A DNA stretch of 60,295 bases, taken from assembly GCA_021828155.1 (NCBI GenBank), contig JAKAST010000002.1, positions 1 to 60,295 of the forward strand. The letters run 5' to 3'. The first letter of the stretch is position 1; each line of letters starts with the position of its first letter. The translations under genes were made by a program, and so were the position numbers. Under the pieces are notes generated by a model. It was given only the letters and a program-made list of their open reading frames with translations. It did not search any database and was not told where the DNA came from. This stretch comes from Microcaldota archaeon. GTDB lineage: Archaea > Micrarchaeota > Micrarchaeia > Micrarchaeales > Micrarchaeaceae. Of this stretch, positions 1-60,295 are shown in pieces.

Positions 1-117
1 TACATAGACAAGGGCAGGAACCTGTGGCAGTTCGTCGCGGAAAGCCTGGAGGAGTATAACAGGCTTGCATCGGCCGCCAAGAAAGCGATAAAGGCGCAGC
101 AGAGAGCCATTGGATAG
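1..117 (+). CDS. C-terminal end of a protein cut by the window edge
   Basis: Frame 1 is open from the first base to a TAG at 115-117, giving 38 residues: a hydrophobic/aromatic start (LWQFVAESLEEYN) and a Lys/Ala-rich helical tail. The start lies outside the window. The tail is too short to assign a family. It runs in the same direction as the giant surface gene but is separated from it by about 200 bases with a separate TATA-like box, so the two are probably not co-transcribed. The frame is a reading from sequence; the function is unknown. Confidence 0.6.
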   Translation, partial: YIDKGRNLWQFVAESLEEYNRLASAAKKAIKAQQRAIG

Positions 118-251
118 CACAAGCTCCGCCAGCAGCGCCAGCGCCCAATTTGGGCAACAGCATACTGCAGGGTAAAGAGGCTGCATGCCTGCACGGCCGT
201 GATGCACCTGTTCAGCTGCGCGGATTCCTGCCCGTCGACCGCATAAAAGTC

Positions 252-260
252 ATTAAATAC
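252..260 (+). promoter_or_regulatory. TATA-like box for the giant surface protein
   Basis: ATTAAATAC lies about 70 bases before the chosen ATG at 329, in an otherwise GC-rich spacer. The position allows a leader of about 45 nt. Similar (T/A)TTAAA boxes precede other genes in the window. Assigned by sequence only. Confidence 0.45.
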
Positions 261-328
261 CTTTCCTGACTATAGAGAAGCGTGCTGTGAGGTAAAAATA
301 CCAGGGTGCAGATCACTTGTCCAAAAGC

Positions 329-3300
329 ATGCAGTCGAAACCGCACAGGCGCGCGCAGAGCGCAGTAGAATATCTTGTGACGTACGGCTGGGCGATGCTG
401 CTTATCGGAGTAATAATATCCCTCCTTTACCTCTATCTCATAGTGCCGGGCGTAGTAGCGTCGAATTCCTGCACATTCCTTTCTGGCGCGTACTGCGTTG
501 ACCTTGTTCTCGGCGCCAACCTCACCACCCATTCGTCAGTGATGGCGCTCTTCATAACGAACACGCAGCCCTATCCCATAAAGAACCCTAAGCTTTTCGT
601 CAACATAAACAAGGTCAACTCAACCGCAATCCCGTGCAAGCCCGATTATGTCCTTGCAGGCGGCTCCATGATCTGCACGCTGCCGTTGACCCAATCAACC
701 ACGCTGGGGCAGTTCCTCGCCGGTGGTCTGTACCTTAACGCTACGTATTGCGGGCTCTCTGCAACTCCCGGCACCTGCTCGCAGGCGCCTCCTGAAGTAT
801 ACACGGGCAGCTTCGCCACCCATGCCCAGCCGCTTGTATCAACTTCATCGTCAATAACAATAAGCGCTGTGAACACAACAAACCCGGGCAATCCCGCCAA
901 CAATGCAGAGGACCCGCTCACTGCGACAGTAAGGCTCCTGGGTTATCCGCTTTCTGGCGCCACTGTAAACTTCACAGCCCGATTCCAGAGCAACGGCACC
1001 AATGCTGTGCCTCCGTATGCATTTGGCTCGCAGTACGCCACTACGGGCCCTAATGGCGTTGCGAGCGATTACATCCAGGGCACTACTGTAGGCAACGTCA
1101 TAGTAACTGCATACTATGCGGGGCTTACTGCCAACGCGCTCATAACATTCATACCCGTAACAAAGGTGACGTTCGCTGCGCCAACAGCTTCTGCGCTCCT
1201 GCACAGCTCGGCCACGCTCGCAACGATAGGCGGCACGAACTACGACTATGAGCAGCTCACTACAACGCAGTTCCTGTGGGGCTGCGGCTCCTCGCACACC
1301 TACTCGTTTGCTAGCACTCTATCAGTAAGCACGGGCACACGGCTCTCGTTCCAGCACGATGTGATAAACGGCGTGACCTATTCATCAGCGTCTGGCACAA
1401 TGGTAGTAAATTGCGCGCTCTACAACCAGACGCAGACAGCGACATACCAGACGCAGTACGAGTACCTACCGTCAGTGAGCCCATCCGGCGGCGGCACTGT
1501 GGCACCCTCGCAGGGCTGGTACGGTGTTGATTCAGGCTTCAGGATAAGCGAGACGCCATCAACTAACTACATATTCAAGAACTGGACCGGCACGGGCGCA
1601 GGCTCTTACACTGGCACCCTGCCTAACCCTGCAGTGCTCATGGGAAGCCCAGTCAACGAGACCGCGAACTACTATGCGCCTGTGCAGATAACGCTCGCAA
1701 GCCCCTCGATAGGCAGCACTACTGGAAACATACTGACTGTGGACGGCATTGGCTATACAGCATCGCAACTCCCTGCAGTAATCAACGCGAGCTACGGCTC
1801 TATAATAACATACAGCTTCGCCTCTACATTGGCAGGCGCATCTGGAATTCAGTACGTCAATCCCACAGTAAGCGGCTGCGGGGTCAGCTCCGCCAGCGGA
1901 TCATTCTCAGCAACAGGCTCATGTACTCTGAGCGCCTCATACACTACGCAGTACTACCTTACTATGGCAGCCTCGCCCAGCAGCGACGGCACTGTATCGC
2001 CGTCAAGCGGCTGGTACAACTCCGGCTCAGCAGTGACAATAAGCGAGACCCCCAGTTCTGACTACATATTCAATGACTGGACCTGCAGCGGCACGGGCTG
2101 CTACTCAGGCACTGCAACGAGCACCAGCATAACCATGAGCGCACCAATCACAGAGACTGCCAACTACTACTCTCCTCTCACAATAACGTTCGCCTCTTCC
2201 TCACTGACCGGCTCCACGGGCAATGTGGTGCAGGTCAACGGCATTAACTACACAGCGTCGCAGCTTCCCGCCAGCATATCTGTTGCACCGGGTGCCAGCG
2301 TAACGTACTCATACACCTCTACGCTTTCAGGCGGCACTGGCACGCAGTACATAACGCCAACAATAAGCGGCTGCGGCCAGAGTGCTCAGTCAGGCAGCTT
2401 CTCTGCCAGCTCAAACTGCACAGTTACAGGCACCTACACAACGCAGTACCAGCTCACCATGGCGGTATCGCCCAGTGGTGATGGCACCACAACACCCGCC
2501 ATAGGCACGTACTGGTACAACTCCGGCTCAGCAGTGACAATAAGCGAGTCGCCAACGGGCACCTACACCTTCAATGACTGGACGGGCTCGGGCACAGGCA
2601 GCTACTCAGGCACCACAGCTAGCACCAGCATAACAATGAGTGCGCCGATAACAGAGACGGCCAACTACTTCACATCCGTCACTGTGACGTTCACTTCGTC
2701 GTCGATGAGCGGCACCTCAGGCACTGTCGTTACCATTGATGGCACCAACTACGCCTATTCGCAGCTCCCTGTCAGCATAGCAGTGCCTTACGGCAATACT
2801 GTCACGTACTCGTATGCCTCGCCCGTCGCAGGCGCATCGGGCACCCAGTATGCCTATTCGTCGCTCAGCGGCTGCAGTCAATCAGCGCAGTCAGGCAGCT
2901 TCAGCGCGACCGCTGCCTGCACAGTCACTGCATCTTACACTACCCAGTATTATCTTACGATGGCCGTAAGCCCATCAGGCGGAGGCACAACATCGCCTGT
3001 AAGCGGCTGGTACAATGCAGGTTCAGGGGTCACGATAAGCGAGAGTCCTGCAACGAACTACGTATTCAATGACTGGACCTGCAGCGGCACGGGCTGCTAC
3101 TCAGGCACCAGCACCAGCGCAACAATAACAATGAACAACCCGATCACAGAGACTGCGAACTACTACTCCCCAGTCACCATTACGTTCACCTCGTCGTCGA
3201 TGTCAAGCACCTCTGGCACGGTGGTAACGGTCGACGGCGCGAATGTGGTCTATTCCAGCTTCCCGTACTCGACAGCAGTTCCATACGGCAGCACTGTCAC

Positions 3301-6300
3301 ATATTCATATACATCACCCATCGCAGGCGCATCGGGCACCCAGTATGCATACTCGTCGCTAAGCGGCTGCGGCCAGAGCACACAGAGCGGCAGCTTCAGC
3401 GCGACCGCTGCCTGCACGGTCACTGCGTCGTATAACACTCAGTACTACCTGACCATGGCCGTAAGTCCATCGGGCGGCGGAACTGTATCTCCATCAAGTG
3501 GCTGGTACAACTCTGGCACAAATGTAGGCATAAGCGAGAGTCCTGCAACGAACTACGTATTCAATGACTGGACCTGCAGCGGCACGGGCTGCTACTCAGG
3601 CACCAGCACCAGCGCAACAATAACAATGAACAACCCGATCACAGAGACTGCGAACTACTATGCACCGGTTACTGTGACGTTCACCTCGTCGTCGATGTCA
3701 AGCACCTCTGGCACGGTGGTAACGGTCGACGGCGCGAATGTGGTCTATTCCAGCTTCCCGTACTCGATAACAGTTCCATACAGCTCATCAGTTGCATACT
3801 CCTACGCTTCGCCTATCGCTGGTTCCTCAGGCACCCAGTACGTCTATTCGTCGCTCAGCGGCTGCAGTCAATCAGCGCAGTCCAACAGCTTCAGCGCGAC
3901 ATCGACCTGCACGGTAACTGCATCTTACACGACTCAGTACTATCTTACGATGGCCGTAAGCCCATCAGGCGGCGGCACTGTATCGCCAGGCAGCGGCTGG
4001 TACAACTCCGGCTCAGCGGTCACGATAAGTGAATCCCCGGCAACGAACTACGTCTTCGATGACTGGACCTGCAGCGGCACGGGCTGCTACTCCGGCACAG
4101 CAACAAGCGCAACCGCAACCATGAGCGCGCCTATCACAGAGACCGCGAACTACTATGCACCGGTTACTGTGACGTTCGCCTCATCGTCGATGAGCAGCAC
4201 CTCAGGAACTGTGGTGACTGTAGACGGCACTAACTTGGCATATTCCAGCCTCCCGTACTCAATACTTGTGCCCTATGGCAGCACAGTCACATATTCATAC
4301 GCCTCGCCTATAGGCGGTTCATCGGGCACCCAGTATGCATATTCGTCGCTCAGCGGCTGCAGTCAATCAGCGCAGTCAGGCAGCTTCAGCGCTACCTCTA
4401 CCTGCACAGTCACTGCGTCGTATAACACTCAGTACTATCTTACGATGGCCGTAAGTCCATCGGGCGGCGGCACTGTGTCGCCTAGCAACGGCTGGTACAA
4501 CTCAGGCTCGGCAGTGACGATAAGTGAAACTCCTGCAACGAACTACGTATTCGATGACTGGACAGGCACGGGCACCGGCAGCTACTCAGGCACCACGGCC
4601 AGCACTAGCATAACCATGAGCGCGCCTATCACAGAGACCGCGAACTACTACTCCCTAGTCACCATTACGTTCACCTCATCGTCGATGAGCGGCACCTCAG
4701 GCACTGTAGTCACAGTAGACGGCACCAACGTCGCCTATTCAAGCTTCCCGTACTCGATAACAGTTCCATACAGCAGCACAGTCACATATTCATATACATC
4801 ACCCATCGCAGGCGCATCGGGCACCCAGTATGCATACTCGTCGCTAAGCGGCTGCGGCCAGAGCGCGCAGTCCAATAGCTTCAGCGCGACATCAACTTGC
4901 ACAGTCACTGCCTCATACACGACTCAGTACTACCTAACGATGTCTGCGAGTCGCACACCTTCTGGTGGCGGCTCTATATCTCCATCAAGCGGCTGGTACA
5001 ATGCAGGCTCTAATGTTGGTATAAGCGCGAGCCAGGCAAATAACTACACATATACCGGCTGGAGCGGCACAGGCTCTGGCTCTTACTCTGGACTTGCGTC
5101 AAGCGCTACTGTAACAATGAGCGCACCCATAACAGAGACAGCAGGCTACATACAGAACTGGAATATAGGTCATATACCTTATCCTCTCCCGAACTCCATT
5201 CCTCCTGTACAGGGAACCGCATACGACCCAGCCAACGGCTACATGTATGCTCTGTTCGGTAACTCTTATATATATGCAATGAGCGGTACTTCGGTTGTTG
5301 CAAATATAACTTTACCATTTGCCGTTTCCTCTGTTATTTCAAGTAACTTCCCTCCATTTGTTTACGATGCAGCAGACGGCTACATGTATGGGGTATATAG
5401 CAGCGGTACGGCTACCGGTAATGGAGTATTCGCAATCAGTGGAACCAGCTTCATTGGCGTAGTCCCTGGCACAAGTTACACTAGTCCATCGTACCCCGGC
5501 ACTGGCAACACCTTTGATGCTGTTTATGATTCTTCCGACGGTTACTTATATGTGGGTAATACGAACGGCACAGTTTCTGTAATAAGTGGCATGAGCATCG
5601 TTGCGATAGTTGGCAGCGGGCTAGGCAGCGGCGCCTATCCTGCCGCTGCGGTTTACGATTCTGCAGACGGCTATGTATACATAGCATACAGCGATTATAT
5701 CTATGTCATAAGCGGCACTACTATTGTAGATACAATAACAATGCCTAATGGATACGACCCTATAACGATGGTCTTCGACCCATACAATGGATACATATAC
5801 GCCGCCAACATAAATTACGGCTACATATACGCAATTCATGGCACAACCATTGTAGGCAACTCAGGAATATCTACTGCCAGCAATCCGGAATTTCTTGGCG
5901 TAGATCCGGCTAACGGTTATCTATATGTTACCTATAATACAGGTAACAACTATCCATACGTGACTGTTATAAGTGGCAATAGCACGCTTGCCTCCTCAAT
6001 CTTTGTAGGTTATGTACCATACCAAACCATATATGATCCAAACAACGGTTATGTATTTGTTGTAACTAGTAGTGATGTCGTCACAGTCATGCAAGGCACG
6101 TCTATTATTGCTAACTTTACGGGATTTACTACCGGTGCTAGCTACGGCGGCTCAGGACCTGCATACGATCCAGCAGCCGACTCATTATATATGCCCGTCG
6201 ACTATAGTAATTACGGTATAACGATCCTAGAGGGTGGTGCTAGCACTTTTAGTACAACAAACGTAAACCTGATGCTCTACCCCTCATCTGCGACATACGA

Positions 6301-7378
6301 TCCCTCCAATGGTTATACCTATGTCCTTACTACGGACGGCGGGGCGTATGGGTACGGACCAGGCCATGCGTACGTCTTCAGTGGCACCTCAATTGTTGCT
6401 AACATAACTATATCAGGTCTGTACAGTTATAATACCACGTCTTCCAACGGTGCCGGTCAGTACTTCGGGCTGCCGCTCATCTACGATTCGAACAACGGAT
6501 ACCTCTATGGGGTTAACTCAGCGCCTTTGAGCGGTTCTAACCCTAATTATGGTGCAGTATTTGCTATAAGTGGCACCAGCTACTTGGGCACTGTGCCTGG
6601 GACGGGTCATGCCGGCCCTTACTATACCGGGGTTACGAGCATCGCAGCTTACGACTCTTCCGATGGCTACCTGTATGTGCTCAATAATAATGGCACGGTG
6701 TCCGTGATAAACGGCATGAGCATAATTGCTACCATCTCTTCGACATATCTACAAGGCTGCTATTCCATAACCTCAGGTGGCGGCTATGTGTATGTCTCTA
6801 GTAACAATTATGTGAACATAACTGTAATCAGCGGAACCAGCATAGTAGCTACCCCCTCAGGGCAATACTCCACAACCTTGCTATCTTACGATCCGTCTTA
6901 CAACTATGTGTATGCCATACCACAAAACGTTCATGGCATCGCAGCCATCATAAGTGGGACTAGCTATGTTAAGGTCATCTCAGCTTCAGGCTATGAGAGC
7001 CAAAGCGCATATGACCCAGTCAGCGGCGAGATATACTTTACTTATCTTCCAAGCCAGGCCTCTGGAGCGATAGAGGTATTCAACACAACTAGCTCTCTAG
7101 GTATTAATGTATACGGCACTGAGCCGGGGTCCCTAGCATACGGGACCGATGGCTACATGTTCAACGATTTCTACTCCACACCGGCCATCGCGTTCGTTAA
7201 TGCGTTTGGTGCGCTGCCATCAGGCTATCAGGGCATAAACGGCAGGATATTTTTAAACGAGTGGAGTGGCTCCAATCCGTCCAGCATAGGGTATTCACCG
7301 TCGGATAATTGTATATACTACCCCTTGTGGGATACTTCTTCAGGTGGCAACGGTGTTTCCATAATTTGCCTTACATGA
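329..7378 (+). CDS. giant modular surface protein: class III signal peptide, InlB-type repeats, YVTN-like beta-propeller
   Basis: A 2349-residue secreted or pilin-anchored surface protein. The N-terminus has a basic n-region, then RA/QSAVEYLVTYGWAML and a hydrophobic helix, the form of an archaeal class III (type IV pilin-like) signal peptide cut by a prepilin peptidase before Q. An upstream TTG at 317 would add four residues. After a pilin-like head come a Big_1-like Ig domain (about residues 180-270), eight tandem modules of about 165 residues (about 280-1610), each ending in an InlB B-repeat-like unit (SPSGGGTVSPSSGWYN ... FNDWT ... ITETANYY), and about 16 propeller blades with YDPxxGYxY and ISGTSIVA motifs (about 1630-2350). 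No C-terminal membrane segment or sorting signal is visible. The repeats are GC-rich; the propeller part is visibly AT-richer, suggesting a different origin. Likely role: adhesion or cell-cell contact, inferred from domains only. Confidence 0.9.
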   Translation: MQSKPHRRAQSAVEYLVTYGWAMLLIGVIISLLYLYLIVPGVVASNSCTFLSGAYCVDLVLGANLTTHSSVMALFITNTQPYPIKNPKLFVNINKVNSTAIPCKPDYVLAGGSMICTLPLTQSTTLGQFLAGGLYLNATYCGLSATPGTCSQAPPEVYTGSFATHAQPLVSTSSSITISAVNTTNPGNPANNAEDPLTATVRLLGYPLSGATVNFTARFQSNGTNAVPPYAFGSQYATTGPNGVASDYIQGTTVGNVIVTAYYAGLTANALITFIPVTKVTFAAPTASALLHSSATLATIGGTNYDYEQLTTTQFLWGCGSSHTYSFASTLSVSTGTRLSFQHDVINGVTYSSASGTMVVNCALYNQTQTATYQTQYEYLPSVSPSGGGTVAPSQGWYGVDSGFRISETPSTNYIFKNWTGTGAGSYTGTLPNPAVLMGSPVNETANYYAPVQITLASPSIGSTTGNILTVDGIGYTASQLPAVINASYGSIITYSFASTLAGASGIQYVNPTVSGCGVSSASGSFSATGSCTLSASYTTQYYLTMAASPSSDGTVSPSSGWYNSGSAVTISETPSSDYIFNDWTCSGTGCYSGTATSTSITMSAPITETANYYSPLTITFASSSLTGSTGNVVQVNGINYTASQLPASISVAPGASVTYSYTSTLSGGTGTQYITPTISGCGQSAQSGSFSASSNCTVTGTYTTQYQLTMAVSPSGDGTTTPAIGTYWYNSGSAVTISESPTGTYTFNDWTGSGTGSYSGTTASTSITMSAPITETANYFTSVTVTFTSSSMSGTSGTVVTIDGTNYAYSQLPVSIAVPYGNTVTYSYASPVAGASGTQYAYSSLSGCSQSAQSGSFSATAACTVTASYTTQYYLTMAVSPSGGGTTSPVSGWYNAGSGVTISESPATNYVFNDWTCSGTGCYSGTSTSATITMNNPITETANYYSPVTITFTSSSMSSTSGTVVTVDGANVVYSSFPYSTAVPYGSTVTYSYTSPIAGASGTQYAYSSLSGCGQSTQSGSFSATAACTVTASYNTQYYLTMAVSPSGGGTVSPSSGWYNSGTNVGISESPATNYVFNDWTCSGTGCYSGTSTSATITMNNPITETANYYAPVTVTFTSSSMSSTSGTVVTVDGANVVYSSFPYSITVPYSSSVAYSYASPIAGSSGTQYVYSSLSGCSQSAQSNSFSATSTCTVTASYTTQYYLTMAVSPSGGGTVSPGSGWYNSGSAVTISESPATNYVFDDWTCSGTGCYSGTATSATATMSAPITETANYYAPVTVTFASSSMSSTSGTVVTVDGTNLAYSSLPYSILVPYGSTVTYSYASPIGGSSGTQYAYSSLSGCSQSAQSGSFSATSTCTVTASYNTQYYLTMAVSPSGGGTVSPSNGWYNSGSAVTISETPATNYVFDDWTGTGTGSYSGTTASTSITMSAPITETANYYSLVTITFTSSSMSGTSGTVVTVDGTNVAYSSFPYSITVPYSSTVTYSYTSPIAGASGTQYAYSSLSGCGQSAQSNSFSATSTCTVTASYTTQYYLTMSASRTPSGGGSISPSSGWYNAGSNVGISASQANNYTYTGWSGTGSGSYSGLASSATVTMSAPITETAGYIQNWNIGHIPYPLPNSIPPVQGTAYDPANGYMYALFGNSYIYAMSGTSVVANITLPFAVSSVISSNFPPFVYDAADGYMYGVYSSGTATGNGVFAISGTSFIGVVPGTSYTSPSYPGTGNTFDAVYDSSDGYLYVGNTNGTVSVISGMSIVAIVGSGLGSGAYPAAAVYDSADGYVYIAYSDYIYVISGTTIVDTITMPNGYDPITMVFDPYNGYIYAANINYGYIYAIHGTTIVGNSGISTASNPEFLGVDPANGYLYVTYNTGNNYPYVTVISGNSTLASSIFVGYVPYQTIYDPNNGYVFVVTSSDVVTVMQGTSIIANFTGFTTGASYGGSGPAYDPAADSLYMPVDYSNYGITILEGGASTFSTTNVNLMLYPSSATYDPSNGYTYVLTTDGGAYGYGPGHAYVFSGTSIVANITISGLYSYNTTSSNGAGQYFGLPLIYDSNNGYLYGVNSAPLSGSNPNYGAVFAISGTSYLGTVPGTGHAGPYYTGVTSIAAYDSSDGYLYVLNNNGTVSVINGMSIIATISSTYLQGCYSITSGGGYVYVSSNNYVNITVISGTSIVATPSGQYSTTLLSYDPSYNYVYAIPQNVHGIAAIISGTSYVKVISASGYESQSAYDPVSGEIYFTYLPSQASGAIEVFNTTSSLGINVYGTEPGSLAYGTDGYMFNDFYSTPAIAFVNAFGALPSGYQGINGRIFLNEWSGSNPSSIGYSPSDNCIYYPLWDTSSGGNGVSIICLT
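1160..5150 (+). repeat. eight tandem about 500-bp coding repeats in the surface protein gene
   Basis: Each unit encodes VTxTFxSSSMSxTSGTVVTVDG, a Ser/Tyr-rich stretch, a Cys pair (SGCxQS ... CTVTASY) and the B-repeat-like segment. Units 5 and 6 share a block of more than 100 bases that looks identical (about 3050-3170 and 3541-3661), so recent recombination or gene conversion is likely. Units 1 and 2 are the most diverged. Copy-number variation and assembly collapse are both plausible here. Confidence 0.9.
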
Positions 7379-7637
7379 ATGCACATTCTAGAATACATCC
7401 ACAATTTCATGTATGCTATGTCAATATCTTAAAGAATTCTCGGCTTCGTCGGTAGTTGACGCATAATTAGGGCAATAGTTTTTCTGTCTTGTTCTCGTTA
7501 TAATCGTTAACGGCAGCGCCATCTATACACTCACCTAGTTCCTGGCGATCAGGCTTTTCAGCGCCGGCGATTTTATCTTGATGAGGTTCTTTCGGTAAGG
7601 AATTCGACTGCCGTGCCTACCGCATTATTGAGCTCGC

Positions 7638-7880
7638 TCTCAAGCTCCCTCAGCCACAGTCGTCACGGTCGACGGCACCAACATTGTCTATTCCAGCCTC
7701 CCGTACTCGATACTGGTGCCATACGGCAGCACAGTCACATACTCATACGCCTCGCCGATAGGAAGTTCCTCAGGCACCCAGTACGTCTATTCGTCGCTCA
7801 GCGGCTGCAGTCAATCAGCGCAGTCCAACAGCTTCAGCGCGACATCGACATGCACGATCGATGCCGAGTATACGCCGTGA
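7638..7880 (+). pseudogene. stranded, frameshifted copy of one surface-protein repeat, ending in its own stop
   Basis: From 7659 the frame reads VVTVDGTNIVYSSLPYS, continues through the SGCSQSAQ segment and ends CTIDAEYTP with TGA at 7878-7880. It closely matches the surface-protein modules at DNA level. Just upstream the match continues as SSLSSSLS in another frame, so there is a one-base frameshift, and no start is available. The 260 bases between the intact gene and this fragment hold no recognisable gene. It could be the former 3' end of the surface gene, displaced when the propeller part was acquired, or a duplicated end. No function is expected. Confidence 0.75.
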
Positions 7881-7936
7881 AGTAAAGGCAAACCTTAAAA
7901 GCCTTGCCAGAGCTGTAAATGCGATGGAGTGAGATT

Positions 7937-8326
7937 ATGGCAAGGAGCGCAATGAGCAAGAAAACAAACCCCGGCGTGTTCGCGCTGGAATTCGTGGGCA
8001 GCCTGTTCTACCTGTTCCTGGTATACCTGATGGGCCTCGACAAGATGCCCGTCAGCGTGGTATTCAGTGGCACAGGCTCGTTCTGGCTGCCTGTATTCGC
8101 TGGCGTGTCAATACTCGCTGCGATAGCGCTGTTCGTATTCAGCTTCACGTATTTGGGCGAGCCCAAGATACTTGCCGGAGAGCGCACCAAGAACATGGGG
8201 CTGCAGCTGGCAATGGTGCTGGGCATAACCTTCTTCGCCCTTACTATAGGCACGCAGTACTTCTTCGTTGCCCTGATAGGGTTCATACTGGCCCTGATAG
8301 GGGGCATAATGGGCTACAGGCTCTGA
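7937..8326 (+). CDS. small four-helix membrane protein
   Basis: 129 residues with about four hydrophobic segments: VFALEFVGSLFYLFLVYLMG (about 14-33), FWLPVFAGVSILAAIALFVF (about 49-68), and two near the C-terminus (about 90-108 and 110-127). A basic N-terminus suggests a cytoplasmic start. The ATG at 7937 is chosen because GGAGTGAG lies 5-12 bases upstream; an ATG at 7919 would add six residues but lacks a ribosome site. A strong hairpin follows directly after the stop. No family is recognised; function unknown. Confidence 0.75.
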   Translation: MARSAMSKKTNPGVFALEFVGSLFYLFLVYLMGLDKMPVSVVFSGTGSFWLPVFAGVSILAAIALFVFSFTYLGEPKILAGERTKNMGLQLAMVLGITFFALTIGTQYFFVALIGFILALIGGIMGYRL

Positions 8327-8334
8327 ATATGCAG

Positions 8335-8370
8335 GCCCTGCCCTTGGGCAGGGCGTTCTCTTTCTCTCCA
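8335..8370. terminator. strong hairpin with pyrimidine tract between convergent genes
   Basis: GCCCTGCCC, a TT loop and GGGCAGGGC form a perfect 9-bp stem, followed by a T/C-rich run (GTTCTCTTTCTCTCC). It lies between the ends of two convergent genes and could end transcription of the rightward one. Confidence 0.7.
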
Positions 8371-8415
8371 GCAATTCGGCTTTATTCCTGTGCGCGCCTG
8401 CATCCGCACAGCCAA

Positions 8416-8802
8416 TCAGCGGCGCAGCTCCATGGCTGCTGCATCATTGCTTGCTGAAAAGAGTGCCGCAGAGCGCCTGCTTGCTTCAAGGTACGCCTCT
8501 ATCGCCTTCTCGGCCCGCAAAGACACTGCATCGAGCGCCTCTGCGAGCGCAGCGTTGCTAGGATCTGCAGAGAGCGCAGACATGGAAGAGTCCAGTCCCT
8601 CACGTATCTCCTTGTAGAGCATGAACCGGTTCTCGTGGCTGTGCGAACAGTTGTGCAGCGGCGAGCGGTCGAGTTCGAATTCGAGCCGGTCTATCATACC
8701 ATCTAGTGTTCTGCCTTGCTCTGCAGCCCTGTGCAGCCTGGTTTCGGTATCGGTCGCGTCAGCAGCGCGCTGCGCCCTAACTACAAGCTTGGAGTCAGAC
8801 AT
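8416..8802 (-). CDS. hypothetical helical protein
   Basis: 128 residues, charged and Ala-rich, predicted mostly alpha-helical with heptad-like stretches; a HNCSHSHEN segment near residue 52 has His/Cys residues that could bind a metal, but nothing confirms this. A CTTTAAAT box at 8831-8838 sits 29-36 bases before the ATG, which fits a nearly leaderless transcript. No family is recognised. It converges on the membrane-protein gene across the hairpin at 8335. Confidence 0.65.
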   Translation of the reverse strand: MSDSKLVVRAQRAADATDTETRLHRAAEQGRTLDGMIDRLEFELDRSPLHNCSHSHENRFMLYKEIREGLDSSMSALSADPSNAALAEALDAVSLRAEKAIEAYLEASRRSAALFSASNDAAAMELRR

Positions 8803-8910
8803 TGTATCGCTGCATTTGCGAACCCGACTAATTTAAAGACGAAGTGGCATTCGTCAAGAAGCGAATTATGGAGCAATAAGATATTCAGCGGTGTTTGCCC
8901 TGCTGCCTGG

Positions 8911-9060
8911 CTACTGCCTGTTCACTGCGCCTGTTTTGCGTTTCGCCTTGGTAAAGCATAGCCTTGAGCCTGGAGAGCGCCCTGTTCTGCGCGCCTCGCC
9001 GAGCACAATAACAACATGGCTCTTTCCTGCCATGGTTCCTGCAATCGCGCTCTCCGCCAT
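8911..9060 (-). CDS. possible 49-residue ORF
   Basis: ATG at 9060 to TAG at 8911, starting 16 bases after the stop of the 182-residue gene on the same strand, encodes MAESAIAGTMAGKSHVV followed by a basic tail. No ribosome site is clear. A competing ORF in another frame on this strand (8885-9073) is equally long, and neither has a recognisable domain. It may be a co-transcribed small protein or noncoding spacer. Confidence 0.2.
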   Translation of the reverse strand: MAESAIAGTMAGKSHVVIVLGEARRTGRSPGSRLCFTKAKRKTGAVNRQ

Positions 9061-9076
9061 TATATCGCATCAAGGC

Positions 9077-9625
9077 TCAATCCGTAAGCAGCTCGACCTT
9101 GCTGAGACTGTAGTGCGCTACTAACTCATCAGGAATAGAAACGCCAGTGGATGGTGCAAGCTCGATATCTGCCCTGAGATACGCGGTCCTCATCTCCTCT
9201 GTAAGTGCTTTGTAGTTCTCGATGAGCTTCTTTGCTATTGTTTGCGGCACCCCCTCTATATAAATGTCCCTGTAGGCGTTCGTTCCATTGCTGCTGGGCA
9301 GAACCGCATGCACCTCAAGGTCTTCATGGTTCAGTAGATACGTGCTGTCCGATTCAGCTATCCCATCCCGCGCTATCCGCACGCACACCATGGCAGTGTC
9401 GCCAGGCCTCATCCTGTCCAGCTCCTCAACATGCGTGAGCCTGTCATTGCCCCTCCGCCTTGCTATTTCAGCCGCATGCTCCGTGCCCTTGGTTATTTCA
9501 GCATGCTCTCCAGTGCTGGGCACGGAATTCTGTTCTGACGGCTGCGGATGGCGCATTAGGAAACTGTGGAGCGAAGTAGGTGGGTAGCCCTTTTGGCAAT
9601 CCTCGCTCCTAACCGTTTTCTCCAT
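9077..9625 (-). CDS. hypothetical protein behind a TATAAATATCTGG-type promoter
   Basis: 182 residues. The first 60 are polar and low in order; from about residue 70 the sequence looks folded (RPGDTAMVCVRIARDG, then beta-rich and helical stretches). The ATG at 9625 is preferred over an in-frame start 15 codons upstream because the earlier start lies before or within the promoter box at 9643-9656, leaving about 17 bases between box and ATG. That box overlaps the TAA of the upstream gene. No family is recognised. Other genes with the same box are mostly unknowns too. Confidence 0.65.
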   Translation of the reverse strand: MEKTVRSEDCQKGYPPTSLHSFLMRHPQPSEQNSVPSTGEHAEITKGTEHAAEIARRRGNDRLTHVEELDRMRPGDTAMVCVRIARDGIAESDSTYLLNHEDLEVHAVLPSSNGTNAYRDIYIEGVPQTIAKKLIENYKALTEEMRTAYLRADIELAPSTGVSIPDELVAHYSLSKVELLTD

Positions 9626-9642
9626 GATATTATTGCGCCTTT

Positions 9643-9656
9643 CCAGATATTTAAAT
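9643..9656 (-). promoter_or_regulatory. extended TATA box (ATTTAAATATCTGG)
   Basis: Copy of the recurring TATAAATATCTGG-type box, 18 bases before the 182-residue gene. Its TAA is also the stop codon of the gene ending at 9651. Confidence 0.65.
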
Positions 9657-10394
9657 GCTGTTTTTGGCATGCACGGCAGCCGTATGGTCGGAGCGGAGCA
9701 GCGCTATCGAGCGCTCCCAGAGCTCCCTGGGCTCTGTGCGCAGCAGCAGGCGCAGCGTCTTGCCTATGTCTGATCCCTGCAGTGCATTGAGCCTGCCTAT
9801 GAATATGTCGCAGGCCTTCTCTGTACCGTAGTCCTCAAGCAGCCCCCATGCGCCCATGCTGCCCTTGGCAAAGTAACCGCGCACCCTCTCGGCATTCTCG
9901 GAGTCCGGTCCCGCGCCCATAGATGCAAGAACCAGGCGCGCCTGCTCCACGAGCGGCATGAGCCTGAAGCCGTAGTAGAGGGCGAAGAGCCTCGGCGCGC
10001 CCCGTCTCACGGCCTCTAGGAGCGGGCCCTTTGCGTAGAAGCTGGCGCCCCGCACCTCTGCAGCTGCATGCCACAGCTCGACATTGTGCCTGGCCACGCC
10101 CTCGGCAATGTGGAAATCATCGACGTAAATAGGATCTATGCGCAGCTCGCCCCTTGCTGCATCGTACGCGCTTGCGTTGATTACGAAAAGCCCCCGCCCG
10201 TAGGCCATATCGGCGGTGACGAGCACATTTGGCACGCTTGCCTTTATTCCGGCCAGGTGCTCTAGGCACGCAGAGGCGTCTGCCGCGATGCGCTGCGCCC
10301 TCTCTGCCGCATTGTTGAGGATGGAAGGCTCTGCAGTGCCGCCATCGCTTGCGTGCGGCGCGTACGCGGCCTTGCTGGTGGAAAGGCGCAACAT
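9651..10394 (-). CDS. hypothetical protein, mostly helical
   Basis: 247 residues. ATG at 10394 is chosen because GAGGAG lies about 7 bases upstream; an in-frame TTG five codons earlier overlaps that site. AATAAATAGC about 30 bases further up can serve as TATA box. The centre has GRGLFVINASAYDAARGELRIDPIYVDDF, which looks beta-rich, flanked by Ala-rich helices; no membrane segments. No family is recognised. Its stop codon is embedded in the promoter of the next gene, so the two are adjacent but may be transcribed separately. Confidence 0.65.
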   Translation of the reverse strand: MLRLSTSKAAYAPHASDGGTAEPSILNNAAERAQRIAADASACLEHLAGIKASVPNVLVTADMAYGRGLFVINASAYDAARGELRIDPIYVDDFHIAEGVARHNVELWHAAAEVRGASFYAKGPLLEAVRRGAPRLFALYYGFRLMPLVEQARLVLASMGAGPDSENAERVRGYFAKGSMGAWGLLEDYGTEKACDIFIGRLNALQGSDIGKTLRLLLRTEPRELWERSIALLRSDHTAAVHAKNSI

Positions 10395-10493
10395 GCTTCC
10401 GCTCCTCAATGCGCCGTATTGCTATTTATTGGTTGCTGCGGTCAGCAGAGGTCTGCCAGAACGGGTGCACCCGCCGGTCTCAAAGCCCTGTCC

Positions 10494-10820
10494 TCATTCT
10501 GGCAGCTTCTCTATGATCTCGCTCATCTCGGCATAGTGCCTCTTGACTATGCCTTCGGCCTTAGGGCCGAGCATCTTCTCGGTGTTGAGCCTGCAAAGGT
10601 CCATAGCCGCGCGCAGGCCCTCCTTGGTTGGGTTATTGACGTCAACATTGCACTTCCTGAATGCATCTCCTACGAAGAGCTTCACGCGAGCCTTGAGCTC
10701 GCTCTCGGGCACCCTCTGGTTGAGCGCCTCGTTGATCTCCCGGTTAGCGCTCTCGAAGCAGTTGATGAGCCGCTCTACCGCAGTTTCGGGGTCCACGCTG
10801 TTTGTCATGGCATTTGTCAT
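10494..10820 (-). CDS. conserved-looking small helical protein
   Basis: 108 residues, charged, helix-rich, with a well-ordered second half (VDVNNPTKEGLRAAMDLCRL) and two cysteines. The start follows GGCGAT and has a second in-frame ATG four codons later. It looks like a small soluble regulatory or adaptor protein, but I cannot name a family. A separate promoter is expected because the neighbour at 10994 runs the other way. Confidence 0.65.
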   Translation of the reverse strand: MTNAMTNSVDPETAVERLINCFESANREINEALNQRVPESELKARVKLFVGDAFRKCNVDVNNPTKEGLRAAMDLCRLNTEKMLGPKAEGIVKRHYAEMSEIIEKLPE

Positions 10821-10954
10821 AGCATCGCCTGCGCTTGTTTTCCATCGCAGTTCTTGTCTGGGCCATTTTCCAAGGCGCAGCGTAGGGCATGCTCACTCAG
10901 CATTTTTAAACTCTGCGCGCGCGGATTTTGACTCCTATGGAATTTCTGCACAGG

Positions 10955-10963
10955 TTTTTAAAG
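10955..10963 (+). promoter_or_regulatory. TATA box (TTTTTAAAG) with upstream CAGG
   Basis: CAGGTTTTTAAAG lies about 35 bases before the ATG at 10994. The same 13-base string occurs before the ribonucleotide reductase gene (around 50663), so it is probably a strong core promoter (BRE plus TATA) in this genome. Confidence 0.65.
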
Positions 10964-10993
10964 GCGCACTGCACATTAGTCGTGTTGATCAGC

Positions 10994-11233
10994 ATGATAA
11001 ACGCGATAATAGCCGTGCTCGACGAGCAGGAGCTGCTCGTAATACCGAACACGGATGTGCCGCTTGCGGAGCTAGTGGGCAGGAAGGCGCGCTACGTTGA
11101 CAAGGAGGAGAAGGCCTGGCTCGGCAGGGTCGACCGCGTGGCGGAATCGATGCTCTGCGTGAAGCTCGACAGGTGGCCGAGCGGTCTGGGCCAGGGCCAG
11201 ATAATAGAGATATACGAAGAGGGCGACGAATAA
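10994..11233 (+). CDS. small beta-rich protein, function unknown
   Basis: 79 residues starting MINAIIAVLDEQELLVIP. ATG 10994 is preferred over an upstream in-frame ATG at 10928 because the latter lies before the TATA box. The second half (GRKARYVDKEEKAWLGRV ... GQIIEIYEEGDE) alternates hydrophobic and charged residues as in small SH3- or OB-like barrels; that fold guess is inference. It lies 17 bases before the sulfatase-fold gene and is probably co-transcribed with it and the glycosyltransferase. Confidence 0.65.
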   Translation: MINAIIAVLDEQELLVIPNTDVPLAELVGRKARYVDKEEKAWLGRVDRVAESMLCVKLDRWPSGLGQGQIIEIYEEGDE

Positions 11234-11250
11234 ACAGAGCGGGTGGTTCA

Positions 11251-12462
11251 GTGCCCCAGAAGAACAGTAAGCCCAACATCACGATAATAGTGCTCGACTC
11301 GCTCAGGCTCGACGAGTTCAAGGCTCTCAAAAGCGAATCCGACTTAGAGGGTTTCGCAGTCACTGATAAGTGCATCGCACCCTCGCCGTGGACGCTGCCG
11401 TCGCACGCCTCGCTCTTCACGGGCATGTACCCAAGCGAGCACGGCGCGCACGAGACCAAGCGCATCAAGGTATTCGACATAGACGAGATAAAGCTGAGGC
11501 GCAGGACATTCGTGAGCGACCTGAATGACATAGGCTACAAGACCTATGCGATATCAGCCAATCCCTACGTGCACCCCGTATACGGCTTCAGCGAGTTCGA
11601 CTACTTCAAGGAGGAATCCTATTACACTGACCTTGCGGGGCACGCGATAGAGGTGCCGGCGAGGCTCAAGCCATTGCTTGCGAAGTACAGGGAGCGATAT
11701 GGCGGCAATCCCTTCAAGATAGCCCTTGCAATAAGGGATGACCCTGCGCTCATGGGCGAGATTGAGCTCTCAGACTGGTCTGCCACTGCCTACCTCACGC
11801 TGAGGAACCTTCTGAAGAAGGTGCGCGCCAAGATGATAGAGGGCTGGCCGCTCGAGAAGGGCGGCAAGAACACGCTTAGGGCTGTGCGCGAAACGATTTT
11901 CAGGAGGCCGTTCTTCCTGTTCATAAACCTCATGGAGCCCCACGACCCGTACATGTCGGGCAAGGGCAACGACATGAAGTGGTATGCCTCTTTTCTCAAG
12001 GAAGAGCCCAGCAAAGAGCTCGTTGGAAAGTGGAAGAGCCTCTACAGCACGGCCTCCGCAAGGGGCTACAGGTACGCGCTTGGCATAATAGCGAGCCTCA
12101 GGGAGAGGTACGGCGACGACCAGCTTATAATTCTCACGTCCGACCACGGCCAGGCGTTCGGGGAGCACGGCTTCATCTGCCACGGCAGCGAGCTCTACGA
12201 CGAGCTGGTCAGGGTGCCGTTTGCAGTCATGCTGCCGAGAGGGTTTGCCACCAGCAAGGGCCATGGCAGGGCCTCGCTGGTCAATGTCAGGCCCTTCATC
12301 GAGGCAGTGCTCGCGGGCGACCGCAACGCCATGGATAAACTTTTCAGCAGGCGCGTCTACGCCGAGAGCTTCGGCGTTCCGGGCGATTTCATAGCTGTCA
12401 AGGGCATAGATGTCAAGAAGCTCAAGAGGTCTGACAGGCGGCAGAGGAGAGCGTTTCAATGA
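11251..12462 (+). CDS. sulfatase/alkaline phosphatase superfamily enzyme with Thr in the nucleophile position
   Basis: 403 residues of the PF00884-type fold. GTG at 11251 is chosen for GGTGGTT just upstream; the longer frame overlaps the preceding gene. Seen: VLDSLR near the N-terminus (first metal Asp), PSPWTLPSHASLFTG around residue 50 where sulfatases have CxPSR, EPHDPY, and TSDHGQAFGEHG (metal Asp/His) near residue 300. The residue aligned with the formylglycine Cys/Ser is Thr, as in phosphoethanolamine and phosphoglycerol transferases, so a phospho-group transferase or hydrolase acting on glycans or lipids is as likely as a true sulfatase. No signal peptide, so cytoplasmic or peripheral. 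It overlaps the GT4 gene by 4 bases (ATGA), indicating an operon. Confidence 0.85.
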   Translation: MPQKNSKPNITIIVLDSLRLDEFKALKSESDLEGFAVTDKCIAPSPWTLPSHASLFTGMYPSEHGAHETKRIKVFDIDEIKLRRRTFVSDLNDIGYKTYAISANPYVHPVYGFSEFDYFKEESYYTDLAGHAIEVPARLKPLLAKYRERYGGNPFKIALAIRDDPALMGEIELSDWSATAYLTLRNLLKKVRAKMIEGWPLEKGGKNTLRAVRETIFRRPFFLFINLMEPHDPYMSGKGNDMKWYASFLKEEPSKELVGKWKSLYSTASARGYRYALGIIASLRERYGDDQLIILTSDHGQAFGEHGFICHGSELYDELVRVPFAVMLPRGFATSKGHGRASLVNVRPFIEAVLAGDRNAMDKLFSRRVYAESFGVPGDFIAVKGIDVKKLKRSDRRQRRAFQ

Positions 12463-13667
12463 CTAGGCTGCTGCTCATGGAATCCGGCTCGTTCAGCACA
12501 AGAGGGGGCGGCAGCGCAAAGGACACGTACCAGCTCTACAGGCATCTTCGCGAAAAGGCAGGGTACAGCATAGACGTATTCGCGGACTTCGAGCCGTTCG
12601 AGAAGGGCATAGAACACATAGGGCTGGAGAAGCTGCTCGGAAGCGATTACGACATAATCCTGATGAACTCGATACGCGACGCCATTGTCGTGGAAAGGTA
12701 TGTGAGGCTGCACGGGCGCTCCGCTAAGATCCTTTACATAGACAGGGTCGCCGCGGTAACGCACTACTATAGCTCGCCCTCACGGCGCCTCTTCTCAAGG
12801 GTCATGCGCCCCGCCGGCGACCTGGCAGGCGTGGAAAGGCATGTGAACAGCATTACGCGCGCAACGAATGCGCAGATGTTCAAGTCAATCAGGGACTTCG
12901 GCGCGAAGTCTTACGCGCTCAGCCTGCTGGCGGATATGCGTTCCTGGCTTGACTGCTATGTCGGCATAAACGCCGAGATGGCATCGCAAGCGAAGCGCTA
13001 CTTCTCCGGGCGCACGCGCATAGTGTACATACCAATAGCGCCGCACGACCAGTTCGTGGTCAGGCATGAGCGGAAGAGCGGCGCCGCAATAGCCGTGGGA
13101 AGGCTGGAGGAGTCCCAGAAGAAATTCTCGTTCCTGCTCAAAGGGCTGCGGCGCGTTCTCGCTCTGCATCCGGAGCTCGCTGGCAGGGAGCTCGTCAGGG
13201 TGTGCGGCACCGGCCCGGACAGCGCCACCTACTCTGCCATAACTGCGAGACTTGGCATAAAGCGCAATGTGCACTTCATGGGCTACGTGCCTGAGGACAA
13301 ACTGGTAAGGCAGTACAACGCAAGCTCTTTCATGGTGTCTACGTCGGAATGGGAGGGGCTGAGCCACACGTTCATGGAGGCGATGGCATGCGGCATACCT
13401 GTGCTGGCAAACAGCAAAAACAACTCCATAATCTCTTACAGGCCGGTGAGGCGCATAGTGATGGAGGGCCGCAACGGCATGGTCTACAGGTACGGCGATG
13501 TGGACGACTTTGCAGAGAAGTTTTACAGGTTGTACTCCAACCCCAAGCTCTGCGCTGCCCTTGGCAGGCGCGCAAACATTTATGTGCGGCGCACGTTCAG
13601 CAGGGAAAGGATGCTGGCAAAGTACGACTCGCTTCTTAGGTCCCTGGGGCGCAGCCCGCCTAAATAG
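12459..13667 (+). CDS. glycosyltransferase family 4
   Basis: 402 residues. N-terminal half resembles a GT-B acceptor domain (residues 1-190), starting with GSFSTRGGGSAKDTYQLYRHL. The C-terminal donor domain has AIAVGRLEESQKKFSFLLKG, the helix CGTGPDSATYSAITARL, VHFMGYVPEDKL and the retaining-GT signature STSEWEGLSHTFMEAMACG with the conserved Glu (EGLSHTFMEA). It likely transfers a sugar from a nucleotide-sugar to a surface glycan or lipid carrier at the inner membrane face. It is translationally coupled to the sulfatase-fold gene by ATGA. Substrate unknown. Confidence 0.92.
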   Translation: MTRLLLMESGSFSTRGGGSAKDTYQLYRHLREKAGYSIDVFADFEPFEKGIEHIGLEKLLGSDYDIILMNSIRDAIVVERYVRLHGRSAKILYIDRVAAVTHYYSSPSRRLFSRVMRPAGDLAGVERHVNSITRATNAQMFKSIRDFGAKSYALSLLADMRSWLDCYVGINAEMASQAKRYFSGRTRIVYIPIAPHDQFVVRHERKSGAAIAVGRLEESQKKFSFLLKGLRRVLALHPELAGRELVRVCGTGPDSATYSAITARLGIKRNVHFMGYVPEDKLVRQYNASSFMVSTSEWEGLSHTFMEAMACGIPVLANSKNNSIISYRPVRRIVMEGRNGMVYRYGDVDDFAEKFYRLYSNPKLCAALGRRANIYVRRTFSRERMLAKYDSLLRSLGRSPPK

Positions 13668-13707
13668 GTATGCGGCGCAGCCCTATGCCGCCATAGATAT
13701 TAATGCT

Positions 13708-13753
13708 GTGGGTAAATAAAATATTAGTGGGTTATAATTAAAGGATTACCCAC
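13708..13753. repeat. GTGGGTWA repeats with inverted copy at a convergent junction
   Basis: GTGGGTAA at 13708, GTGGGTTA at 13727 and the inverted TTACCCAC at 13746-13753, in an AT-rich spacer between convergent genes. The outer pair could form an 8-bp stem with a 30-base loop; the region may end transcription from both sides. Confidence 0.4.
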
Positions 13754-14967
13754 TATCCCGGTTCGATTATTCCGATTCCCGCGAACATCCCTTTATTGTA
13801 GAGCACAAACCTGCCGAGTTCCGGCGTAATTGCGTATCCTTCCACCGGCACCTTCCTGGAAAGGGTTATATCTGCCTCTACGGCATCCAGGAGCCTCGGC
13901 GGCCCTGGCCTCAGCGCACCCGTTGTTGTGTCGATTACACGCAGCACCCTTACTTTCCTGCAGGGTATGTCTATGCCGTTGAACTTAACGCTCATCGCCC
14001 TCCCGAATGCGCCAGTCACGAACACTCTGAGCCGTATCCTGTCCGTTACTATGGGTCTGCTGCTAATGCCTGATATAATGGTGCCGCGCATCTCCTTTGG
14101 CAGCGTGCCGGCCAGGGCGAGCGCAACGTTATTGCCCGCGTTTCCCACCTTTACGACTGCGCCATTGACAGTTATGCTCCTCACCTTTACTGCAGCGCCC
14201 TTCGGGAGTATTGCCACCATTTCGCCAGCTCTCACGCTCCCGCTCACTATCTTGCCTGCCACAAGGCCTCCAGGCAGCGTGCCCTGGACTGCTATCCTAA
14301 GCATGCCAGTTGCCTTTGGAGTTGCTTTCTTGGCGCTCTCGTAAATCATCTCTACCAGAGGTTTGCCGCCGTACCACCTCATCCTTGCGCTCCTCTTTAC
14401 TGTGTTTTCTCCATCGTATGCAGATATCGGCACGAACGCGACATTGCGTTTATCGAAGCCTATCGCGGATATGAATCTACGCAGGCCCCTCTCTATGGCT
14501 CTGAATCTTTCTTCGTCGTAATTTACTGTGTCCATCTTGTTTACTGCAACAATGAGTCTGTCAATGCCAAGCATGCGCGCTACGAAGAGATGGCGCTTAG
14601 TCTGGCCCCGTATACCCTCGTCGGGCTTCGCGGAAACGAGCAGCACTGCCACCTCGCCGTAGCTAGCTCCGCTTATCATGTTCTTTATGAGCTCCTCGTG
14701 CCCCGGCACGTCGATGAACGCCAATGCCATGCCCCTGTGCTTTATCTCAGCCCTTGTAGTGTCGTATGTCATCTCGTTGAGCCGCTCCTCGGTGAAGCTG
14801 TCGAGGATGAATGCGGGCTCGAAGCCCCTGCCGAGCCTCTTGCTGTACTCTTGCGCCTCCCTTATGCGCACCCTCGTGGCTGCGCCAGTCTGCATCAGCA
14901 GCCGACCTATGAGCGTGGACTTGCCATGGTCCTTGTGGCCCAGCAGCGCTATGTTCCTGACCTGCAT
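13753..14967 (-). CDS. cysN: CysN-like sulfate adenylyltransferase GTPase subunit (EF-Tu/EF1A family)
   Basis: 404 residues of translational-GTPase fold: P-loop GHKDHGKST (residues 10-18), G3 DVPGHEE (about 87-93), G4 NKMD (about 142-145), followed by two beta-barrel domains (VQGTLPGGLVAGKIVSGSVRAG). Alone it could be read as a diverged EF1A, but it directly follows the cysD-type gene with an 11-base gap, and CysN is the GTPase that drives APS formation by CysD. Role: GTP-powered adenylylation of sulfate to adenosine 5'-phosphosulfate. It lacks a fused APS kinase domain. It is the last gene of a four-gene operon. Assignment as CysN rests mainly on context. Confidence 0.8.
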   Translation of the reverse strand: MQVRNIALLGHKDHGKSTLIGRLLMQTGAATRVRIREAQEYSKRLGRGFEPAFILDSFTEERLNEMTYDTTRAEIKHRGMALAFIDVPGHEELIKNMISGASYGEVAVLLVSAKPDEGIRGQTKRHLFVARMLGIDRLIVAVNKMDTVNYDEERFRAIERGLRRFISAIGFDKRNVAFVPISAYDGENTVKRSARMRWYGGKPLVEMIYESAKKATPKATGMLRIAVQGTLPGGLVAGKIVSGSVRAGEMVAILPKGAAVKVRSITVNGAVVKVGNAGNNVALALAGTLPKEMRGTIISGISSRPIVTDRIRLRVFVTGAFGRAMSVKFNGIDIPCRKVRVLRVIDTTTGALRPGPPRLLDAVEADITLSRKVPVEGYAITPELGRFVLYNKGMFAGIGIIEPG

Positions 14968-14978
14968 TCACACACCGT

Positions 14979-15767
14979 TCACATATAACCCAAAGCCCTC
15001 AGCCTCTCCATGGCAGCCTCGTGCTCCTTGTCCATGCTCCTGCCTGAGCGCTCCTCCTGCCTGGTGGTCCTCAGCTCTCTTATTATATCATCTACATTCT
15101 TCGCATTGGACTTCAGCGCGACAGTGCAGTGCGTGCAGCCGAGGCTCCTGTACCTGAAGCCGTTCCTCGAGAAGTAGAGCGGATTTACTGGTATGTGCTC
15201 CCGCTTTATGTACCTCCACACATCAATCTCATTCCAGTCAAGCAGCGGGTGCACCCTCATGTGCTCCTTCGCGTCGAGCTTCGAGGCGTAGTCGTCCCAC
15301 AGCTCCGCGGGCTGGTTCTTGTAGTCCCACCTGAAGTCCCTGTCTCTTGGTGACATGTAGCGCTCCTTCGCGCGAATTCCATGCTCGTCACGCCTTATCG
15401 ACACTATGAGTGCGTCGAATCCGTATTCCTCCAGCAGCTTCTTCAGGGTTTCGGGCTTGTTCCTGCCGCAGCACGCTGAGCCCATGGGATCTGGCTTTAT
15501 CTCGCTGCGCCCCACTATGACCTTGAAGTTCCACTTCTTGGAGAGCCACTCTCTGAAGGCGTACGTCTCTGGAAAATCAATGCCGTTGTCTATGTGGATG
15601 ACCGGGAAGGGTATCTTGCCGAGAAACGCCTTCCTCGTAAGCGCCAGCATGGTGGTCGAGTCCTTGCCCATGCTCCACAGCGCTGCAACATTCTTGAACT
15701 TGAGCTTCGCCTCTCGTATTACGTATATGCTCTTTTCCTCGAGGGGTTTGAGGTCCTGCTCTATCAT
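14979..15767 (-). CDS. cysD: sulfate adenylyltransferase subunit 2 (CysD), PAPS-reductase-like ATP pyrophosphatase
   Basis: 262 residues. Motifs: SMGKDSTTMLALTRKAF (PP-loop, with Met where SGGKDS is usual), FPVIHIDNGIDFPETYAFR, SIRRDEHGIRAKERYMSPRD, HPLLDWNEIDVWRYIKREHI and a C-terminal GCTHCT. These follow CysD closely. It makes adenosine 5'-phosphosulfate from ATP and sulfate together with the GTPase subunit. The ATG at 15767 overlaps the preceding stop as ATGA; a GTG three codons earlier is possible. The last residues, ERLRALGYM, resemble the tail of the RHH protein in the same operon (EKLKALGYA). With no sulfite-forming reductase nearby, the product may serve surface-glycan sulfation. Confidence 0.88.
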   Translation of the reverse strand: MIEQDLKPLEEKSIYVIREAKLKFKNVAALWSMGKDSTTMLALTRKAFLGKIPFPVIHIDNGIDFPETYAFREWLSKKWNFKVIVGRSEIKPDPMGSACCGRNKPETLKKLLEEYGFDALIVSIRRDEHGIRAKERYMSPRDRDFRWDYKNQPAELWDDYASKLDAKEHMRVHPLLDWNEIDVWRYIKREHIPVNPLYFSRNGFRYRSLGCTHCTVALKSNAKNVDDIIRELRTTRQEERSGRSMDKEHEAAMERLRALGYM

Positions 15768-16069
15768 GAGATCCACTCGTCTGCCTTGTTTACTGTAAGC
15801 AAGCCCTTCATGTAGTATGTCGCGCCGACCACCGCGCCCGACTTCTTCTCGGATATCGGTATCTTAACAATTGGCCTCTGCTTGGAGTCGTAGAGCTGCG
15901 CGTACGCCTTCCTTAGATCCTGCGCCCTCTGCAGCTTGCCATTCGGGTAGACTACCTTGTAATACTTTAGCCCGCTCCTGGGCAGGGCCTTCACGAACGC
16001 CTTCCAGTGCCCCTCGCTCTGATCCTTCCAGAGCGCGTCTACTATTGCCTGAATATCTGCTCTTGCCAT
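15764..16069 (-). CDS. small protein of the sulfate-activation operon
   Basis: 101 residues, basic, starting MARADIQAIVDALWKDQ; the middle has YYKVVYPNGKLQRAQDLRKAY and a beta-rich VKIPISEKKSGAVVGATYYMKG. No membrane segment. It lies 7 bases after the RHH gene and overlaps cysD by 4 bases, so it is certainly within the operon. No family is recognised; a DNA-binding or adaptor role for CysD is possible but unproven. Confidence 0.75.
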   Translation of the reverse strand: MARADIQAIVDALWKDQSEGHWKAFVKALPRSGLKYYKVVYPNGKLQRAQDLRKAYAQLYDSKQRPIVKIPISEKKSGAVVGATYYMKGLLTVNKADEWIS

Positions 16070-16076
16070 CCGATCA

Positions 16077-16301
16077 CTATGCGTAACCCAGCGCCTTGAG
16101 CTTCTCCATCACTCCAGCCTTCGCGCCCCTGCCCGACCTCTTCATCTCCATCTCCGATACGGTTTCGCGCATCACATATGTCACGTAGTCTGATACCGAC
16201 GAGAAACCTGTGCTCCTTATATTCGACCTTATGCGCTCGAAGAGCGGAGCCGGGATAGTTATAGTGGTGTACTTTCTCTTCTGAGTCTCCTTTCCCTTCA
16301 T
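16077..16301 (-). CDS. ribbon-helix-helix protein leading the sulfate-activation operon
   Basis: 74 residues from the ATG at 16301 (GGGTG just upstream); an ATG at 16313 would add four residues and could suit a leaderless message. KRKYTTITIPAPLFERIRSN fits an RHH beta-strand and helix A, and FSSVSDYVTYVMRETVSE the turn and helix B. The C-terminus EKLKALGYA repeats the tail of CysD. It probably dimerises and binds DNA; a 7-bp inverted repeat overlaps its own promoter (16320-16339), suggesting autoregulation of the operon. Confidence 0.8.
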   Translation of the reverse strand: MKGKETQKRKYTTITIPAPLFERIRSNIRSTGFSSVSDYVTYVMRETVSEMEMKRSGRGAKAGVMEKLKALGYA

Positions 16302-16319
16302 GGCCGCACCCATTTGCAG

Positions 16320-16350
16320 TTTAATGCAATAACATTAAAATATAAAAAGG
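16320..16350 (-). promoter_or_regulatory. TATA box and inverted-repeat operator of the sulfate-activation operon
   Basis: On the minus strand CCTTTTTATATTTTAA (16335-16350) is a good TATA box. Directly downstream, TTTAATG-6-CATTAAA (16320-16326 and 16333-16339) is a perfect inverted repeat across the expected start of transcription. A repressor bound there would block initiation; the RHH protein encoded next is the obvious candidate. Confidence 0.6.
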
Positions 16351-16377
16351 TTCGCTAAGGCGCCTGCGGACGCCTGC

Positions 16378-17949
16378 CTACCTGCGCACGAATACTGCAG
16401 TGTAGTCCAGAATCCTAGACAGCGGCGCGGCCACGCGGCCCGCGCCGAACGCGCCCCTCAGGAACTCAATGTCGGCAGCGGTTATGCCGCTGAGCGCGGC
16501 CAGCAGAGGCGGGTAGACGATAAACGCAAGCGCAACGTTCGTGAGCAGCGCTATATACCCGAACGAGAGCGCGCTCGACACAGCATAAAGCAGCGCGAAA
16601 AGCAGGACTGATGCTGCTGCAACTCTTGCGGGCTTGCCGAACTCAGGCCTGTAGGACACGCTCCTCCTGAACTCCAGTATGTAGATTACGTCCATGATTG
16701 CTTGGAATATGATGAACACCCCTACAATCATGCCGATAATCTTGAATATCGGCGTGAGCACGAACAAAAGCGCCAGCTCTATTGCAGCGGCGAGCAGCTG
16801 GTACCTGAGGAACTTCCTGACAGCACCCATGCCGAGCAGCATCGTGCTGGCGTAGTTCCATATCACGCCTATCGCAAGGCCCACCGCGACGAGCGAGAGG
16901 TATAACGGCGCATATACATACTTGTGCGAGAATAGTATGAATACTAGGGGCGTCGAGACCGAGACTATGTATGCGACTATGGGTGCGAGGAAGAGCAGCG
17001 TGTAGTACACGCTTCTGTTGAGCGAAGGCCCTATGTGCGCACCCACGCTGTCACGCAAAGCGACCTTGGAAAATGCTGGAAGGAGCACGAACGCCGTGGT
17101 CGAGAGTATTATTCCGACGCCGCCTCCCATCTCATAGCCTATGTTGTAGTTGCCCACCACTGCCGCAGTCACGAAACCTGCCGCGAAGAGCAGTGCGAAG
17201 CTGTATACGCCCTGCGCAACAAGGCTGGACAGGTAGACGGGCGCAGCGAACGAGAGTATGCTCTTGGTCTGCTTGAGGTCGAAGTGAAGGCCCGGCCAGC
17301 CCACGGCGCGCGTAACGAATAGCAGGCCTATGGCAGTTGCAACGACTATGCCTATGCCGAGGCCAGCAACTGCACCCATTATGCCGTAGCCGAGCAGCAC
17401 GAGCGCCGGCGCGGCCGCGAGCTGCACGTACGAGTAAATCATATCTATTATCGCGCCCTCCTTGGCCCTGTCGAGCGCCACAAGCGAGGCCATTGTGAGG
17501 TTGAAGAGCGCCCAGAACCAGACGAGTGCCGCAGCAAGCATGAAGACGTGCGCAAGGTCAGGCTGGTGGTAGAGCGTGCCGGCCACATACCCGCTCACTG
17601 CAACGCCCGCAACCGCCAGTACTGTAGATATAGCTATGGTGGCAATGTAGGCGTTCGAGAGCATCGCCCTCTTCGCGGCCCTGTCATTCAGCTCTACGAG
17701 CTTTTTCCGCATGGCAGTGCCTATGGTGAAGTTGCCGAGAGTACCGAAGAGCGTGTAGAACGCTATAACTATCGAATACAGCCCCCAGTTGGTCACGCTG
17801 AAGAGCCTGGCGAGCACGGCGAAGAGCGCAAGTATGGCTATGGAGCCGAGCACCTGGCCGGTCACGTACACCGCGCCGCTCCTTGCGGTGCGTGTGCCGA
17901 GACCCTTGCCTTCGCCTGACTGCCAGCTTTTCGCTGCTGCCACTGCCAT
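16378..17949 (-). CDS. polysaccharide flippase (Wzx/MATE-like, MOP superfamily)
   Basis: 523 residues, 12-14 hydrophobic segments. A cytoplasmic N-terminus is followed by SGAVYVTGQVLGSIAILALF, the typical opening of polysaccharide biosynthesis flippases, and paired helices throughout (for example LTNVALAFIVYPPLLAALSG near the C-terminus). It probably moves lipid-linked oligosaccharides across the membrane for surface assembly. It lies just upstream of the sulfate-activation operon on the same strand (65-76 bases apart) but that operon has its own promoter. Substrate cannot be told from sequence. Confidence 0.88.
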   Translation of the reverse strand: MAVAAAKSWQSGEGKGLGTRTARSGAVYVTGQVLGSIAILALFAVLARLFSVTNWGLYSIVIAFYTLFGTLGNFTIGTAMRKKLVELNDRAAKRAMLSNAYIATIAISTVLAVAGVAVSGYVAGTLYHQPDLAHVFMLAAALVWFWALFNLTMASLVALDRAKEGAIIDMIYSYVQLAAAPALVLLGYGIMGAVAGLGIGIVVATAIGLLFVTRAVGWPGLHFDLKQTKSILSFAAPVYLSSLVAQGVYSFALLFAAGFVTAAVVGNYNIGYEMGGGVGIILSTTAFVLLPAFSKVALRDSVGAHIGPSLNRSVYYTLLFLAPIVAYIVSVSTPLVFILFSHKYVYAPLYLSLVAVGLAIGVIWNYASTMLLGMGAVRKFLRYQLLAAAIELALLFVLTPIFKIIGMIVGVFIIFQAIMDVIYILEFRRSVSYRPEFGKPARVAAASVLLFALLYAVSSALSFGYIALLTNVALAFIVYPPLLAALSGITAADIEFLRGAFGAGRVAAPLSRILDYTAVFVRR

Positions 17950-18101
17950 CGCCCCTGCAATCGCACTTATAAGGCAAGCATAATGTTTTAGTTTGTTGCT
18001 ACTGGGATATACAGGGCACGCAGGCTCGGCATGCCGACCACGAAGTTAGGCAGGGGCTTCGGTAAGGCCATTTGCAAGGCAATCCAATTTGGTGCAGATA
18101 C

Positions 18102-18950
18102 ATGATCATACCAATCGCGCTTGCGCTTTCCACAGCAGTTTCATGGTCTGCCGCAGGCGTCATACTCAAAAGCGTCTCGACAAAGTACGGCAGCATGGCA
18201 GCGACGCTGATGATAGCCGCGGGAAACCTCGTACTTTTGAGCATAGTGCTCCTGTTCATAGGCGGTTTCAGCCTGAGCGCATACTCTATGCTGCTCTCGC
18301 TTCTGGGCGGGGTGCTTACTGCCATCGGCTACCTCCTATTCTATACATCGTTGGAGAGGGAGCAGGCGTCAAACACCTTCGCCACGATAGAGATACAGGT
18401 TGTGCTGCTGGCCCTCTACGGGATACTTGCGCTGCACGAAGGCATAACAATCATCGGCGCGGGCGGCATCGCACTTATCCTGCTCGGCGTGTTCATGGTC
18501 TCATTCGAGAAAGGCCGCAGGTTCAACAAAGGCCTTCTGCCCGCGATGGCAGCGAACGTCTTCTGGGCGTTCGGGTGGATAGCGCTCGTGTATCCCATAG
18601 CGCATTCTAAGACAAGCCTGCTGCCCGTGTGGATAAGCTTCATTGCCGCCATAACGATGGTCTCTATTGTTATGTTTTCGTCGAAAAAGCGCATCAGCGG
18701 CCTGGCAAGGATAAGCGCCGGCGGCGCTGCTACGGGCCTCGGTGCCGGGCTCCTCTCCGGCACCGGCAACGCGCTGTACAGTGTGCTGATATCGTTCAAG
18801 CAGCTGGTCTTCGGCACTGTGCTTTCGAACACCTCGCCCGCGCTTGTAGCCGTGTTCGCGCATTTCGCATATCACGACAGGCTCACAATGCTCCAGATAG
18901 CGGGCATTGTTTTTGTCGTGGCGGGGGGTCTGATTCTCGGCGCGTACTGA
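18102..18950 (+). CDS. EamA/DMT-family transporter
   Basis: 282 residues with about ten hydrophobic helices in two EamA repeats (residues 1-135 and 145-282): MIIPIALALSTAVSWSAAG opens the first, LLPAMAANVFWAFGWIALV the second, and LQIAGIVFVVAGGLILGAY ends the protein. ATG 18102 places the first helix at the N-terminus; a TTG ten codons earlier adds only polar residues. DMT carriers export metabolites or move nucleotide-sugars; next to a flippase a sugar-related role is possible but unproven. Immediately after its stop, a transposon remnant begins. Confidence 0.88.
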   Translation: MIIPIALALSTAVSWSAAGVILKSVSTKYGSMAATLMIAAGNLVLLSIVLLFIGGFSLSAYSMLLSLLGGVLTAIGYLLFYTSLEREQASNTFATIEIQVVLLALYGILALHEGITIIGAGGIALILLGVFMVSFEKGRRFNKGLLPAMAANVFWAFGWIALVYPIAHSKTSLLPVWISFIAAITMVSIVMFSSKKRISGLARISAGGAATGLGAGLLSGTGNALYSVLISFKQLVFGTVLSNTSPALVAVFAHFAYHDRLTMLQIAGIVFVVAGGLILGAY

Positions 18951-19090
18951 AGCTGCGCGTCCGCCCATAAGCACGGCGTTCCCACGCCAGCATTGCCAGG
19001 CCTTGTGGTTTTGCCGCAGTCCAAGATGGTCAATCAAAAAGCCAACATTGGAAGCCCATGACTTCGGTCGTGAGAGGACGTCACACAACA
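18951..19090 (+). mobile_element. remnant of an IS200/IS605-type element: tnpB tail and right-end hairpin
   Basis: Directly after the EamA stop, a start-less frame of about 36 codons runs to TGA at 19056-19058 and ends NQKANIGSP, resembling TnpB C-terminal tails. It continues into GAAGCCCATGACTTCGGTCG and then TGAGAGGACGTCA, very like the conserved right end of archaeal IS605 elements (GAATCCCACGACTTTAGTCG, then TGGGAGGATGTCA). The hairpin CATGAC-TTCG-GTCGTG (19057-19072) fits. No intact transposase remains. A 52-codon ORF from 19058 to 19216 and a 29-codon ORF at 19185-19274 follow; neither has a recognisable domain. Confidence 0.5.
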
Positions 19091-19277
19091 CGCTTAGCCG
19101 AGAGGCTGAAGATATTCGGGGAGATAAACGTGCCCCGGGCCGTGGAGGCGGAGCAGAGGGGGCACAGAATTCTCTCATCTAGATATGAGCGCAGAAGTCG
19201 TAGACTTCAAAAATGACTACAAACGCCTAAAGTCCGAAATCAAAAGGCTTGCCCATTACCGCCAAGTGAGGTAAGGT

Positions 19278-20771
19278 TCAGTACGTTCTGCCGAAGTACA
19301 TCTCGATTGTGTTGTCTCTTCTACCGCACGCTGCACATGCTGCATCAATGTGCTTCTCCGGAACGAAGCCCACGGTGGGTATGCCTATCTCCTCTTCGAG
19401 CTTCCTTCCACACTTCTCATCCCCGCACCATGGCAGGCCTACAAGGCCCTTTCTTTCTGTGTAGTGCTTCTTCAGTTCACCAACCGTCAAGAAGTGCAAT
19501 ATTCTGCTCTTGAAATACTCATCTACTCTCTCCTTCAGCGTCTTGGTTATCTCGTCCATCAACGCAAGAACGCGCTTTGGCGCATCTTTGGCCTTTATGG
19601 TCTCCTTCTTCAGAGTGTCCCTCCTGAATATGACGAGTTCCCCGCGCTCGATCTCTTTCAGTCCAAGCTCTATCCTTACCGGCACGCCTTTTGCCTCCCA
19701 TTCGTAGAACTTGTCGCCGACTCCCTTGGGCTTGTCGTCTATTTCGACCCTCAACTTCTGCTTCTCCAACATCCCCTTCACGTTCTCTGCGGCCCGCTTT
19801 ACCGCATCTTCCGAGCCCCTCTTGAAGATTGGCACTATCACAACGTGTATCGGGGCTATACTGGGCAGCATTATCAGCCCCCTGTTATCGCCATGCACCG
19901 CGAGCATGGCTCCGAGCTCCCTCTCGGATATGCCGTAGCAGGTCTGGTGAACATATGACTCCTTATTGTTCTTGTTCCTATAAGTCAGGCCGAAGGCCTT
20001 TGCAAACTTATCACCCAGGTTTATGACTGAGGCAAGCTCCAAGGCCTTGCCGTCGGGCATCACTGACATAATATCTATATTGTAGACCGCGCCTGCGAAC
20101 GTGTCCCAGCTCGGGGTCCTTACCACGATGTACGGTATCAGCATCCTGTCGAAGAACTCGCTATACGCTGCGACGCCCTCCCTAATCTGCCGGTCAGCCT
20201 CCTCGGCGGTCGCGTGGAAAGTGTGTGCCTCCTTGAACTCAACGACCTCCCTGAGCCTTAGCATGGGCCTAGTCTGCTTGGTTTCATGCCTGTACATGTT
20301 CACCACTTGGTACAGCTTCAAGGGAAGGTCCGTCTCGGATCTTATCCATGGCTTTACGCTCTCGTAAATTACGGTTTCGGAGGTGGGCCTCACGTAGAGC
20401 TTTTCTGTGAGCGAGTCGTTGCCTGCCTGAGTGACTATGTAAGCCTCGCCCTTGAAGCCCTTCAGGAAGTCTCTCTCTTTCCCGAATATCGATTCCGGTA
20501 TGAGCATCGGGAAGTAGGTCTCTTTGTGGCCCGTCCTGTCCATTATCTCGCGCATGACTGACATCATTTCCCTGAGCGCTCTGAAGCCGTACGGCCTCCA
20601 TATGTACATACCCTTGACTGGATACCTCGCATCTATTATGTCCCCCACATCAAGTGCACGGTCGTACCACTCTGAAAAATTCTTTATCTTGTCTATCGAA
20701 AATGTGACCTTCGTGCTTGTGCTAGCCTCGCTTCTTGAAAGTGCCTCATTGGGCGATTTTAGATTCGGCAT
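19278..20771 (-). CDS. proS: prolyl-tRNA synthetase, archaeal/eukaryotic type
   Basis: 497 residues, normal for archaeal-type ProRS. Class II motifs: motif 1 region MYIWRPYGFRALREMMSVM, motif 2 VNMYRHETKQTRPMLRLREV with the conserved Arg-Glu, motif 3 HGDNRGLIMLPSIAP. The anticodon-binding domain starts near residue 285 (IHVVIVPIFKRG), and the C-terminal domain carries a zinc-site-like pair CGDEKCG and CAACGR and ends in Tyr (FGRTY), a hallmark of this type. It charges tRNA-Pro in the cytoplasm. GGTCGTGA precedes the ATG. Stand-alone gene on the minus strand. Confidence 0.97.
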   Translation of the reverse strand: MPNLKSPNEALSRSEASTSTKVTFSIDKIKNFSEWYDRALDVGDIIDARYPVKGMYIWRPYGFRALREMMSVMREIMDRTGHKETYFPMLIPESIFGKERDFLKGFKGEAYIVTQAGNDSLTEKLYVRPTSETVIYESVKPWIRSETDLPLKLYQVVNMYRHETKQTRPMLRLREVVEFKEAHTFHATAEEADRQIREGVAAYSEFFDRMLIPYIVVRTPSWDTFAGAVYNIDIMSVMPDGKALELASVINLGDKFAKAFGLTYRNKNNKESYVHQTCYGISERELGAMLAVHGDNRGLIMLPSIAPIHVVIVPIFKRGSEDAVKRAAENVKGMLEKQKLRVEIDDKPKGVGDKFYEWEAKGVPVRIELGLKEIERGELVIFRRDTLKKETIKAKDAPKRVLALMDEITKTLKERVDEYFKSRILHFLTVGELKKHYTERKGLVGLPWCGDEKCGRKLEEEIGIPTVGFVPEKHIDAACAACGRRDNTIEMYFGRTY

Positions 20772-21047
20772 TTCACGACCTTACTATCTTTGTTTTTGTT
20801 CAACTTCTTAGACGGACGCATGTTCAACCCTCTGCGCATAACACGCAATGGCATACGATATTGCCTGTACTAAATATACAGCTTTTTCCTTAGTCTACAT
20901 AGAGAGGGTGAACACAGTATCACACCACTGAAACGTTTAAAAGCCTATCGTATAGTTTTGTATGCCCCATCCCGAAATACATAAATGTGGCGGCATATCC
21001 AGCATTGCACCATGCCTATTGCCGGACAGACTCCGGTCGAGGTAAGC
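20772..21047. other. intergenic region between divergent genes
   Basis: No convincing gene. It holds a possible TATA for proS on the minus strand (TGTATATTTAG near 20870) and a plus-strand GTTTAAAAG near 20935 followed by an ATG at 20961 opening a 27-codon ORF (MPHPEIHKCGG...). That ORF may be a small or truncated gene; nothing supports it further. Confidence 0.4.
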
Positions 21048-21058
21048 TATAAATATCT
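21048..21058 (+). promoter_or_regulatory. extended TATA box (TATAAATATCT)
   Basis: Recurring TATAAATATCT box, 29 bases before the ATG at 21087; GGGGG lies 5-9 bases before that ATG. Confidence 0.7.
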
Positions 21059-21086
21059 AAATTAGGCAAGTAGAGCTGGGGGTTCA

Positions 21087-22013
21087 ATGAGCAAAGTTGC
21101 AACCAAGGGTGTGAATAAGGAGGCTACAAACGATTTCAATAAGATGGACCTGGACGAGAAAATTAGTTTTGCAGAGTACTTGGGCAATATGGGCCTACAG
21201 CCCAGGACGGTAGGCCGGCTATGGGAGAGCGCACTTGACGACATGCTCGAAGCTATCAACGATCATGAGGCGGATTTCGACACGCTTACAACCTCAATCA
21301 AGTTCCTTGACGCCTTCAGGCTTGGCAACTGCGAAGGCTGCAGGGACGAGAAACTTCTCGAGCCGGACGAGCAGCGTCTTGCCGATACAGGTATCATAGA
21401 CGCTATCATGGGGCTGGGCATCGACCTAATGCTAAACAGGGATGTTCGGGAACATGCATCCCCAATCGTGCAGGACCTTGCAGACCGCCTGTTGAAAGGC
21501 ACAGGCAGCGCCTATGGCTGCGCTAACCATATCCGCGACATGCTGCTCAAGGCCGGGCTACCCCTGCTGAAGCGGGAGGTTGAGAATGTGCTGTATGTCA
21601 TTGAGGAGCTTCAGGGCACTTCTGGCAGCATATCATTCGACTGGGGCAAGGACAGGCGCCTCAGGGAGAGGCTGCTCGAGGCCGCGGCCCGCTTTGACGC
21701 GGAGGACGAGGAAGAGCTCTCTGAACGCATGGTGAAGCTCTTCGAGCTGCCAAAGGAGAGAATGGCCGAGGAAAAGATCAGGGAAAGAAACCTTCTGCGC
21801 ACGTGGGAGCTGGTGGAGCTCAGCTGGCTGAAAGGCAGGCCAAGTGACTTCTACGATCGTGCAACTGAGTACCTACTTAAACACTACAGGGCAGTCACAG
21901 AGGCTACTAATGCGAAGTCTCCAAACGAGCATGAGATCAAAGAAGAGCACGCGGCCGCAGTGAAGAAGATAATTGGCTACATTGAGCCCAAGAAGCCAAA
22001 TCCTACAAACTGA
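21087..22013 (+). CDS. hypothetical helical protein behind a TATAAATATCT promoter
   Basis: 308 residues, acidic and almost wholly alpha-helical, with long charged helices at residues 190-250 (RERLLEAAARFDAEDEEELS) that may form a coiled coil. A CEGC pair near residue 80 and two further cysteines are present. No signal peptide or membrane segment, so cytoplasmic. No family is recognised. The ATG at 21087 has a good GGGGG ribosome site. It sits alone between proS and the aldose epimerase and carries the extended promoter shared with other unknowns. Confidence 0.75.
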   Translation: MSKVATKGVNKEATNDFNKMDLDEKISFAEYLGNMGLQPRTVGRLWESALDDMLEAINDHEADFDTLTTSIKFLDAFRLGNCEGCRDEKLLEPDEQRLADTGIIDAIMGLGIDLMLNRDVREHASPIVQDLADRLLKGTGSAYGCANHIRDMLLKAGLPLLKREVENVLYVIEELQGTSGSISFDWGKDRRLRERLLEAAARFDAEDEEELSERMVKLFELPKERMAEEKIRERNLLRTWELVELSWLKGRPSDFYDRATEYLLKHYRAVTEATNAKSPNEHEIKEEHAAAVKKIIGYIEPKKPNPTN

Positions 22014-22070
22014 CACTAGGTGCGCCTTGCTCGTTATAAAGCGATACAGATAGGGCTGCTTTAAGCAACC

Positions 22071-22083
22071 TCTAAATATCTGG
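22071..22083 (+). promoter_or_regulatory. extended TATA box (TCTAAATATCTGG)
   Basis: Recurring box, 24 bases before a GTG at 22108 and 36 before the ATG at 22120. Confidence 0.6.
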
Positions 22084-22119
22084 AAACCTATAAACTATCT
22101 TGTAGGGGTGTTTGAGCTC

Positions 22120-22971
22120 ATGTACAAAACAATTGAGCTTACTAGCAAGAACAGCAGCACAGTCGCGAAGGTTAACCCAGCAAACGGCCAGCTGTACTAC
22201 TTTGGATTGAAAAGGGATGGGCGCAACGTGATGTGGCCAGGCGGCGCTCCGCAAGAAGAGCAGCCCAAATCCTATGGCTGGCCCAACACAATCACCTTCC
22301 CTTTTCCGACCTACGGCCCGGTTCCGAATGATGGCTATATCACAGTAAATGGCGAGAAGCACAAACTGGTGCAGCATGGTCTGAGGTACAACAACTGGAA
22401 GCTCGCATATGTCTCAGAAGACACGGCCACTTTTGCACAGTCATATACTGCAGGTACAGTAATCCAGAGCGATAAGGGCGAAGCAGAGTACCCAGCATCA
22501 TATACAATGATAGGCGAGTACAAAGTCGAAAATTCAACCCTGCACATACTGTTAAACACTGAGAACACCGGCAGCGCGCCTTTGACTTGTGCTCCTACAC
22601 TGCATCCAGCCTACATGCTTTACACAGTAGGAAAGTTCGTTTATGAGGGCGGCGCCTATGACGTCAGGGAAGTGCTCCATGAGAGCGGCCATGTACGTAC
22701 ACTCAAGGATATAAACACTGTGTCGCTGGTATCAGATTACGGCAAGGTTACAGTACAGCACGACTTAGGCAACACGTGGCTGTGGGTGCCGCCAGTCTCA
22801 GACCTCAATCAGAGCCCGTACCTTGCGGCAATAGAAGCTTCAACTACTCCAGAGCTTCTAACCGACGAGCAGAACAAAGACAAGGAACTCCCAGAGGTAA
22901 ATGGCTACAGAACTCTGCTCAGAGGCGAAAAAGCAACATACCACTACAGCATCACGATTGACGAACTGTAA
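22120..22971 (+). CDS. aldose 1-epimerase (galactose mutarotase) family protein
   Basis: 283 residues from ATG 22120 (GGGGTG 9-14 bases upstream); GTG 22108 would add four. The family's features are visible: VNPANGQLYYFGLKRDGRNV at the start of the beta-sandwich, the HGLRYNNWKL motif (catalytic-type His, about residue 85), LHPAYML (second His, about 164), and LLRGEKATYHYSI near the C-terminus, where the catalytic Glu is expected. It interconverts alpha and beta anomers of hexoses in the cytoplasm. Unusually for an enzyme gene here it uses the extended box. Exact sugar unknown. Confidence 0.85.
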   Translation: MYKTIELTSKNSSTVAKVNPANGQLYYFGLKRDGRNVMWPGGAPQEEQPKSYGWPNTITFPFPTYGPVPNDGYITVNGEKHKLVQHGLRYNNWKLAYVSEDTATFAQSYTAGTVIQSDKGEAEYPASYTMIGEYKVENSTLHILLNTENTGSAPLTCAPTLHPAYMLYTVGKFVYEGGAYDVREVLHESGHVRTLKDINTVSLVSDYGKVTVQHDLGNTWLWVPPVSDLNQSPYLAAIEASTTPELLTDEQNKDKELPEVNGYRTLLRGEKATYHYSITIDEL

Positions 22972-23071
22972 CCGGCTCAGGGCCCTTTGGTTTCTACTCA
23001 TAACCGGTGCCATAGGCACAGTATTGGGTGTCGGCGCTAAGCTCCTCAGGAAAAGAGCTGCCAAAGACTAG
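22958..23071 (+). CDS. possible small membrane protein overlapping the epimerase end
   Basis: A TTG-initiated ORF of 37 codons overlaps the last 14 bases of the epimerase gene in another frame. It encodes a basic N-terminus, one hydrophobic stretch (LWFLLITGAIGTVLGVGAKL) and a basic tail (LRKRAAKD), a plausible single-span membrane peptide. No ribosome site is clear and no homology is recognised. Confidence 0.3.
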   Translation: MTNCNRLRALWFLLITGAIGTVLGVGAKLLRKRAAKD

Positions 23072-23083
23072 GGCTTTGGTCTG

Positions 23084-23527
23084 CTATCTCAGGTCGTACG
23101 ACATCCATACTGCGATATCCATTGGGTTCGTGTTGGAGTAGTACCTGTCGTTGTAGCCACACCTCCTGAAGCCGCATTTCCTGTAAAACCTGTCTGTGCC
23201 ATCCAGCGCAGGGGCTTCAGCGATTAGGCATCTGTACTTGTTCATAGCATGTGCCCTCTTCTTCAAGAATTCGACCATCTTTCTGCCCGCACCTTGCTTG
23301 CGAAGTCCGGGTTCCACAAAAATATCGAGCACTTGCAGAGTCTCATTCCAGTCGTTGCGAACTAAGCCAGTGAATCCCACAATTCTTTTATCTTCGACAA
23401 GGACAAACATCTCATTGTCCTTTGCTTTCATGACACCCTTCCAGTCCCTGTTTCGCTCGAAATCGTACTTTCTGCTCAGGGCCTTTATAGTCTTGAAATC
23501 CTTGGCCACGGCTTTTCTGATTTGCAT
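23084..23527 (-). CDS. GNAT-family N-acetyltransferase
   Basis: 147 residues, the usual GNAT length. Beta-strand FVLVEDKRIVGFTGLVRN, then LQVLDIFVEPGLRKQGAGRK contains motif A with the acetyl-CoA pyrophosphate loop (RKQGAGR, variant of Q/RxxGxG/A), and FYRKCGFRRCGY is the typical C-terminal strand. It transfers an acetyl group from acetyl-CoA to an amine; the substrate is unknown. The gene stands alone, convergent with the epimerase. Confidence 0.88.
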   Translation of the reverse strand: MQIRKAVAKDFKTIKALSRKYDFERNRDWKGVMKAKDNEMFVLVEDKRIVGFTGLVRNDWNETLQVLDIFVEPGLRKQGAGRKMVEFLKKRAHAMNKYRCLIAEAPALDGTDRFYRKCGFRRCGYNDRYYSNTNPMDIAVWMSYDLR

Positions 23528-23612
23528 AGCACTAAGTCGAGAGTAAGTCCTATAAAGTTATTTGATTCGGTGTTGCTATGAAAGCACTATAAAAAGCCTG
23601 TTCACTGGGCCG

Positions 23613-23897
23613 CTAATCCTTGCCTACCACTTTGAAGCGCTTGTCTGCCTCAAACAGCTCCTGCACATACTTCTTCATTTCCGAAGGTGGATTGCTCCTC
23701 TGGAACACTATCTCTCTTACTCGGCCCTCTATTTCATTCATTTTTGGGGTGTCGTATCCAAACTCCCTTTGAATGTACTCCATAATCCCGACGAACCGGT
23801 CAGCTCTGCTCATGATCTTTTCGATTTCCGTACTTACCCGCCTAATATCGACTTCCTTTTTGCTAGCAACCGACTTTTCGCCGTACACGTTATGCAC
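23613..23897 (-). CDS. hypothetical small charged protein
   Basis: 94 residues starting with GTG (MHNVYGEKSVASKKEV), Lys/Glu-rich, predicted helical with two long amphipathic helices (ERADRFVGIMEYIQ region and SEMKKYVQELFEADKRF). A TATA-like TTTTATATATTTTGG lies about 35-45 bases upstream on the minus strand. No family is recognised; it could be a small regulator or an antitoxin-like protein, without direct support. Confidence 0.55.
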   Translation of the reverse strand: MHNVYGEKSVASKKEVDIRRVSTEIEKIMSRADRFVGIMEYIQREFGYDTPKMNEIEGRVREIVFQRSNPPSEMKKYVQELFEADKRFKVVGKD

Positions 23898-24056
23898 CCG
23901 TTCTTCTATAACAATTTACATTCATCCAAAATATATAAAACTAACTCTTCATAGGCTCGGCCAAATAGTTTTACGGAGGACAGCCGATCTGGTTCCCTAC
24001 CCATTGTATAGAAAAGAACATCGATTATTTGTTTGGCAAAACGAGATTTCGGCACG

Positions 24057-24068
24057 TATAAATATCTG
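24057..24068 (+). promoter_or_regulatory. extended TATA box (TATAAATATCTG)
   Basis: Recurring box, 31 bases before the ATG at 24100, which has GGGAGG about 8 bases upstream. Confidence 0.7.
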
Positions 24069-24099
24069 CAAAATCATAAACTATTGAGGGAGGACTGTC

Positions 24100-24861
24100 A
24101 TGCGCTCGTTCAAACATGCACCAGAAACCAGCACCAATCTGCAGCCTAAGCCAGGTACGACGGCTGCGCATCAATGGCCTTCTGAAGAAATCAAGAAGTC
24201 ATGGTCTGGATCATTCACAGATCCACGCACCCATGACGATAACAGGTTCTGCTACTTGGTGTATGCTTATAATCCACCCGCTCAGCTGGCTCTGCGCGAG
24301 CTTGCGCGCCGGGAAAAGGCATACTCCAGCAGTGCGGATATGGAATACATAAACCTGCTTGAGCACCCTGAGCTCATAGCAACGCGTCCTACAATATCTA
24401 CGTCTGTTATACGCCAGGACCACACAGCGACGTTCGCGGATGTGGGGTACATACTGAAGGTTCCTGCCGAGAACGTGCTGGCTGCGAGCCCAGACGACCG
24501 CGGCACATTCGTCAAGGATAGGCAGGAGTTAGAGCAGCTCAAAGAAAGGAGAGACATTTACGGTACTGTTGATCAACTTGTTAGAGCCTCGTCCGCACTT
24601 AACGAGGTCGTGGTGACAGGCAAGACAGAGGCTGGCAAAACCGAAATCATCGGCATATTCTACAAGTGTTACAGAGACAATCCAGACCAACCTATTGGGT
24701 CAAGTCGCGAGCTGAAGATCCTGAACCTGATGCGCGCCAAACTCCCTGAGCTTCCAGTAGTAAAGATATTCAAGCCAGAACCATACTCCGAGACAAAAGC
24801 CGAGCTGTGGAAAGACCAGGCCGCCTATAATGGCACGGTTCAAAGACGACAGCTGGAATGA
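24100..24861 (+). CDS. hypothetical protein, possibly the first part of a frameshifted gene
   Basis: 253 residues. A polar N-terminus is followed by a folded part: FCYLVYAYNPPAQLALRELA, then a segment with TRPTISTSVIRQDHTATF and a helix-rich half. It is soluble and unrecognised. Start ATG 24100 has a good GGGAGG site and the extended box. The frame closes at 24861, but the next ORF starts 32 bases earlier in another frame and has no ribosome site. Both parts have similar charged composition, so one protein of about 345 residues split by a frameshift is plausible. Confidence 0.65.
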   Translation: MRSFKHAPETSTNLQPKPGTTAAHQWPSEEIKKSWSGSFTDPRTHDDNRFCYLVYAYNPPAQLALRELARREKAYSSSADMEYINLLEHPELIATRPTISTSVIRQDHTATFADVGYILKVPAENVLAASPDDRGTFVKDRQELEQLKERRDIYGTVDQLVRASSALNEVVVTGKTEAGKTEIIGIFYKCYRDNPDQPIGSSRELKILNLMRAKLPELPVVKIFKPEPYSETKAELWKDQAAYNGTVQRRQLE

Positions 24862-25138
24862 ATTCAGCAAAATTGAGTACGAGGTCATAGATAGGGACTA
24901 CAAGTCCCACAGGATGACAAAAACCGAGCTTGACATGATGCTTGACATAGCCAAGAACCACCTCTCAGCAGATGACAGCAGGCTAGTTGAGGAGAAGACT
25001 GCAGAGATACTAGAAGCCCACTCGCAGTACAAAGGTGGAGATAAGCTTCCCACGATAAATTCCGTTCTCAGAACCGATCCCCAAAAGATCATGCAAGAGC
25101 TAAACTGGCGCATTGGAGGGTCGCATATGGGGCTCTAA
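24830..25138 (+). CDS. hypothetical protein overlapping the previous gene (possible frameshift product)
   Basis: 102 residues, charged and helical (MARFKDDSWNEFSKIEYEV; DSRLVEEKTAEILEAHSQ). It overlaps the preceding ORF by 32 bases in another frame and lacks a ribosome site, so it is either made by translational coupling or is the C-terminal part of the same protein after a real or sequencing frameshift around 24820-24840. No domain is recognised. Confidence 0.5.
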   Translation: MARFKDDSWNEFSKIEYEVIDRDYKSHRMTKTELDMMLDIAKNHLSADDSRLVEEKTAEILEAHSQYKGGDKLPTINSVLRTDPQKIMQELNWRIGGSHMGL

Positions 25139-25300
25139 GAGCTGTCGAAAGAATCAGGATTGAAGAGGGGGAACAAAGTCGCATAAAGATGCTATTCATG
25201 TCTCTGTATCGACACATTGCAGCGCAAGCGCAGGTATCCGTCCAAAACGTATGAATTAAATGCCTTTCTAACCAATATAATGTTGATATAACGTGATTTA

Positions 25301-25492
25301 GTGAAAGGAAAAGTGAAAATGTTCAACTCCGAAAGGGGTTTTGGATTCATTACCGGAGACGACGGTAAGGACGTGTACGTGCACAGCAGCTCCATACAGG
25401 GAGCTACTAGTCTTGCAGTCGGTGACGAAGTCGAGTACGACGTAGAGCAGGGCGACCGCGGACCTAGGGCAAAGAACGTAAAGAAGCTGTAG
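25301..25492 (+). CDS. cold-shock domain protein (CspA family)
   Basis: 63 residues, the typical length of a single cold-shock domain. GTG start, with GTGAT just upstream. VKMFNSERGFGFITGDDG contains RNP1 (GFGFI), and KDVYVHSSSI contains RNP2 (VYVH). The C-terminus VEYDVEQGDRGPRAKNVKKL is the usual last strand. It binds single-stranded RNA or DNA and melts RNA structure. This family is patchy in archaea, so acquisition from bacteria is possible. The 160 bases upstream and 235 downstream contain no gene that I can support. Confidence 0.95.
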   Translation: MKGKVKMFNSERGFGFITGDDGKDVYVHSSSIQGATSLAVGDEVEYDVEQGDRGPRAKNVKKL

Positions 25493-25728
25493 GCCTTTAA
25501 GGTTACGCAGGTTCCCGTTTTTGCATGGATTAGGCGGAGCCGTGCCTGTCAGCCAGCCACAGAGAAGCATAACCTATTCTGTATACTGCCCTTGTAGTTT
25601 CAGTTTATCCTCGGCAGGCGAGCGCCCACGAGTTTAATTAATCCAATTACCCTCCCAGACTTAAATTTCCCGCTTCATGAACGGAACATCTCTCTTCTTT
25701 TGAGCCGCAAAGAGGGGTACCTTCTATC

Positions 25729-25740
25729 TATAAATATCTG
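25729..25740 (+). promoter_or_regulatory. extended TATA box (TATAAATATCTG)
   Basis: Recurring box, 31 bases before the ATG at 25772. The sequence from 25493 to 25728 before it holds no recognisable gene. Confidence 0.7.
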
Positions 25741-25771
25741 ACTGGTTTCATTACGGGTATGGGTGTCGGTC

Positions 25772-26245
25772 ATGTCAGGCAAACAAGCAACCATAGAGAA
25801 AAGGAAGCTGTCTGTTGACAGGGCAGCCAATATTGTAGTTGGGGCTCTATCACGTAGGTACGGCATAAGCCCCGAAAATTTTAATGTGGACCAGGCCAGC
25901 TACGAGGAAGAGAACGAGAGGAACATATACATCAACGTAGGGGCTTCAGGCAGATCTGAGTGGTACCAGCTAGTCAGGGTTGTAGAGATGCCAAACAAGG
26001 GCGACCCATTCGTACAGGTATTCGTGCGCTTCGACGAGTTCAGACGTGCGGGTTTGGTGAAGGCTAACTATGATACTACGTTCTCAAGGTGGCTTCTGAG
26101 GAAGGAGTTGAGGACGAATATTAGCTGGCAGGAGGTCCTACGCACCAAGAGCGAACTGAATGCCTTCTCCAAAGAGCTCGTTGACGGCCTATTCAAAGAA
26201 GGGAATTGGTTCAGGGTCGGCATAACATATTACCCAATGGGCTGA
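25772..26245 (+). CDS. hypothetical soluble protein behind a TATAAATATCTG promoter
   Basis: 157 residues from ATG 25772 (GGGTG about 7-11 bases upstream; a GTG at 25763 would add three). The sequence mixes strands (VQVFVRFDEF; RNIYINVGASG) and helices (NAFSKELVDGLFKEGN), so it looks like a compact alpha/beta domain. No membrane segment and no recognisable catalytic motif. The family is unknown. The HAD phosphatase follows 64 bases later with a variant of the same box. Confidence 0.7.
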   Translation: MSGKQATIEKRKLSVDRAANIVVGALSRRYGISPENFNVDQASYEEENERNIYINVGASGRSEWYQLVRVVEMPNKGDPFVQVFVRFDEFRRAGLVKANYDTTFSRWLLRKELRTNISWQEVLRTKSELNAFSKELVDGLFKEGNWFRVGITYYPMG

Positions 26246-26278
26246 GCGCCGAAGCCTGAATTTTAGGCCTCTGCAGGG

Positions 26279-26289
26279 CATAAATATTG
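26279..26289 (+). promoter_or_regulatory. variant extended TATA box (CATAAATATTG)
   Basis: Variant of the recurring box, 20 bases before the ATG at 26310. Confidence 0.5.
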
Positions 26290-26309
26290 CTATCCAACCA
26301 AGCTTATGG

Positions 26310-26960
26310 ATGTTCGACTTTCCAAAAAGGCGAAGACTTATGGCCATAACCACAATAATCTCAGACCTAGGCGGGGTGGTCATGACTAACGATGGAGTAA
26401 GGAACAACACCCGCATATTAGGATACTTCAGGGTGTCAAGCGAAGAGGCGAGCAAGGCGTGGGAGGTGCTCTGGCCAGGATACCGTACAGGCAAAATCAC
26501 TGAAGAACAGTTTTGGACAGAGTTCTTGAAGCTGACTGGGGCGAAGGAAGCAGACATAGAGCAGGCAAAGCAGATTTACAGGGAAAGCCCAATGCCCTCA
26601 AAGCCGATGCTCACAATACTCGAAAGGCTGAAGGGGCACTACAAACTTGCTGCTTTCACAGACGCCGGAAAGGAATGGCTTGCATTCGAAGTCGAGAAAT
26701 TCAGGCTTGATAGGTATTTTGAAGTTATAGTAAGCTCTTCCGATGCCGGATTTGCCAAGCCCGATCCGAGATTCTATTTTGTCCTGATGGAAAGGCTTGG
26801 GGTGGAGCCTGAAAACTGCCTTTTCATAGACGACAAGCCGGCCAACCTCGTGCCTGCCAGACAGCTTGGAATGTCGACTATACTGTTCAGAGGTGTTGCG
26901 GAGCTAGAGACGGAACTTGGCAGGCTAGGCATCAAATACAAGTCAAAGGATAAGTCTTAG
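26310..26960 (+). CDS. HAD-superfamily hydrolase
   Basis: 216 residues; a second ATG at 26340 would begin just before the domain. Motif I IISDLGGVVMT (nucleophile Asp; the usual second Asp is replaced by Gly, as in the DLGGV subgroup), motif II FTDAG (about residue 119), motif III Lys in AKPDPRFY (about 148), motif IV FIDDKPANL (about 172). A helical cap lies between motifs I and II. It probably removes phosphate from a small cytoplasmic metabolite; the DLGGV type also includes dehalogenase-like members. Substrate unknown. Confidence 0.9.
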   Translation: MFDFPKRRRLMAITTIISDLGGVVMTNDGVRNNTRILGYFRVSSEEASKAWEVLWPGYRTGKITEEQFWTEFLKLTGAKEADIEQAKQIYRESPMPSKPMLTILERLKGHYKLAAFTDAGKEWLAFEVEKFRLDRYFEVIVSSSDAGFAKPDPRFYFVLMERLGVEPENCLFIDDKPANLVPARQLGMSTILFRGVAELETELGRLGIKYKSKDKS

Positions 26961-27036
26961 GTGCTCAATAAGCTTGTACGCCATTTCTTGCTTCTATTCT
27001 TTTAGCCTTGCCAAATGATTATGACTTTGCCTTTGC

Positions 27037-28392
27037 TCACTCTGGTGCAGAGGTTTCTTGTCTCGACGGCCCGAAGTCTCTCACAATGCTGTGCCTGGGA
27101 ACGTTGAAGTGCTTGCGCCAATTCTTTAGTCTCCCAACCGGTGCGTTTCTTAAGATGTAATAAAGGGTGCCTATTGTGGCAATGCCGAAGAGCAGCTCGA
27201 GGCTCACTATGTCGAGATAAGAGACTATGAGCAGTATCCCAAATATCCCTGCAATTGATACTGCCGGTATATACCGCTTTTCGTGCTGCTGCTCCCTTTT
27301 GAGGCTGTAGTAGAAGTATACAGCAGAGACGTTTATTATGAAGTAGGCGCTGAGGATTGCCGCGTTGGATGAATCCACTATCGTTCCAAATGAGACGAGC
27401 AGCAGGAACGCTACCGAAAGTATCGCAGATATCGTTATAGCATTGACAGGGGTGGAAAACCTGTCTATATAAGATAGGAATCCTGGGAGCTCGCGATCTC
27501 TCCCCAATGCGAAGAATACCCTGGATGTGCCGAGCACGCCAGTAAGTATGACCCCAGCAGTGGCGGTTACGCCACCTATCGCGATTATAATCGCAAGTAT
27601 GCTGTCATGCATGCTTTTTATGGCAGTTGATAGAGGCGCGGACGAGTTGGCAAGCACCGAGTAGGGCACAAGGCCGACCGCCACAATAGCGACCGCTATG
27701 TATATTACCGTCGATATTATTATGGAGAGTATTATTGCCTTCGGTATGGTCCGTTCGGGATCCTTTACCTCGTCGCTAATCGTTGTGACTCTTGAAAACC
27801 CGGTGAAGGCGAAGAATATTATGGCGGCGCCGGCAATCGTCCCTGTCACGCCGTTCGGTGCAAAATTGGCTAGGTTTGAGGGATTGAAGCTGCTGAGTCC
27901 TGATACTATGAATATCAGGAGCACCACAATGTTTATCACTACGAAGGCTGATATCGTTTTGGCCGAGTTCTTTATTCCCAGAATGTTTATCACCGCGAAC
28001 GCTATTATTGCGGCGACTGCGAAGTAGACCGTGTTTATATGCGTGGCGAATAGTATGTTGACGTAGCCGCCCATGCTCAGGGAGACCGCGGCTATAGCAA
28101 TTATGTTGCCAAACGTCCATAGCCAGCCGCCTATGAAGCCCGCAAATGGCCTGAACGAATCTTTCGCGTATTCGTAAACTCCACCCTCCTTGGCGACGTG
28201 CCTGGCTATCTCGGCGAAGCTCAATCCTGTGAGCACGGCTATCAGCGCCGAGAGTATTATCGAGACTATTATGGACGGGCCTGCATGACCTATCGCTACC
28301 CCTATTATCACGAATATTCCGGCGCCTATTATCGCGCCCAGATTTATCATGAGCGCCTGCAGCAATGTCACAGACCTTGATAGCGTATTCAT
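27037..28392 (-). CDS. APC-family amino acid permease
   Basis: 451 residues with about 12 hydrophobic helices. LQALMINLGAIIGAGIFVIIG (helix 1 with the GAIIGAGIF substrate motif) and VYEYAKDSFRPFAGFIGGWL are diagnostic for amino acid/polyamine permeases. The cytoplasmic C-terminus is basic. It likely imports amino acids, which fits a host-dependent or scavenging lifestyle. It is transcribed divergently from trpD; GTTTTATACGT near 28470 on the minus strand can be its TATA box. Confidence 0.93.
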   Translation of the reverse strand: MNTLSRSVTLLQALMINLGAIIGAGIFVIIGVAIGHAGPSIIVSIILSALIAVLTGLSFAEIARHVAKEGGVYEYAKDSFRPFAGFIGGWLWTFGNIIAIAAVSLSMGGYVNILFATHINTVYFAVAAIIAFAVINILGIKNSAKTISAFVVINIVVLLIFIVSGLSSFNPSNLANFAPNGVTGTIAGAAIIFFAFTGFSRVTTISDEVKDPERTIPKAIILSIIISTVIYIAVAIVAVGLVPYSVLANSSAPLSTAIKSMHDSILAIIIAIGGVTATAGVILTGVLGTSRVFFALGRDRELPGFLSYIDRFSTPVNAITISAILSVAFLLLVSFGTIVDSSNAAILSAYFIINVSAVYFYYSLKREQQHEKRYIPAVSIAGIFGILLIVSYLDIVSLELLFGIATIGTLYYILRNAPVGRLKNWRKHFNVPRHSIVRDFGPSRQETSAPE

Positions 28393-28520
28393 TCAGCACA
28401 TCATTGTACGATTAAGCTTATTAGCATTGGCTATCCTGCACTAGGGACATAGGAAAGATGAGAAACGTATAAAACGTTGATAAAGTAACTAGATCAACAA
28501 GACCCGCATGGCAAAAGATT

Positions 28521-28541
28521 TATAAGGGCGAAGCCTTTATA
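28521..28541 (+). promoter_or_regulatory. palindromic TATA region of trpD
   Basis: TATAAGGGC-GAA-GCCTTTATA is an inverted repeat with one mismatch, and its right half is a TATA box 37 bases before the ATG at 28578. A repressor bound to the palindrome would cover the TATA box. Regulation is inference. Confidence 0.5.
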
Positions 28542-28577
28542 CCATTACTACATACTAGGTAAAAATACTTCTTGAAG

Positions 28578-29627
28578 ATGGTAATTTTGTATGACAACTT
28601 CACTAAATATTTAGAAAAGGTTACAGAGCGCAAAGACCTAACCTTTGATGAAGCCGTTGACTCTTTTGATTTAATTACTGCTGGTAATATCAATGATATT
28701 CGAATAGGGGCGTTCCTCAGCGCGCTCAAAACAAAAGGGGAGACCTCAACAGAGGTCGCTGCTTTTGTAACAGCTCTTAGGCGCAAGGCGAATAATATCA
28801 ATCCACATGTTAGAGGAAGACTTACAGACACTGCAGGTACGGGCCACGCCTTATTAAAAACAATTAATATATCAACCATAAGCGCTATTGTTGCGGCAGG
28901 ATCAGGTGTGCCTATAGTCAAACATGGAAACAGAGGAATAACTAGTGTCTGTGGAAGCGCAGATTTGATAGAAGCGCTAGGAGCAAATATTAGCCTAACT
29001 CCAGATCAAGTTAATCAAGTTATTGAAAAAATAGGGTTCGGATTCCTATTTGCTCCTATTTTCCATCCGGCATTTAAGTATGCACTTTTGCCAAGAAAGG
29101 AACTAAGAATAGCAACTGTTTTTAACATTTTAGGGCCTTTGACTAACCCTGCTGGAGCAAAGGCGCAGATAATTGGTGTTTATTCAGAAGATCTTGTTGG
29201 TTTGGTTGCTGATTCCCTTCGTAAACTGGGAACTGAGAAGGCACTTGTAGTATACGGAGAGGGCGGGCTTGATGAGCTGTCAACAATCGGCAAGACAACT
29301 GTTGCCGAAATAAATGGGGATAAAATCGAGAACTATCAGATTGAACCTAAAGATTTTGGTTTAGAAGTAGCTAGGCCAGAATCGATAGAGGGCAAAAACC
29401 CTGCAGAAAGCGCAGTAATAGCAAGAAATATTCTATCGGGCAAAGAGGGGCCAGAATTGGACGTAGTTCTACTAAATGCCGCCGGTGCCATATATGTGGC
29501 AGGAGCCTCTAGTTCAATAGCTGATGGAATAAAAATTGCATCTGAAAGTATTACAAGTGGGAAAGCTTTAGATAAACTAGAGAAATTCATAGAAATGACA
29601 AACGAATTCACCTACAAGAAGGATTAG
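28578..29627 (+). CDS. trpD: anthranilate phosphoribosyltransferase family protein (TrpD)
   Basis: 349 residues, normal TrpD length. Seen: ITAGNINDIRIGAFLSALKT (N-terminal helical domain), KHGNRGITSVCGSADLIEAL, FLFAPIFHPAFK and the long block VFNILGPLTNPAGAKAQI, all typical. The PRPP-binding GTGGD is GTGHA here, a noteworthy change. It joins anthranilate to PRPP in tryptophan synthesis, but no other trp gene is in the window. The gene is visibly AT-rich (many AAA, ATA, TTT codons) compared with the GC-rich genes to its left, which suggests transfer and marks the start of the accessory island. Confidence 0.9.
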   Translation: MVILYDNFTKYLEKVTERKDLTFDEAVDSFDLITAGNINDIRIGAFLSALKTKGETSTEVAAFVTALRRKANNINPHVRGRLTDTAGTGHALLKTINISTISAIVAAGSGVPIVKHGNRGITSVCGSADLIEALGANISLTPDQVNQVIEKIGFGFLFAPIFHPAFKYALLPRKELRIATVFNILGPLTNPAGAKAQIIGVYSEDLVGLVADSLRKLGTEKALVVYGEGGLDELSTIGKTTVAEINGDKIENYQIEPKDFGLEVARPESIEGKNPAESAVIARNILSGKEGPELDVVLLNAAGAIYVAGASSSIADGIKIASESITSGKALDKLEKFIEMTNEFTYKKD

Positions 29628-29738
29628 AAGTGACAGACTTAATAACCCAACAATATGTGGTAGGTTTGGGCAAGATTACATACTCTGGGAGAAGCGACTA
29701 AGGTAAGGTATGTGCTTATGTCTGCATCAACACAAATA

Positions 29739-29760
29739 TTTTTAGAATTTCCATGAAAGC
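29739..29760 (+). repeat. 28-bp island repeat, copy 1 (partial)
   Basis: TTTTTAGAATTTCCATGAAAGC matches the first two thirds of the island repeat. It lies before the promoter of the 362-residue gene. Confidence 0.5.
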
Positions 29761-29773
29761 CCCAAAGCGCAGC

Positions 29774-29784
29774 TATAAATATCT
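29774..29784 (+). promoter_or_regulatory. extended TATA box (TATAAATATCT)
   Basis: Recurring box, 41 bases before the ATG at 29826. Confidence 0.7.
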
Positions 29785-29825
29785 AAAACAGCAGAGCACA
29801 TCTTGCATAGGCAGAGTGATATTTA

Positions 29826-30914
29826 ATGTGGATTGGTGAAAATCCAGAAGACGTTGCGGCACTTTCAAAAGTTGTTCCTTTAGTGAGCGCCAATCTAGAT
29901 AGCTATGGCATAAATACAGATAACCTAAGGGTTATGGTATCCAACGTTTCTGTGGCTCCTCCTGACATAAAGGAATGGTTGTATAGGTTTTTTGAAATAG
30001 AAGGAGGGATAGCGGTAGATGTGGCAGCAATGCGAGAGAAGCTCATAAAGACAGGAAAAAATGATGTCGATGAGCGGAATCTGCTATACGCCATCGCAAA
30101 CGAAATCGCCGGAATTATGGCGTACAGATTGGCTGACGGTTATCGTGGCTTTTATTATGATGATGATTTTAAATACAGTGCAGCCGGATGGTTTCAGTAT
30201 ACACTTTTTCCAGAAATCGATGCTTCGAAGTGGGCGCGGCCAGACGAGAAAATTAAGAAATTGGAATCGGTTTCTGATAACTTGTATGACCAAATGCGTG
30301 ATGGCTTCGAGGCTTCTCTAAAAACCGCAGCTCTTAGAGCCTCTTTGCCATACGATGAGTTTATGCACGAGGTGGTAAGTACGGCTAGGCTCAAAGGCCA
30401 GACAAGCGCCCTCCGGTACACTTCCATGCTTGAGGAAGAGCTGCAGACTGAAGAACAGCGCAATCCAAACGGCACCGATTTCATTCTGGGCCCAAATGAC
30501 TTCATCGACCGAACAGCCATAAGGCTGCGAGAAGCGGATGAACGCATAACGGACGAATACCCATTACGCATGCGCAATGCGCTTGTAAATGCGCTCAAAA
30601 CTGCGGGTTCTGACCCTGTAGCGTTCTGGAGGGCTATGGCTGAGCAGGCAGCAAATAACATAAACGAAACTACGGAAGGATGTGCATATATTTCCAACGC
30701 GCTGATCGCAGTAGTGCTAGACTCGTACAATAACATTGGAGAAGGGCTGCACATGATGCTTAAAAACCCCAAACTGACCCAGCACAAAGCAGTCACTGCA
30801 CCAAAAGCCCTTGAGGCTATAAAAACGCTTGCACGCTCGTTGGAAACATTGCCGGTTACGTACCACGTAGATCTACCAATCTCCAAAGAGAAGACCAAGT
30901 CCACGCTGAAATAA
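29826..30914 (+). CDS. hypothetical protein, helical
   Basis: 362 residues, mostly helical and soluble. A segment LLYAIANEIAGIMAYRLADG followed by an aromatic stretch (GFYYDDDFKYSAAGWFQYTLF) loosely recalls the YELGR segment of the 773-residue protein at 41817, which may be a degenerate zincin; the similarity is weak. The second half has several Glu/Arg-rich helices (LREADERITDEYPLRMRNAL). No family is recognised. It uses the extended box. No ribosome site is obvious before the ATG. Confidence 0.7.
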   Translation: MWIGENPEDVAALSKVVPLVSANLDSYGINTDNLRVMVSNVSVAPPDIKEWLYRFFEIEGGIAVDVAAMREKLIKTGKNDVDERNLLYAIANEIAGIMAYRLADGYRGFYYDDDFKYSAAGWFQYTLFPEIDASKWARPDEKIKKLESVSDNLYDQMRDGFEASLKTAALRASLPYDEFMHEVVSTARLKGQTSALRYTSMLEEELQTEEQRNPNGTDFILGPNDFIDRTAIRLREADERITDEYPLRMRNALVNALKTAGSDPVAFWRAMAEQAANNINETTEGCAYISNALIAVVLDSYNNIGEGLHMMLKNPKLTQHKAVTAPKALEAIKTLARSLETLPVTYHVDLPISKEKTKSTLK

Positions 30915-30925
30915 AACTATGTACA

Positions 30926-30957
30926 ATTTCAGAATTTCTATTATAATCAGAATAGTG
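30926..30957 (+). repeat. 28-bp island repeat, copy 2
   Basis: CAGAATTTCTATTATAATCA then GAATAGTG: a diverged copy, just after the 362-residue gene and before the transposase remnant. Confidence 0.45.
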
Positions 30958-30981
30958 TTTGCAGTGCAGGTTTGAGATACT

Positions 30982-31104
30982 ATGACGGAAGCTGCATTTT
31001 CGAGGTTCAAGGGTATGTTCGGCGAATCCGTATTTTCAAAGAATCTAAGCATGATGAGAAAAGAGTTATTGACGAGAACACACATTTACAATCTGACTTT
31101 GTAG
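30982..31104 (+). pseudogene. C-terminal remnant of an IS5/IS4-type DDE transposase
   Basis: A 40-codon frame reads MTEAAFSRFKGMFGESVF, then SKNLSMMRKELLTRTHIYNL. The pattern (E)xxFSxFKRxFGExVxSK ... KELxxKxxIYN is typical of the end of IS5-like transposases, including the conserved Glu region and the C-terminal helix. The rest of the enzyme is gone and no terminal repeats are evident. It marks past insertion-sequence activity in the AT-rich island. Confidence 0.65.
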
Positions 31105-31183
31105 GATAAGTAACAGTCTGAAAAGACAGATGTTAGTCTGCCATTTTTCAATATTTATTGGACAGGGCAAAGCAAAACGAATG

Positions 31184-31194
31184 CATAAATATCT
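31184..31194 (+). promoter_or_regulatory. extended TATA box (CATAAATATCT)
   Basis: Recurring box, 33 bases before the TTG start at 31228. Confidence 0.65.
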
Positions 31195-31227
31195 AAACAA
31201 AAAAGGTTTTATGATACGGGTGATTGA

Positions 31228-31740
31228 TTGGCATCGCGTGAAATTGATAGACTTCCCAAAGGATTGAGCACCTTTAGAGAAAGAGAGATGCACTCAAGAT
31301 TATTGCGCCAAGCTATATCTGAAAAAAGCGTTCTTGATCTGATCGAGAATGACCCACAAGTGAAGTCAAAAGAACGGATAGTAAATAAGCTAACAACATT
31401 TGTAGAAAATATGTTTGCTGGGAAGGCTATAATAGACAAGGTATTGGCAGAAGGTAAGCCAATTAGTCTGCCCCCAAATTCTAGTGAGGCGCTGCGCGCA
31501 TGGGAAATTGCACACGATTACGTAATAGGAATTCCGCTAAAAGAAAGTCTGCTTCGCTCTGAGGAGCTACACGCTTCTCGCATAGGACGCTTTATCGAGA
31601 AAATGAGGGTAGAGGTTGAATATCTGAAGAACGTGGAACTTGGAAAAGTTGAGCCTGACAAGGTAAAGACAGTTAGGGCTTTCTATAAGGAAAGATTTGA
31701 GGTGGCTCGCCGCAGGCTTCCAGTGCCTAAGCTTGATTAA
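31228..31740 (+). CDS. hypothetical helical protein
   Basis: 170 residues, start TTG with GGGTGATTGA directly upstream. It is charged and helical throughout (TFREREMHSRLLRQAISEKS; IGRFIEKMRVEVEYLKNVEL), without membrane segments or catalytic motifs, and ends in a basic tail RRRLPVPKLD. It looks like a small scaffold or regulator; no family is recognised. It lies between the transposase remnant and the truncated phosphatase, in the AT-rich island. Confidence 0.65.
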   Translation: MASREIDRLPKGLSTFREREMHSRLLRQAISEKSVLDLIENDPQVKSKERIVNKLTTFVENMFAGKAIIDKVLAEGKPISLPPNSSEALRAWEIAHDYVIGIPLKESLLRSEELHASRIGRFIEKMRVEVEYLKNVELGKVEPDKVKTVRAFYKERFEVARRRLPVPKLD

Positions 31741-31843
31741 TTAAACATTAACCCGCATTTCCATCCAATAAACAGGCGTATAGCATAACTCAGGCACAAA
31801 TAAAGTAATGAAATACTTGAACGTTAATTTTGATTCAATTATT

Positions 31844-31869
31844 TTAGAATCTTTATTAGAGTATTAGTG
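31844..31869 (+). repeat. 28-bp island repeat, copy 3
   Basis: TTAGAATCTTTATTAGAGTA plus flank: a diverged copy, 9 bases before the truncated phosphatase gene. Confidence 0.5.
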
Positions 31870-31878
31870 AGTGGTTTG

Positions 31879-31932
31879 ATGAAAGTTCTTTTCATATGCA
31901 AAGCAAATGTCGGCAGGAGCCAGACGGCCTAA
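31879..31932 (+). pseudogene. truncated low-molecular-weight phosphatase gene (17 codons)
   Basis: MKVLFICKANVGRSQTA then TAA. It is almost identical to the start of the intact copies at 32670 and 34156 (the C-X5-R active-site loop, CKANVGR) but stops directly after it and runs into unrelated sequence. It is a broken copy, left by recombination or insertion of the following transglutaminase unit. A 17-residue peptide would have no enzyme activity. Confidence 0.8.
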
Positions 31933-31988
31933 GCTACATTATTATAAATGCATATTATAAAAAAGTATTGATGGGATAGAGTGGGCTT

Positions 31989-32582
31989 ATGTTAGATAAT
32001 TTGACATTCCTCGAAGAAGGAAGATTTACGCACATAAATAAAGCCATAAAGGAAAAGGCCCTTGAGCTTACATCTGGCAAAGGCGATCAAGAAAAGGTTT
32101 CCGCAATATCAAAGTTTCTCCTATCGAACTTAGAGGTAAGATCCTCTGATTTAAACATTTTCAGAAAGCGCACGGCCTCAAAAATTTTTGAGTCTGGATT
32201 TTCTACAGGTTGCTCTGACACTGCTCTTATTTTCATAGTTCTGAGCAGGGCTTCGGGCATACCAACAAAATATGTCGAAACATTGTTGGTAGATTGGCTC
32301 TCCGGTAAAATTCCGAAAATACCAGTAGAGGGGCACGTTTTTGTAGATGTAAAGCTCAGTGGCAGGCGGTTCGCATATGACCCGCTGCAAGGCTTTACGC
32401 AAAATAATCAATACATTCTTATGGGCAGGTCATACTCCGAAGTTGGCAAAGGGCTTGATTTTTCAGAGGTTTACCTTAAAACTGAAAGCGGCTATAGTAG
32501 TGAACCTATTAGTTTGCAGAGCATAGAACCCTTAAAGGAGTTAAGGAAGAATAAATCGGTGCTGTCTGGAAGCGTACCTTAA
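31989..32582 (+). CDS. transglutaminase-like (papain-fold) protein
   Basis: 197 residues. STGCSDTALIFIVLSRASGI has the catalytic Cys at the head of the core helix, VEGHVFVDVKLSGRRFAYDP supplies the His (GHVFV) and Asp (YDP) of the transglutaminase triad, in the correct order and spacing. A helical N-terminal 60 residues precede the core. No signal peptide is visible, so it is probably cytoplasmic. Such domains act as peptidases, amidases or crosslinkers. It follows the truncated phosphatase and shares the AT-rich composition of the island. Confidence 0.85.
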   Translation: MLDNLTFLEEGRFTHINKAIKEKALELTSGKGDQEKVSAISKFLLSNLEVRSSDLNIFRKRTASKIFESGFSTGCSDTALIFIVLSRASGIPTKYVETLLVDWLSGKIPKIPVEGHVFVDVKLSGRRFAYDPLQGFTQNNQYILMGRSYSEVGKGLDFSEVYLKTESGYSSEPISLQSIEPLKELRKNKSVLSGSVP

Positions 32583-32623
32583 CGCAGATCTATTTAAAGA
32601 ATTCGAGCTATCGTAAAATATGC

Positions 32624-32650
32624 AAATTTTCTATTAAAGTATTGGAATAA
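32624..32650 (+). repeat. 28-bp island repeat, copy 4
   Basis: AAATTTTCTATTAAAGTATT then GGAATAA, 20 bases before the ATG of the second phosphatase copy. Confidence 0.6.
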
Positions 32651-32669
32651 CTTTTAACATGTCGATTTC

Positions 32670-33098
32670 ATGAAAGTGCTTTTTGTATGCAAAGCGAATG
32701 TTGGCAGGAGCCAGATGGCCGAGGCCATATTTAACAGCTTGGCAGGAGGAAAGGCTACAGCCAACAGCGCAGGAGTCTATCCAGGCAGTTATGAGGGGAA
32801 AAGGATAAGCGAAACAGGCCCTAATGTAACTGCGTGCATGAAAGACATGGGATTGGACGTATCCGATAAACTGTCGAAGAAACTTACAGAAGGCATGGCC
32901 AGTAACGCCGACATAGTGGTATCTATGGTAAGCAAAGACACGCTGCCTTCTTATCTGCAAAGCTCAGCTAAACTTATACTATGGGGCATAAAAGACCCTA
33001 GACTTATGGATTACGCAGGGCATGTTGAAATAAGGAACCAGATATACAAGAAGGTCAAAGAACTTGTGAAAGAGCTGAATTTGAATCAACGCAAATAG
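32670..33098 (+). CDS. low-molecular-weight protein tyrosine phosphatase / ArsC-like
   Basis: 142 residues. MKVLFVCKANVGRSQMAEA carries the C-X5-R(S) phosphate loop (Cys7, Arg13) typical of low-molecular-weight phosphatases and thioredoxin-type arsenate reductases; ADIVVSMVSKDTLP and ILWGIKDP (with the Asp of the DP motif) complete the fold. It probably removes phosphate from tyrosine in proteins, or reduces arsenate; no ars genes are adjacent, favouring a phosphatase. One of three copies in 2.7 kb, and flanked by copies of the island repeat on both sides. Confidence 0.9.
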   Translation: MKVLFVCKANVGRSQMAEAIFNSLAGGKATANSAGVYPGSYEGKRISETGPNVTACMKDMGLDVSDKLSKKLTEGMASNADIVVSMVSKDTLPSYLQSSAKLILWGIKDPRLMDYAGHVEIRNQIYKKVKELVKELNLNQRK

Positions 33099-33129
33099 TT
33101 TTAGAATTTCTATGAAAGTGTTGGAATAC
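33099..33129 (+). repeat. 28-bp island repeat, copy 5
   Basis: TTTTAGAATTTCTATGAAAG then TGTTGGAATAC, starting right after the stop codon of the phosphatase. It has no phosphatase gene downstream; a 36-codon ORF starts at its internal ATG (33112-33222) and looks noncoding. Confidence 0.65.
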
Positions 33130-33293
33130 CTCTGCAGAATCAAGTTTGTGATAGACAAGAGTGCGGACAAAGGGGCAAGCAAGCGGCTCGTCAACGGATC
33201 TATAATATCCGTCGCCGATTGAGTAATGTATAGCTAACTGTATACAAACGTAATACTTATAAATCTTAATGCCCATAATACTGTTGCGATTAT

Positions 33294-33518
33294 ATGACTG
33301 AAAGCGAGGTAATCACCATAAGGGCCCCTAAGGGAACAAAAGCGACGATGCGCAGGATACACATTAACTGGAGTAAGGATCTTAGAGAGCATATAGAGGA
33401 CAGGGTGCGCGCCTCTAGGCTGCTTGACCTGCTGAAAGACCTTCAAAAGCGTTCAAAGAGGATACAGGTGACCGGAGATAGCACAGAGATAATCAGACGC
33501 TATAGGGACATAAGGTAA
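33294..33518 (+). CDS. vapB: VapB-type antitoxin
   Basis: 74 residues, basic. The N-terminal EVITIRAPKGTKATMRRIHI is a beta-strand with DNA-binding character; the rest is a helical tail that would wrap the toxin. It lies 4 bases before the PIN toxin, the usual antitoxin-first order. A TATA box (CTTATAAAT near 33257) is about 37 bases upstream. It neutralises the toxin and probably represses the operon. Assignment rests on size, charge and the linked toxin. Confidence 0.8.
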   Translation: MTESEVITIRAPKGTKATMRRIHINWSKDLREHIEDRVRASRLLDLLKDLQKRSKRIQVTGDSTEIIRRYRDIR

Positions 33519-33522
33519 TTCA

Positions 33523-33942
33523 ATGATGACGTTGGATGCCAGTGCGCTGGTGAAGCTGGTCATAGATGAAGACCGCTCAGACGAGGTAATACAGGTCGTG
33601 TATAAGGCGCTGTCTAAAAACGAGCCGATAATCGCGCCCAGCATTGCGTTGCATGAATCGATGAACGTATTATGGGTCTATTCAGTAGGCAGGCGGAAAC
33701 TGAGCAAAGATAAGACGCTGACAGCTTTTGATAGGCTATTGCAGATATGGTCGCTGATGAAACATGTCGATTCGGAAGACCTAAACAGGATGGCAATGGC
33801 GATAGCACTCGACAGCAAGCTTACCGTTTATGACTCCCTTTACGTAGCAACCAGCGTGCTATACAAAAGTCCGCTTTTGACGTTTGATGAAGACATGCAC
33901 TCGAAGGCTGATCAAATGGGCGTTGCCATGGTTAAGGTTTAA
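33523..33942 (+). CDS. vapC: VapC-type PIN-domain ribonuclease toxin
   Basis: 139 residues, normal PIN length. Acidic residues of the metal site are visible: TLDASALVKL (Asp5), IALHESMNVL (Glu), TVYDSLYVATS (Asp) and LLTFDEDMHSKA (Asp). VapC enzymes cut tRNA or rRNA when the antitoxin is degraded. A second ATG follows directly at 33526. Together with vapB this is a complete type II toxin-antitoxin module in the AT-rich island, a frequent passenger of mobile DNA. Confidence 0.9.
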   Translation: MMTLDASALVKLVIDEDRSDEVIQVVYKALSKNEPIIAPSIALHESMNVLWVYSVGRRKLSKDKTLTAFDRLLQIWSLMKHVDSEDLNRMAMAIALDSKLTVYDSLYVATSVLYKSPLLTFDEDMHSKADQMGVAMVKV

Positions 33943-33993
33943 CTTCCTGCCCGGGAAGTTAATAACTAGTTAAAATTCTTATGGAGTGCTTAT

Positions 33994-34110
33994 ATGGCGA
34001 ATAAAAACTTCATGCGGCTTGCAATCGATAAAGCTAGAGAGAACAAAACGCCTTTCGCTTCTTGTATTGCCGGTGATGGTAAGGCAATATTTAAAATAAT
34101 AACAAGTTAG
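33994..34110 (+). pseudogene. N-terminal fragment of a nucleoside/guanine deaminase-like gene
   Basis: 38 codons: MANKNFMRLAIDKARENK, then PFASCIAGDGKAIFK, close to the opening of the cytidine/guanine deaminase family (FMxxAIxxARxxxxPFGAxIVxDGKII). The frame leaves the family after GKAIFK, and the zinc-binding HAE and PCxxC motifs are missing. Its TAG is formed by the first bases of island repeat copy 6, so the gene was cut exactly where the repeat-phosphatase unit begins. Confidence 0.65.
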
Positions 34111-34134
34111 AATTTCTATTAAAGTGTTGGAATA
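34107..34134 (+). repeat. 28-bp island repeat, copy 6
   Basis: TTAGAATTTCTATTAAAGTG then TTGGAATA, 21 bases before the ATG of the third phosphatase copy; CTATTAAAG within it could serve as TATA box. Confidence 0.65.
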
Positions 34135-34155
34135 GTATTTTGGCGTATTGGTTTG

Positions 34156-34599
34156 ATGAAAGTACTTTTCATATGCAAATTTAACGTTGGCAGGAGCCAG
34201 ATGGCTGAGGCATTTTACAACAAGCTGTCGAAAAACGGGCATGCCATTAGCGCAGGCGTAAGGAATTACTATTATAGAACGAGATGGCATTCTAGGATAA
34301 AGCCAAGCGACCCCGTTGTCAAGGTGATGCATGAGGAAGGCATAGACCTTGCAAGGAAGCGCATTAAAAAGCTTACGCGAAGCATGGTAGAAAGCGCGGA
34401 TGTTGTAATCGCCCTGATGAGCGAGGATGAGGCGGAAAAGTGTTTGCCTAAATATGTTAGGGAAAGCAAGAAGTACACGCTTTGGCAAATGAAAGACGTT
34501 TCAGGTAGTACCGCATACAATAAGGCGCTCGGTATGCACCGTGCGAACAGGAACCGCATAAAGAGGCTTGTTAAGAAGCTAATCAAAGAGGAGATTTAG
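34156..34599 (+). CDS. low-molecular-weight protein tyrosine phosphatase / ArsC-like (second intact copy)
   Basis: 147 residues from ATG 34156 (a TTG one codon earlier is possible). MKVLFICKFNVGRSQMAEAF holds the C-X5-R loop; ADVVIALMSEDEAEKCLP matches the middle strand. The region that should carry the DP acid is WQMKDVSG, so the Asp is present but the following Pro is not. Longer basic inserts (YYYRTRWHSRIKP) and a Lys-rich tail distinguish it from the copy at 32670. The first 20 codons of both are very similar in DNA, the rest much less. Confidence 0.85.
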   Translation: MKVLFICKFNVGRSQMAEAFYNKLSKNGHAISAGVRNYYYRTRWHSRIKPSDPVVKVMHEEGIDLARKRIKKLTRSMVESADVVIALMSEDEAEKCLPKYVRESKKYTLWQMKDVSGSTAYNKALGMHRANRNRIKRLVKKLIKEEI

Positions 34600-35293
34600 C
34601 TGTGTGTCTGCCATATTTGCTGCAGATTTAGCCAACTCTACATTAGCAGGGGCTTAAAGGCGCATACCAAAAAGAAATTAGTATATCCAAAATATTATTG
34701 GGTTGTTGTGCCCCTTCAACCTCTTATTGTTAGTTAGTTTCATAAAATTAAAACTAAAGCAAACTTGCAGGTAAATTAATGCAGTTCCATATTAATGCAA
34801 TAAAATTTCAATTTGCTTAAAGCAATTATTTCGAATTTATGGAAAACAGGCCTTCCTGGCCAAGCAAGCGGTATTGAGCGCCAAGTCCGCATGTTTTTCA
34901 TGGCTTTCCGAGAGAGGGTGCTTTTTGGCTCGTAATTATGAAACGCAAGCAACGAAAAACCATAATCTTGAAATGTGGTTTCGGCATTGCGAAAAACCAC
35001 ATTAAACGGTCTTCCGAGGGAAAAATTTGCACACATTTGCGTTCTGGCGCACGATCTTGTTTGCAGCTGGATAATTAGATGGGCTCACGTCTCGCGCCAC
35101 GCATGACAAAAGAAAGAGAAATCTGATTTTGCTAAAAGAAAATCAGAAATACTAATTTATTCTTAGTAATGTTGCGCGTCCATAGACTGATGAAGTCCAA
35201 GTCAATCTCTGATTTAGGAAGCCCATTGGGCTACTACGTACGGTAGAGGACATCCCTGCAGAGCTTGCTTTCATCGCGCAGTCATCAGTCCTT
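34600..35293. other. AT-rich gap without a supported gene; several hairpins
   Basis: Nearly 700 bases. Visible: direct ATTAATGCA repeats near 34777 and 34793; a perfect 10-bp stem, AATGTGGTTT (34972-34981) with AAACCACATT (34994-35003); and the hairpin pair described at 35122-35168. A minus-strand ORF of 86 codons (34776-35036) lacks ribosome site and family resemblance. On the minus strand an orphan extended box at 35294-35305 could drive a short transcript with a 40-codon ORF ending near 35145. A structured RNA is possible. Confidence 0.4.
35122..35168 (-). terminator. tandem hairpins, possible terminator
   Basis: TACTAA/TTAGTA (35150-35155 and 35163-35168) followed on the minus strand by a T-rich stretch, and TCTGATTTT/AAAATCAGA (35122-35130 and 35139-35147) as a perfect 9-bp stem. 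A related AATACTAA/TTAGTATT hairpin follows the 244-residue gene at 36123. Confidence 0.5.
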
Positions 35294-35305
35294 CCAGATA
35301 TTTAT
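35294..35305 (-). promoter_or_regulatory. orphan extended TATA box (ATAAATATCTGG)
   Basis: Recurring box on the minus strand; its TAA is the stop codon of the 159-residue gene. Downstream, GAAGGACTGATG resembles the leader before the 42-codon ORF at 36056, but no clear gene follows. Confidence 0.55.
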
Positions 35306-35781
35306 CCATCTAGAGGAGGAAGAACGTTGGAGTTTCCTGTTTTACGCTCCAACCTCTCTGCCTCCTGTAAACGTAGAAGCGCGGTGTATATATTCCAACC
35401 TTCGCCTGTTAGGTAGACCATATCAACCTCATGCTCACCCGGGCCCATCACTTCCTGTCTCTTAGCTAGTCTTATAAATAAAAGTTCGTCGACTATGTGC
35501 CTGTCCAGCATGTACTCCTCCTTTCCCTGCTCACTACCAATCTGGTTTATAATGTATAAAAGAAGTGGACTTTTCTTCCGCATCAAAAGCACCAACTCCT
35601 CCATCTGCTTCTTCTCTTCAATCAGGGCTTTGGCTTTTATCACGTTAATCTTTTTGTTGGTTTCTTCCATACCTGCTCGAAGAAAATTTGATTCTGTATA
35701 CAGGCGCGTTATCGAATCTGCGCTAAAAACCTGATTTGCTCCTCGCTCTATCGTCTTTTTTAACTTTGTCGGTGCTGGCAT
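35302..35781 (-). CDS. hypothetical protein, coiled-coil then winged-helix-like
   Basis: 159 residues. The first 70 are basic and helical with a heptad pattern (NKKINVIKAKALIEEKKQME), the second half (LLLYIINQIGSEQGKEEYML ... YLTGEGWNIYTALLRL) resembles a small winged-helix domain. GGGGGATTG precedes the ATG and the extended box lies 27 bases upstream. It might be a transcription factor, by inference only. The end overlaps another promoter box. Confidence 0.65.
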   Translation of the reverse strand: MPAPTKLKKTIERGANQVFSADSITRLYTESNFLRAGMEETNKKINVIKAKALIEEKKQMEELVLLMRKKSPLLLYIINQIGSEQGKEEYMLDRHIVDELLFIRLAKRQEVMGPGEHEVDMVYLTGEGWNIYTALLRLQEAERLERKTGNSNVLPPLDG

Positions 35782-35807
35782 TCAATCCCCCAAACGCCTT
35801 CGCTTAT

Positions 35808-35820
35808 CCAAATATTTATA
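35808..35820 (-). promoter_or_regulatory. extended TATA box (TATAAATATTTGG)
   Basis: Minus-strand copy of the recurring box, 27 bases before the ATG at 35781. Confidence 0.6.
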
Positions 35821-35879
35821 GTTATCTATATACATCAGGCCCATCATAAGTTATGTGATTAATGCGTTGGGTAACTTCC

Positions 35880-36059
35880 CCCGAAGCGAAATAACCATTG
35901 TTTTGGGCCCAATCTTTTTATAATGCGTCAATTCTTTTGACCATTGGTGCCGGCAGGTGCCGGCTTCTCCTTCTTGAAGAGGAACTTGTGGCTTATGCCA
36001 CTAGCAAGCTGGAATATGCTTCCTATGAATAATGGAAACGGCAGCGCGTAGTCCATCAG
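35880..36059. repeat. 180-bp direct repeat, left copy (MFS gene 3' end)
   Basis: Matches 37004-37183 over 180 bases with no gaps and about seven mismatches by eye. It contains the last 42 codons of the MFS transporter and about 50 bases after its stop. The copies are 1124 bp apart and flank the 244-residue winged-helix membrane protein gene. Confidence 0.9.
35928..36056 (-). CDS. 42-codon detached C-terminus of the MFS transporter, with its own promoter
   Basis: MDYALPFPLFIGSIFQLASG followed by a Lys-rich tail: the exact C-terminus of the MFS protein at 37052, with three amino-acid changes (Tyr to His, two Ser to Pro). The frame is intact and begins at what is an internal Met of the transporter. 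A recurring extended box ends 9 bases before the ATG. It could yield a one-helix membrane peptide or be a fragment that has not yet decayed. Confidence 0.45.
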   Translation of the reverse strand: MDYALPFPLFIGSIFQLASGISHKFLFKKEKPAPAGTNGQKN

Positions 36060-36064
36060 TTCGT

Positions 36065-36078
36065 CCAGATATTTATGC
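36065..36078 (-). promoter_or_regulatory. extended TATA box (GCATAAATATCTGG)
   Basis: Minus-strand copy of the recurring box, 9 bases before the 42-codon ORF at 36056 and just outside the 180-bp repeat. Confidence 0.6.
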
Positions 36079-36122
36079 CTTTAGGGAAGAGAGAAGTCAT
36101 ATTTTACTCAAAAGAAACTAGA

Positions 36123-36139
36123 AATACTAACTTAGTATT
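36123..36139 (-). terminator. palindromic terminator after the 244-residue gene
   Basis: AATACTAA-C-TTAGTATT is a perfect palindrome a few bases after the stop at 36144, followed on the minus strand by TTTCTAGTTTCTTTT. It likely ends that transcript. Confidence 0.6.
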
Positions 36140-36143
36140 AGTT

Positions 36144-36878
36144 TTATAATCTGTCTGCGTGGACGGTCTGCAGCCCGGCAGCATCCTGCACGCCTTCAGC
36201 TGCCTTCTCGTACCGCTTCGCATAGTGCATATGCAATGCTGCGAGTCCGCCTACAAACCCGCCTATTAGCATGGTAAATGGCAGCGCGACATAGAGTGGG
36301 ATATTCGGCGCCGTGAGGTGCTCATAGAAAAGTTGTATCGTGATTACCAGACTGCCGCCAACCGATAAAATAGATGCAGTAAGCTTTTCACTCCTCGCAT
36401 ACCTGCCAAAGATCCTCGTCTTGACATTGGCCGGTATGCCATTTGCCATAGCAATGTTACTAGTAGGAATATAGTGCTTGAAGGCGTCATATACGCTCTG
36501 CCCCGCATCGCTCAGGTGATAATAGCTCTGCCTGCCGATCTTAAGCTCAGTTAGAAGGCCATTGGCCTTGAGTTCCTCTATTTTCTCGTTTGTAAAGTTA
36601 GTTATTAGCGTCTTGTACTGGTAGCCTCCGGTCGTCCATACATCATTGATCCTGGCCAGTTCTATAAGGGCGCCGAGATCCGACCTCTGCATGTGCTTGA
36701 CATACCTCTTGCTTGCCCTCAGCTCTATGTCGACTCCCTTTCTCAGTAGCAACGCATTGCCATCATTTCTGATGGCCTCTGTGCCATCATGGATATGATG
36801 CTGCGCCTTTGCCATGGCGCGCCTGAGGGTCTTTCCAGCATCAGAGGTTGTAGCATTAGCATCCAGTGTTGTCTCCAA
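36144..36878 (-). CDS. winged-helix protein with two C-terminal membrane helices
   Basis: 244 residues, TTG start with GGTGG 5 bases upstream. Residues 60-150 look like a winged helix-turn-helix (LIELARINDVWTTGGYQYKT; EELKANGLLTELKIGRQSYY; HLSDAGQSVYDAF). Two hydrophobic helices follow (SILSVGGSLVITIQLFYEHL about 180-200; PLYVALPFTMLIGGFVGGLA about 205-225). It may be a membrane-tethered transcription regulator, a type known in archaea. It lies exactly between the 180-bp direct repeats and so may be a cassette inserted next to the MFS gene. Confidence 0.75.
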   Translation of the reverse strand: METTLDANATTSDAGKTLRRAMAKAQHHIHDGTEAIRNDGNALLLRKGVDIELRASKRYVKHMQRSDLGALIELARINDVWTTGGYQYKTLITNFTNEKIEELKANGLLTELKIGRQSYYHLSDAGQSVYDAFKHYIPTSNIAMANGIPANVKTRIFGRYARSEKLTASILSVGGSLVITIQLFYEHLTAPNIPLYVALPFTMLIGGFVGGLAALHMHYAKRYEKAAEGVQDAAGLQTVHADRL

Positions 36879-36907
36879 GTTTCCACCATTAATGTTTTAG
36901 TGTCTCG

Positions 36908-36918
36908 AGATATTTATA
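36908..36918 (-). promoter_or_regulatory. extended TATA box (TATAAATATCT)
   Basis: Minus-strand copy of the recurring box, 30 bases before the TTG start at 36878. Confidence 0.65.
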
Positions 36919-37003
36919 CACATGTTTAACGGTGGCTTCGCACTTAAAAGGTGATTTGCATTTTTAGTCCCGGTTTTGCATCTTTGTGCAACCATTGGCT
37001 GCA

Positions 37004-37183
37004 CCCAAAGCGAAATAACCATTGTTTTGGACCCAATCTTTTTATACTGCGTCAATTCTTTTGACCATTGGTGCCGGCAGATGCCGACTTCTCCTTCTTG
37101 AAGAGGAACTTGTAGCTTATGCCACTGGCAAGCTGGAATATGCTTCCTATGAATAATGGAAACGGCAGCGCGTAGTCCATCAG
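37004..37183. repeat. 180-bp direct repeat, right copy (intact MFS gene 3' end)
   Basis: The original location: the end of the MFS gene plus about 50 bases after its stop. See the left copy at 35880. Confidence 0.9.
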
Positions 37184-38272
37184 GTAGCCGCTTGCGCCGG
37201 AGCTGAGCTGCGCAGTCCTCGAAGCAATGCCCTGCACACTCGTCGCAGTGCCGTAGTCCTCGGAATTTATGCCACGCACATTGACTGTCGTCCTGCTCGG
37301 GCTCCCAAACCCTGCAATAGTGGCCCTTGCAATATAAAAGAGGCCAGCGATTACGATGGCTGGCGACACCGCCATCGCAAAAAGCAGTATGCCGCTCAGT
37401 ATCCTCGTATAGGAGGCTATGTTGAGTGCGCTGAATCTGTGCGCAATTCTCGATGAGGCGTATGAGCCGAGGGCTGTGGCAATATACACCAAGCTGAATA
37501 TGATGCCTATCTCAAGAGGATCGGCATGGTATGATAACTTGAACCAGAGCGGCAGCAGGGGCATTACCAGTCCCATGCTGACACCTCCTAGCGAATTTGC
37601 AACGATGACACGCAGTGAGTACCTCATGCTGCTCATCTTCATCACTTTTGTCGTCTTCGCCGGTCTTTTGGCCTCATTTAGCAGCATCAGGAATATCACA
37701 GATATGCCGAGCAGCGCTGCTGCCAGGATGAAAAGGTACCTGTATGCGTCAACTAGGCTTACGTAGTTGCTCAGCAGAGAAACGCTGCTGAATATGAGGC
37801 TGCCGCCTATCGCGGCCGTGGAAGCCGTCATTGTGAGAAGCGAGTATCTTTTCACCCTGTCGCTGTCCTCCTTGTAGTTGTTCGCTATGAATGCGTTGGT
37901 GCCGGGCGAGAATGCTCCGCGCATGCCTCCCGCACCACTGCTGAGGCCCGCTATTACCATACCTATTATTATGTACGTGGCTGCAGATGATGCGGCTATT
38001 ACCGCAGCGCCAGCAAACGCAACGAGCTCGGCGATGATGAGCTCCGTCTTGTAGCCCTTCCTGTCACCTATCATTCCGAACAGCATTGTCAGGAAGATCA
38101 TGACCAGCATCGTGGCTGCGGCCACAAGTCCTATGTCTATCACGCTTATATGAAGCGCTACCAGGTAAAGCGAGAACGCGAGGCTCATGTATATGAGGGC
38201 AACGCTCCTGAACGCCCTGGAATAGAGCAGATACTTAAACTTACTGTCAACGCCTTCCATGCCAGTGCCCAT
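37052..38272 (-). CDS. major facilitator superfamily transporter
   Basis: 406 residues with about 12 hydrophobic helices. ATG 38272 is chosen because TTATAAATTG lies 18-27 bases upstream, so the message is nearly leaderless, and because the earlier part of the frame is polar and lies upstream of that box. The loop between helices 2 and 3 reads GMIGDRKGYKTE, the MFS signature (GxxxDRxGxxx). It probably exports or imports a small solute; substrate unknown. Its last 42 codons are duplicated at 35928. Confidence 0.9.
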   Translation of the reverse strand: MGTGMEGVDSKFKYLLYSRAFRSVALIYMSLAFSLYLVALHISVIDIGLVAAATMLVMIFLTMLFGMIGDRKGYKTELIIAELVAFAGAAVIAASSAATYIIIGMVIAGLSSGAGGMRGAFSPGTNAFIANNYKEDSDRVKRYSLLTMTASTAAIGGSLIFSSVSLLSNYVSLVDAYRYLFILAAALLGISVIFLMLLNEAKRPAKTTKVMKMSSMRYSLRVIVANSLGGVSMGLVMPLLPLWFKLSYHADPLEIGIIFSLVYIATALGSYASSRIAHRFSALNIASYTRILSGILLFAMAVSPAIVIAGLFYIARATIAGFGSPSRTTVNVRGINSEDYGTATSVQGIASRTAQLSSGASGYLMDYALPFPLFIGSIFQLASGISYKFLFKKEKSASAGTNGQKN

Positions 38273-38426
38273 GGCAGAATTTGATTGGCCGCAATTTATA
38301 ACTGTTGTTGTTTCGGTCTTTCTAATGCAACTGACAAATGCAGTGCCGCGCAAATTTGCGTCACACTGCCGTTAACGGAACATCACAAAAAGGGCAGTGC
38401 TTACAGGATTGCGGAATGCAATTAAT

Positions 38427-38446
38427 CCATGGCCTGAAGGCCGTGG
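38427..38446 (-). mobile_element. IS605-like right-end hairpin
   Basis: On the minus strand GAATACCACGGCCTTCAGGC then CATGGATT: an 8-bp stem (CCACGGCC/GGCCATGG, one wobble) with a 4-base loop, in a context like the conserved IS200/IS605 right end (GAATxCCACG-hairpin-TGG). No transposase gene is nearby; it may be a solo end. Confidence 0.4.
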
Positions 38447-38543
38447 TATTCTTGCCCTGCAGATAAATCCCCATGTTTTCTGCTATAAAATTTTGACTCA
38501 CCAGTATTGCTAAATAATATCCGCATAATAGAGATATGATATT

Positions 38544-39284
38544 ATGCAAGGGTTAATAACTGCTGCGGGTCTGGGTGTCCATGCAAACACTGGTAAGTGG
38601 TTCAGAAAAGTGATGCTCCCGGTTTATGACATTAGAGACGGCAAGCTAGCAATAAGGCCTATAATCGACTGCATCATAGAGCGGATGGAAAGTATAGGGA
38701 TAAGGGACATAACCGCAGTTCTTGACCCGCATGACCTTGTGACAGCGCAATACATTAAACTAAATAGGGGCGAGGTATCGATAGAATACCAAAAAGAGAG
38801 GAGGGGATTTGGCGATGCGGTACGGGCAGGAAGCAAGAACATTAATGGAAGATTTCTGTTAAACGCAGGGGACGGGATACTTATTGACAGCAGCACGCTT
38901 AAAGGATTGGCGGAGAGTCATTACAACACAACGCTCGCATTGATGAGGGTAAGAGATCCGAAGAGATACGGCATTGCAGAATATGAGAGGATAGGAAAAG
39001 GCGTCTATAGGATAACGGGCCTGGAGGAAAAGCCGCAAAACCCCAAGTCTAATCTCGCTCTGGCTGCAGTATATGCCTTGGACGAAGGTGTAATCGGCTA
39101 TATAGACAAAGAGGGTGAGAACATAGAGCTCACCCCAGCTATTCGCGCGTATATGCTCGCTGGCAACGAGATTGATGGAATGCTGCTGCGGGATGGCCAG
39201 TGGCTAAGCGTTGGTGCTGCAGAGAGCTATGCCAATGTGCTCAGGGCGACATTGGCATGGACCCGCCAGAGAAAGAACAGCTAG
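38544..39284 (+). CDS. sugar nucleotidyltransferase (glucose-1-phosphate thymidylyl/uridylyltransferase type)
   Basis: 246 residues. LITAAGLGVHANTGKWFRKVMLPV is a variant of the family's opening (AAGxGxRxxPxxxxxPKxMLPV) with a Lys (WFRK) before the sugar-binding part; LNAGDGILID holds the metal-binding Asp, and YGIAEYERIGKGVYRITGLEEKP is the classic YGxxE...EKP segment. It activates a sugar-1-phosphate with NTP. GLGVHANTGK in place of the Arg-containing loop is unusual. It converges on the sulfoquinovose synthase gene, so together they may supply a nucleotide sugar. Confidence 0.88.
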   Translation: MQGLITAAGLGVHANTGKWFRKVMLPVYDIRDGKLAIRPIIDCIIERMESIGIRDITAVLDPHDLVTAQYIKLNRGEVSIEYQKERRGFGDAVRAGSKNINGRFLLNAGDGILIDSSTLKGLAESHYNTTLALMRVRDPKRYGIAEYERIGKGVYRITGLEEKPQNPKSNLALAAVYALDEGVIGYIDKEGENIELTPAIRAYMLAGNEIDGMLLRDGQWLSVGAAESYANVLRATLAWTRQRKNS

Positions 39285-39302
39285 CAAGGATGATACACAG
39301 CG

Positions 39303-40481
39303 TCATCCATTGATGTTGTCCTTTGAATCTCTCCACCTGACTCCATACATAATTCTATCCTTGAGCTTCTCGAGTGTTCTCCTATGCTTCTGCAGGTCGG
39401 CTATGACCTCCTTTATCTCTGCGCTTACGGGCTTCATGCGCACATATCCTAGCTTTTTCAGGTTTTCGTGTTCCGGATTGTAATAGTGCTCCTCCTTTTC
39501 CACTCTTGGATTATCGACATGCTGCACCTGCGGTTCGGTTCCGGTCATCTCAAGATATGCAGCCTTTACCATGGAAGCAACTTCGTTTATCGAATAGTGC
39601 TCGTCGAATTGGTTGAACACCCTATATTCTCCATTTATTGGCGGATTTTTCAGCGCCAGTGCAAGGCAGTTTATGCTGTCATTTAGCGAGAGGAAACCTC
39701 GAGTCTGCCCACCCTTGCCATAGACGGTCATTGGCATGCCCAGCACTGCTTCAGCGCTGAACCTGTTGGCTGCAGTACCATATACTTCATCAATATCAAA
39801 CCTGGTATACAAGCCTGTATTGTCTATCTCCCTAGTCCTAGAACCGTATACAACCCCCTGCATCACATCTGTTATGCGCAGGCCCCATATCTTGTTGGCG
39901 AACATGAGGTTGTTCGAATCGTGGACCTTTGTCCAATGGTACCATGATCCTGCTGATTTCGGGAACGGGAGCGTATCCCGCCTGCCTTTGTACTCTATAT
40001 CGAAGAAGCCCTCAGGTATATCTATGTTAGGCGTACCATATTCGCCCATCGTGCCAAGCTTGAGTATGTGAGCATCCTTGTTTACTTCCTTTATCGCGTA
40101 TATGAGGTTGAGCGTGCTCATTATGTTCTGTGACATTGTTTCGCTGGCCTCTTTTAGGCCAAGCATCGAATATGGTGCGGAACGCTGCTCTGCAAGGTGC
40201 ACTACTGCATCAGGCTTTGCTGCAACTATCGCTTTCTTCAGATGCAACGGATTGCTGGCGTCGCCATAATAGAAGTCCACCTTTGATCCAAACTTTTCGC
40301 TCAACGCAGAATTGCGCTTCTCGAAGCTCTTTATCGGCAGAGCGCTGTCCGAACCCACCCTTTTGACCCTCTTTCTTGTAATGAAGTTGTCCAAGCCTGA
40401 AACTTCGTTGCCGTCTCTTATCAGCCGCATAGCGAGTGGGAAGCCTATATAACCGTCGACGCCCAGTATCATCACTCTCAT
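39303..40481 (-). CDS. UDP-sulfoquinovose synthase (SQD1/Agl3-like SDR)
   Basis: 392 residues. GVDGYIGFPLAMRL is the NAD-binding glycine motif; GLDNFITRKRV, LKLGTMGEYGTPNIDIPEGF, GRRDTLPFPKSAGSWYHWTK (catalytic Tyr-x-x-x-Lys as YHWTK) and WGLRITDVMQGVVYG are all characteristic of SQD1/Agl3, and the Thr of GTMGEYG completes the triad. It converts UDP-glucose and sulfite to UDP-sulfoquinovose. In Sulfolobus, Agl3 makes this sugar for S-layer N-glycans. The GHMP kinase gene ends 29 bases upstream on the same strand. Confidence 0.94.
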   Translation of the reverse strand: MRVMILGVDGYIGFPLAMRLIRDGNEVSGLDNFITRKRVKRVGSDSALPIKSFEKRNSALSEKFGSKVDFYYGDASNPLHLKKAIVAAKPDAVVHLAEQRSAPYSMLGLKEASETMSQNIMSTLNLIYAIKEVNKDAHILKLGTMGEYGTPNIDIPEGFFDIEYKGRRDTLPFPKSAGSWYHWTKVHDSNNLMFANKIWGLRITDVMQGVVYGSRTREIDNTGLYTRFDIDEVYGTAANRFSAEAVLGMPMTVYGKGGQTRGFLSLNDSINCLALALKNPPINGEYRVFNQFDEHYSINEVASMVKAAYLEMTGTEPQVQHVDNPRVEKEEHYYNPEHENLKKLGYVRMKPVSAEIKEVIADLQKHRRTLEKLKDRIMYGVRWRDSKDNING

Positions 40482-40510
40482 TTTATCACCATTGAAGCAT
40501 TATCACTGTG

Positions 40511-41521
40511 TCAGAGGCCGGTGTCCGCACCAAGCGCATGGGTGCCTTTTTCGCTTATCGAGGCACGTACTACGAATCCGTTGGAGCGCGACAACGATTT
40601 CTGCAGACGGCCCATAGATTTTTCTTTCGCAATGAACATTATAAAACCCTCAGAGCCGCCTCCCAGAAGCCTTCCCGCCATGGCACCGTTCTTCATGCCA
40701 AAATTAACTAGCGAGTCTATCCTACTGTTTGATACACTGCGGCTAAGCCCTCTCTTAATGCTCCAACCTCTGTTTATGATTTCTGCAAATCCATCGATGT
40801 CTGAAGCTCTTGCGCAATCCCTGGCCTCGAATGCCAATTGCTTGAGTCCTGACAGTCTCTCTATCGTCCTGCTGTCACCCCTGCGAGACCTTGAAACCTG
40901 CTCCTTGAGCGCAGCAGTGCTCTCTCTCGTGCCTCCGGTATAGAGAAGGAGCATGTGCGAAGATATGTAATCCGTGAAGCTCTTGCTCTTTCTGAACCTT
41001 TCTACAGAGTACTTTGCGGGCCCGCGGAATTCCATGAACTTGAATCCCCCTATGGCTATCGCATATGGATCCTGGAAGCCCAGCAGAACACCTAGACTAT
41101 TCCTCTCCGTATTGTATGCCTTTAGGGCAAGCGCTCCAGGGTCTAATTTTTTACCATTCGTATTGGAACCTAATAAGATCAATGCAGTAACAAGCGCACT
41201 AGACGATCCCAACCCCGAGCCTGGAGGTACGTCTCCATTTATCAGTATCTTACCGCGGTGCAATCCATATTCAGCAAGCATCTTTGACAGCTTCTCTAGA
41301 TTAAATTTGCCCCTCATACCAACGAGATAGCTTGATATAAGGTCTCTTGAAACTATTTCAAGTGGATACGCATCAGGCATATACCTAACAAGTACGCCTA
41401 TATCTATGGCAGTATTCAACACTGCTCCACCGTGCTCCTCGGGGAACGGGGTTATGTCTGTACCTCCACCTACGAAGCTGACCCTCAGCGGGCTGTAGGC
41501 TTTTACAATGTGAGTGTACAT
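40511..41521 (-). CDS. GHMP-family sugar kinase (heptose/hexose 7- or 1-phosphate type)
   Basis: 336 residues. PLRVSFVGGGTDITPFPEEHGGAV is the substrate-binding N-terminus of the HddA-like kinase group, PPGSGLGSSSALVTALI the GHMP ATP motif (about residue 100), and GAMAGRLLGGGSEGF the third conserved motif near the C-terminus. It phosphorylates a sugar at the expense of ATP, most like D-glycero-D-manno-heptose 7-phosphate kinase, though hexose substrates are also known. It is the first gene of an operon with UDP-sulfoquinovose synthase. Confidence 0.9.
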   Translation of the reverse strand: MYTHIVKAYSPLRVSFVGGGTDITPFPEEHGGAVLNTAIDIGVLVRYMPDAYPLEIVSRDLISSYLVGMRGKFNLEKLSKMLAEYGLHRGKILINGDVPPGSGLGSSSALVTALILLGSNTNGKKLDPGALALKAYNTERNSLGVLLGFQDPYAIAIGGFKFMEFRGPAKYSVERFRKSKSFTDYISSHMLLLYTGGTRESTAALKEQVSRSRRGDSRTIERLSGLKQLAFEARDCARASDIDGFAEIINRGWSIKRGLSRSVSNSRIDSLVNFGMKNGAMAGRLLGGGSEGFIMFIAKEKSMGRLQKSLSRSNGFVVRASISEKGTHALGADTGL

Positions 41522-41769
41522 CGAATCCGAATGCCTATGGCATTAAGTCTTTTTTATCTTTGCGTTTCTACTTTATGGACAAGATGATGAGTTTTTAGAC
41601 AGATTTGGAGTTTATGAACAAGGCTCTGATATGCTAAGGGCTTAAATACCGCTTTTTCAACAAAGATCATACCTTATCAACAAAATTCGACTTTTCATGC
41701 CAAGGATCACGCCGAGACTGCACATGCCTAGTCTGTGCAACTTGAAATCAGATTTTGCCTAATGAAACA

Positions 41770-41782
41770 TCTAAATATCTGG
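41770..41782 (+). promoter_or_regulatory. extended TATA box (TCTAAATATCTGG)
   Basis: Recurring box, 34 bases before the ATG at 41817. The 240 bases before it hold no recognisable gene. Confidence 0.65.
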
Positions 41783-41816
41783 TTAAGCTCCATAAGGGCG
41801 TCGCACGCGAGAAAGG

Positions 41817-44138
41817 ATGGGAATGCCGTACACAACCGATAAGGACGAGAGCATCAGGCGCCTTGAGCGGCGCTTCTGCTCCGAGGCCGCGGCCAAGGGC
41901 CATTACGTTTCTGCGTTCCGCTGGGCAATGCGCGCGGGCGACACAGAGCTGGCGGAGCGCTACATAGGCATTGAATGCGACAAATTCTCCGATGCTGGAT
42001 TCCCGGATGCAGCCCGCAGGTTCAAGGGGCAGGCGATGGAGCTTGCATCGACCCGCGATGATATAGGCGTGCGTGATTTGTATAAGGTCGAGTTCAGCAT
42101 ACTGGACGAGCTGTTTAAGGGACTTACGGCCAAGGCTATGCTTCCCGGCGCCGCCATTGACATGGACGAGTTTTACGAGCCATCCATGTTGGGCGATGTG
42201 CATAGGATAAAGGACTCGCTCGATGCTTTGGCAGCCATGACGGCATTCGAGGAAGGACTCTTTACCAGAGTCTGGGAGGGCGGGGCTGAGGAGGCCAGCA
42301 TCGATGGCTACAAACTTACCATAGACAGACTCGTGACAAAGAAGCCGGGCTACGAGCCCGTATACAACAGCATATACGACACGCAGTTCGAGATAGAATA
42401 CGAGGAGCTCGAGCAGCATGAATTCGCACTTCAAGGCTATGTGTATCTGCGCTTCGTCGAGGGTAGCGCACTTCGCTGCATGACAGTTGTCGAGGCCGGC
42501 AGGCTGGTAAGGCTCATGGCTGATTCCGGTATTTTGGGCCTGGGCAGCGCAGATGGGCAGGCTTTGCTGGCAAAGCAGATAGGGATAGCCGCGGAGTACG
42601 CAGCCGCAGTCGACTTTCAGTCCATCGGCCAGCTGGCCGACAACGACGTTGTAACCGGGCTTGGGGTACATGAAGCTCATCCGGAGATGTCACATATGGA
42701 TGAGCTGAACGCGCTGAAGGCCGGCTATGCCGGAACAGCCTACACGAATGCGACCTCCGAAGCGCTTTACGATGTGATTCGCGGCATGAGCAGGCGTGTT
42801 AAGACGAATACTGCGCGCATCAACGCCTGCGTTTCAATGATATCAGATTTCGTATCAGTTACAAGGGATGGCACTGCGGCATTGGATTCGGGAGCCGTAC
42901 GTTCGTTCGTGCGCAGGCTCCGCACAATTAGCGAAACATACAGGTCAGGAGCTACGCAACTCACTCTTGATGGCGGGATCGTTAACCAAATATCAATGGA
43001 AACAGAACCCGACGCCTACACAAAAGCCGTCAGTGCAGCGTACGTCAGGTTCGCAACGGAAGCTATAATTACAATGCAGGGATTGGGCAGAAAGCGCTTC
43101 AAGTTGCCTTTGCTGCTGCACCCAGGCAGCGACAATACACTAGGCAAACTTAATCATGAGGAGCGGGGCTGGAACTTTTACATTTCCGGCGGTGTACTTG
43201 ACTGGGACCAGCCTGAGACACTGGTTTCTGATACCAGCAAGTCAGTAATCTATTTGCTAGACACGCAGACAAACTCAGGACGTGTCGCCAACGCGGCATC
43301 TATCGAGAAACTCGTAGCCTATGAACTGGGCCGCCATTTCGTTAGCCAGCTGGCCTCAAATGAATCCTGGGCAGAGCTTTACTTGCGCCTTGACGGTAGA
43401 CCTGCCACGATGCTGGTAGAGGGGCTGTCTGACATATTGGGATGTTACCTCACCCTTCGCGCTGCTCATGCCAAAAGCAAGTTCAGGGACGTTGCTCGCG
43501 TAGTCGCAGGCCTCGTAAGGGAGCGCTCAGAAGCCATGGCGGAGCGGGCCTCCAGGATACTGATGTCTGACATGCTTAACACTCTAAGCAATCCTGACGT
43601 TCCGGCCCAAAAGATACTCGAGATCTGCAAGACACTCGCAGATGAGGCCGAGAGATACACAAGCACATACCTGTATGGCACCCTGCGGCTCGCGACTGGG
43701 CTTTATGACTACTCCAGAACCCTCATATCGGCTTTTGTGGTTGATTCGTGCTGGCGTGAGGTATGGAATGGCCATGAAGATTCATACATCAATCCGCGTA
43801 TAAATGAATTCGAGGCCAGGATCAGGGCGCTTGATGCAGGCGCAGACGGGCAAGGCAATAACTACATAGAGCAATACAAAAGCTCGTACAAGCACGAGGC
43901 CGCAGACATAGAGCTCATCCGGGAACTCAAGGATAAGATAGCCGCTGACCTGAACAGCATAGGGTCTGGCATTGTGGAAGAGATGCGCAAATCAATCAAA
44001 AGCCTCGACGGCCACATACGTGCGCTGTACGCCAACGAGACAGATAGGGCACGCAGGCTCGAGGAATTGTTCAGCTTGTATTACAAGGCAAACTCCAACG
44101 AGCTCCCCGATTACCTTAGTGAGGCAAACAAAATCTGA
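41817..44138 (+). CDS. large hypothetical protein with a degenerate HExxH-like segment
   Basis: 773 residues, mostly helical, soluble. Around residue 505 the sequence EKLVAYELGRHFVSQLA looks like a zincin helix in which HELGH has become YELGR; about 32 residues later MLVEGLSDILGCYL resembles the third-ligand helix of such enzymes (EGxxD). If so, this is an inactive peptidase-like protein; the reading is inference. The N-terminal 80 residues (LERRFCSEAAAKGHYVSAFR) recall helical repeat proteins. ATG 41817 or 41823 is possible. It uses the extended box and is followed by a hairpin. Confidence 0.75.
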   Translation: MGMPYTTDKDESIRRLERRFCSEAAAKGHYVSAFRWAMRAGDTELAERYIGIECDKFSDAGFPDAARRFKGQAMELASTRDDIGVRDLYKVEFSILDELFKGLTAKAMLPGAAIDMDEFYEPSMLGDVHRIKDSLDALAAMTAFEEGLFTRVWEGGAEEASIDGYKLTIDRLVTKKPGYEPVYNSIYDTQFEIEYEELEQHEFALQGYVYLRFVEGSALRCMTVVEAGRLVRLMADSGILGLGSADGQALLAKQIGIAAEYAAAVDFQSIGQLADNDVVTGLGVHEAHPEMSHMDELNALKAGYAGTAYTNATSEALYDVIRGMSRRVKTNTARINACVSMISDFVSVTRDGTAALDSGAVRSFVRRLRTISETYRSGATQLTLDGGIVNQISMETEPDAYTKAVSAAYVRFATEAIITMQGLGRKRFKLPLLLHPGSDNTLGKLNHEERGWNFYISGGVLDWDQPETLVSDTSKSVIYLLDTQTNSGRVANAASIEKLVAYELGRHFVSQLASNESWAELYLRLDGRPATMLVEGLSDILGCYLTLRAAHAKSKFRDVARVVAGLVRERSEAMAERASRILMSDMLNTLSNPDVPAQKILEICKTLADEAERYTSTYLYGTLRLATGLYDYSRTLISAFVVDSCWREVWNGHEDSYINPRINEFEARIRALDAGADGQGNNYIEQYKSSYKHEAADIELIRELKDKIAADLNSIGSGIVEEMRKSIKSLDGHIRALYANETDRARRLEELFSLYYKANSNELPDYLSEANKI

Positions 44139-44191
44139 ATCAAGTGCCGACTTTGAGCTGAAATTTAGTGTTTGGTGCCTACGTTATTGGG

Positions 44192-44211
44192 CTTCATGCC
44201 AAAGCATGAAG
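44192..44211 (+). terminator. hairpin after the 773-residue gene
   Basis: CTTCATGC-CAAA-GCATGAAG is a perfect 8-bp stem about 50 bases after the stop codon. No T-run follows directly. Confidence 0.45.
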
Positions 44212-44284
44212 TGTTGCCCATGGATTTGAGGATTGTCTAACTCTGTCGGCGCGCTTAAAAACATGTATATCGAATACACGCCCT

Positions 44285-44524
44285 ATGCACAACTCGATTC
44301 AAAGCAAAGAGAAGGAGTTCAAGAACAGCGTGAGATTTTTCAGGGATATGCTCTATTATCCTTCGTACCGCAACATAAACCCTGGCGAAGAGCCTAAAGA
44401 GATATGCGACTCCCTGAGGAAGATGAGCAGCGCCGCAGAATTCATAGAGTCGCAAAAGCTGGATTGCACAAAGCTTGTGCGGAAGGTACTAGAAGAGGAC
44501 AGCACGAAGGCTGGCGACTGGTAG
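44285..44524 (+). CDS. small charged helical protein
   Basis: 79 residues. A CTTAAAAAC box about 30 bases upstream fits a leaderless start at ATG 44285. KEFKNSVRFFRDMLYYPSYR and SAAEFIESQKLDCTKLVRKV are likely helices; a single cysteine. No domain is recognised. It is followed by the small membrane protein at 44618, which has a separate TATA-like box, so they may be separate units. Confidence 0.65.
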   Translation: MHNSIQSKEKEFKNSVRFFRDMLYYPSYRNINPGEEPKEICDSLRKMSSAAEFIESQKLDCTKLVRKVLEEDSTKAGDW

Positions 44525-44617
44525 ATTTTGAAGGGCCAGGTCACCAACTTGTACCAATTATTGCATTGGCTGCAAAGGAAGGTTTAAAAATGCTCGCAGA
44601 GAGTAAAACGTGATTGC

Positions 44618-44794
44618 ATGGCAAGCAAAGCTTTAGGATACATAGGACTCCTGATGGGAGTTATAATTCTGGTACTAGATGCATACTGGACGTATGCGGC
44701 TAGCATAATACCGATGTTCCTGGCGATCGGGATTGTCATAATAATAGCAGACCTGGTTTGGATAGCAACTGACCTGAAGCTGATGAAAGGCTGA
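44618..44794 (+). CDS. small two-helix membrane protein
   Basis: 58 residues: MASKALGYIGLLMGVIILVL, a short YWTYAAS loop, then a second hydrophobic helix (IIPMFLAIGIVIIIADLVWI) and a Lys-containing tail. GTGAT lies 4-8 bases before the ATG and TTTAAAAA about 32 bases upstream, so expression signals are good. Its size and clear membrane pattern support a real gene even though it is short. Function unknown. Confidence 0.8.
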   Translation: MASKALGYIGLLMGVIILVLDAYWTYAASIIPMFLAIGIVIIIADLVWIATDLKLMKG

Positions 44795-44872
44795 GCCCAA
44801 AAGCGGAAAGGCGCAATTCACTGATGCAGATCCATTAGCTGTTATTTAAATCGATCCAGGCATGGTTATCTG

Positions 44873-46042
44873 ATGCGCATGCCAAAATGGCTCAGCAGGG
44901 ACGTCTTGCTCCTCTCGCTCTCAGCATTCTTCGCCGATGCTGGTTACCAGGCGCTGGTAGCTGGTTTGCCGCTGTTCCTTGTTTTGTACCTCAAAGCGCC
45001 GGTCTACTTCTTCGGTATAATAATGGCGTTCGCATACGGCGGAGGCTCGCTCTTCGCATATGTGGGCGGTAAAGCCTCGGAAAAATATGGCAAGAAGCGC
45101 ATAGCCCTGCTGGGCAACCTTCTCATACCCATACTCTCGCTTTCGGGGCTCGCAGCCAGCGCTGCTGAGGCCGGCGTGCTCTTTTCAGGCGGCTGGTACG
45201 CCAGAAACTTCAGAACCCCTGCGAGACGTGCAATGCTCGGCGACATAACCAAAAAGCAATACAAGGGCAGGGTCTATGGCTTCCTGAACGCACTTGACAT
45301 AGGCGGGGGCCTGATCGCTGTAACATACCTCTCATTGGCCATGCTGTACGGGATAAGGATCAGCACAGTGTTTATCTACACTGCAGCGCCTATACTGATT
45401 TCTTCGCTCTGCCTTGCGCTCGTGCACTACAAGGGCGTGAGCCGGATAACGCATGCGGCCAACACTGCAAAGAAGCGCATAGGCGCGGCTGTTGGCCGGG
45501 CTAAGACATACAGGGCCGTAATAATCGCTACCGGCATATACGGGCTTAGCTTCTACAGCGTCAGCTTCCCGGTGCTTACGATAGCCCAGCGCTCGGGAAG
45601 TGTCGCTGGAGTTGCATCGTACGCAATATTTCTTGTGAGCTCTGCGGTTTTCGGTTATATTGTCGGTGCAAGAATAAGGAGAGTGGTGCGGGGCCTTACA
45701 TTCCTGGGCTACGCCCTTGCTGGTGTAGGCTCTATAGTAATAGGAATTGCATACGCGTATTCCTTAGGCATGATAGCGTCATATGCGGGCATGTTGCTAA
45801 TAGGCATGGCCGCTGGCGCAATAGAGACCTTCGAGCCCACCATAATATCAGACGTGAGGCAGAGAGCGCGCTCTGGCTCAGGCATGGGCGCGCTTACATC
45901 GTCAAGGAGCATCGGCCTGTTCTTCGCCAACCTGGTTGTTGGATTCCTGTATGCGATAGGGCCGCTCTATTCCTATTCCATAATGGGAGCCTTTGCCTTT
46001 GTTGCTGCGGCTGTGCTGTTTCTCTTCGGAAGGGAGCCATAA
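44873..46042 (+). CDS. major facilitator superfamily transporter
   Basis: 389 residues with about 11-12 hydrophobic helices. Loop 2-3 contains GGKASEKYGKKRIAL, a variant of the MFS signature, and DITKKQYKGRVYGFLNALDI lies in the 4-5 loop region. ATTTAAATCG about 25 bases before the ATG is a good TATA box. Not closely similar to the MFS at 37052. It converges on the GT2 gene with a 5-base gap. The substrate is unknown. Confidence 0.9.
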   Translation: MRMPKWLSRDVLLLSLSAFFADAGYQALVAGLPLFLVLYLKAPVYFFGIIMAFAYGGGSLFAYVGGKASEKYGKKRIALLGNLLIPILSLSGLAASAAEAGVLFSGGWYARNFRTPARRAMLGDITKKQYKGRVYGFLNALDIGGGLIAVTYLSLAMLYGIRISTVFIYTAAPILISSLCLALVHYKGVSRITHAANTAKKRIGAAVGRAKTYRAVIIATGIYGLSFYSVSFPVLTIAQRSGSVAGVASYAIFLVSSAVFGYIVGARIRRVVRGLTFLGYALAGVGSIVIGIAYAYSLGMIASYAGMLLIGMAAGAIETFEPTIISDVRQRARSGSGMGALTSSRSIGLFFANLVVGFLYAIGPLYSYSIMGAFAFVAAAVLFLFGREP

Positions 46043-46047
46043 GGATA

Positions 46048-47127
46048 CTACACGAGCTTGTATCTGGAGCCACGCCATACTATGTGCGTCATTCTCTTCG
46101 CCGCGATAAGGTTAGCAATGTAGATAAAGCTCGTCATTAGGTATACTGCAAGCAGAGCCGGGTCATTGCTGTGCGAGCGTCTGTATGTCTTTATTGCGCC
46201 GAGCAGGAACGGCAGCAGCAACAGTGCAAAGGGCCACGAGACAAGCAGTGCGAGCGCTATTCCGGAAACGAGCAGCACTGCATTAGCAGCATAGAACACA
46301 GTGCCGTATGCAAATACCTTTTTGTTGCCAAGGATGCTCAGCGCTGTCTGCCTTGTTGACCATTCAACGAAGTGCGCAAAGTCATCATTTGATGGCACCC
46401 GCACCACGCGCTCCGAGACATAATGTATCGAAAGCCCCTTCCTCTTCGCAATGCGGGTTACAGGTATGTCGTCCGATACCGACTTGCTGAACTCGCTGAA
46501 TGAGCGCCCGCGCAGCAGCTCTTTCCTGAACGCCATAGAGCCGCCCCACGCGAACCGTGTGAGCTTGGATTCCATCATGCCGTTGCCAACGAACCCCCAG
46601 ACCATTTTGACCTTCGACCAGAAGCCGCCCATAGGCAGGAAGTAGGGGAAGGCAGTCGAGACGCCGACCGTCTTGTCTGAGAGCGGCGCCACCAGTCTGG
46701 CCAGCCAGTCGAACCTGAATGTTGCGTCGGAATCAGCAACAACATAAACGTCATAGCCGTCGAGTTTCTTGATCGCAGTGGCGAGCGCCCTGACCTTTCC
46801 GCTGGCGTGCTTCCATGCACGGGCTGACGTTATGCACTTCATGCCTAGGCTTCGGATCACCTGCAATGCTGGATCCGAGATGTCATCGAGTATCGCTACA
46901 ACGTCGTAGTTGCCATACGATTGGCGCATCAGCGAGGCAAGGTTCTTTCGCAGAGAGATGTCCAAGCCTTTGCACGGTACCATCACCAAGGCTTTTGGGG
47001 TGTAATTACTGCGCGCTTGCTGTCGCTCCGGGGTATTAGGGCGCGCCATGCCTGCTACCGCGATGGCCATAAGGCCAAGCCATATCAGCGCAATGAAAGC
47101 CACATAGGCGTCGATAATCGCGTCCAT
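46048..47127 (-). CDS. membrane glycosyltransferase family 2/21
   Basis: 359 residues. One helix at the N-terminus (residues 5-27), then a GT-A domain: ALVMVPCKGLDISLRKNLAS, VVAILDDISDPALQ (first Asp), YVVADSDATFRFDWLARLV (DxD-like DSDA), SVSDDIPVTRIAKRKGL (acceptor Asp), and WSTRQTALSIL, a variant of the Q/RxxRW region. Three C-terminal helices follow. The order matches ceramide-glucosyltransferase-like GT21 enzymes, which add sugar to a lipid at the membrane. Acceptor unknown. Confidence 0.9.
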   Translation of the reverse strand: MDAIIDAYVAFIALIWLGLMAIAVAGMARPNTPERQQARSNYTPKALVMVPCKGLDISLRKNLASLMRQSYGNYDVVAILDDISDPALQVIRSLGMKCITSARAWKHASGKVRALATAIKKLDGYDVYVVADSDATFRFDWLARLVAPLSDKTVGVSTAFPYFLPMGGFWSKVKMVWGFVGNGMMESKLTRFAWGGSMAFRKELLRGRSFSEFSKSVSDDIPVTRIAKRKGLSIHYVSERVVRVPSNDDFAHFVEWSTRQTALSILGNKKVFAYGTVFYAANAVLLVSGIALALLVSWPFALLLLPFLLGAIKTYRRSHSNDPALLAVYLMTSFIYIANLIAAKRMTHIVWRGSRYKLV

Positions 47128-47166
47128 CTGGCTCTTATGCTACACGAAACGTTAAAAGGGATCCAG

Positions 47167-47196
47167 CTACTTTATGGCATTTCTCGCCATGAAGGC
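47167..47196. repeat. detached copy of the PepN gene 3' end
   Basis: 30 bases match 47917-47946 with one mismatch; on the minus strand both encode AFMxRNAIK and a stop. Weaker similarity continues for about 20 bases. The toxin-antitoxin pair lies between the copies. Confidence 0.75.
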
Positions 47197-47238
47197 ATGC
47201 CGGTCGAAGGCTCTCAGGGGCACCACCCATCTAATATG

Positions 47239-47266
47239 TGATATCATTATATATCTATTGATATCA
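47239..47266 (+). promoter_or_regulatory. paired TGATATCA operators around the TATA box of the toxin-antitoxin operon
   Basis: TGATATCA at 47239-47246 and again at 47259-47266, 20 bases apart (two helical turns), with TTATATATCT between them. The arrangement suits cooperative binding by a dimeric RHH repressor, which would cover the TATA box and autoregulate the operon. Confidence 0.7.
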
Positions 47267-47282
47267 TAATATTTGCGATTGT

Positions 47283-47636
47283 ATGCGTAAGCTGACGTAC
47301 GACGATGTAGTACTCATAAACAGGCGCATCGGAGAGGACGGAACCGTGCAGAACAGCAACCTTGAGTTCGTGATGGACATGGCCGAGGACATCGATGGCG
47401 TTGTGGAGTATGCAACAACCCTGCTCTACGAAATACCACGGGCGCATTCGTTCACGAACGGAAACAAGAGAACTGCGTTTTATGCGTTTGCGACATTCCT
47501 GAAGCTCAACGGGTACGTTCTGAGAAAGGAGCCCAGATTCAATGACAAAATGGCGCGGGTTATCAATGACATTGCAACAGGGAAGGCAAGGAGGCTGAAG
47601 GTTGAGAGGATGATAAGGCATATGGTGAAAAGGTGA
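47283..47636 (+). CDS. Doc-like Fic-fold toxin
   Basis: 117 residues, Doc size. LTYDDVVLINRRIGEDG opens as in death-on-curing proteins, and PRAHSFTNGNKRTAFYAFAT carries the Fic/Doc signature H-x-F-x-x-(G/A)-N-K-R-T. The acidic residue usual before GN is Asn here (TNGNKR), which may lower activity or change specificity. Doc enzymes phosphorylate EF-Tu-type factors and stop translation. The operon has the toxin gene first and the antitoxin 6 bases later, the reverse of classic phd-doc. Confidence 0.88.
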   Translation: MRKLTYDDVVLINRRIGEDGTVQNSNLEFVMDMAEDIDGVVEYATTLLYEIPRAHSFTNGNKRTAFYAFATFLKLNGYVLRKEPRFNDKMARVINDIATGKARRLKVERMIRHMVKR

Positions 47637-47642
47637 TTTTGA

Positions 47643-47876
47643 ATGGAAGGTGATTTCATAAGGGTGCTGGATGGGCTCCGCAGCGAATACGCGGATCTCG
47701 AGGCGGCGCTAAGGGAGGAGACGGAGGCGCACAAGCTACAGTCACAGGCGACAAGACCGCTGTTCCTTAGGGTGCCCGCGCCGCTCCTTGCGGAGATTGA
47801 GGAGAGGGCTGCGATGGAGCAGAGGAACAGGCAGAATTACATAATAAAGGTGCTCACGGAAGCGCTTGGCCGGTAA
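47643..47876 (+). CDS. ribbon-helix-helix antitoxin
   Basis: 77 residues. The N-terminal half is acidic and helical (LRSEYADLEAALREETEAHK), suited to binding the toxin; the C-terminal half LFLRVPAPLLAEIEERAAME plus RNRQNYIIKVLTEAL fits RHH strand, helix A and helix B. This order (toxin-binding part first, RHH last) is unusual. It lies 6 bases after the Doc-like gene. It should neutralise the toxin and bind the TGATATCA operators. Confidence 0.78.
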   Translation: MEGDFIRVLDGLRSEYADLEAALREETEAHKLQSQATRPLFLRVPAPLLAEIEERAAMEQRNRQNYIIKVLTEALGR

Positions 47877-47916
47877 CTGCCTTTGCCCTGCTCTTGCTGG
47901 CCGTGTCTCCGCAATA

Positions 47917-47946
47917 CTACTTTATGGCATTTCTCTCCATGAAGGC
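47917..47946. repeat. intact PepN gene 3' end, partner of the detached copy
   Basis: The last 30 bases of the aminopeptidase gene, matching 47167-47196 with one mismatch. Confidence 0.75.
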
Positions 47947-50448
47947 GATGTTCGCCTCGATGCGCTCCAGCGTCTCCCTGTATGATTTCTTTACGTCGCC
48001 GCGCATGTTGCCCTTTTTCGCGAAGAAGGCCTTGATTGCGGCAAGCTCGCCGCTAGATGACACCATGGACATGTATTCTACATACCTGTCCAGCATGTGG
48101 GCGCCCGGTGTGTACATTTTCTGCAGCCTTTTCCAGTTCCTCATTATCCACGAGGTGAGCAAAGAGATGTGCATTGGATTGGATGAAAGAACCGCGGGTA
48201 TCTGTATTGAATCCTGGAGCCTAACATCTTCCGACATCGTGAACTCAAGGGCCCTGCGCGCCATCGCCTCGCCCCTGAACATCGCGAGCGATGAGAGCAG
48301 CCTCATCTTCTCGTCAGGCATCGTTGCGCTCTTGTACAGCCTGGCGAGCTCCTCGAAGGCGTCGGTGTCGCCGTTCCATGCTACTGTGTAGTATACCGCG
48401 CTCCTTAGATTAGGGTCTATCTGTTTGCTCCCTGATACCTGCGCGGAGAACGCGCTCCTTGCCCATGCGATGGCTTTGACGTCGCCGAGCATCCCCAGTG
48501 CATGTATCGCGGCGCTCCTGAGCATGGTGTCAGTGTTGGACTCGCCAGCCTTAGTCTTCCAGCCCAGGCGCTTGAGCATTCCTGCAAAGTACCGCAGCTG
48601 CACGGGTTTTATGCCTTTGAAAGACGCGGTTTTATACAGCAGCGTTGTGAGCCAGCCGAGGTGCGCAGCCACGTTCTCATTCAGCGGGTACTTCACATCG
48701 ATGCAGTACTTGCTTACGAAGTCCATATACTCATTTAGCGTGGAGACGCTGCTGCGCATCAGCGCAAAGAGGTCGTTCTCCACGCCCCATGCATCAATCG
48801 GCATGAGCTTGCCAGTACGTATCATGGAGCCTATGCTCTCCAGCACGTCGCTGGGGTATTCGGTCCTGTATAGGTAATGCTGACCGTAGTTCAGCTTCAC
48901 CCACTCTGCGGCAGAGCTTAGGACGGCACGCCTCCCTGACATGAAGGTTTGCTTGGGTGCGGCGCTGCCTGCCAGGTAATAGATAGGTATGGGCCATGCC
49001 TGCTTGGAGCCCGTTGCCGTGCCGGCTATCGTGAACCTGTGCTGCTCCACCTCAAACGCCCTGCCATTGCGCCTAACGTTCAGCAGCGGGTAGCCTGGCT
49101 GGTCTATCCAATAGCTGGTGAACTTTGGTATGTCCGGCAGGCCCTTGCCTGAAGAGGCCCCGCCTATTGCATCCCAGAGGTCGTACTTTGTAGCGTTGCC
49201 GTAGCTATGGGCCTTTAGATAGTCGTGCAGGCCTCTCCTGAAGGCGTCTGCGCCCGCGTACTCCTCAACCATGTGGAGCACCGTGCCGCCCTTCTCGTAG
49301 CTTATCTCGTCGAATATGCCGTTTATCTCCTCTGGCGTATTGACGTGCACGCTTATGGGGTGGGTGCTCTTGAGCTGATCGGCTGCGAACGCCACTGCAA
49401 CCACATCGTTTATGTACTGCTCGCCCATGTTCCATTTCGGGTACACCGCCTGCATTGCCTTGTAGCTCATGAACGTGGCGAAGCTCTCGTTGAGCCAGAG
49501 GTCGTTCCACCACCTCATTGTTACCAGGTCACCGAACCACTGGTGCGCAAGCTCGTGCGCTACGGTCTCGGCTATGCGCTGCTTGGTCTGTATGGGCGTG
49601 GCCTTCTCATCGCCGAGAAGCGCAGTCTCTCTGAAGGTTATAGCGCCCCAGTTCTCCATCGCGCCCGCGCTGAAGTCTGGTATGGCTATGAGGTCCACCT
49701 TGGGCAGCGGGTACTTTATCCCGAAATAGCGCGCGTAGAAGGCTATGAATTTCTTGGCGTACACCAGGGCCATGCCGCACAGGGCCCTCTTGCCTGGCAC
49801 TGAGAGCACGCTTATGCCCAGCCTGCCGAGCTTTGTGCTCACCCTGTCGAACCTGCCGACGCCAAGGTAAACTAAGTATGTAGACATAGCGGGCGTAGTC
49901 ATGAACGTAGTGGCGGTGCGGCCGTTGTGCGTGGCTCTCGACCTTACGGGCATGTTGGAGAGTGCCTCATAGACGCTATCGGCTATTATCGTTATGTCGA
50001 ACCTTGCCTTGAAGCCCGGCTCGTCGAAGCAGGGAAATGCTGCCCTTGCGTCTGCCGGCTCAAACTGCGTGCTGAGCATGTACGCTTGCTCCTTGCCGGT
50101 GTTGTAGAAGCTCCTGTAGAAGCCGTACATGCCGTCGTTGTTCCTGCCCGAGAATTCTATATCTATTACAGCCCTGCCGCTCACGCTTTCTGAAACACCG
50201 AGAGTAAGCGTTTCGTCCTTCGCTGAAAGCTTCAGCGACGCGCTCTGCGCCTTGCCGGCGCATCTAACTATAGCGTTCTTTATGCTCAGCTCCCTGGCAT
50301 TTAGCACTATTCTTTTTGTCGATTTCTTTACGGCTACAGTTATGGAAGCCTTGCCCCTGTATACGAAATGCCTCATGTCCGTGTCGAACTCAAGCTTATA
50401 GCTCTCGGGTATTACAGCATCGCCTATAGTTTTGTGTCTCTCATCCAT
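47917..50448 (-). CDS. M1-family aminopeptidase (PepN / tricorn-interacting-factor type)
   Basis: 843 residues, normal for the archaeal family. GAMENWGAI (about residue 260) binds the peptide N-terminus, and VAHELAHQWFGDL (about 295) with NESFATF about 18 residues later forms the HExxH-(18)-E zinc site. The long helical C-terminal domain is complete. It removes N-terminal residues from peptides in the cytoplasm, downstream of the proteasome or tricorn. The gene is well conserved; a fragment of its 3' end is duplicated at 47167 beyond the toxin-antitoxin genes. Confidence 0.96.
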   Translation of the reverse strand: MDERHKTIGDAVIPESYKLEFDTDMRHFVYRGKASITVAVKKSTKRIVLNARELSIKNAIVRCAGKAQSASLKLSAKDETLTLGVSESVSGRAVIDIEFSGRNNDGMYGFYRSFYNTGKEQAYMLSTQFEPADARAAFPCFDEPGFKARFDITIIADSVYEALSNMPVRSRATHNGRTATTFMTTPAMSTYLVYLGVGRFDRVSTKLGRLGISVLSVPGKRALCGMALVYAKKFIAFYARYFGIKYPLPKVDLIAIPDFSAGAMENWGAITFRETALLGDEKATPIQTKQRIAETVAHELAHQWFGDLVTMRWWNDLWLNESFATFMSYKAMQAVYPKWNMGEQYINDVVAVAFAADQLKSTHPISVHVNTPEEINGIFDEISYEKGGTVLHMVEEYAGADAFRRGLHDYLKAHSYGNATKYDLWDAIGGASSGKGLPDIPKFTSYWIDQPGYPLLNVRRNGRAFEVEQHRFTIAGTATGSKQAWPIPIYYLAGSAAPKQTFMSGRRAVLSSAAEWVKLNYGQHYLYRTEYPSDVLESIGSMIRTGKLMPIDAWGVENDLFALMRSSVSTLNEYMDFVSKYCIDVKYPLNENVAAHLGWLTTLLYKTASFKGIKPVQLRYFAGMLKRLGWKTKAGESNTDTMLRSAAIHALGMLGDVKAIAWARSAFSAQVSGSKQIDPNLRSAVYYTVAWNGDTDAFEELARLYKSATMPDEKMRLLSSLAMFRGEAMARRALEFTMSEDVRLQDSIQIPAVLSSNPMHISLLTSWIMRNWKRLQKMYTPGAHMLDRYVEYMSMVSSSGELAAIKAFFAKKGNMRGDVKKSYRETLERIEANIAFMERNAIK

Positions 50449-50662
50449 AGAATCTGTACCGCCTTCTCAACAAAGAAATAAATGCGTTCCCAATTCTGCG
50501 CGGTGTGGATTGAAGTGCCCTGCAACGACTAAATCTCTGGCGCAACATTGCTGCGAGGGTTGGCCTTCCGTCGGGGCTCTGCACAAGCTATATTAAGCTG
50601 AAAAGAAAATTTTCGGTAATGGAAGTAACATCTAATCCAGTTCTACATTGAAAATCCTGTGC

Positions 50663-50673
50663 AGGTTTTTAAA
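50663..50673 (+). promoter_or_regulatory. TATA box of the ribonucleotide reductase gene
   Basis: GCAGGTTTTTAAAG, about 47-60 bases before the ATG at 50720, shares CAGGTTTTTAAAG with the promoter at 10951. Confidence 0.6.
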
Positions 50674-50719
50674 GCTTGTTTCGCAATAGCTACTCGCGAC
50701 TTGTTGCAGGGGTGCGGGT

Positions 50720-53700
50720 ATGGTGACCAGCGTAATAAAACGGAACGGGGAAAGGGTCTCTTTTGACAGGGCGAAGATCGAGAGGGCTGTGTTTAAGGCC
50801 TTCTCCGATGTCTATTTCAAGCGGACAGACGAGGAGAATATGGAGGAGGCCGAGAAGGTAGCAATGGCCGTGGCAGACGCCGTAGGGAAGCTCGGCAAGG
50901 AAGAGATAGGGGTTGAAGAGATCCAGGACATTGTGGAGAAGACGCTAATGGACATGAACCCGAGCGTTGCCAAATCCTACATACTGTTCAGGCAGAAGCG
51001 CGCCGAGATACGCACGTTCAAGGCCTCGCTCGGCATACAGGACGATGACCTTAAGCTACCGATCAACACAGTAATAGTGCTGGCCGCGCGGTACCTGCTC
51101 AAGGATACGACCGGCAAGATAGTTGAGACTCCAAAGCAGCTGTTCCACAGGGTAGCGGCGTCAATAGCTGCAATAGAGAAGAACTATGGCATGAGCGAGG
51201 AGCAGATAATAGAGGCGGAGCAGAGCTTCTATGACGCCATGACAAACTTCAGGTTCATGCCAAACACGCCCACGCTGATGAACGCGGGTACGCGGCTCGG
51301 CCAGCTCAGCGCCTGCTTCGTGCTGCCCGTTGGCGATTCGCTGCCAGAAATTTTCGATGCTGTAAAGTACGCTGCTCTGATCCATCAGAGCGGAGGAGGC
51401 ACAGGCTTCGCGTTCTCACGGCTGAGGCCGAAGAACGATATGGTGAAGAGCACGAGCGGAGTCGCATCCGGGCCGATATCGTTCATGAAGGTTTTCGATG
51501 CTGCAACAGAGGAGATAAAGCAGGGCGGAAAACGGCGCGGTGCAAACATGGGCATACTGCGCGTAGACCACCCAGACATACTAGAGTTCATAATGGCCAA
51601 AGAGCACGAGGGCGTGCTGAGGAACTTCAACATCTCAGTAGCGGCTACTGAGAAGTTTATGAAGGCGGTAGAGAAGGGCACGGACTACGAGCTCATCAAT
51701 CCCCGGGACGGCAAGGTGACTGGCAGGCTCAATGCTACAGCTGTCTGGAACCTCATAGTTACCATGGCGTGGAAGACCGGTGACCCTGGACTTGTATTTA
51801 TAGACAGGATGAACTCAACGTATTCCAATCCTGTTCCGAAATACGGGCCCATAGAGTCGACCAATCCCTGCGTGACCGGCGACACGCTAATAAGCACTGC
51901 AGAGGGCATGCGCAGGGCCGACGAGCTTGCTGCGGCAAGGGTCCCGAATGCAATTCTTGTGGACAAGAGATTTGGAGCTGAAAGTAAGCAGATGGCATCG
52001 CTGGTTTTTGCCACTGGAAGAAAACCTGTGCTTAGGCTCTCAACAAAAGAGGGCTTTGCCATCAAGCTCACTAAGGATCATAAGGTGTACAGTGAGAAGC
52101 GTGGTTGGACAGATGCTTCTGCGTTGACGAAGGGCGAAAAGATAAGAGTAGCGAACATCGCTGGCGGGTTCGGAAAGGCAGGGACCATGGAAGAAGGCAG
52201 GGTGCTCGGCTGGCTTGTTGGAGACGGTCATATAAACCACGGGCCTGGCAACAAGAGGGCGGTGCTGGACTTCTACGGCGAAGACAGGCCGCTGGTGGAG
52301 CAGTTCAACCACTATGTTAATATGGTAATAAGACCCACAGAATCCAGAAATCATAGAAACTCGGTCGGCATAGTTACTGTGCAGGAACGTGCACTCAAAA
52401 CAATCGCTTCCGAGAGGCTGAAGGAATTTGCACTCTCTTGGGACCTTGGTGAGGAAAAGCTTAAGGTGCCTCAGAGGGTATTTGAGGGTTCAGAAGCCTT
52501 ACAGCGCGGCTTCCTTCAGGCGCTGTTCGAGGCTGATGGTACAGTTTCTATTCTGAAAAAGTTCAGGCGCACGGTAAGACTCACCTCAATAAGTGAACGT
52601 CTGCTGGGCGACGTACAGCTGCTACTCCTCAACTTCGGGATTTTCAGCAAGGTCTACAAGAATCGGAAGAAAGCAGGGGTGAAACTGCTGCCAGGGCCGG
52701 ATAGGCAGCCTAAGGAATACAATGTTAAGGCCCTACACGAGCTTTCAATCGAGGGTACGAACATATTGGCGTTTGCAGCGCGCATAGGCTTCCTCTCCGA
52801 GCGCAAGAATGAAAAGGTAGAGGATGCGATACGGAGCTATACGCGGGGCCCATATGACGAGTATTTCCTTGCCACTGTGGACTCTATTGAGGAGTTAGGT
52901 ACAGAAACGGTTTATGATTTGACAGAACCGGTTACGCATTCCTTCATAGCAAACGGTTTTGTCGTCCACAATTGTGGTGAACAACCGCTCTATCCGTACG
53001 ATTCATGCAACCTTGGCTCAATAAACATGGCTAAGATGGTGAAACAGACTGACCACCACTATGAGGTAGATTGGGACCTCCTTAAGGAGACTGTGCGCCT
53101 CGGCGTGCGCTTCCTCGACGACGTGATAGATGCCAACAACTATCCGCTCCCGCAGATAGACGAGGTAAGCAAGGCCATAAGGCGCATCGGCCTTGGTGTG
53201 ATGGGCTGGGCGGACATGCTCATAAAGCTCGGCATAAGGTACGACAGCAACGAGGCGCTGATGCTCGCAGAGCGCGTTATGTCCTTCATAACGAAGACGG
53301 CGAGAGCAAGGAGCGAGGAGCTCGGGGCCGAACGCGGATCATTCCCCGAGTTCCAGAACAGCATATGGTACAAGCTCGGCCATAAGACTCTCAGGAACTC
53401 TACGGTTACAACCATAGCGCCGACAGGCACGATAAGCATAATAAGCGGAGGCGCCTCCCAGGGCATAGAGCCGATATTCTCGGTAGTGTACATGCGCAAC
53501 GTGCACGAGAGCCTCGGCACTAACCTGATAGAGGTCAACAACGAGTTCGAGCGCTACGCGCTTGAGTACAACTTCTATTCTGAGGAACTGATGAAAGACC
53601 TGGCTGGCCGCGTCTCCATACAGGATGTTGAGGCGATACCCGAAGACGTAAGGAAGCTGTTCGTCACGGCTTACGACATATCGCCAGAATGGCACGTCCG

Positions 53701-54100
53701 CATGCAGGCCGCGTTCCAGAAGTACACGGACAACGCTGTGTCGAAGACTATAAACTTCCCTGCGTGGGCCACTCCCCAGGACATAGAGAGGGCGTACAAG
53801 CTAGCCTACCAGCTGGGATGCAAGGGCATAACAGTGTACAGGGACAGCAGCAAGTCCGTGCAGGTGCTTCAGCCGGTCGACCGCAAGCAGAAGACCTTCA
53901 CAGCCCTGAAGGAGAAGCACAAGGACCCCGAGGCCCTCGAGTCAGAGCAGCGCATCACAATGGCTGCGCTCAGAAGCGGGGCGACGAACTACTCTATATC
54001 TGTAGACGAAGAGGTGAAGTGCCCAGACTGCGGCAGCACGATGGTCGCGGCGGAAGGCTGCTACACATGCCCGAAGTGCGGGCACAGCGAGTGCGGCTAA
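50720..54100 (+). CDS. nrdJ: class II (adenosylcobalamin-dependent) ribonucleotide reductase with intein
   Basis: 1126 codons encoding a 758-residue reductase after splicing of a 368-residue intein. An ATP-cone lies at residues 1-95 ([20 protein letters not shown]). The catalytic barrel has [18 protein letters not shown] (redox Cys), [14 protein letters not shown], the [20 protein letters not shown] stretch with active-site Cys and Glu, and [19 protein letters not shown]. The C-terminus has a zinc-ribbon-like CPDCGS ... CPKCGHSEC that may carry redox electrons. It makes deoxyribonucleotides from ribonucleotides, independent of oxygen, using B12. No nrdB partner is needed. Start ATG 50720 has GGGGTGCGGGT upstream. 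Confidence 0.96.
   Translation: [1126 protein letters not shown]
51869..52972 (+). other. intein with LAGLIDADG-type homing endonuclease in nrdJ
   Basis: Codons 384-751. The junctions read [13 protein letters not shown] and [11 protein letters not shown]: first residue Cys, penultimate His, last Asn, and +1 Cys of the extein, all as needed for splicing. Block B is [13 protein letters not shown]. Two LAGLIDADG-like helices, [11 protein letters not shown] and [11 protein letters not shown], with an acidic residue in each, indicate a homing endonuclease that may still be active. The insertion splits the catalytic NPCGEQ motif. Confidence 0.96.
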
Positions 54101-54149
54101 ACCGCTGCACTCCTTTTATCTTTTCCCTTTGCATACGTTAGCGTTGCAC

Positions 54150-55043
54150 ATGTTTGCGAAAAGGCTCAGCATAGAGAAGTTCAGCGCCACGGACGGCACG
54201 CTTCTTTACGGACTGCTGGCCATGCCTGGGCACGGCAGGCCCAGGACAGCGCTGCTTCACGTGCACGGCTTAACGGGCAGCTTCTATGGCAGTACTGCCG
54301 TAGAGGAGCTCTCTGTCGCTGTGACAAGGCAGGGAATCGCATTCTTCTCCATAGAAACGCGGGGCAGCTATTCCATAAAGGAGTTCACTAAGCGCAAGGG
54401 CGCCAAGGAAACCGACTTCATAGCAGGAGGCGCGCTCGAGAAATTCGAGGACTGCGCCTATGACATAGAGGGCGCGGTGCGCTTCCTGGTGCACCATGGC
54501 TTCAAGAGAGTCATTCTTGAGGGCCACAGCACGGGCTGCCAGAAGGCGGTGTATTATTCAGCAACGCAAATGAACCGTGCAGTAAAGGCGCTCGTTCTGC
54601 TCGCACCGGTTGACGACACAAACTTCGACAGAGCGAAATTCGGCAGGAAATACGACTCTGTAATCAGGAAGGCCCGCTTGCTTGCCGGGAGTGGCAGGTA
54701 CGCGCTTATGCCGATTGGAAAGGACCCATACACCGTTGTTGGGGCTTCGCGCCTGCTCAGCACAGCGGATCCCAAAAATGTAGAGGCCAGGACCTTAAAC
54801 TATAGTTTGCGGCCCATGGGGTACATAGCAAGGATCCGGGTGCCGATCCTTGCGGTCTTCGGCACCGATGATAGCTACATGGCCGTCGCTGGGATAGATC
54901 CGAAGTTCGCAATAGAAAGGCTGAGGGAAAACTGTCCGAGGGCTGTTGATTCCCTAATTATAAATGGCACAGATCATGGCTTCACCGGGAAGCGCAGGCT
55001 TCTCGCAAGGAAGGTTGCGGAGTGGGCATCGGAGCACTCATAA
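54150..55043 (+). CDS. alpha/beta hydrolase
   Basis: 297 residues. HVHGLTGSFYGS is the oxyanion-hole HG motif, VILEGHSTGCQKA the nucleophile elbow (GHSTG, Ser about residue 130), VFGTDDSYM the acid (Asp about 240) and NGTDHGF the His (about 272). ATG 54150 is chosen about 30 bases after a CTTTTATC box; a TTG seven codons earlier is possible. It is likely a cytoplasmic esterase or acylpeptide-type hydrolase; substrate unknown. It converges on the Map/PolB operon. Confidence 0.9.
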   Translation: MFAKRLSIEKFSATDGTLLYGLLAMPGHGRPRTALLHVHGLTGSFYGSTAVEELSVAVTRQGIAFFSIETRGSYSIKEFTKRKGAKETDFIAGGALEKFEDCAYDIEGAVRFLVHHGFKRVILEGHSTGCQKAVYYSATQMNRAVKALVLLAPVDDTNFDRAKFGRKYDSVIRKARLLAGSGRYALMPIGKDPYTVVGASRLLSTADPKNVEARTLNYSLRPMGYIARIRVPILAVFGTDDSYMAVAGIDPKFAIERLRENCPRAVDSLIINGTDHGFTGKRRLLARKVAEWASEHS

Positions 55044-55045
55044 TA

Positions 55046-55981
55046 TCAGGTGAGCACTTCGCACGAGTCTTTCGTTACCAGCAGCGTGGCCTCCTTCTGG
55101 CTGACAACCGCGCCGTTCATCTCAATGAGCGTGGGGTGCGGCTCCAGCGCGCCTGCAGAGACCAGCGCCCTCAACGCCGAATAGAGCGAGAACCTGGAGC
55201 CGACAACGCCTGAGAGCCACCGCGCGGCGAACGGCTCACTCGGGTACCTGGCTGACACCTCTTTCAGCACCGCCCTGGCGTCAGGCTGCCTTACCAGAGC
55301 GTCGCCAGCAAGGCTGTATATCTCCCATGTGTCGCTGTTCGCAACGGCTCCCCTGCCTTCCTTCGTGGTCGCAAACGGCTCTATCGCTATTATCTCACCC
55401 TCTTCAAGCTCGGTATCGTCTCCGTTGTCGTAGTTTGGTATGAAGGGCGAGGAATGCAGGTCATGGAACTGCACGCCATGGCCGCCAAGGTTCTCAATCG
55501 GCTTGAAGCCGCGTTTCGTTATTGCGGCTTCTATCTCTTGCCCTATGGCTGAGACTTTCACGCCCGCCTTTACAGTGCTTATCGCAGCCGCAAGCGCTTC
55601 TTCTGTCGCTGCGACAAGCTCCTGCATGCTGCCGGAAAGGTCTACTGTTATAGCACAATCGCTCAATATGCCGCCTTTCGAGGCGCCGAGGTCGACCTTT
55701 ACCAGGCCAGAGTCCGGGAACTTGAGAGTGTCGTCCAGTGATGGCGTATAGTGCGCAGCCTGCTCGTTGAGCGACAGGTTCACTGGGAATGCGGGCTCGA
55801 AGCCTTTTTCTTTAATCAGCGATTCCAGGGCATTAGCCGCATCAATGTACTTTGCGCCGGGCTTAACGATGCTGCGTGCCATGTCAAGCGCCGCATGCGC
55901 GACCGCGCCGGCCTCCCGTGCGCCTTTCTCCATTGCCTCTCTGCTCGGTTTTTCTGCTTCGTCCATCCAATCATCTATCAT
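55046..55981 (-). CDS. map: methionine aminopeptidase, type II
   Basis: 311 residues. The five metal ligands are visible: Asp in VKVDLGAS, Asp in SDCAITVD, His in NLGGHGVQFHDLH, Glu in IAIEPFAT and Glu in VSQKEATLLV. The insert between the last two ligands (about residues 210-285) is the type II helical subdomain found in archaea and eukaryotes. It removes the initiator methionine from new proteins. It overlaps polB by 4 bases (ATGA), so the two are translated together. Confidence 0.96.
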   Translation of the reverse strand: MIDDWMDEAEKPSREAMEKGAREAGAVAHAALDMARSIVKPGAKYIDAANALESLIKEKGFEPAFPVNLSLNEQAAHYTPSLDDTLKFPDSGLVKVDLGASKGGILSDCAITVDLSGSMQELVAATEEALAAAISTVKAGVKVSAIGQEIEAAITKRGFKPIENLGGHGVQFHDLHSSPFIPNYDNGDDTELEEGEIIAIEPFATTKEGRGAVANSDTWEIYSLAGDALVRQPDARAVLKEVSARYPSEPFAARWLSGVVGSRFSLYSALRALVSAGALEPHPTLIEMNGAVVSQKEATLLVTKDSCEVLT

Positions 55982-58452
55982 AGTTTCTTCTGCTTGCCCA
56001 AGCCCTTGACCTCGTCCTCGCTCAGCCCCAGCTCTTTCAGTATGCGCATGGTTGCAGGTATTACCTGGTGGTTTATGTAATAGTCTGGATCGTAGTCCTG
56101 CGCATACTCCTCGAGCTCGGCCCTGTCTGATATGGAGTCGCCGTGCCTGGTTATCACGTAGCTTATCACTGCGTGCTCGACATCTCCTCGGCTCTTTAGG
56201 CCCTTCTCTACTGCTTTCTTAGCAGCCGCGAGCTCCGGGCTCTTCGAGTCGTAGCCGTCTATCCCCTTCCTGAGCTGCGTGCTTATGGCGAGCTCGCTGA
56301 GCGGCACGCTGCCGGCCTGCAGCCTGCCCACCACATCCTTGACTATCGCAACCGCTTTATCGGCGCTGCCCTCCTTGAGTATAGCATCGAGCACCATGCG
56401 CTGTGTGTCCCTGGCAATCCTCGACCAGTCCCTCCTGACAAGCTCGAAGCCACGTATCTTTATGTAGCCGCTCTCTGATATTAGCGCGTATTTCTTCTTT
56501 GCGCCAGTGTAACCTTTTTCGGTTTTCTTGCCGACGAACACGCCGCGCGTGTAGAAGTCCTCGAGCTCAAGCTCCATGTTGCCCGGCAGGCCGGAGTTGA
56601 AGCCCTTCAGGAAGGCGAGGGCCTCGTCCTTGCTCTTGCCCATGAGCAGCATGACAAGGCTGTCTGTGTCGCCGTATATGACTTTGAAGCCGTGAGCCTC
56701 CGCCTCGTCTATGGCCTTGTGGATGAACTGCCGGCCCCATGCAGTTATGCTGGCCGCGCACTCCCTGGAGTACCAGCGCGACCTCACGTAGCCCATGTAG
56801 CCGAAGAACGAGTTCGACGTTATCTTCAATGCCTGGGACCTCGAGCCGAGGTATATGTTGGACTTGTCCTTCTTGTAGAGCTGCTTGACCTTGGCCCTCT
56901 CGTCAACCAGGAGCTTGAGCGAGGTTGGCACTATGCTCCTCCTTGTCTTCGAGAAGCGGGTGCCCGTCGGCGATTCGTTGTACTCTTTGCAATCTGTGCA
57001 TATTGAGGACGGGTCTATGTTCTGCGATATTATTATTGAAGGGTACAGGCCCCGGAAGTCGAACAGAACCAGATTCGTGTATATGCCGGGCTCTGGCGTC
57101 TTGACGTATGCGCCCTCTATGGGATTGGTCTCGCGTGAGCGCATCTCGCGCTCCGAGGGTTTGTTGGGTATGAGCTCGCCGAACTCGTGCGCGTACTTCA
57201 TCAGCATGAACTCGACCAGCTGGCCTGTAGTAGATACCGAGACATCGCTGAGCACGTTGCCGGTGACGCGCGTGAGCGCCGTCATTATAGGCACAAACGT
57301 ATCATATACCTTGTTCAGGGCATAGGAGTCGCTGAGGTTGTAGTCCGCGAGCTCAGCAAGCTCCTCGCCGTCAGAATCCCACATCTTGTATATGTCTTTC
57401 TTCTCGACGTTCGTCTTCTTTTCCTTTGTTACGGCCTCGTAGACGTTCTTGAGCGTGTAGCTGTTCAGCTTGAGTATGTACTCCGCTGCTCCCACCGTGG
57501 ATATGAACTTGACCACATTGTACATGTCGACATGCACTCTGCCCGCTATCTTCACCTTGTCCAGCAATCCGTGCCGCTCTATCTTAGTCTCGCCCTCGAA
57601 CCTGCTGAGGCTGAACTTTATATTAAGCTTCTTTGCCCTGTCCAGCATGTACTTTACGTCGTAGTTGGCAGAGTTGTAGCCCGTCACCACATCTATGTCG
57701 AGCTCGTTGACCAGATCCATGAAGGCCTTGAATAATGCCTTCTCATCCTTCACAAGCTTGATAAATGGCCGGTCTATCTTCTTGTACGTTATTACGCCAG
57801 AGCCGGTTTTGCCACCTGACGTGTACGTGTAGCTTAACATTATCACGGGATCGCGGTCGGGCACTGTTATGGTCTTTGGATTGTAAACCTCGATGTCGAA
57901 GCACAGTACATTCAGCGCGGAATCTGCCGGCTCTCCGGCTCTCGCTGGCTCTGCTGCTTTTAGCGCAAGCAGGCCACCGCTTGGCTCAAGCGTGAACTTG
58001 TAGTATGACAGAGGCGTGAGCTCCTTGTCTATCAAATAGCGCTTCGCGAATGGTATGTCGTACTCGTAGCGTTCGCCGTGCAGCGCGAAGGCCTCGCTGA
58101 GCTTCGGCACCTGCATTGGTAATTTCGTGTAGATCCTGTAGGAATCTACGTCCTTTCCGAAGATGCTGCGCCTCTCCGGCACAACTTCTGTTGCATTGAG
58201 CTTTTCCTGGCCGTCAAAAGCACGTATCGCGAGCATTTCCTCTATGCTCATTGCATCTCTAGGCACGAAGTAGAAGTATGGCCTGAACGAGGGATCGAAG
58301 ACCTCGTGCGCCTTGCCGGTGCTGTCCTTGATCGTGAGCCTTATCAGCGCACGCTCATCGCTGGTCAGGTAGTCGACTTCCAGAAGGAAGCCCTCGAAAA
58401 CTAGCGGCGCCTGCGCCTGCTTTTCCACTGTTTGGCCGCGCATAGCCATCAC
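55978..58452 (-). CDS. polB: family B DNA polymerase
   Basis: 824 residues. N-terminal domain 1-170; 3'-5' exonuclease with Exo I CFDIEVYNP (about 187), Exo II GYNSANYDVKYML and Exo III YNLSDSYAL; polymerase motifs A DFRGLYPSIIISQNI (about 470), B KITSNSFFGYMGYV and C YGDTDSLV (about 590). All catalytic Asp residues are present. It is the replicative or repair polymerase and no intein is seen. Several in-frame ATGs sit at the start (codons 1, 2 and 4). Operon with map. Confidence 0.97.
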   Translation of the reverse strand: MMAMRGQTVEKQAQAPLVFEGFLLEVDYLTSDERALIRLTIKDSTGKAHEVFDPSFRPYFYFVPRDAMSIEEMLAIRAFDGQEKLNATEVVPERRSIFGKDVDSYRIYTKLPMQVPKLSEAFALHGERYEYDIPFAKRYLIDKELTPLSYYKFTLEPSGGLLALKAAEPARAGEPADSALNVLCFDIEVYNPKTITVPDRDPVIMLSYTYTSGGKTGSGVITYKKIDRPFIKLVKDEKALFKAFMDLVNELDIDVVTGYNSANYDVKYMLDRAKKLNIKFSLSRFEGETKIERHGLLDKVKIAGRVHVDMYNVVKFISTVGAAEYILKLNSYTLKNVYEAVTKEKKTNVEKKDIYKMWDSDGEELAELADYNLSDSYALNKVYDTFVPIMTALTRVTGNVLSDVSVSTTGQLVEFMLMKYAHEFGELIPNKPSEREMRSRETNPIEGAYVKTPEPGIYTNLVLFDFRGLYPSIIISQNIDPSSICTDCKEYNESPTGTRFSKTRRSIVPTSLKLLVDERAKVKQLYKKDKSNIYLGSRSQALKITSNSFFGYMGYVRSRWYSRECAASITAWGRQFIHKAIDEAEAHGFKVIYGDTDSLVMLLMGKSKDEALAFLKGFNSGLPGNMELELEDFYTRGVFVGKKTEKGYTGAKKKYALISESGYIKIRGFELVRRDWSRIARDTQRMVLDAILKEGSADKAVAIVKDVVGRLQAGSVPLSELAISTQLRKGIDGYDSKSPELAAAKKAVEKGLKSRGDVEHAVISYVITRHGDSISDRAELEEYAQDYDPDYYINHQVIPATMRILKELGLSEDEVKGLGKQKKL

Positions 58453-58490
58453 TAGCTTTTGAGGCTTATATGCCTTTCCTCAAAAAGCGT

Positions 58491-58919
58491 TCAGGCGCCC
58501 TCCTCCTGGATCTTTGTGGTGCTTATGACGAGCGGAGGTATGAGGCCGAGCGAATACGCGACAAGCGTGCCCGTGGCGCTGCACCTGAAGTTCAGGCCAT
58601 TGACAACTTCCTCTGCGAGCTGCACCGGGAGCTTGTGGGATTCGTTCCACTTCTTTGTCACAGCGCTCACTGAATCCTTGCTCTCCTGTATTTCTATGGT
58701 GCCCCCAAGCTTTATCTGGCCGATGTTATTGGCGTCCTTGCCGTCACCGTCGAAGTAGTCCGCAAGGAAGGTGTATGTTATGTTTATCTTATCGCTCTTC
58801 ACGCTCAGATTGTCGAGGCTTATGTTGAGCCTCGGGAACCGCTGCTTCTGCAGCGCCGCGACGTCGCTTATCTTGCCTTCCACGTTCGAGATTGTGAATC
58901 CTGTTATCATTTGTATCAC
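58491..58919 (-). CDS. conserved-looking small beta-rich protein
   Basis: 142 residues. Strands dominate the middle (LNISLDNLSVKSDKINITYT; LGGTIEIQ) and the C-terminus has a helix-strand unit (LAEEVVNGLNFRCSATGTLV). The architecture recalls SecB-type folds (four strands then helices), but I see no sequence match that proves it. Cytoplasmic, no signal peptide. It precedes polB by 38 bases on the same strand and could share its transcript. Confidence 0.6.
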   Translation of the reverse strand: MIQMITGFTISNVEGKISDVAALQKQRFPRLNISLDNLSVKSDKINITYTFLADYFDGDGKDANNIGQIKLGGTIEIQESKDSVSAVTKKWNESHKLPVQLAEEVVNGLNFRCSATGTLVAYSLGLIPPLVISTTKIQEEGA

Positions 58920-59022
58920 TGCATCGTTGCTCTATTTCTTTGAGTTGGCAGGTTATTTAGTTCTATCGGCGGGGCATCAGCGGGCTGGTGCCCTCTGGCA
59001 CATTAAACCCGCACCGCCCTAT

Positions 59023-59694
59023 TCAGAGCTCGCGTCCCAGCTCCTCCATGCCTGAAAACATGTAGTCCGGGCGCCACTTGGCGAGCATCGAGGCGCTGTC
59101 GAACCCGTTAGTCACCACCGCGGACGCGATTCCGGAATTCCTTGCAAGAATTATGTCGTCTGTTGCATCGCCGATGTAGATTGTGGTGCGCCTGTCAGCA
59201 CGCAATGCCTTGAGCAGTATCTCTATGCCAAGAGGATCTGGTTTCAGCCTCAGTATGGACTGCGCGCTCAGTATGGCGTCGAAGTACTTCATGGCCCTGA
59301 CGCGTTCGAGCTCCCTGTACGCGCGCCAGAGCGCGGCATCGGTAAAGAGCACCACGTCCTTGCCCTCCTTGTTGAGCGTTTCAAGCACCTCCCTGGAGCC
59401 GTAGCTGAGCTTTGGCACGATGAATGCGAGCGATAGGTCGCCGATGAACGTCAGCACAGCAGTCTCAGCCTCATGCAGCTCTGCCAGCGTCTTGCTCGTG
59501 TGCACGTGGCGCATGCTCAGTGCTATCTCACGTTGGGTCGGCTTCCTGATCGCGCTTTTCGTCAGAGCCTTCTTGGTGCGCCAGTGCGGATTCAGTCTCG
59601 AGTTGAGCTTGCGCGCGGCGCTTACATTCCTTAGCGTGCCGTCCCAGTCGAATATGAACGACCTGTACCTTGAGAGCTCGCCCATCACTCCCAC
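59023..59694 (-). CDS. HAD-superfamily phosphatase
   Basis: 223 residues. Motif I FIFDWDGTL (both Asp present), motif II LFTDA, motif III Lys in LKPDPLGIE, motif IV IGDATDDI. The arrangement, with a helical cap between motifs I and II, is that of phosphoglycolate-phosphatase-like enzymes. It overlaps the leucyl-tRNA synthetase gene by 10 bases on the same strand, so both are probably co-transcribed. The substrate is unknown. Confidence 0.9.
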   Translation of the reverse strand: MGVMGELSRYRSFIFDWDGTLRNVSAARKLNSRLNPHWRTKKALTKSAIRKPTQREIALSMRHVHTSKTLAELHEAETAVLTFIGDLSLAFIVPKLSYGSREVLETLNKEGKDVVLFTDAALWRAYRELERVRAMKYFDAILSAQSILRLKPDPLGIEILLKALRADRRTTIYIGDATDDIILARNSGIASAVVTNGFDSASMLAKWRPDYMFSGMEELGREL

Positions 59695-60295
59695 CGTATG
59701 TCTAGGCTGGGCCTATCTGGGAGAGCCCTCTGTGCCCTTCCGGAGCTCGAGGAGCCCTCGCGCTCTACCTTTACCTCCACACCCAGCCTGGTGCTCATGT
59801 ATGGTGCGGCCTGCGAGAGCCCGTCGAATACAGCTGTGCCGTCATAGCCCTTGATCTCAGCCAGTGCCGCAAGCCTCTTGGAGAACTGCGCCAGGAAGGC
59901 GGAAAGCTTTTGTTTGTCCACGCCCTTGAGCTCGTTGCTTTGCATAACCTTGCCTATGTCGCGGCTCTCACACAGAAGATTGTATGCTGTGGCCTTCCAG
60001 TCGTCCGCCACTATAACTGTTATCGACTTTGGCTTCTTGCCCCTGTTGGCGTCTATCTTAGCCGTGAGCGCAAGCGTGGACTCAGCATCGTCGACCGTGC
60101 GCTGCACCATGTCCTCAGTACGCTCCACCGCCAGGTTTATCATGCTCTCGTCGGCCTCGGGCCAGCGCTCCTTCGCGATGAAGCTGTTCTTGCCGAGCAT
60201 GTGCCAAAGTTCTTCTGCAAGGAAGGGTATCGCGGGCGCCAGCATGAGCACTGTTTTCTCAAGGAAGTCGCGCAGCACTAGGGCGTTCGAGCCGC
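59685..60295 (-). CDS. leuS: leucyl-tRNA synthetase, C-terminal part (cut by window edge)
   Basis: The last 203 residues; the frame stays open to the window end. LMLAPAIPFLAEELWHML is the anticodon-binding helical domain motif of the class Ia Val/Leu/Ile synthetases, followed by WPEADESMIN and an archaeal-type C-terminal extension. Leucyl is preferred from the C-terminal domain arrangement (alpha/beta domain IDANRGKKPKSITVIV), but valyl or isoleucyl cannot be fully excluded. The start is outside the window. Confidence 0.78.
   Translation of the reverse strand, partial: GSNALVLRDFLEKTVLMLAPAIPFLAEELWHMLGKNSFIAKERWPEADESMINLAVERTEDMVQRTVDDAESTLALTAKIDANRGKKPKSITVIVADDWKATAYNLLCESRDIGKVMQSNELKGVDKQKLSAFLAQFSKRLAALAEIKGYDGTAVFDGLSQAAPYMSTRLGVEVKVEREGSSSSGRAQRALPDRPSLDIRWE

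Follow-up and report, generated by a model that had tools for sequence, protein, structure and literature searches.

Surface proteins with B-repeats of the InlB type (PF18998, Flg_new_2; Listeria InlB, PDB 2y5p) are among the closest described counterparts of the protein analysed here, which is likewise of surface type and carries one PF18998 unit per module in a tandem array. It differs from InlB in that the B-repeat alternates with a 93-aa beta-sandwich, in its pilin-type N-terminus and in being archaeal, and leucine-rich repeats of the internalin (InlB) type were not found by Pfam in the protein. Propeller repeats on secreted archaeal proteins (Methanosarcina, PDB 1l0q; Mancarchaeum Mia14) are a second likeness, whereas here the propellers cap a stalk of B-repeats that follows a pilin-type signal, and a congener has a Gly-rich domain instead. 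The propeller surface proteins of Mancarchaeum Mia14 were proposed to act in cell contact (PMC5498576), and for A_DKE, filamentous structures have been described between its cells and those of the host (PMC8975820), a member of the Thermoplasmatales. Beta-sandwich stalk domains of Gram-positive bacteria (PitA, Spy0125, the Mobiluncus adhesin 5u5o) are the nearest structures of the module, with Z of 6–8, a middling score that may reflect common arrangement only, but identity to them is about 10% and disulfides are presumed here.

In shufflon PilV tips and in the polymorphic C-termini of Rhs and CdiA proteins, a constant N-terminal part is combined with an exchangeable C-terminus, and displaced orphan tips are found. 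The present locus resembles these systems in its constant N-terminal part, its apparently exchangeable C-terminal end and a nearby silent, 5′-truncated tip that shares the joint sequence. It differs in that the joint probably falls within one of the repeated stalk modules, no toxin/immunity pair was seen, the organism is archaeal, and switching is putative.

Gene layout and pilin-type N-terminus

The window, i.e. the whole stretch of 60,295 nucleotides that was analysed, comprises the first 60 kb of the 83-kb contig C12 of a 590-kb genome (20 contigs, 85% complete). The genome is of Micrarchaeota type (DPANN), and the lineage is a host-dependent one. Strong named relatives of the protein's N-terminal block were nearly all labelled Micrarchaeota, including the cultured Ca. 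Micrarchaeum A_DKE, and some were filed under other bin labels, e.g. Marsarchaeota. The gene is a single frame of 2353 codons (window 317–7378, plus strand), and its 2353-aa product, far larger than ordinary pilins, consists, from N- to C-terminus, of a basic stretch, a pilin-type segment, a Cys-containing head, a Big_1-like domain, eight modules and a propeller-like tip (Table 1). The original prediction of an eight-module surface-type protein was confirmed as an observation, with one frame and a tandem array of 495 nt period, while its interpretation was partly supported overall. Judged from the genes, the product is best read as a long pilin-anchored surface protein. Sulfatase-like and glycosyltransferase genes, possibly for surface glycans, lie near the stalk gene (window 11173–13664).

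Table 1 Features of the stalk locus (window coordinates)
Feature	Position	Strand	Remark
Upstream region conserved with the G001 orthologue, includes ATTAAATAC	242–316	+	blastn homology to G001 starts at 242
Pilin-type signal and hydrophobic segment, SKPHRRA/QSAVEYLVTYGWAMLLIGVIISLLYLYLIV	317–460	+	motif invariant in ten relatives
Conserved Cys-containing pilin head domain	461–862	+	alignment A1, invariant Cys
Big_1-like Ig domain	863–1153	+	PF02369, E = 2.6e-6, under gathering score
Module 1, sole module in most family members	1178–1672	+	
Module 2, tree partner of G001 module 2	1673–2167	+	
Module 3, tree partner of G001 module 3	2168–2668	+	
Module 4; 3035–3163 identical to 3530–3658	2669–3163	+	
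Module 5, mosaic: 5′ part as module 6, middle as module 8, 3′ part as module 4	3164–3658	+	exact tracts
Module 6, modelled with AlphaFold2	3659–4153	+	
Module 7	4154–4648	+	
Module 8, candidate recombination joint	4649–5149	+	halves differ in similarity to other modules
C-terminal tip, two tandem propeller-like repeats of ~370 aa each	5150–7375	+	halves 37% identical; weak profile/PDB matches
HicB-like gene, 3′ fragment	7530–7652	−	88.7% identical to flank of G001 silent cassette
Orphan module fragment outside the gene, 222 nt	7656–7877	+	82% to modules 6 and 7
Conserved small membrane protein, MARSAMSKKTNPG..., downstream border of variable zone	7919–8326	+	syntenic in G001

Upstream of the frame, ATTAAATAC is a possible archaeal TATA box, read by eye. 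The QSAVEY motif is visible by eye in the window protein, and in the alignment the pattern Q-S-A-x-E-Y-x-x-T-Y-G-W-A was unvarying across ten relatives. The class III signal that had been proposed for this segment held in part: the pilin-like N-terminus with its QSAxEY motif stands, and a prepilin peptidase family is present in the genome (Peptidase_A24, PF01478, above cut-off, same contig, C12:62846–63145), but the Pfam class III signal model PF04021, only 27 positions long, gave no match anywhere in the genome at E ≤ 1, though the same search does match Methanocaldococcus. The label therefore follows from the QSAxEY motif only. A secretion ATPase (PF00437) was found above cut-off on contig C8, and with both the peptidase and the ATPase encoded, surface export via the pilin route is plausible. 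In three paralogue pairs (L057/L058, L038/L039, L040/L041), high identity sets in near the pilin motif, downstream of the start codon, and the basic leaders differ. No Pfam family was matched by the head domain. The Big_1-like domain scored 27.9 bits against the 34.9 needed for PF02369 in the window, and a relative in genome G006 scored 40.8 bits, above the threshold.

Module fold and recombination within the array

The array spans 1178–5149, each module having 165 or 167 aa. In agreement with the predicted B-repeat-like units, the PF18998 profile matched eight stretches (E = 4.6e-44) at 148.7 bits versus a gathering score of 23.6. Composition was also as expected for Ser/Tyr-rich repeats, with 20% Ser and 8% Tyr, as well as 17% Thr, and Lys plus Arg make up 4 of the 1324 residues. 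One module consists of a Ser/Thr/Tyr-rich beta-sandwich of about 93 residues followed by a B-repeat of about 72, and the AlphaFold2 model of module 6 (59-module alignment) gave this two-domain beta fold at a mean pLDDT of 96.3, with the sandwich at residues 1–93 and the B-repeat at 94–165. Gram-positive pilin and adhesin stalk domains were the closest structures to the model, at middling Z values of up to 8.2; Foldseek with the module returned nothing at E ≤ 0.001, the sequence search of the PDB just a chance-level match to CdiA (E 0.53), and no curated family was matched above cut-off by the first half of the module.

Cys69 and Cys84 are unvarying in modules 2–8 of the window and of the congener G001, so that the Cys pair originally assigned to every module holds for these seven and not for module 1, which is without Cys at those positions. 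A second pair (138/143, inside the B-repeat) is all-or-none, 21 of 59 modules having both, 38 neither and none a single one. The retention of the first pair and the all-or-none occurrence of the second suggest that modules with both pairs have two disulfides each.

Most family members carry one full module, the window protein and G001 carry eight and G006 six; the long array is therefore seen as an expansion in part of the family. Of 162 genomes examined from the order, 130 have PF18998, so the B-repeat, though best known from bacteria, is not unusual here; a rare bacterial import was rejected on the same count.

Whole modules are not identical, with 72–82% DNA identity within modules 4–8 and 50–66% when module 1, 2 or 3 is compared with any other. 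Identical DNA blocks in modules 5 and 6, as noted before, were found to comprise 91 nt exactly (3182–3272 = 3677–3767); modules 4 and 5 share more, 129 nt exactly (coordinates in Table 1), and modules 5 and 8 share 84 nt (3296–3379 = 4781–4864). Each of the three tracts had p ≤ 0.0005 in a column permutation over all pairs; the exact-tract permutation test was weak in G001. In the codon tree, modules 2 and 3 of the window each join their positional counterpart in G001, and window modules 4–8 group together, apart from modules 4–8 of G001. Synonymous divergence was 0.74 between window modules 5 and 6 and 0.65 between 6 and 7, below the values between the two species for the same gene (dS 0.89 for pilin plus Ig domain, 1.07 for modules 1–3). 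From the module tree, the low dS between neighbours and the exact tracts, gene conversion or unequal exchange among modules after the species split is well supported, and the homogenisation that had been proposed is upheld as the product of recombination.

The further expectation that the array varies in length by recombination was not borne out: G001 also has eight modules, no length polymorphism was seen between the congeners, and different copy numbers occur only in more distant relatives. What varies more tellingly than array length is the C-terminal tip.

Variable tip and silent cassette

The tip forms a 742-aa end whose two-fold internal repeat carries DPxNGYxY motifs, typical of YVTN-like propellers. 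The original assignment as a propeller is supported to the level of C-terminal propeller-like repeats, though profile and PDB matches lie below curated thresholds: TIGR03866 matched at E = 1.2e-7, below its cut-off, the Methanosarcina surface-layer propeller 1l0q weakly at E = 0.0077, and no curated family was assigned above cut-off. A single-sequence structure model of the propeller was discarded (pLDDT 39). GC3 was 0.47 in the window tip versus 0.63–0.66 in the stalk, and 0.39 in the G001 tip versus 0.73 in its stalk.

Compared with G001, the closest sequenced relative, window 242–5024 aligns to 229471–234259, no further alignment being found until 7530, and the downstream flanks (7887–8363, then 9613 onward) are syntenic. 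DNA homology inside the gene thus stops at 5024, within module 8, and between syntenic flanks the stalk is followed by propellers in the window and by a Gly-rich tail in G001, where the window tip had no match. In window module 8, the 5′ half is 86% identical to module 5 and the B-repeat half 60–69% to all other modules; since the B-repeat half is an outlier and the first half ordinary, the joint between stalk and tip probably lies inside this module. The MARSAMSKK gene in the downstream flank has a 21-nt tandem repeat in two copies (window 8270–8312).

Past the propeller stop, after 152 nt, there follows a 123-nt fragment, recognised as HicB-like by eye and without a profile, whose orientation relative to the tip stop is the same as in G001, and then the orphan module fragment, which shares an exact stretch of 85 nt with module 6. 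G001 has the complete HicB-like frame and the window only a 3′ piece of it, for which reason the window arrangement is taken as derived. We take the window tip and its flank to have been imported from a cassette-like site, an older module stub being left behind.

The silent cassette of G001 (L056 17317–18666, minus strand) lies 4.6 kb past the stop of the expressed gene and corresponds to the last three quarters of module 8 joined to a different Gly-rich tail. It is inverted, promoterless and without an upstream pilin signal, it adjoins a tyrosine recombinase gene, and it has an uninterrupted frame of over 420 codons; 380 nt of it recur as an inverted repeat in module 8 of the expressed gene. 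The beta-sandwich halves of the cassette and of expressed module 8 are 92% identical, whereas expressed module 8 reaches at most 76% with any other G001 module, and dN/dS of the module part against module 8 is about 0.2. One cassette only, in one species, was found, and none in the window's own 85%-complete assembly. Among module frames without a recognised pilin motif in the other genomes there was no separate cassette; these were run-offs at contig ends, cases in which the signal had been missed by the first pattern, or the 3′ part of an interrupted A_DKE copy, and one such frame (L050, 230 aa) overlapped with a longer one that has the pilin signal.

In the closed A_DKE genome, two paralogues share 95.3% DNA identity over 1647 bp, a stretch that starts at the pilin motif and takes in module 1 and a Ser/Thr linker, and then continue into unrelated tips, which gave no BLASTP match to each other at E 10. 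The second paralogue (L058, C1:454267–455499) has an in-frame TGA in module 1, with an open frame beyond it and a Hint-like end. Tips of other relatives are Gly-rich tails, or Hint-like or Kelch-like domains below cut-off; degenerate Hint/intein-like domains (PF14890, PF07591, below cut-off) form the C-termini of L060, L061 and L043.

Between G034 (C3, C8, C9) and G011:C1, homology jumps between paralogous loci inside the module array, with more than 20 kb of synteny downstream, the two loci being inverted and about 445 kb apart in G011. The partner contigs of G034 end at exact repeats of 100–120 nt, for which reason this case, possibly a real inversion or else a misassembly, was not counted as a second tip exchange.

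Interpretation and alternatives

With a probability of about 0.6, we read the gene as encoding a pilin-anchored surface stalk whose module recombination helps to exchange the tip. Once processed by the prepilin peptidase, the protein would be anchored or assembled on the cell surface; its modules, stitched by disulfides, would serve as a spacer and keep the tip at a distance from the cell, and the tip, here a propeller pair, would bind a partner cell or matrix. Through the homology of the modules, crossovers within or close to module 8 would place new tips on the stalk, and the recombination that exchanges tips would also homogenise the modules. Host attachment via the tip is what we infer from this arrangement, and a role of module recombination in tip exchange is supported by the anatomy of the locus.

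The gene may instead encode an ordinary surface or S-layer-associated spacer under concerted evolution, with a single old replacement of its end and with the G001 cassette as a decaying, functionless duplicate. Concerted evolution alone accounts for the module tree and the exact tracts, just two congeners were compared, the cassette is without start and signal, and the window orphan is a stub without apparent function. This reading is nevertheless doubtful, as the cassette has kept a long open frame, a low dN/dS and a sandwich half close to module 8, and as closed A_DKE repeats the pattern of a conserved block with unrelated tips in one genome.

Tip exchange as a programmed process is speculation. 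A tyrosine recombinase gene (PF00589, E = 1.5e-15) directly adjoins the inverted G001 cassette with its stretch shared with module 8, and such an enzyme might invert or transfer tips as in a shufflon and so produce host-directed phase or antigenic variation. The gene lies outside the invertible segment, however, and the two module-8 arms in G001 are only 84% alike, so that no recent switch took place there. The combination of recombinase and inverted silent tip at the locus was seen in G001 and not in the window genome, from which, as assembled, the recombinase is absent; being present in 14 of 60 genomes searched, thus patchy in relatives, it may be an unrelated mobile gene. The literature searched held nothing relevant about invertible tips or silent cassettes of pilins, whether for archaea at large or for DPANN. 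We consider it unlikely that a DPANN archaeon switches its tip from a silent inverted store with a dedicated recombinase, as phase variation toward an archaeal host, and shufflon-like switching as an account of the present locus very unlikely. G001 has three copies of the MARSAMSKK gene's 5′ end (L056 12782–12879, 14723–14820 and 16417–16514), which border two archaeal ATPase genes (PF01637/DUF234; AAA_14/DUF4143), an arrangement that looks like an insertion with duplicated flanking sequence.

That the module mosaic and/or the tip joint in the window are short-read assembly artefacts is highly improbable: identical tracts of 84–129 nt can confuse short-read assembly, the longest being as long as a typical largest k-mer, and in G034 the partners of the contig with the apparent tip exchange end at exact repeats, but G001 also has eight modules, the joint of module 8 and tip has no exact repeat of at least 25 nt downstream of 4864, and the synteny with G001 that flanks the tip on either side within one contig argues against a chimera.

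The stalk gene with its putatively exchangeable tip, as preferred here, bears on the open question of host choice and attachment in DPANN archaea. A stalk family that is widespread in the order, with a constant pilin-type base, recombining modules and variable tips, provides concrete candidate genes and a concrete test, namely whether tips track hosts, and the findings suggest that a repeat array may double as a recombination handle in an archaeon.

Follow-up and report, generated by a model that had tools for sequence, protein, structure and literature searches.

A repeated MFS gene end beside a conserved non-coding element and its putative gene modules in an archaeon of the Micrarchaeota

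The window considered here is the whole stretch of DNA that was analysed, 60,295 nucleotides of one contig from a Microcaldota archaeon whose assembly (590 kb, 20 contigs, 85% complete) is termed G000 below. From left to right, the locus of interest comprises a conserved non-coding element (34738–35125, plus strand; ~430 bp at 34738–35167 when the dyad at its edge is included), the dyad D3 that forms the right edge of the element (35126–35167, plus strand), an orphan gene of 159 amino acids (35302–35781, minus strand), a copy of the 3′ tail of a transporter gene (35880–36059, minus strand), a second copy of the element-edge dyad (D3′; 36101–36143, plus strand), a gene for a winged-helix-like protein (WH; 36144–36878, minus strand) whose stop codon is touched by D3′, and an intact MFS transporter gene (37052–38353, minus strand, with the stop at 37052 and a likely start at 38274; PF07690, E 3.9e-28). 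Elsewhere in the window, a 2353-amino-acid open frame (317–7378) carries tandem repeats of ~495 bp (1475–5142), and a related piece is found again at 7634–7872.

The 3′ end of the MFS gene is present twice. Positions 35880–36059 and 37004–37183 form an ungapped match of exactly 180 bp with seven mismatches (96.1% identity, BLAST E 1.7e-79), in direct orientation and with a start-to-start distance of 1124 bp, precisely as the original prediction had estimated by eye; a looser alignment of the pair gives 185 bp with nine mismatches, and there are no further copies in the assembly. The right copy (minus strand) consists of the final 42 codons of the intact MFS gene and ~50 bp 3′ of its stop. The left copy contains the same 42 codons (MDYALPFPLFIGSIFQLASGISHKFLFKKEKPAPAGTNGQKN) and the same ~50 bp downstream, while the rest of the MFS gene is absent. 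It terminates after CATCAG at 36059, so that in the sense of the gene it starts with CTG|ATG, and it is faced by a TATA-type promoter box on the minus strand at 36068–36077 (AGATATTTAT on the plus strand); both the end point and the box had been predicted correctly. Four codons differ between the copies, three of them with a change of residue, and at the single site that can be polarised using G001, a genome of the same genus, the right copy has the ancestral state and the left copy the derived one (Y to H). The left copy is therefore best read as a derived, detached piece of the MFS gene. The ATG of this tail (36056) lies ~12–21 nt from its box, compared with 30–40 nt at WH and the orphan gene; given this closer spacing, a functional 42-amino-acid gene starting from the left tail is not favoured. 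Some of the seven mismatches fall at 35949–35964, where they give the left copy both a perfect GCCGGC palindrome and the direct repeat GCCGGCACC; the pattern resembles a templated change. As an alternative to recent insertion, the original prediction had named an old duplication, fixed with the same arrangement in all relatives; the repeat was found in no relative seen, and it is therefore young. A duplication of this kind is, by itself, ordinary.

Between the two copies, WH encodes a protein of 244 amino acids with C-terminal hydrophobic helices. It gives weak Pfam matches (PF14277 and PF07848) below the cut-off, only a weak CARF-type match for its domain with PADLOC, a structure model too poor for use (pLDDT 40.7) and no match in viral contigs. 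Its TATA-type box (36909–36918, minus strand) is of the same kind as that at 36068–36077, is conserved in G001, and is one of eight such boxes in the window. For the MFS gene, reading by eye gives a TATA-like sequence of another kind near 38297, in keeping with the prediction that the two genes differ in promoter type. A box resembling that at 36068–36077 is also found at 35297–35306; the pair was considered as proof of a tandem unit and rejected, as a like box with like flanks in G001 indicates a promoter type. There is no excess of sigma-70-type promoters at these points, and no G+C-rich terminator was found there; the absence of both is expected in an archaeon.

In G001, the corresponding locus holds an ortholog of WH (44% identical as protein), which directly adjoins the same element. 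The ortholog is flanked on the left by the same non-coding region and on the right by a homologue of the 773-amino-acid gene that lies at 41817–44138 in the window, and it sits between D3 and a further D3-like dyad. The MFS ortholog of G001 (77%) is on another contig and has no repeat; by eye, the end of that gene (L014, about 8800–8880) adjoins a tRNA-like sequence on the opposite strand. Relative to G001, G000 thus has two additions: the MFS gene to the right of WH and, to its left as far as the element, ~0.9 kb of extra sequence containing the orphan gene and the left MFS tail. Since G001 has WH at the same locus and MFS elsewhere, WH is the shared anchor of the locus and an old resident, so that a young repeat surrounds an old gene. 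The proposal that WH is a recently inserted, self-contained unit consequently divides into two parts: the gene has the look of a self-contained unit, since it possesses a promoter box of its own and, in G001, a dyad on either side, but recent insertion is not supported, given the ortholog at the same locus without repeats.

The extra segment spans ~35168–36143 and is bounded by D3 and D3′. Its orphan gene has a match in none of the seven relatives searched (eight genomes including this one), and its AlphaFold model is poor (pLDDT 51.5). The possibility that WH and the orphan gene are duplicates of one another was rejected (BLASTP E 0.055; nucleotide alignment no better than shuffles). An open frame of 40 amino acids (35152–35274, minus strand) lies behind the box at 35297–35306 and ends inside D3; it may be a small gene belonging to that segment.

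The element that adjoins this segment was identified using blastn and a sequence model, R1, which matches its positions 34738–34943. It was found by blastn in 14 of 60 relatives, and a sequence-only model built from 12 of these 14 had matches in 88 out of 164 genomes from the order, including 40 of the 51 that are at least 90% complete. The element is mostly single-copy, with two or three matches in a few genomes. Two matches are seen in G019 (C1:375–578 and C6:85377–85582), in G041 (C34 and C21) and in G009 (both on C21); some of these double matches lie near contig ends, and they may be real second copies or effects of strain or assembly. A ~430-bp element that is kept across an order of very small genomes, usually once in each, probably does something for the chromosome. 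It was rejected as a structured RNA gene, having no Rfam match and no covarying fold, and neither the element nor the dyad site was found in viral, phage or plasmid collections. A classical archaeal origin was likewise rejected: strict ORB patterns are absent near the element, and in four single-contig genomes cdc6 is not adjacent but 311–371 kb away. In the neighbourhoods examined, nearly all genes beside the element point at it. Skew curves have extremes near the element in G011 (T-A minimum at the element) and in G027 (G-C minimum within ~20 kb and T-A maximum within ~7 kb), but these are of opposite signs and gene orientation contributes to the curves; in G010, the strand-corrected G-C minimum lies 25 kb from the element. 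As genes converge at the element and it is far from cdc6, a role at the replication terminus fits better than one at an origin, and we favour, without claiming it, a terminus-like position. No published description of the element or its locus was found in a literature search that reached few subscription journals.

The two dyads D3 and D3′ (~42 bp) are about 80% alike over 53–54 bp, and the core AGAAATACTAA occurs in the whole assembly only at these two positions. On the right-hand side of the element, the D3 profile finds more copies in G000, G001, G010, G007, G048, G022 and G005. To the left of the element, sites are of a mirror type (TTTTAGAATTTCTATGAAAGTGTTGGAATA), termed L-type, and when both types are read in the direction of the preceding gene they have a common core resembling TTAGNATTTCTA. 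In the window, plus-strand L-type dyads overlap the stop of the LMW phosphatase gene 32670–33098 (33085–33137) and follow a PIN gene (34094–34143); a further site lies after the gene 28572–29627 (29727–29759, HMM E 3.9e-06), a weak one begins 8 nt past the stop of the gene 29826–30914 (30922–30955), and a partial one follows a transglutaminase-like gene (32628–32651, HMM E 0.0033). The seeds of the site HMMs were picked from these same loci, so that the E-values of the seeds themselves (5.6e-05 for D3, 7.8e-14 for 33085–33137 and 2.6e-09 for 34094–34143) are circular, and the usable evidence consists of counts outside the seeds and the genome-wide absence of matches elsewhere. In the closed genome G010, both HMMs match only near the element, and in the closed genomes G027 and G011 the D3 HMM finds the site of the element alone. 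Fifteen of 36 sites lie no more than 30 nt from the stop of a gene that is read towards the site, compared with 3.4% of random positions. The palindrome that had been assigned to WH as a private terminator (36101–36143) is real, but is not private, being one of a set of dyads specific to this locus. The left-hand plus-strand genes (28572–34143), several of which have an L-type dyad at or near the 3′ end, lie in a stretch whose G+C content (~42%) is below that found elsewhere in the window (up to 58%).

Several blocks of homology between genomes end at these sites. When G000 is compared with G001, the alignment of the element stops 4 bp short of the end of D3 in either genome; beyond this point, the WH stop is reached after 63 bp in G001 versus 977 bp in G000, and the shared WH block has its upstream edge ~12 bp inside the further dyad of G001. 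G007 and G048, two members of a single genus, show 88% identity across the element until 4 bp short of the dyad end; different genes follow, and after these a second dyad is shared at 86%. Just past this second dyad, G007 has a gene of 1985 amino acids (L047, 9063–15020) that is absent there in G048 and has no PADLOC match. The phosphatase gene and its site occur together at −2494 (G000), −5977 (G010) and −977 (G022) relative to D3, with different neighbours in each case, and homology of this module ends 2–10 bp from the edge of the site; the gene 31228–31740 behaves in the same way between G000 and G010. In total, 10 of 33 ends of homology blocks lie within 15 bp of a site edge against a null expectation of 4.5%, a count in which the ten are not independent, several sharing the same two edges. 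The genes near the element (PIN, phosphatase, HAD, deaminase, D12 methylase, transglutaminase and mostly unknowns) are typical of accessory modules. We read the locus as a two-sided array of site-bounded gene modules around the element.

In such an array, the left repeat would be a detached MFS tail within a young, dyad-bounded segment of ~0.9 kb (D3/D3′) that was inserted between the element and the older WH, an explanation that we consider to have an even chance of being correct. The locus would gain, lose and reorder modules of this kind; the MFS tail would already have become fused, at the shared bases CTGATG, to a promoter region of foreign origin, and the segment with the orphan gene and the tail would then have entered as one site-bounded module next to the element. 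Several observations stand against this explanation. The dyads D3 and D3′ are far less alike than the MFS tails, so that the copying of the tail was not what created them; between the orphan gene and the tail there is no dyad, and in G007 one is also lacking at the far end of a 6-kb insert. Sites placed at gene ends could be terminators, and gene ends are in any case frequent end points of homology blocks. Furthermore, no recombinase is common to the genomes examined. Tyrosine recombinases (PF00589) are present in G010 and G027 but absent from four of ten genomes, all of which bear the element (the closed G011, G007, G048 and G000, the last only 85% complete); serine recombinases (PF00239) are absent from eight of nine genomes, with a match only in G011; and Cas1 is absent from seven of nine, G007 having the gene and G010 a partial, stop-bearing match. 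Each of the three was rejected as the common enzyme, being missing from several genomes.

Ordinary duplication with deletions is a serious rival, and one that we regard as quite possible. Here, a tandem duplication of WH and MFS, or a template switch, would have left a partial second MFS gene that was then mostly deleted, and the dyads would be transcription terminators of the lineage, uninvolved in the event. The left copy has the orientation of its source, lies 1124 bp from it and lacks the 5′ part of the gene, all of which speaks for such a rearrangement; the junction CTGATG, also found downstream of the similar box at 35297–35306, fits a microhomology join, and the dyads are T-rich in the gene sense and placed at gene ends. 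Against this account, no second WH gene or remnant lies to the left of the tail, the alignment of the two segments being no better than shuffles, and the sites cluster at this one locus in the closed genomes G010, G011 and G027, when terminators would be expected to be spread over the chromosome.

It is improbable that the repeat is an assembly artefact, with the MFS 3′ ends of two strains combined in a single metagenome contig. The genomes of the relatives were assembled from metagenomes, as this incomplete one probably was too, and a divergence of 4% is strain-like; against this, the sequences flanking the left copy are distinct on either side and belong to one continuous contig, and the gene in the extra segment is both intact and unique. 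Least credible of all is the original idea of WH as a recently inserted mobile unit able to excise between its flanking repeats, since, although homologous recombination between near-identical 180-bp direct repeats is possible in principle, WH occupies the same locus in G001 without them, the repeat consists of MFS coding sequence and far exceeds usual target duplications in length, and no transposase or integrase lies between the copies, which leaves a transposon with target duplication without its hallmarks.

More tentatively, and as a generalisation that we hold to be rather unlikely as a whole, the conserved non-coding element, present once per chromosome in this order of Micrarchaeota, could be a landing platform for gene modules on both sides, in mirrored arrangement, served by a recombination system that works without any of the three recombinase families tested. 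The modules around the element may show how reduced archaeal genomes still acquire genes; the locus, unlike the repeat itself, is not ordinary, and is worth proper study.

Comparison with known systems shows partial likeness to several. Insertion of the Cas1 type, as in CRISPR and casposons, has its enzyme only in G007 and, as a partial match, in G010. Polar fork traps (Tus-Ter, RTP-Ter) resemble the locus in having related sites in opposite orientation that flank a point of gene convergence; they differ in that the sites here lie within ~6 kb and are tied to gene ends, with no candidate terminator protein. Dimer resolution by archaeal Xer/dif (PMC2958812) shares the presence of a dyad, usually single, that is set in conserved AT-rich sequence away from the origin-linked gene, but the element is far longer than the 28-bp dif and a recombinase was not detected in a closed genome. 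The dif/pdif modules of Acinetobacter (PMC6449649, PMC12907356) likewise consist of separate gene modules with short dyads at their borders, the dyads being related to a site that has a chromosomal function. In contrast to these, the modules described here are chromosomal rather than plasmid-borne, and no Xer-type recombinase was detected in G000, G007, G048 or G011; the dyads are similar in size to the dif plan of two ~11-bp arms and a ~6-bp centre. A further parallel in organisation is with integron cassettes, including those of archaeal integrons (PMC9668308). Unlike integrons, the locus has mirrored arrays to the left and right of its platform, with sites of ~30–45 bp and at least some modules with promoter boxes of their own, and the tyrosine recombinase that would act as integrase was not detected in several genomes (PF00589 is absent from G000, G007, G048 and the closed G011). 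Some outer bases of the dyads partially resemble the R and L boxes of attC, by eye only. Like integrons, the locus combines a fixed platform beside an array with small genes, most of them accessory, that each have a short recombination-like dyad after the gene end, and the same module is found in different positions and different company, as illustrated by the phosphatase module at its three positions.
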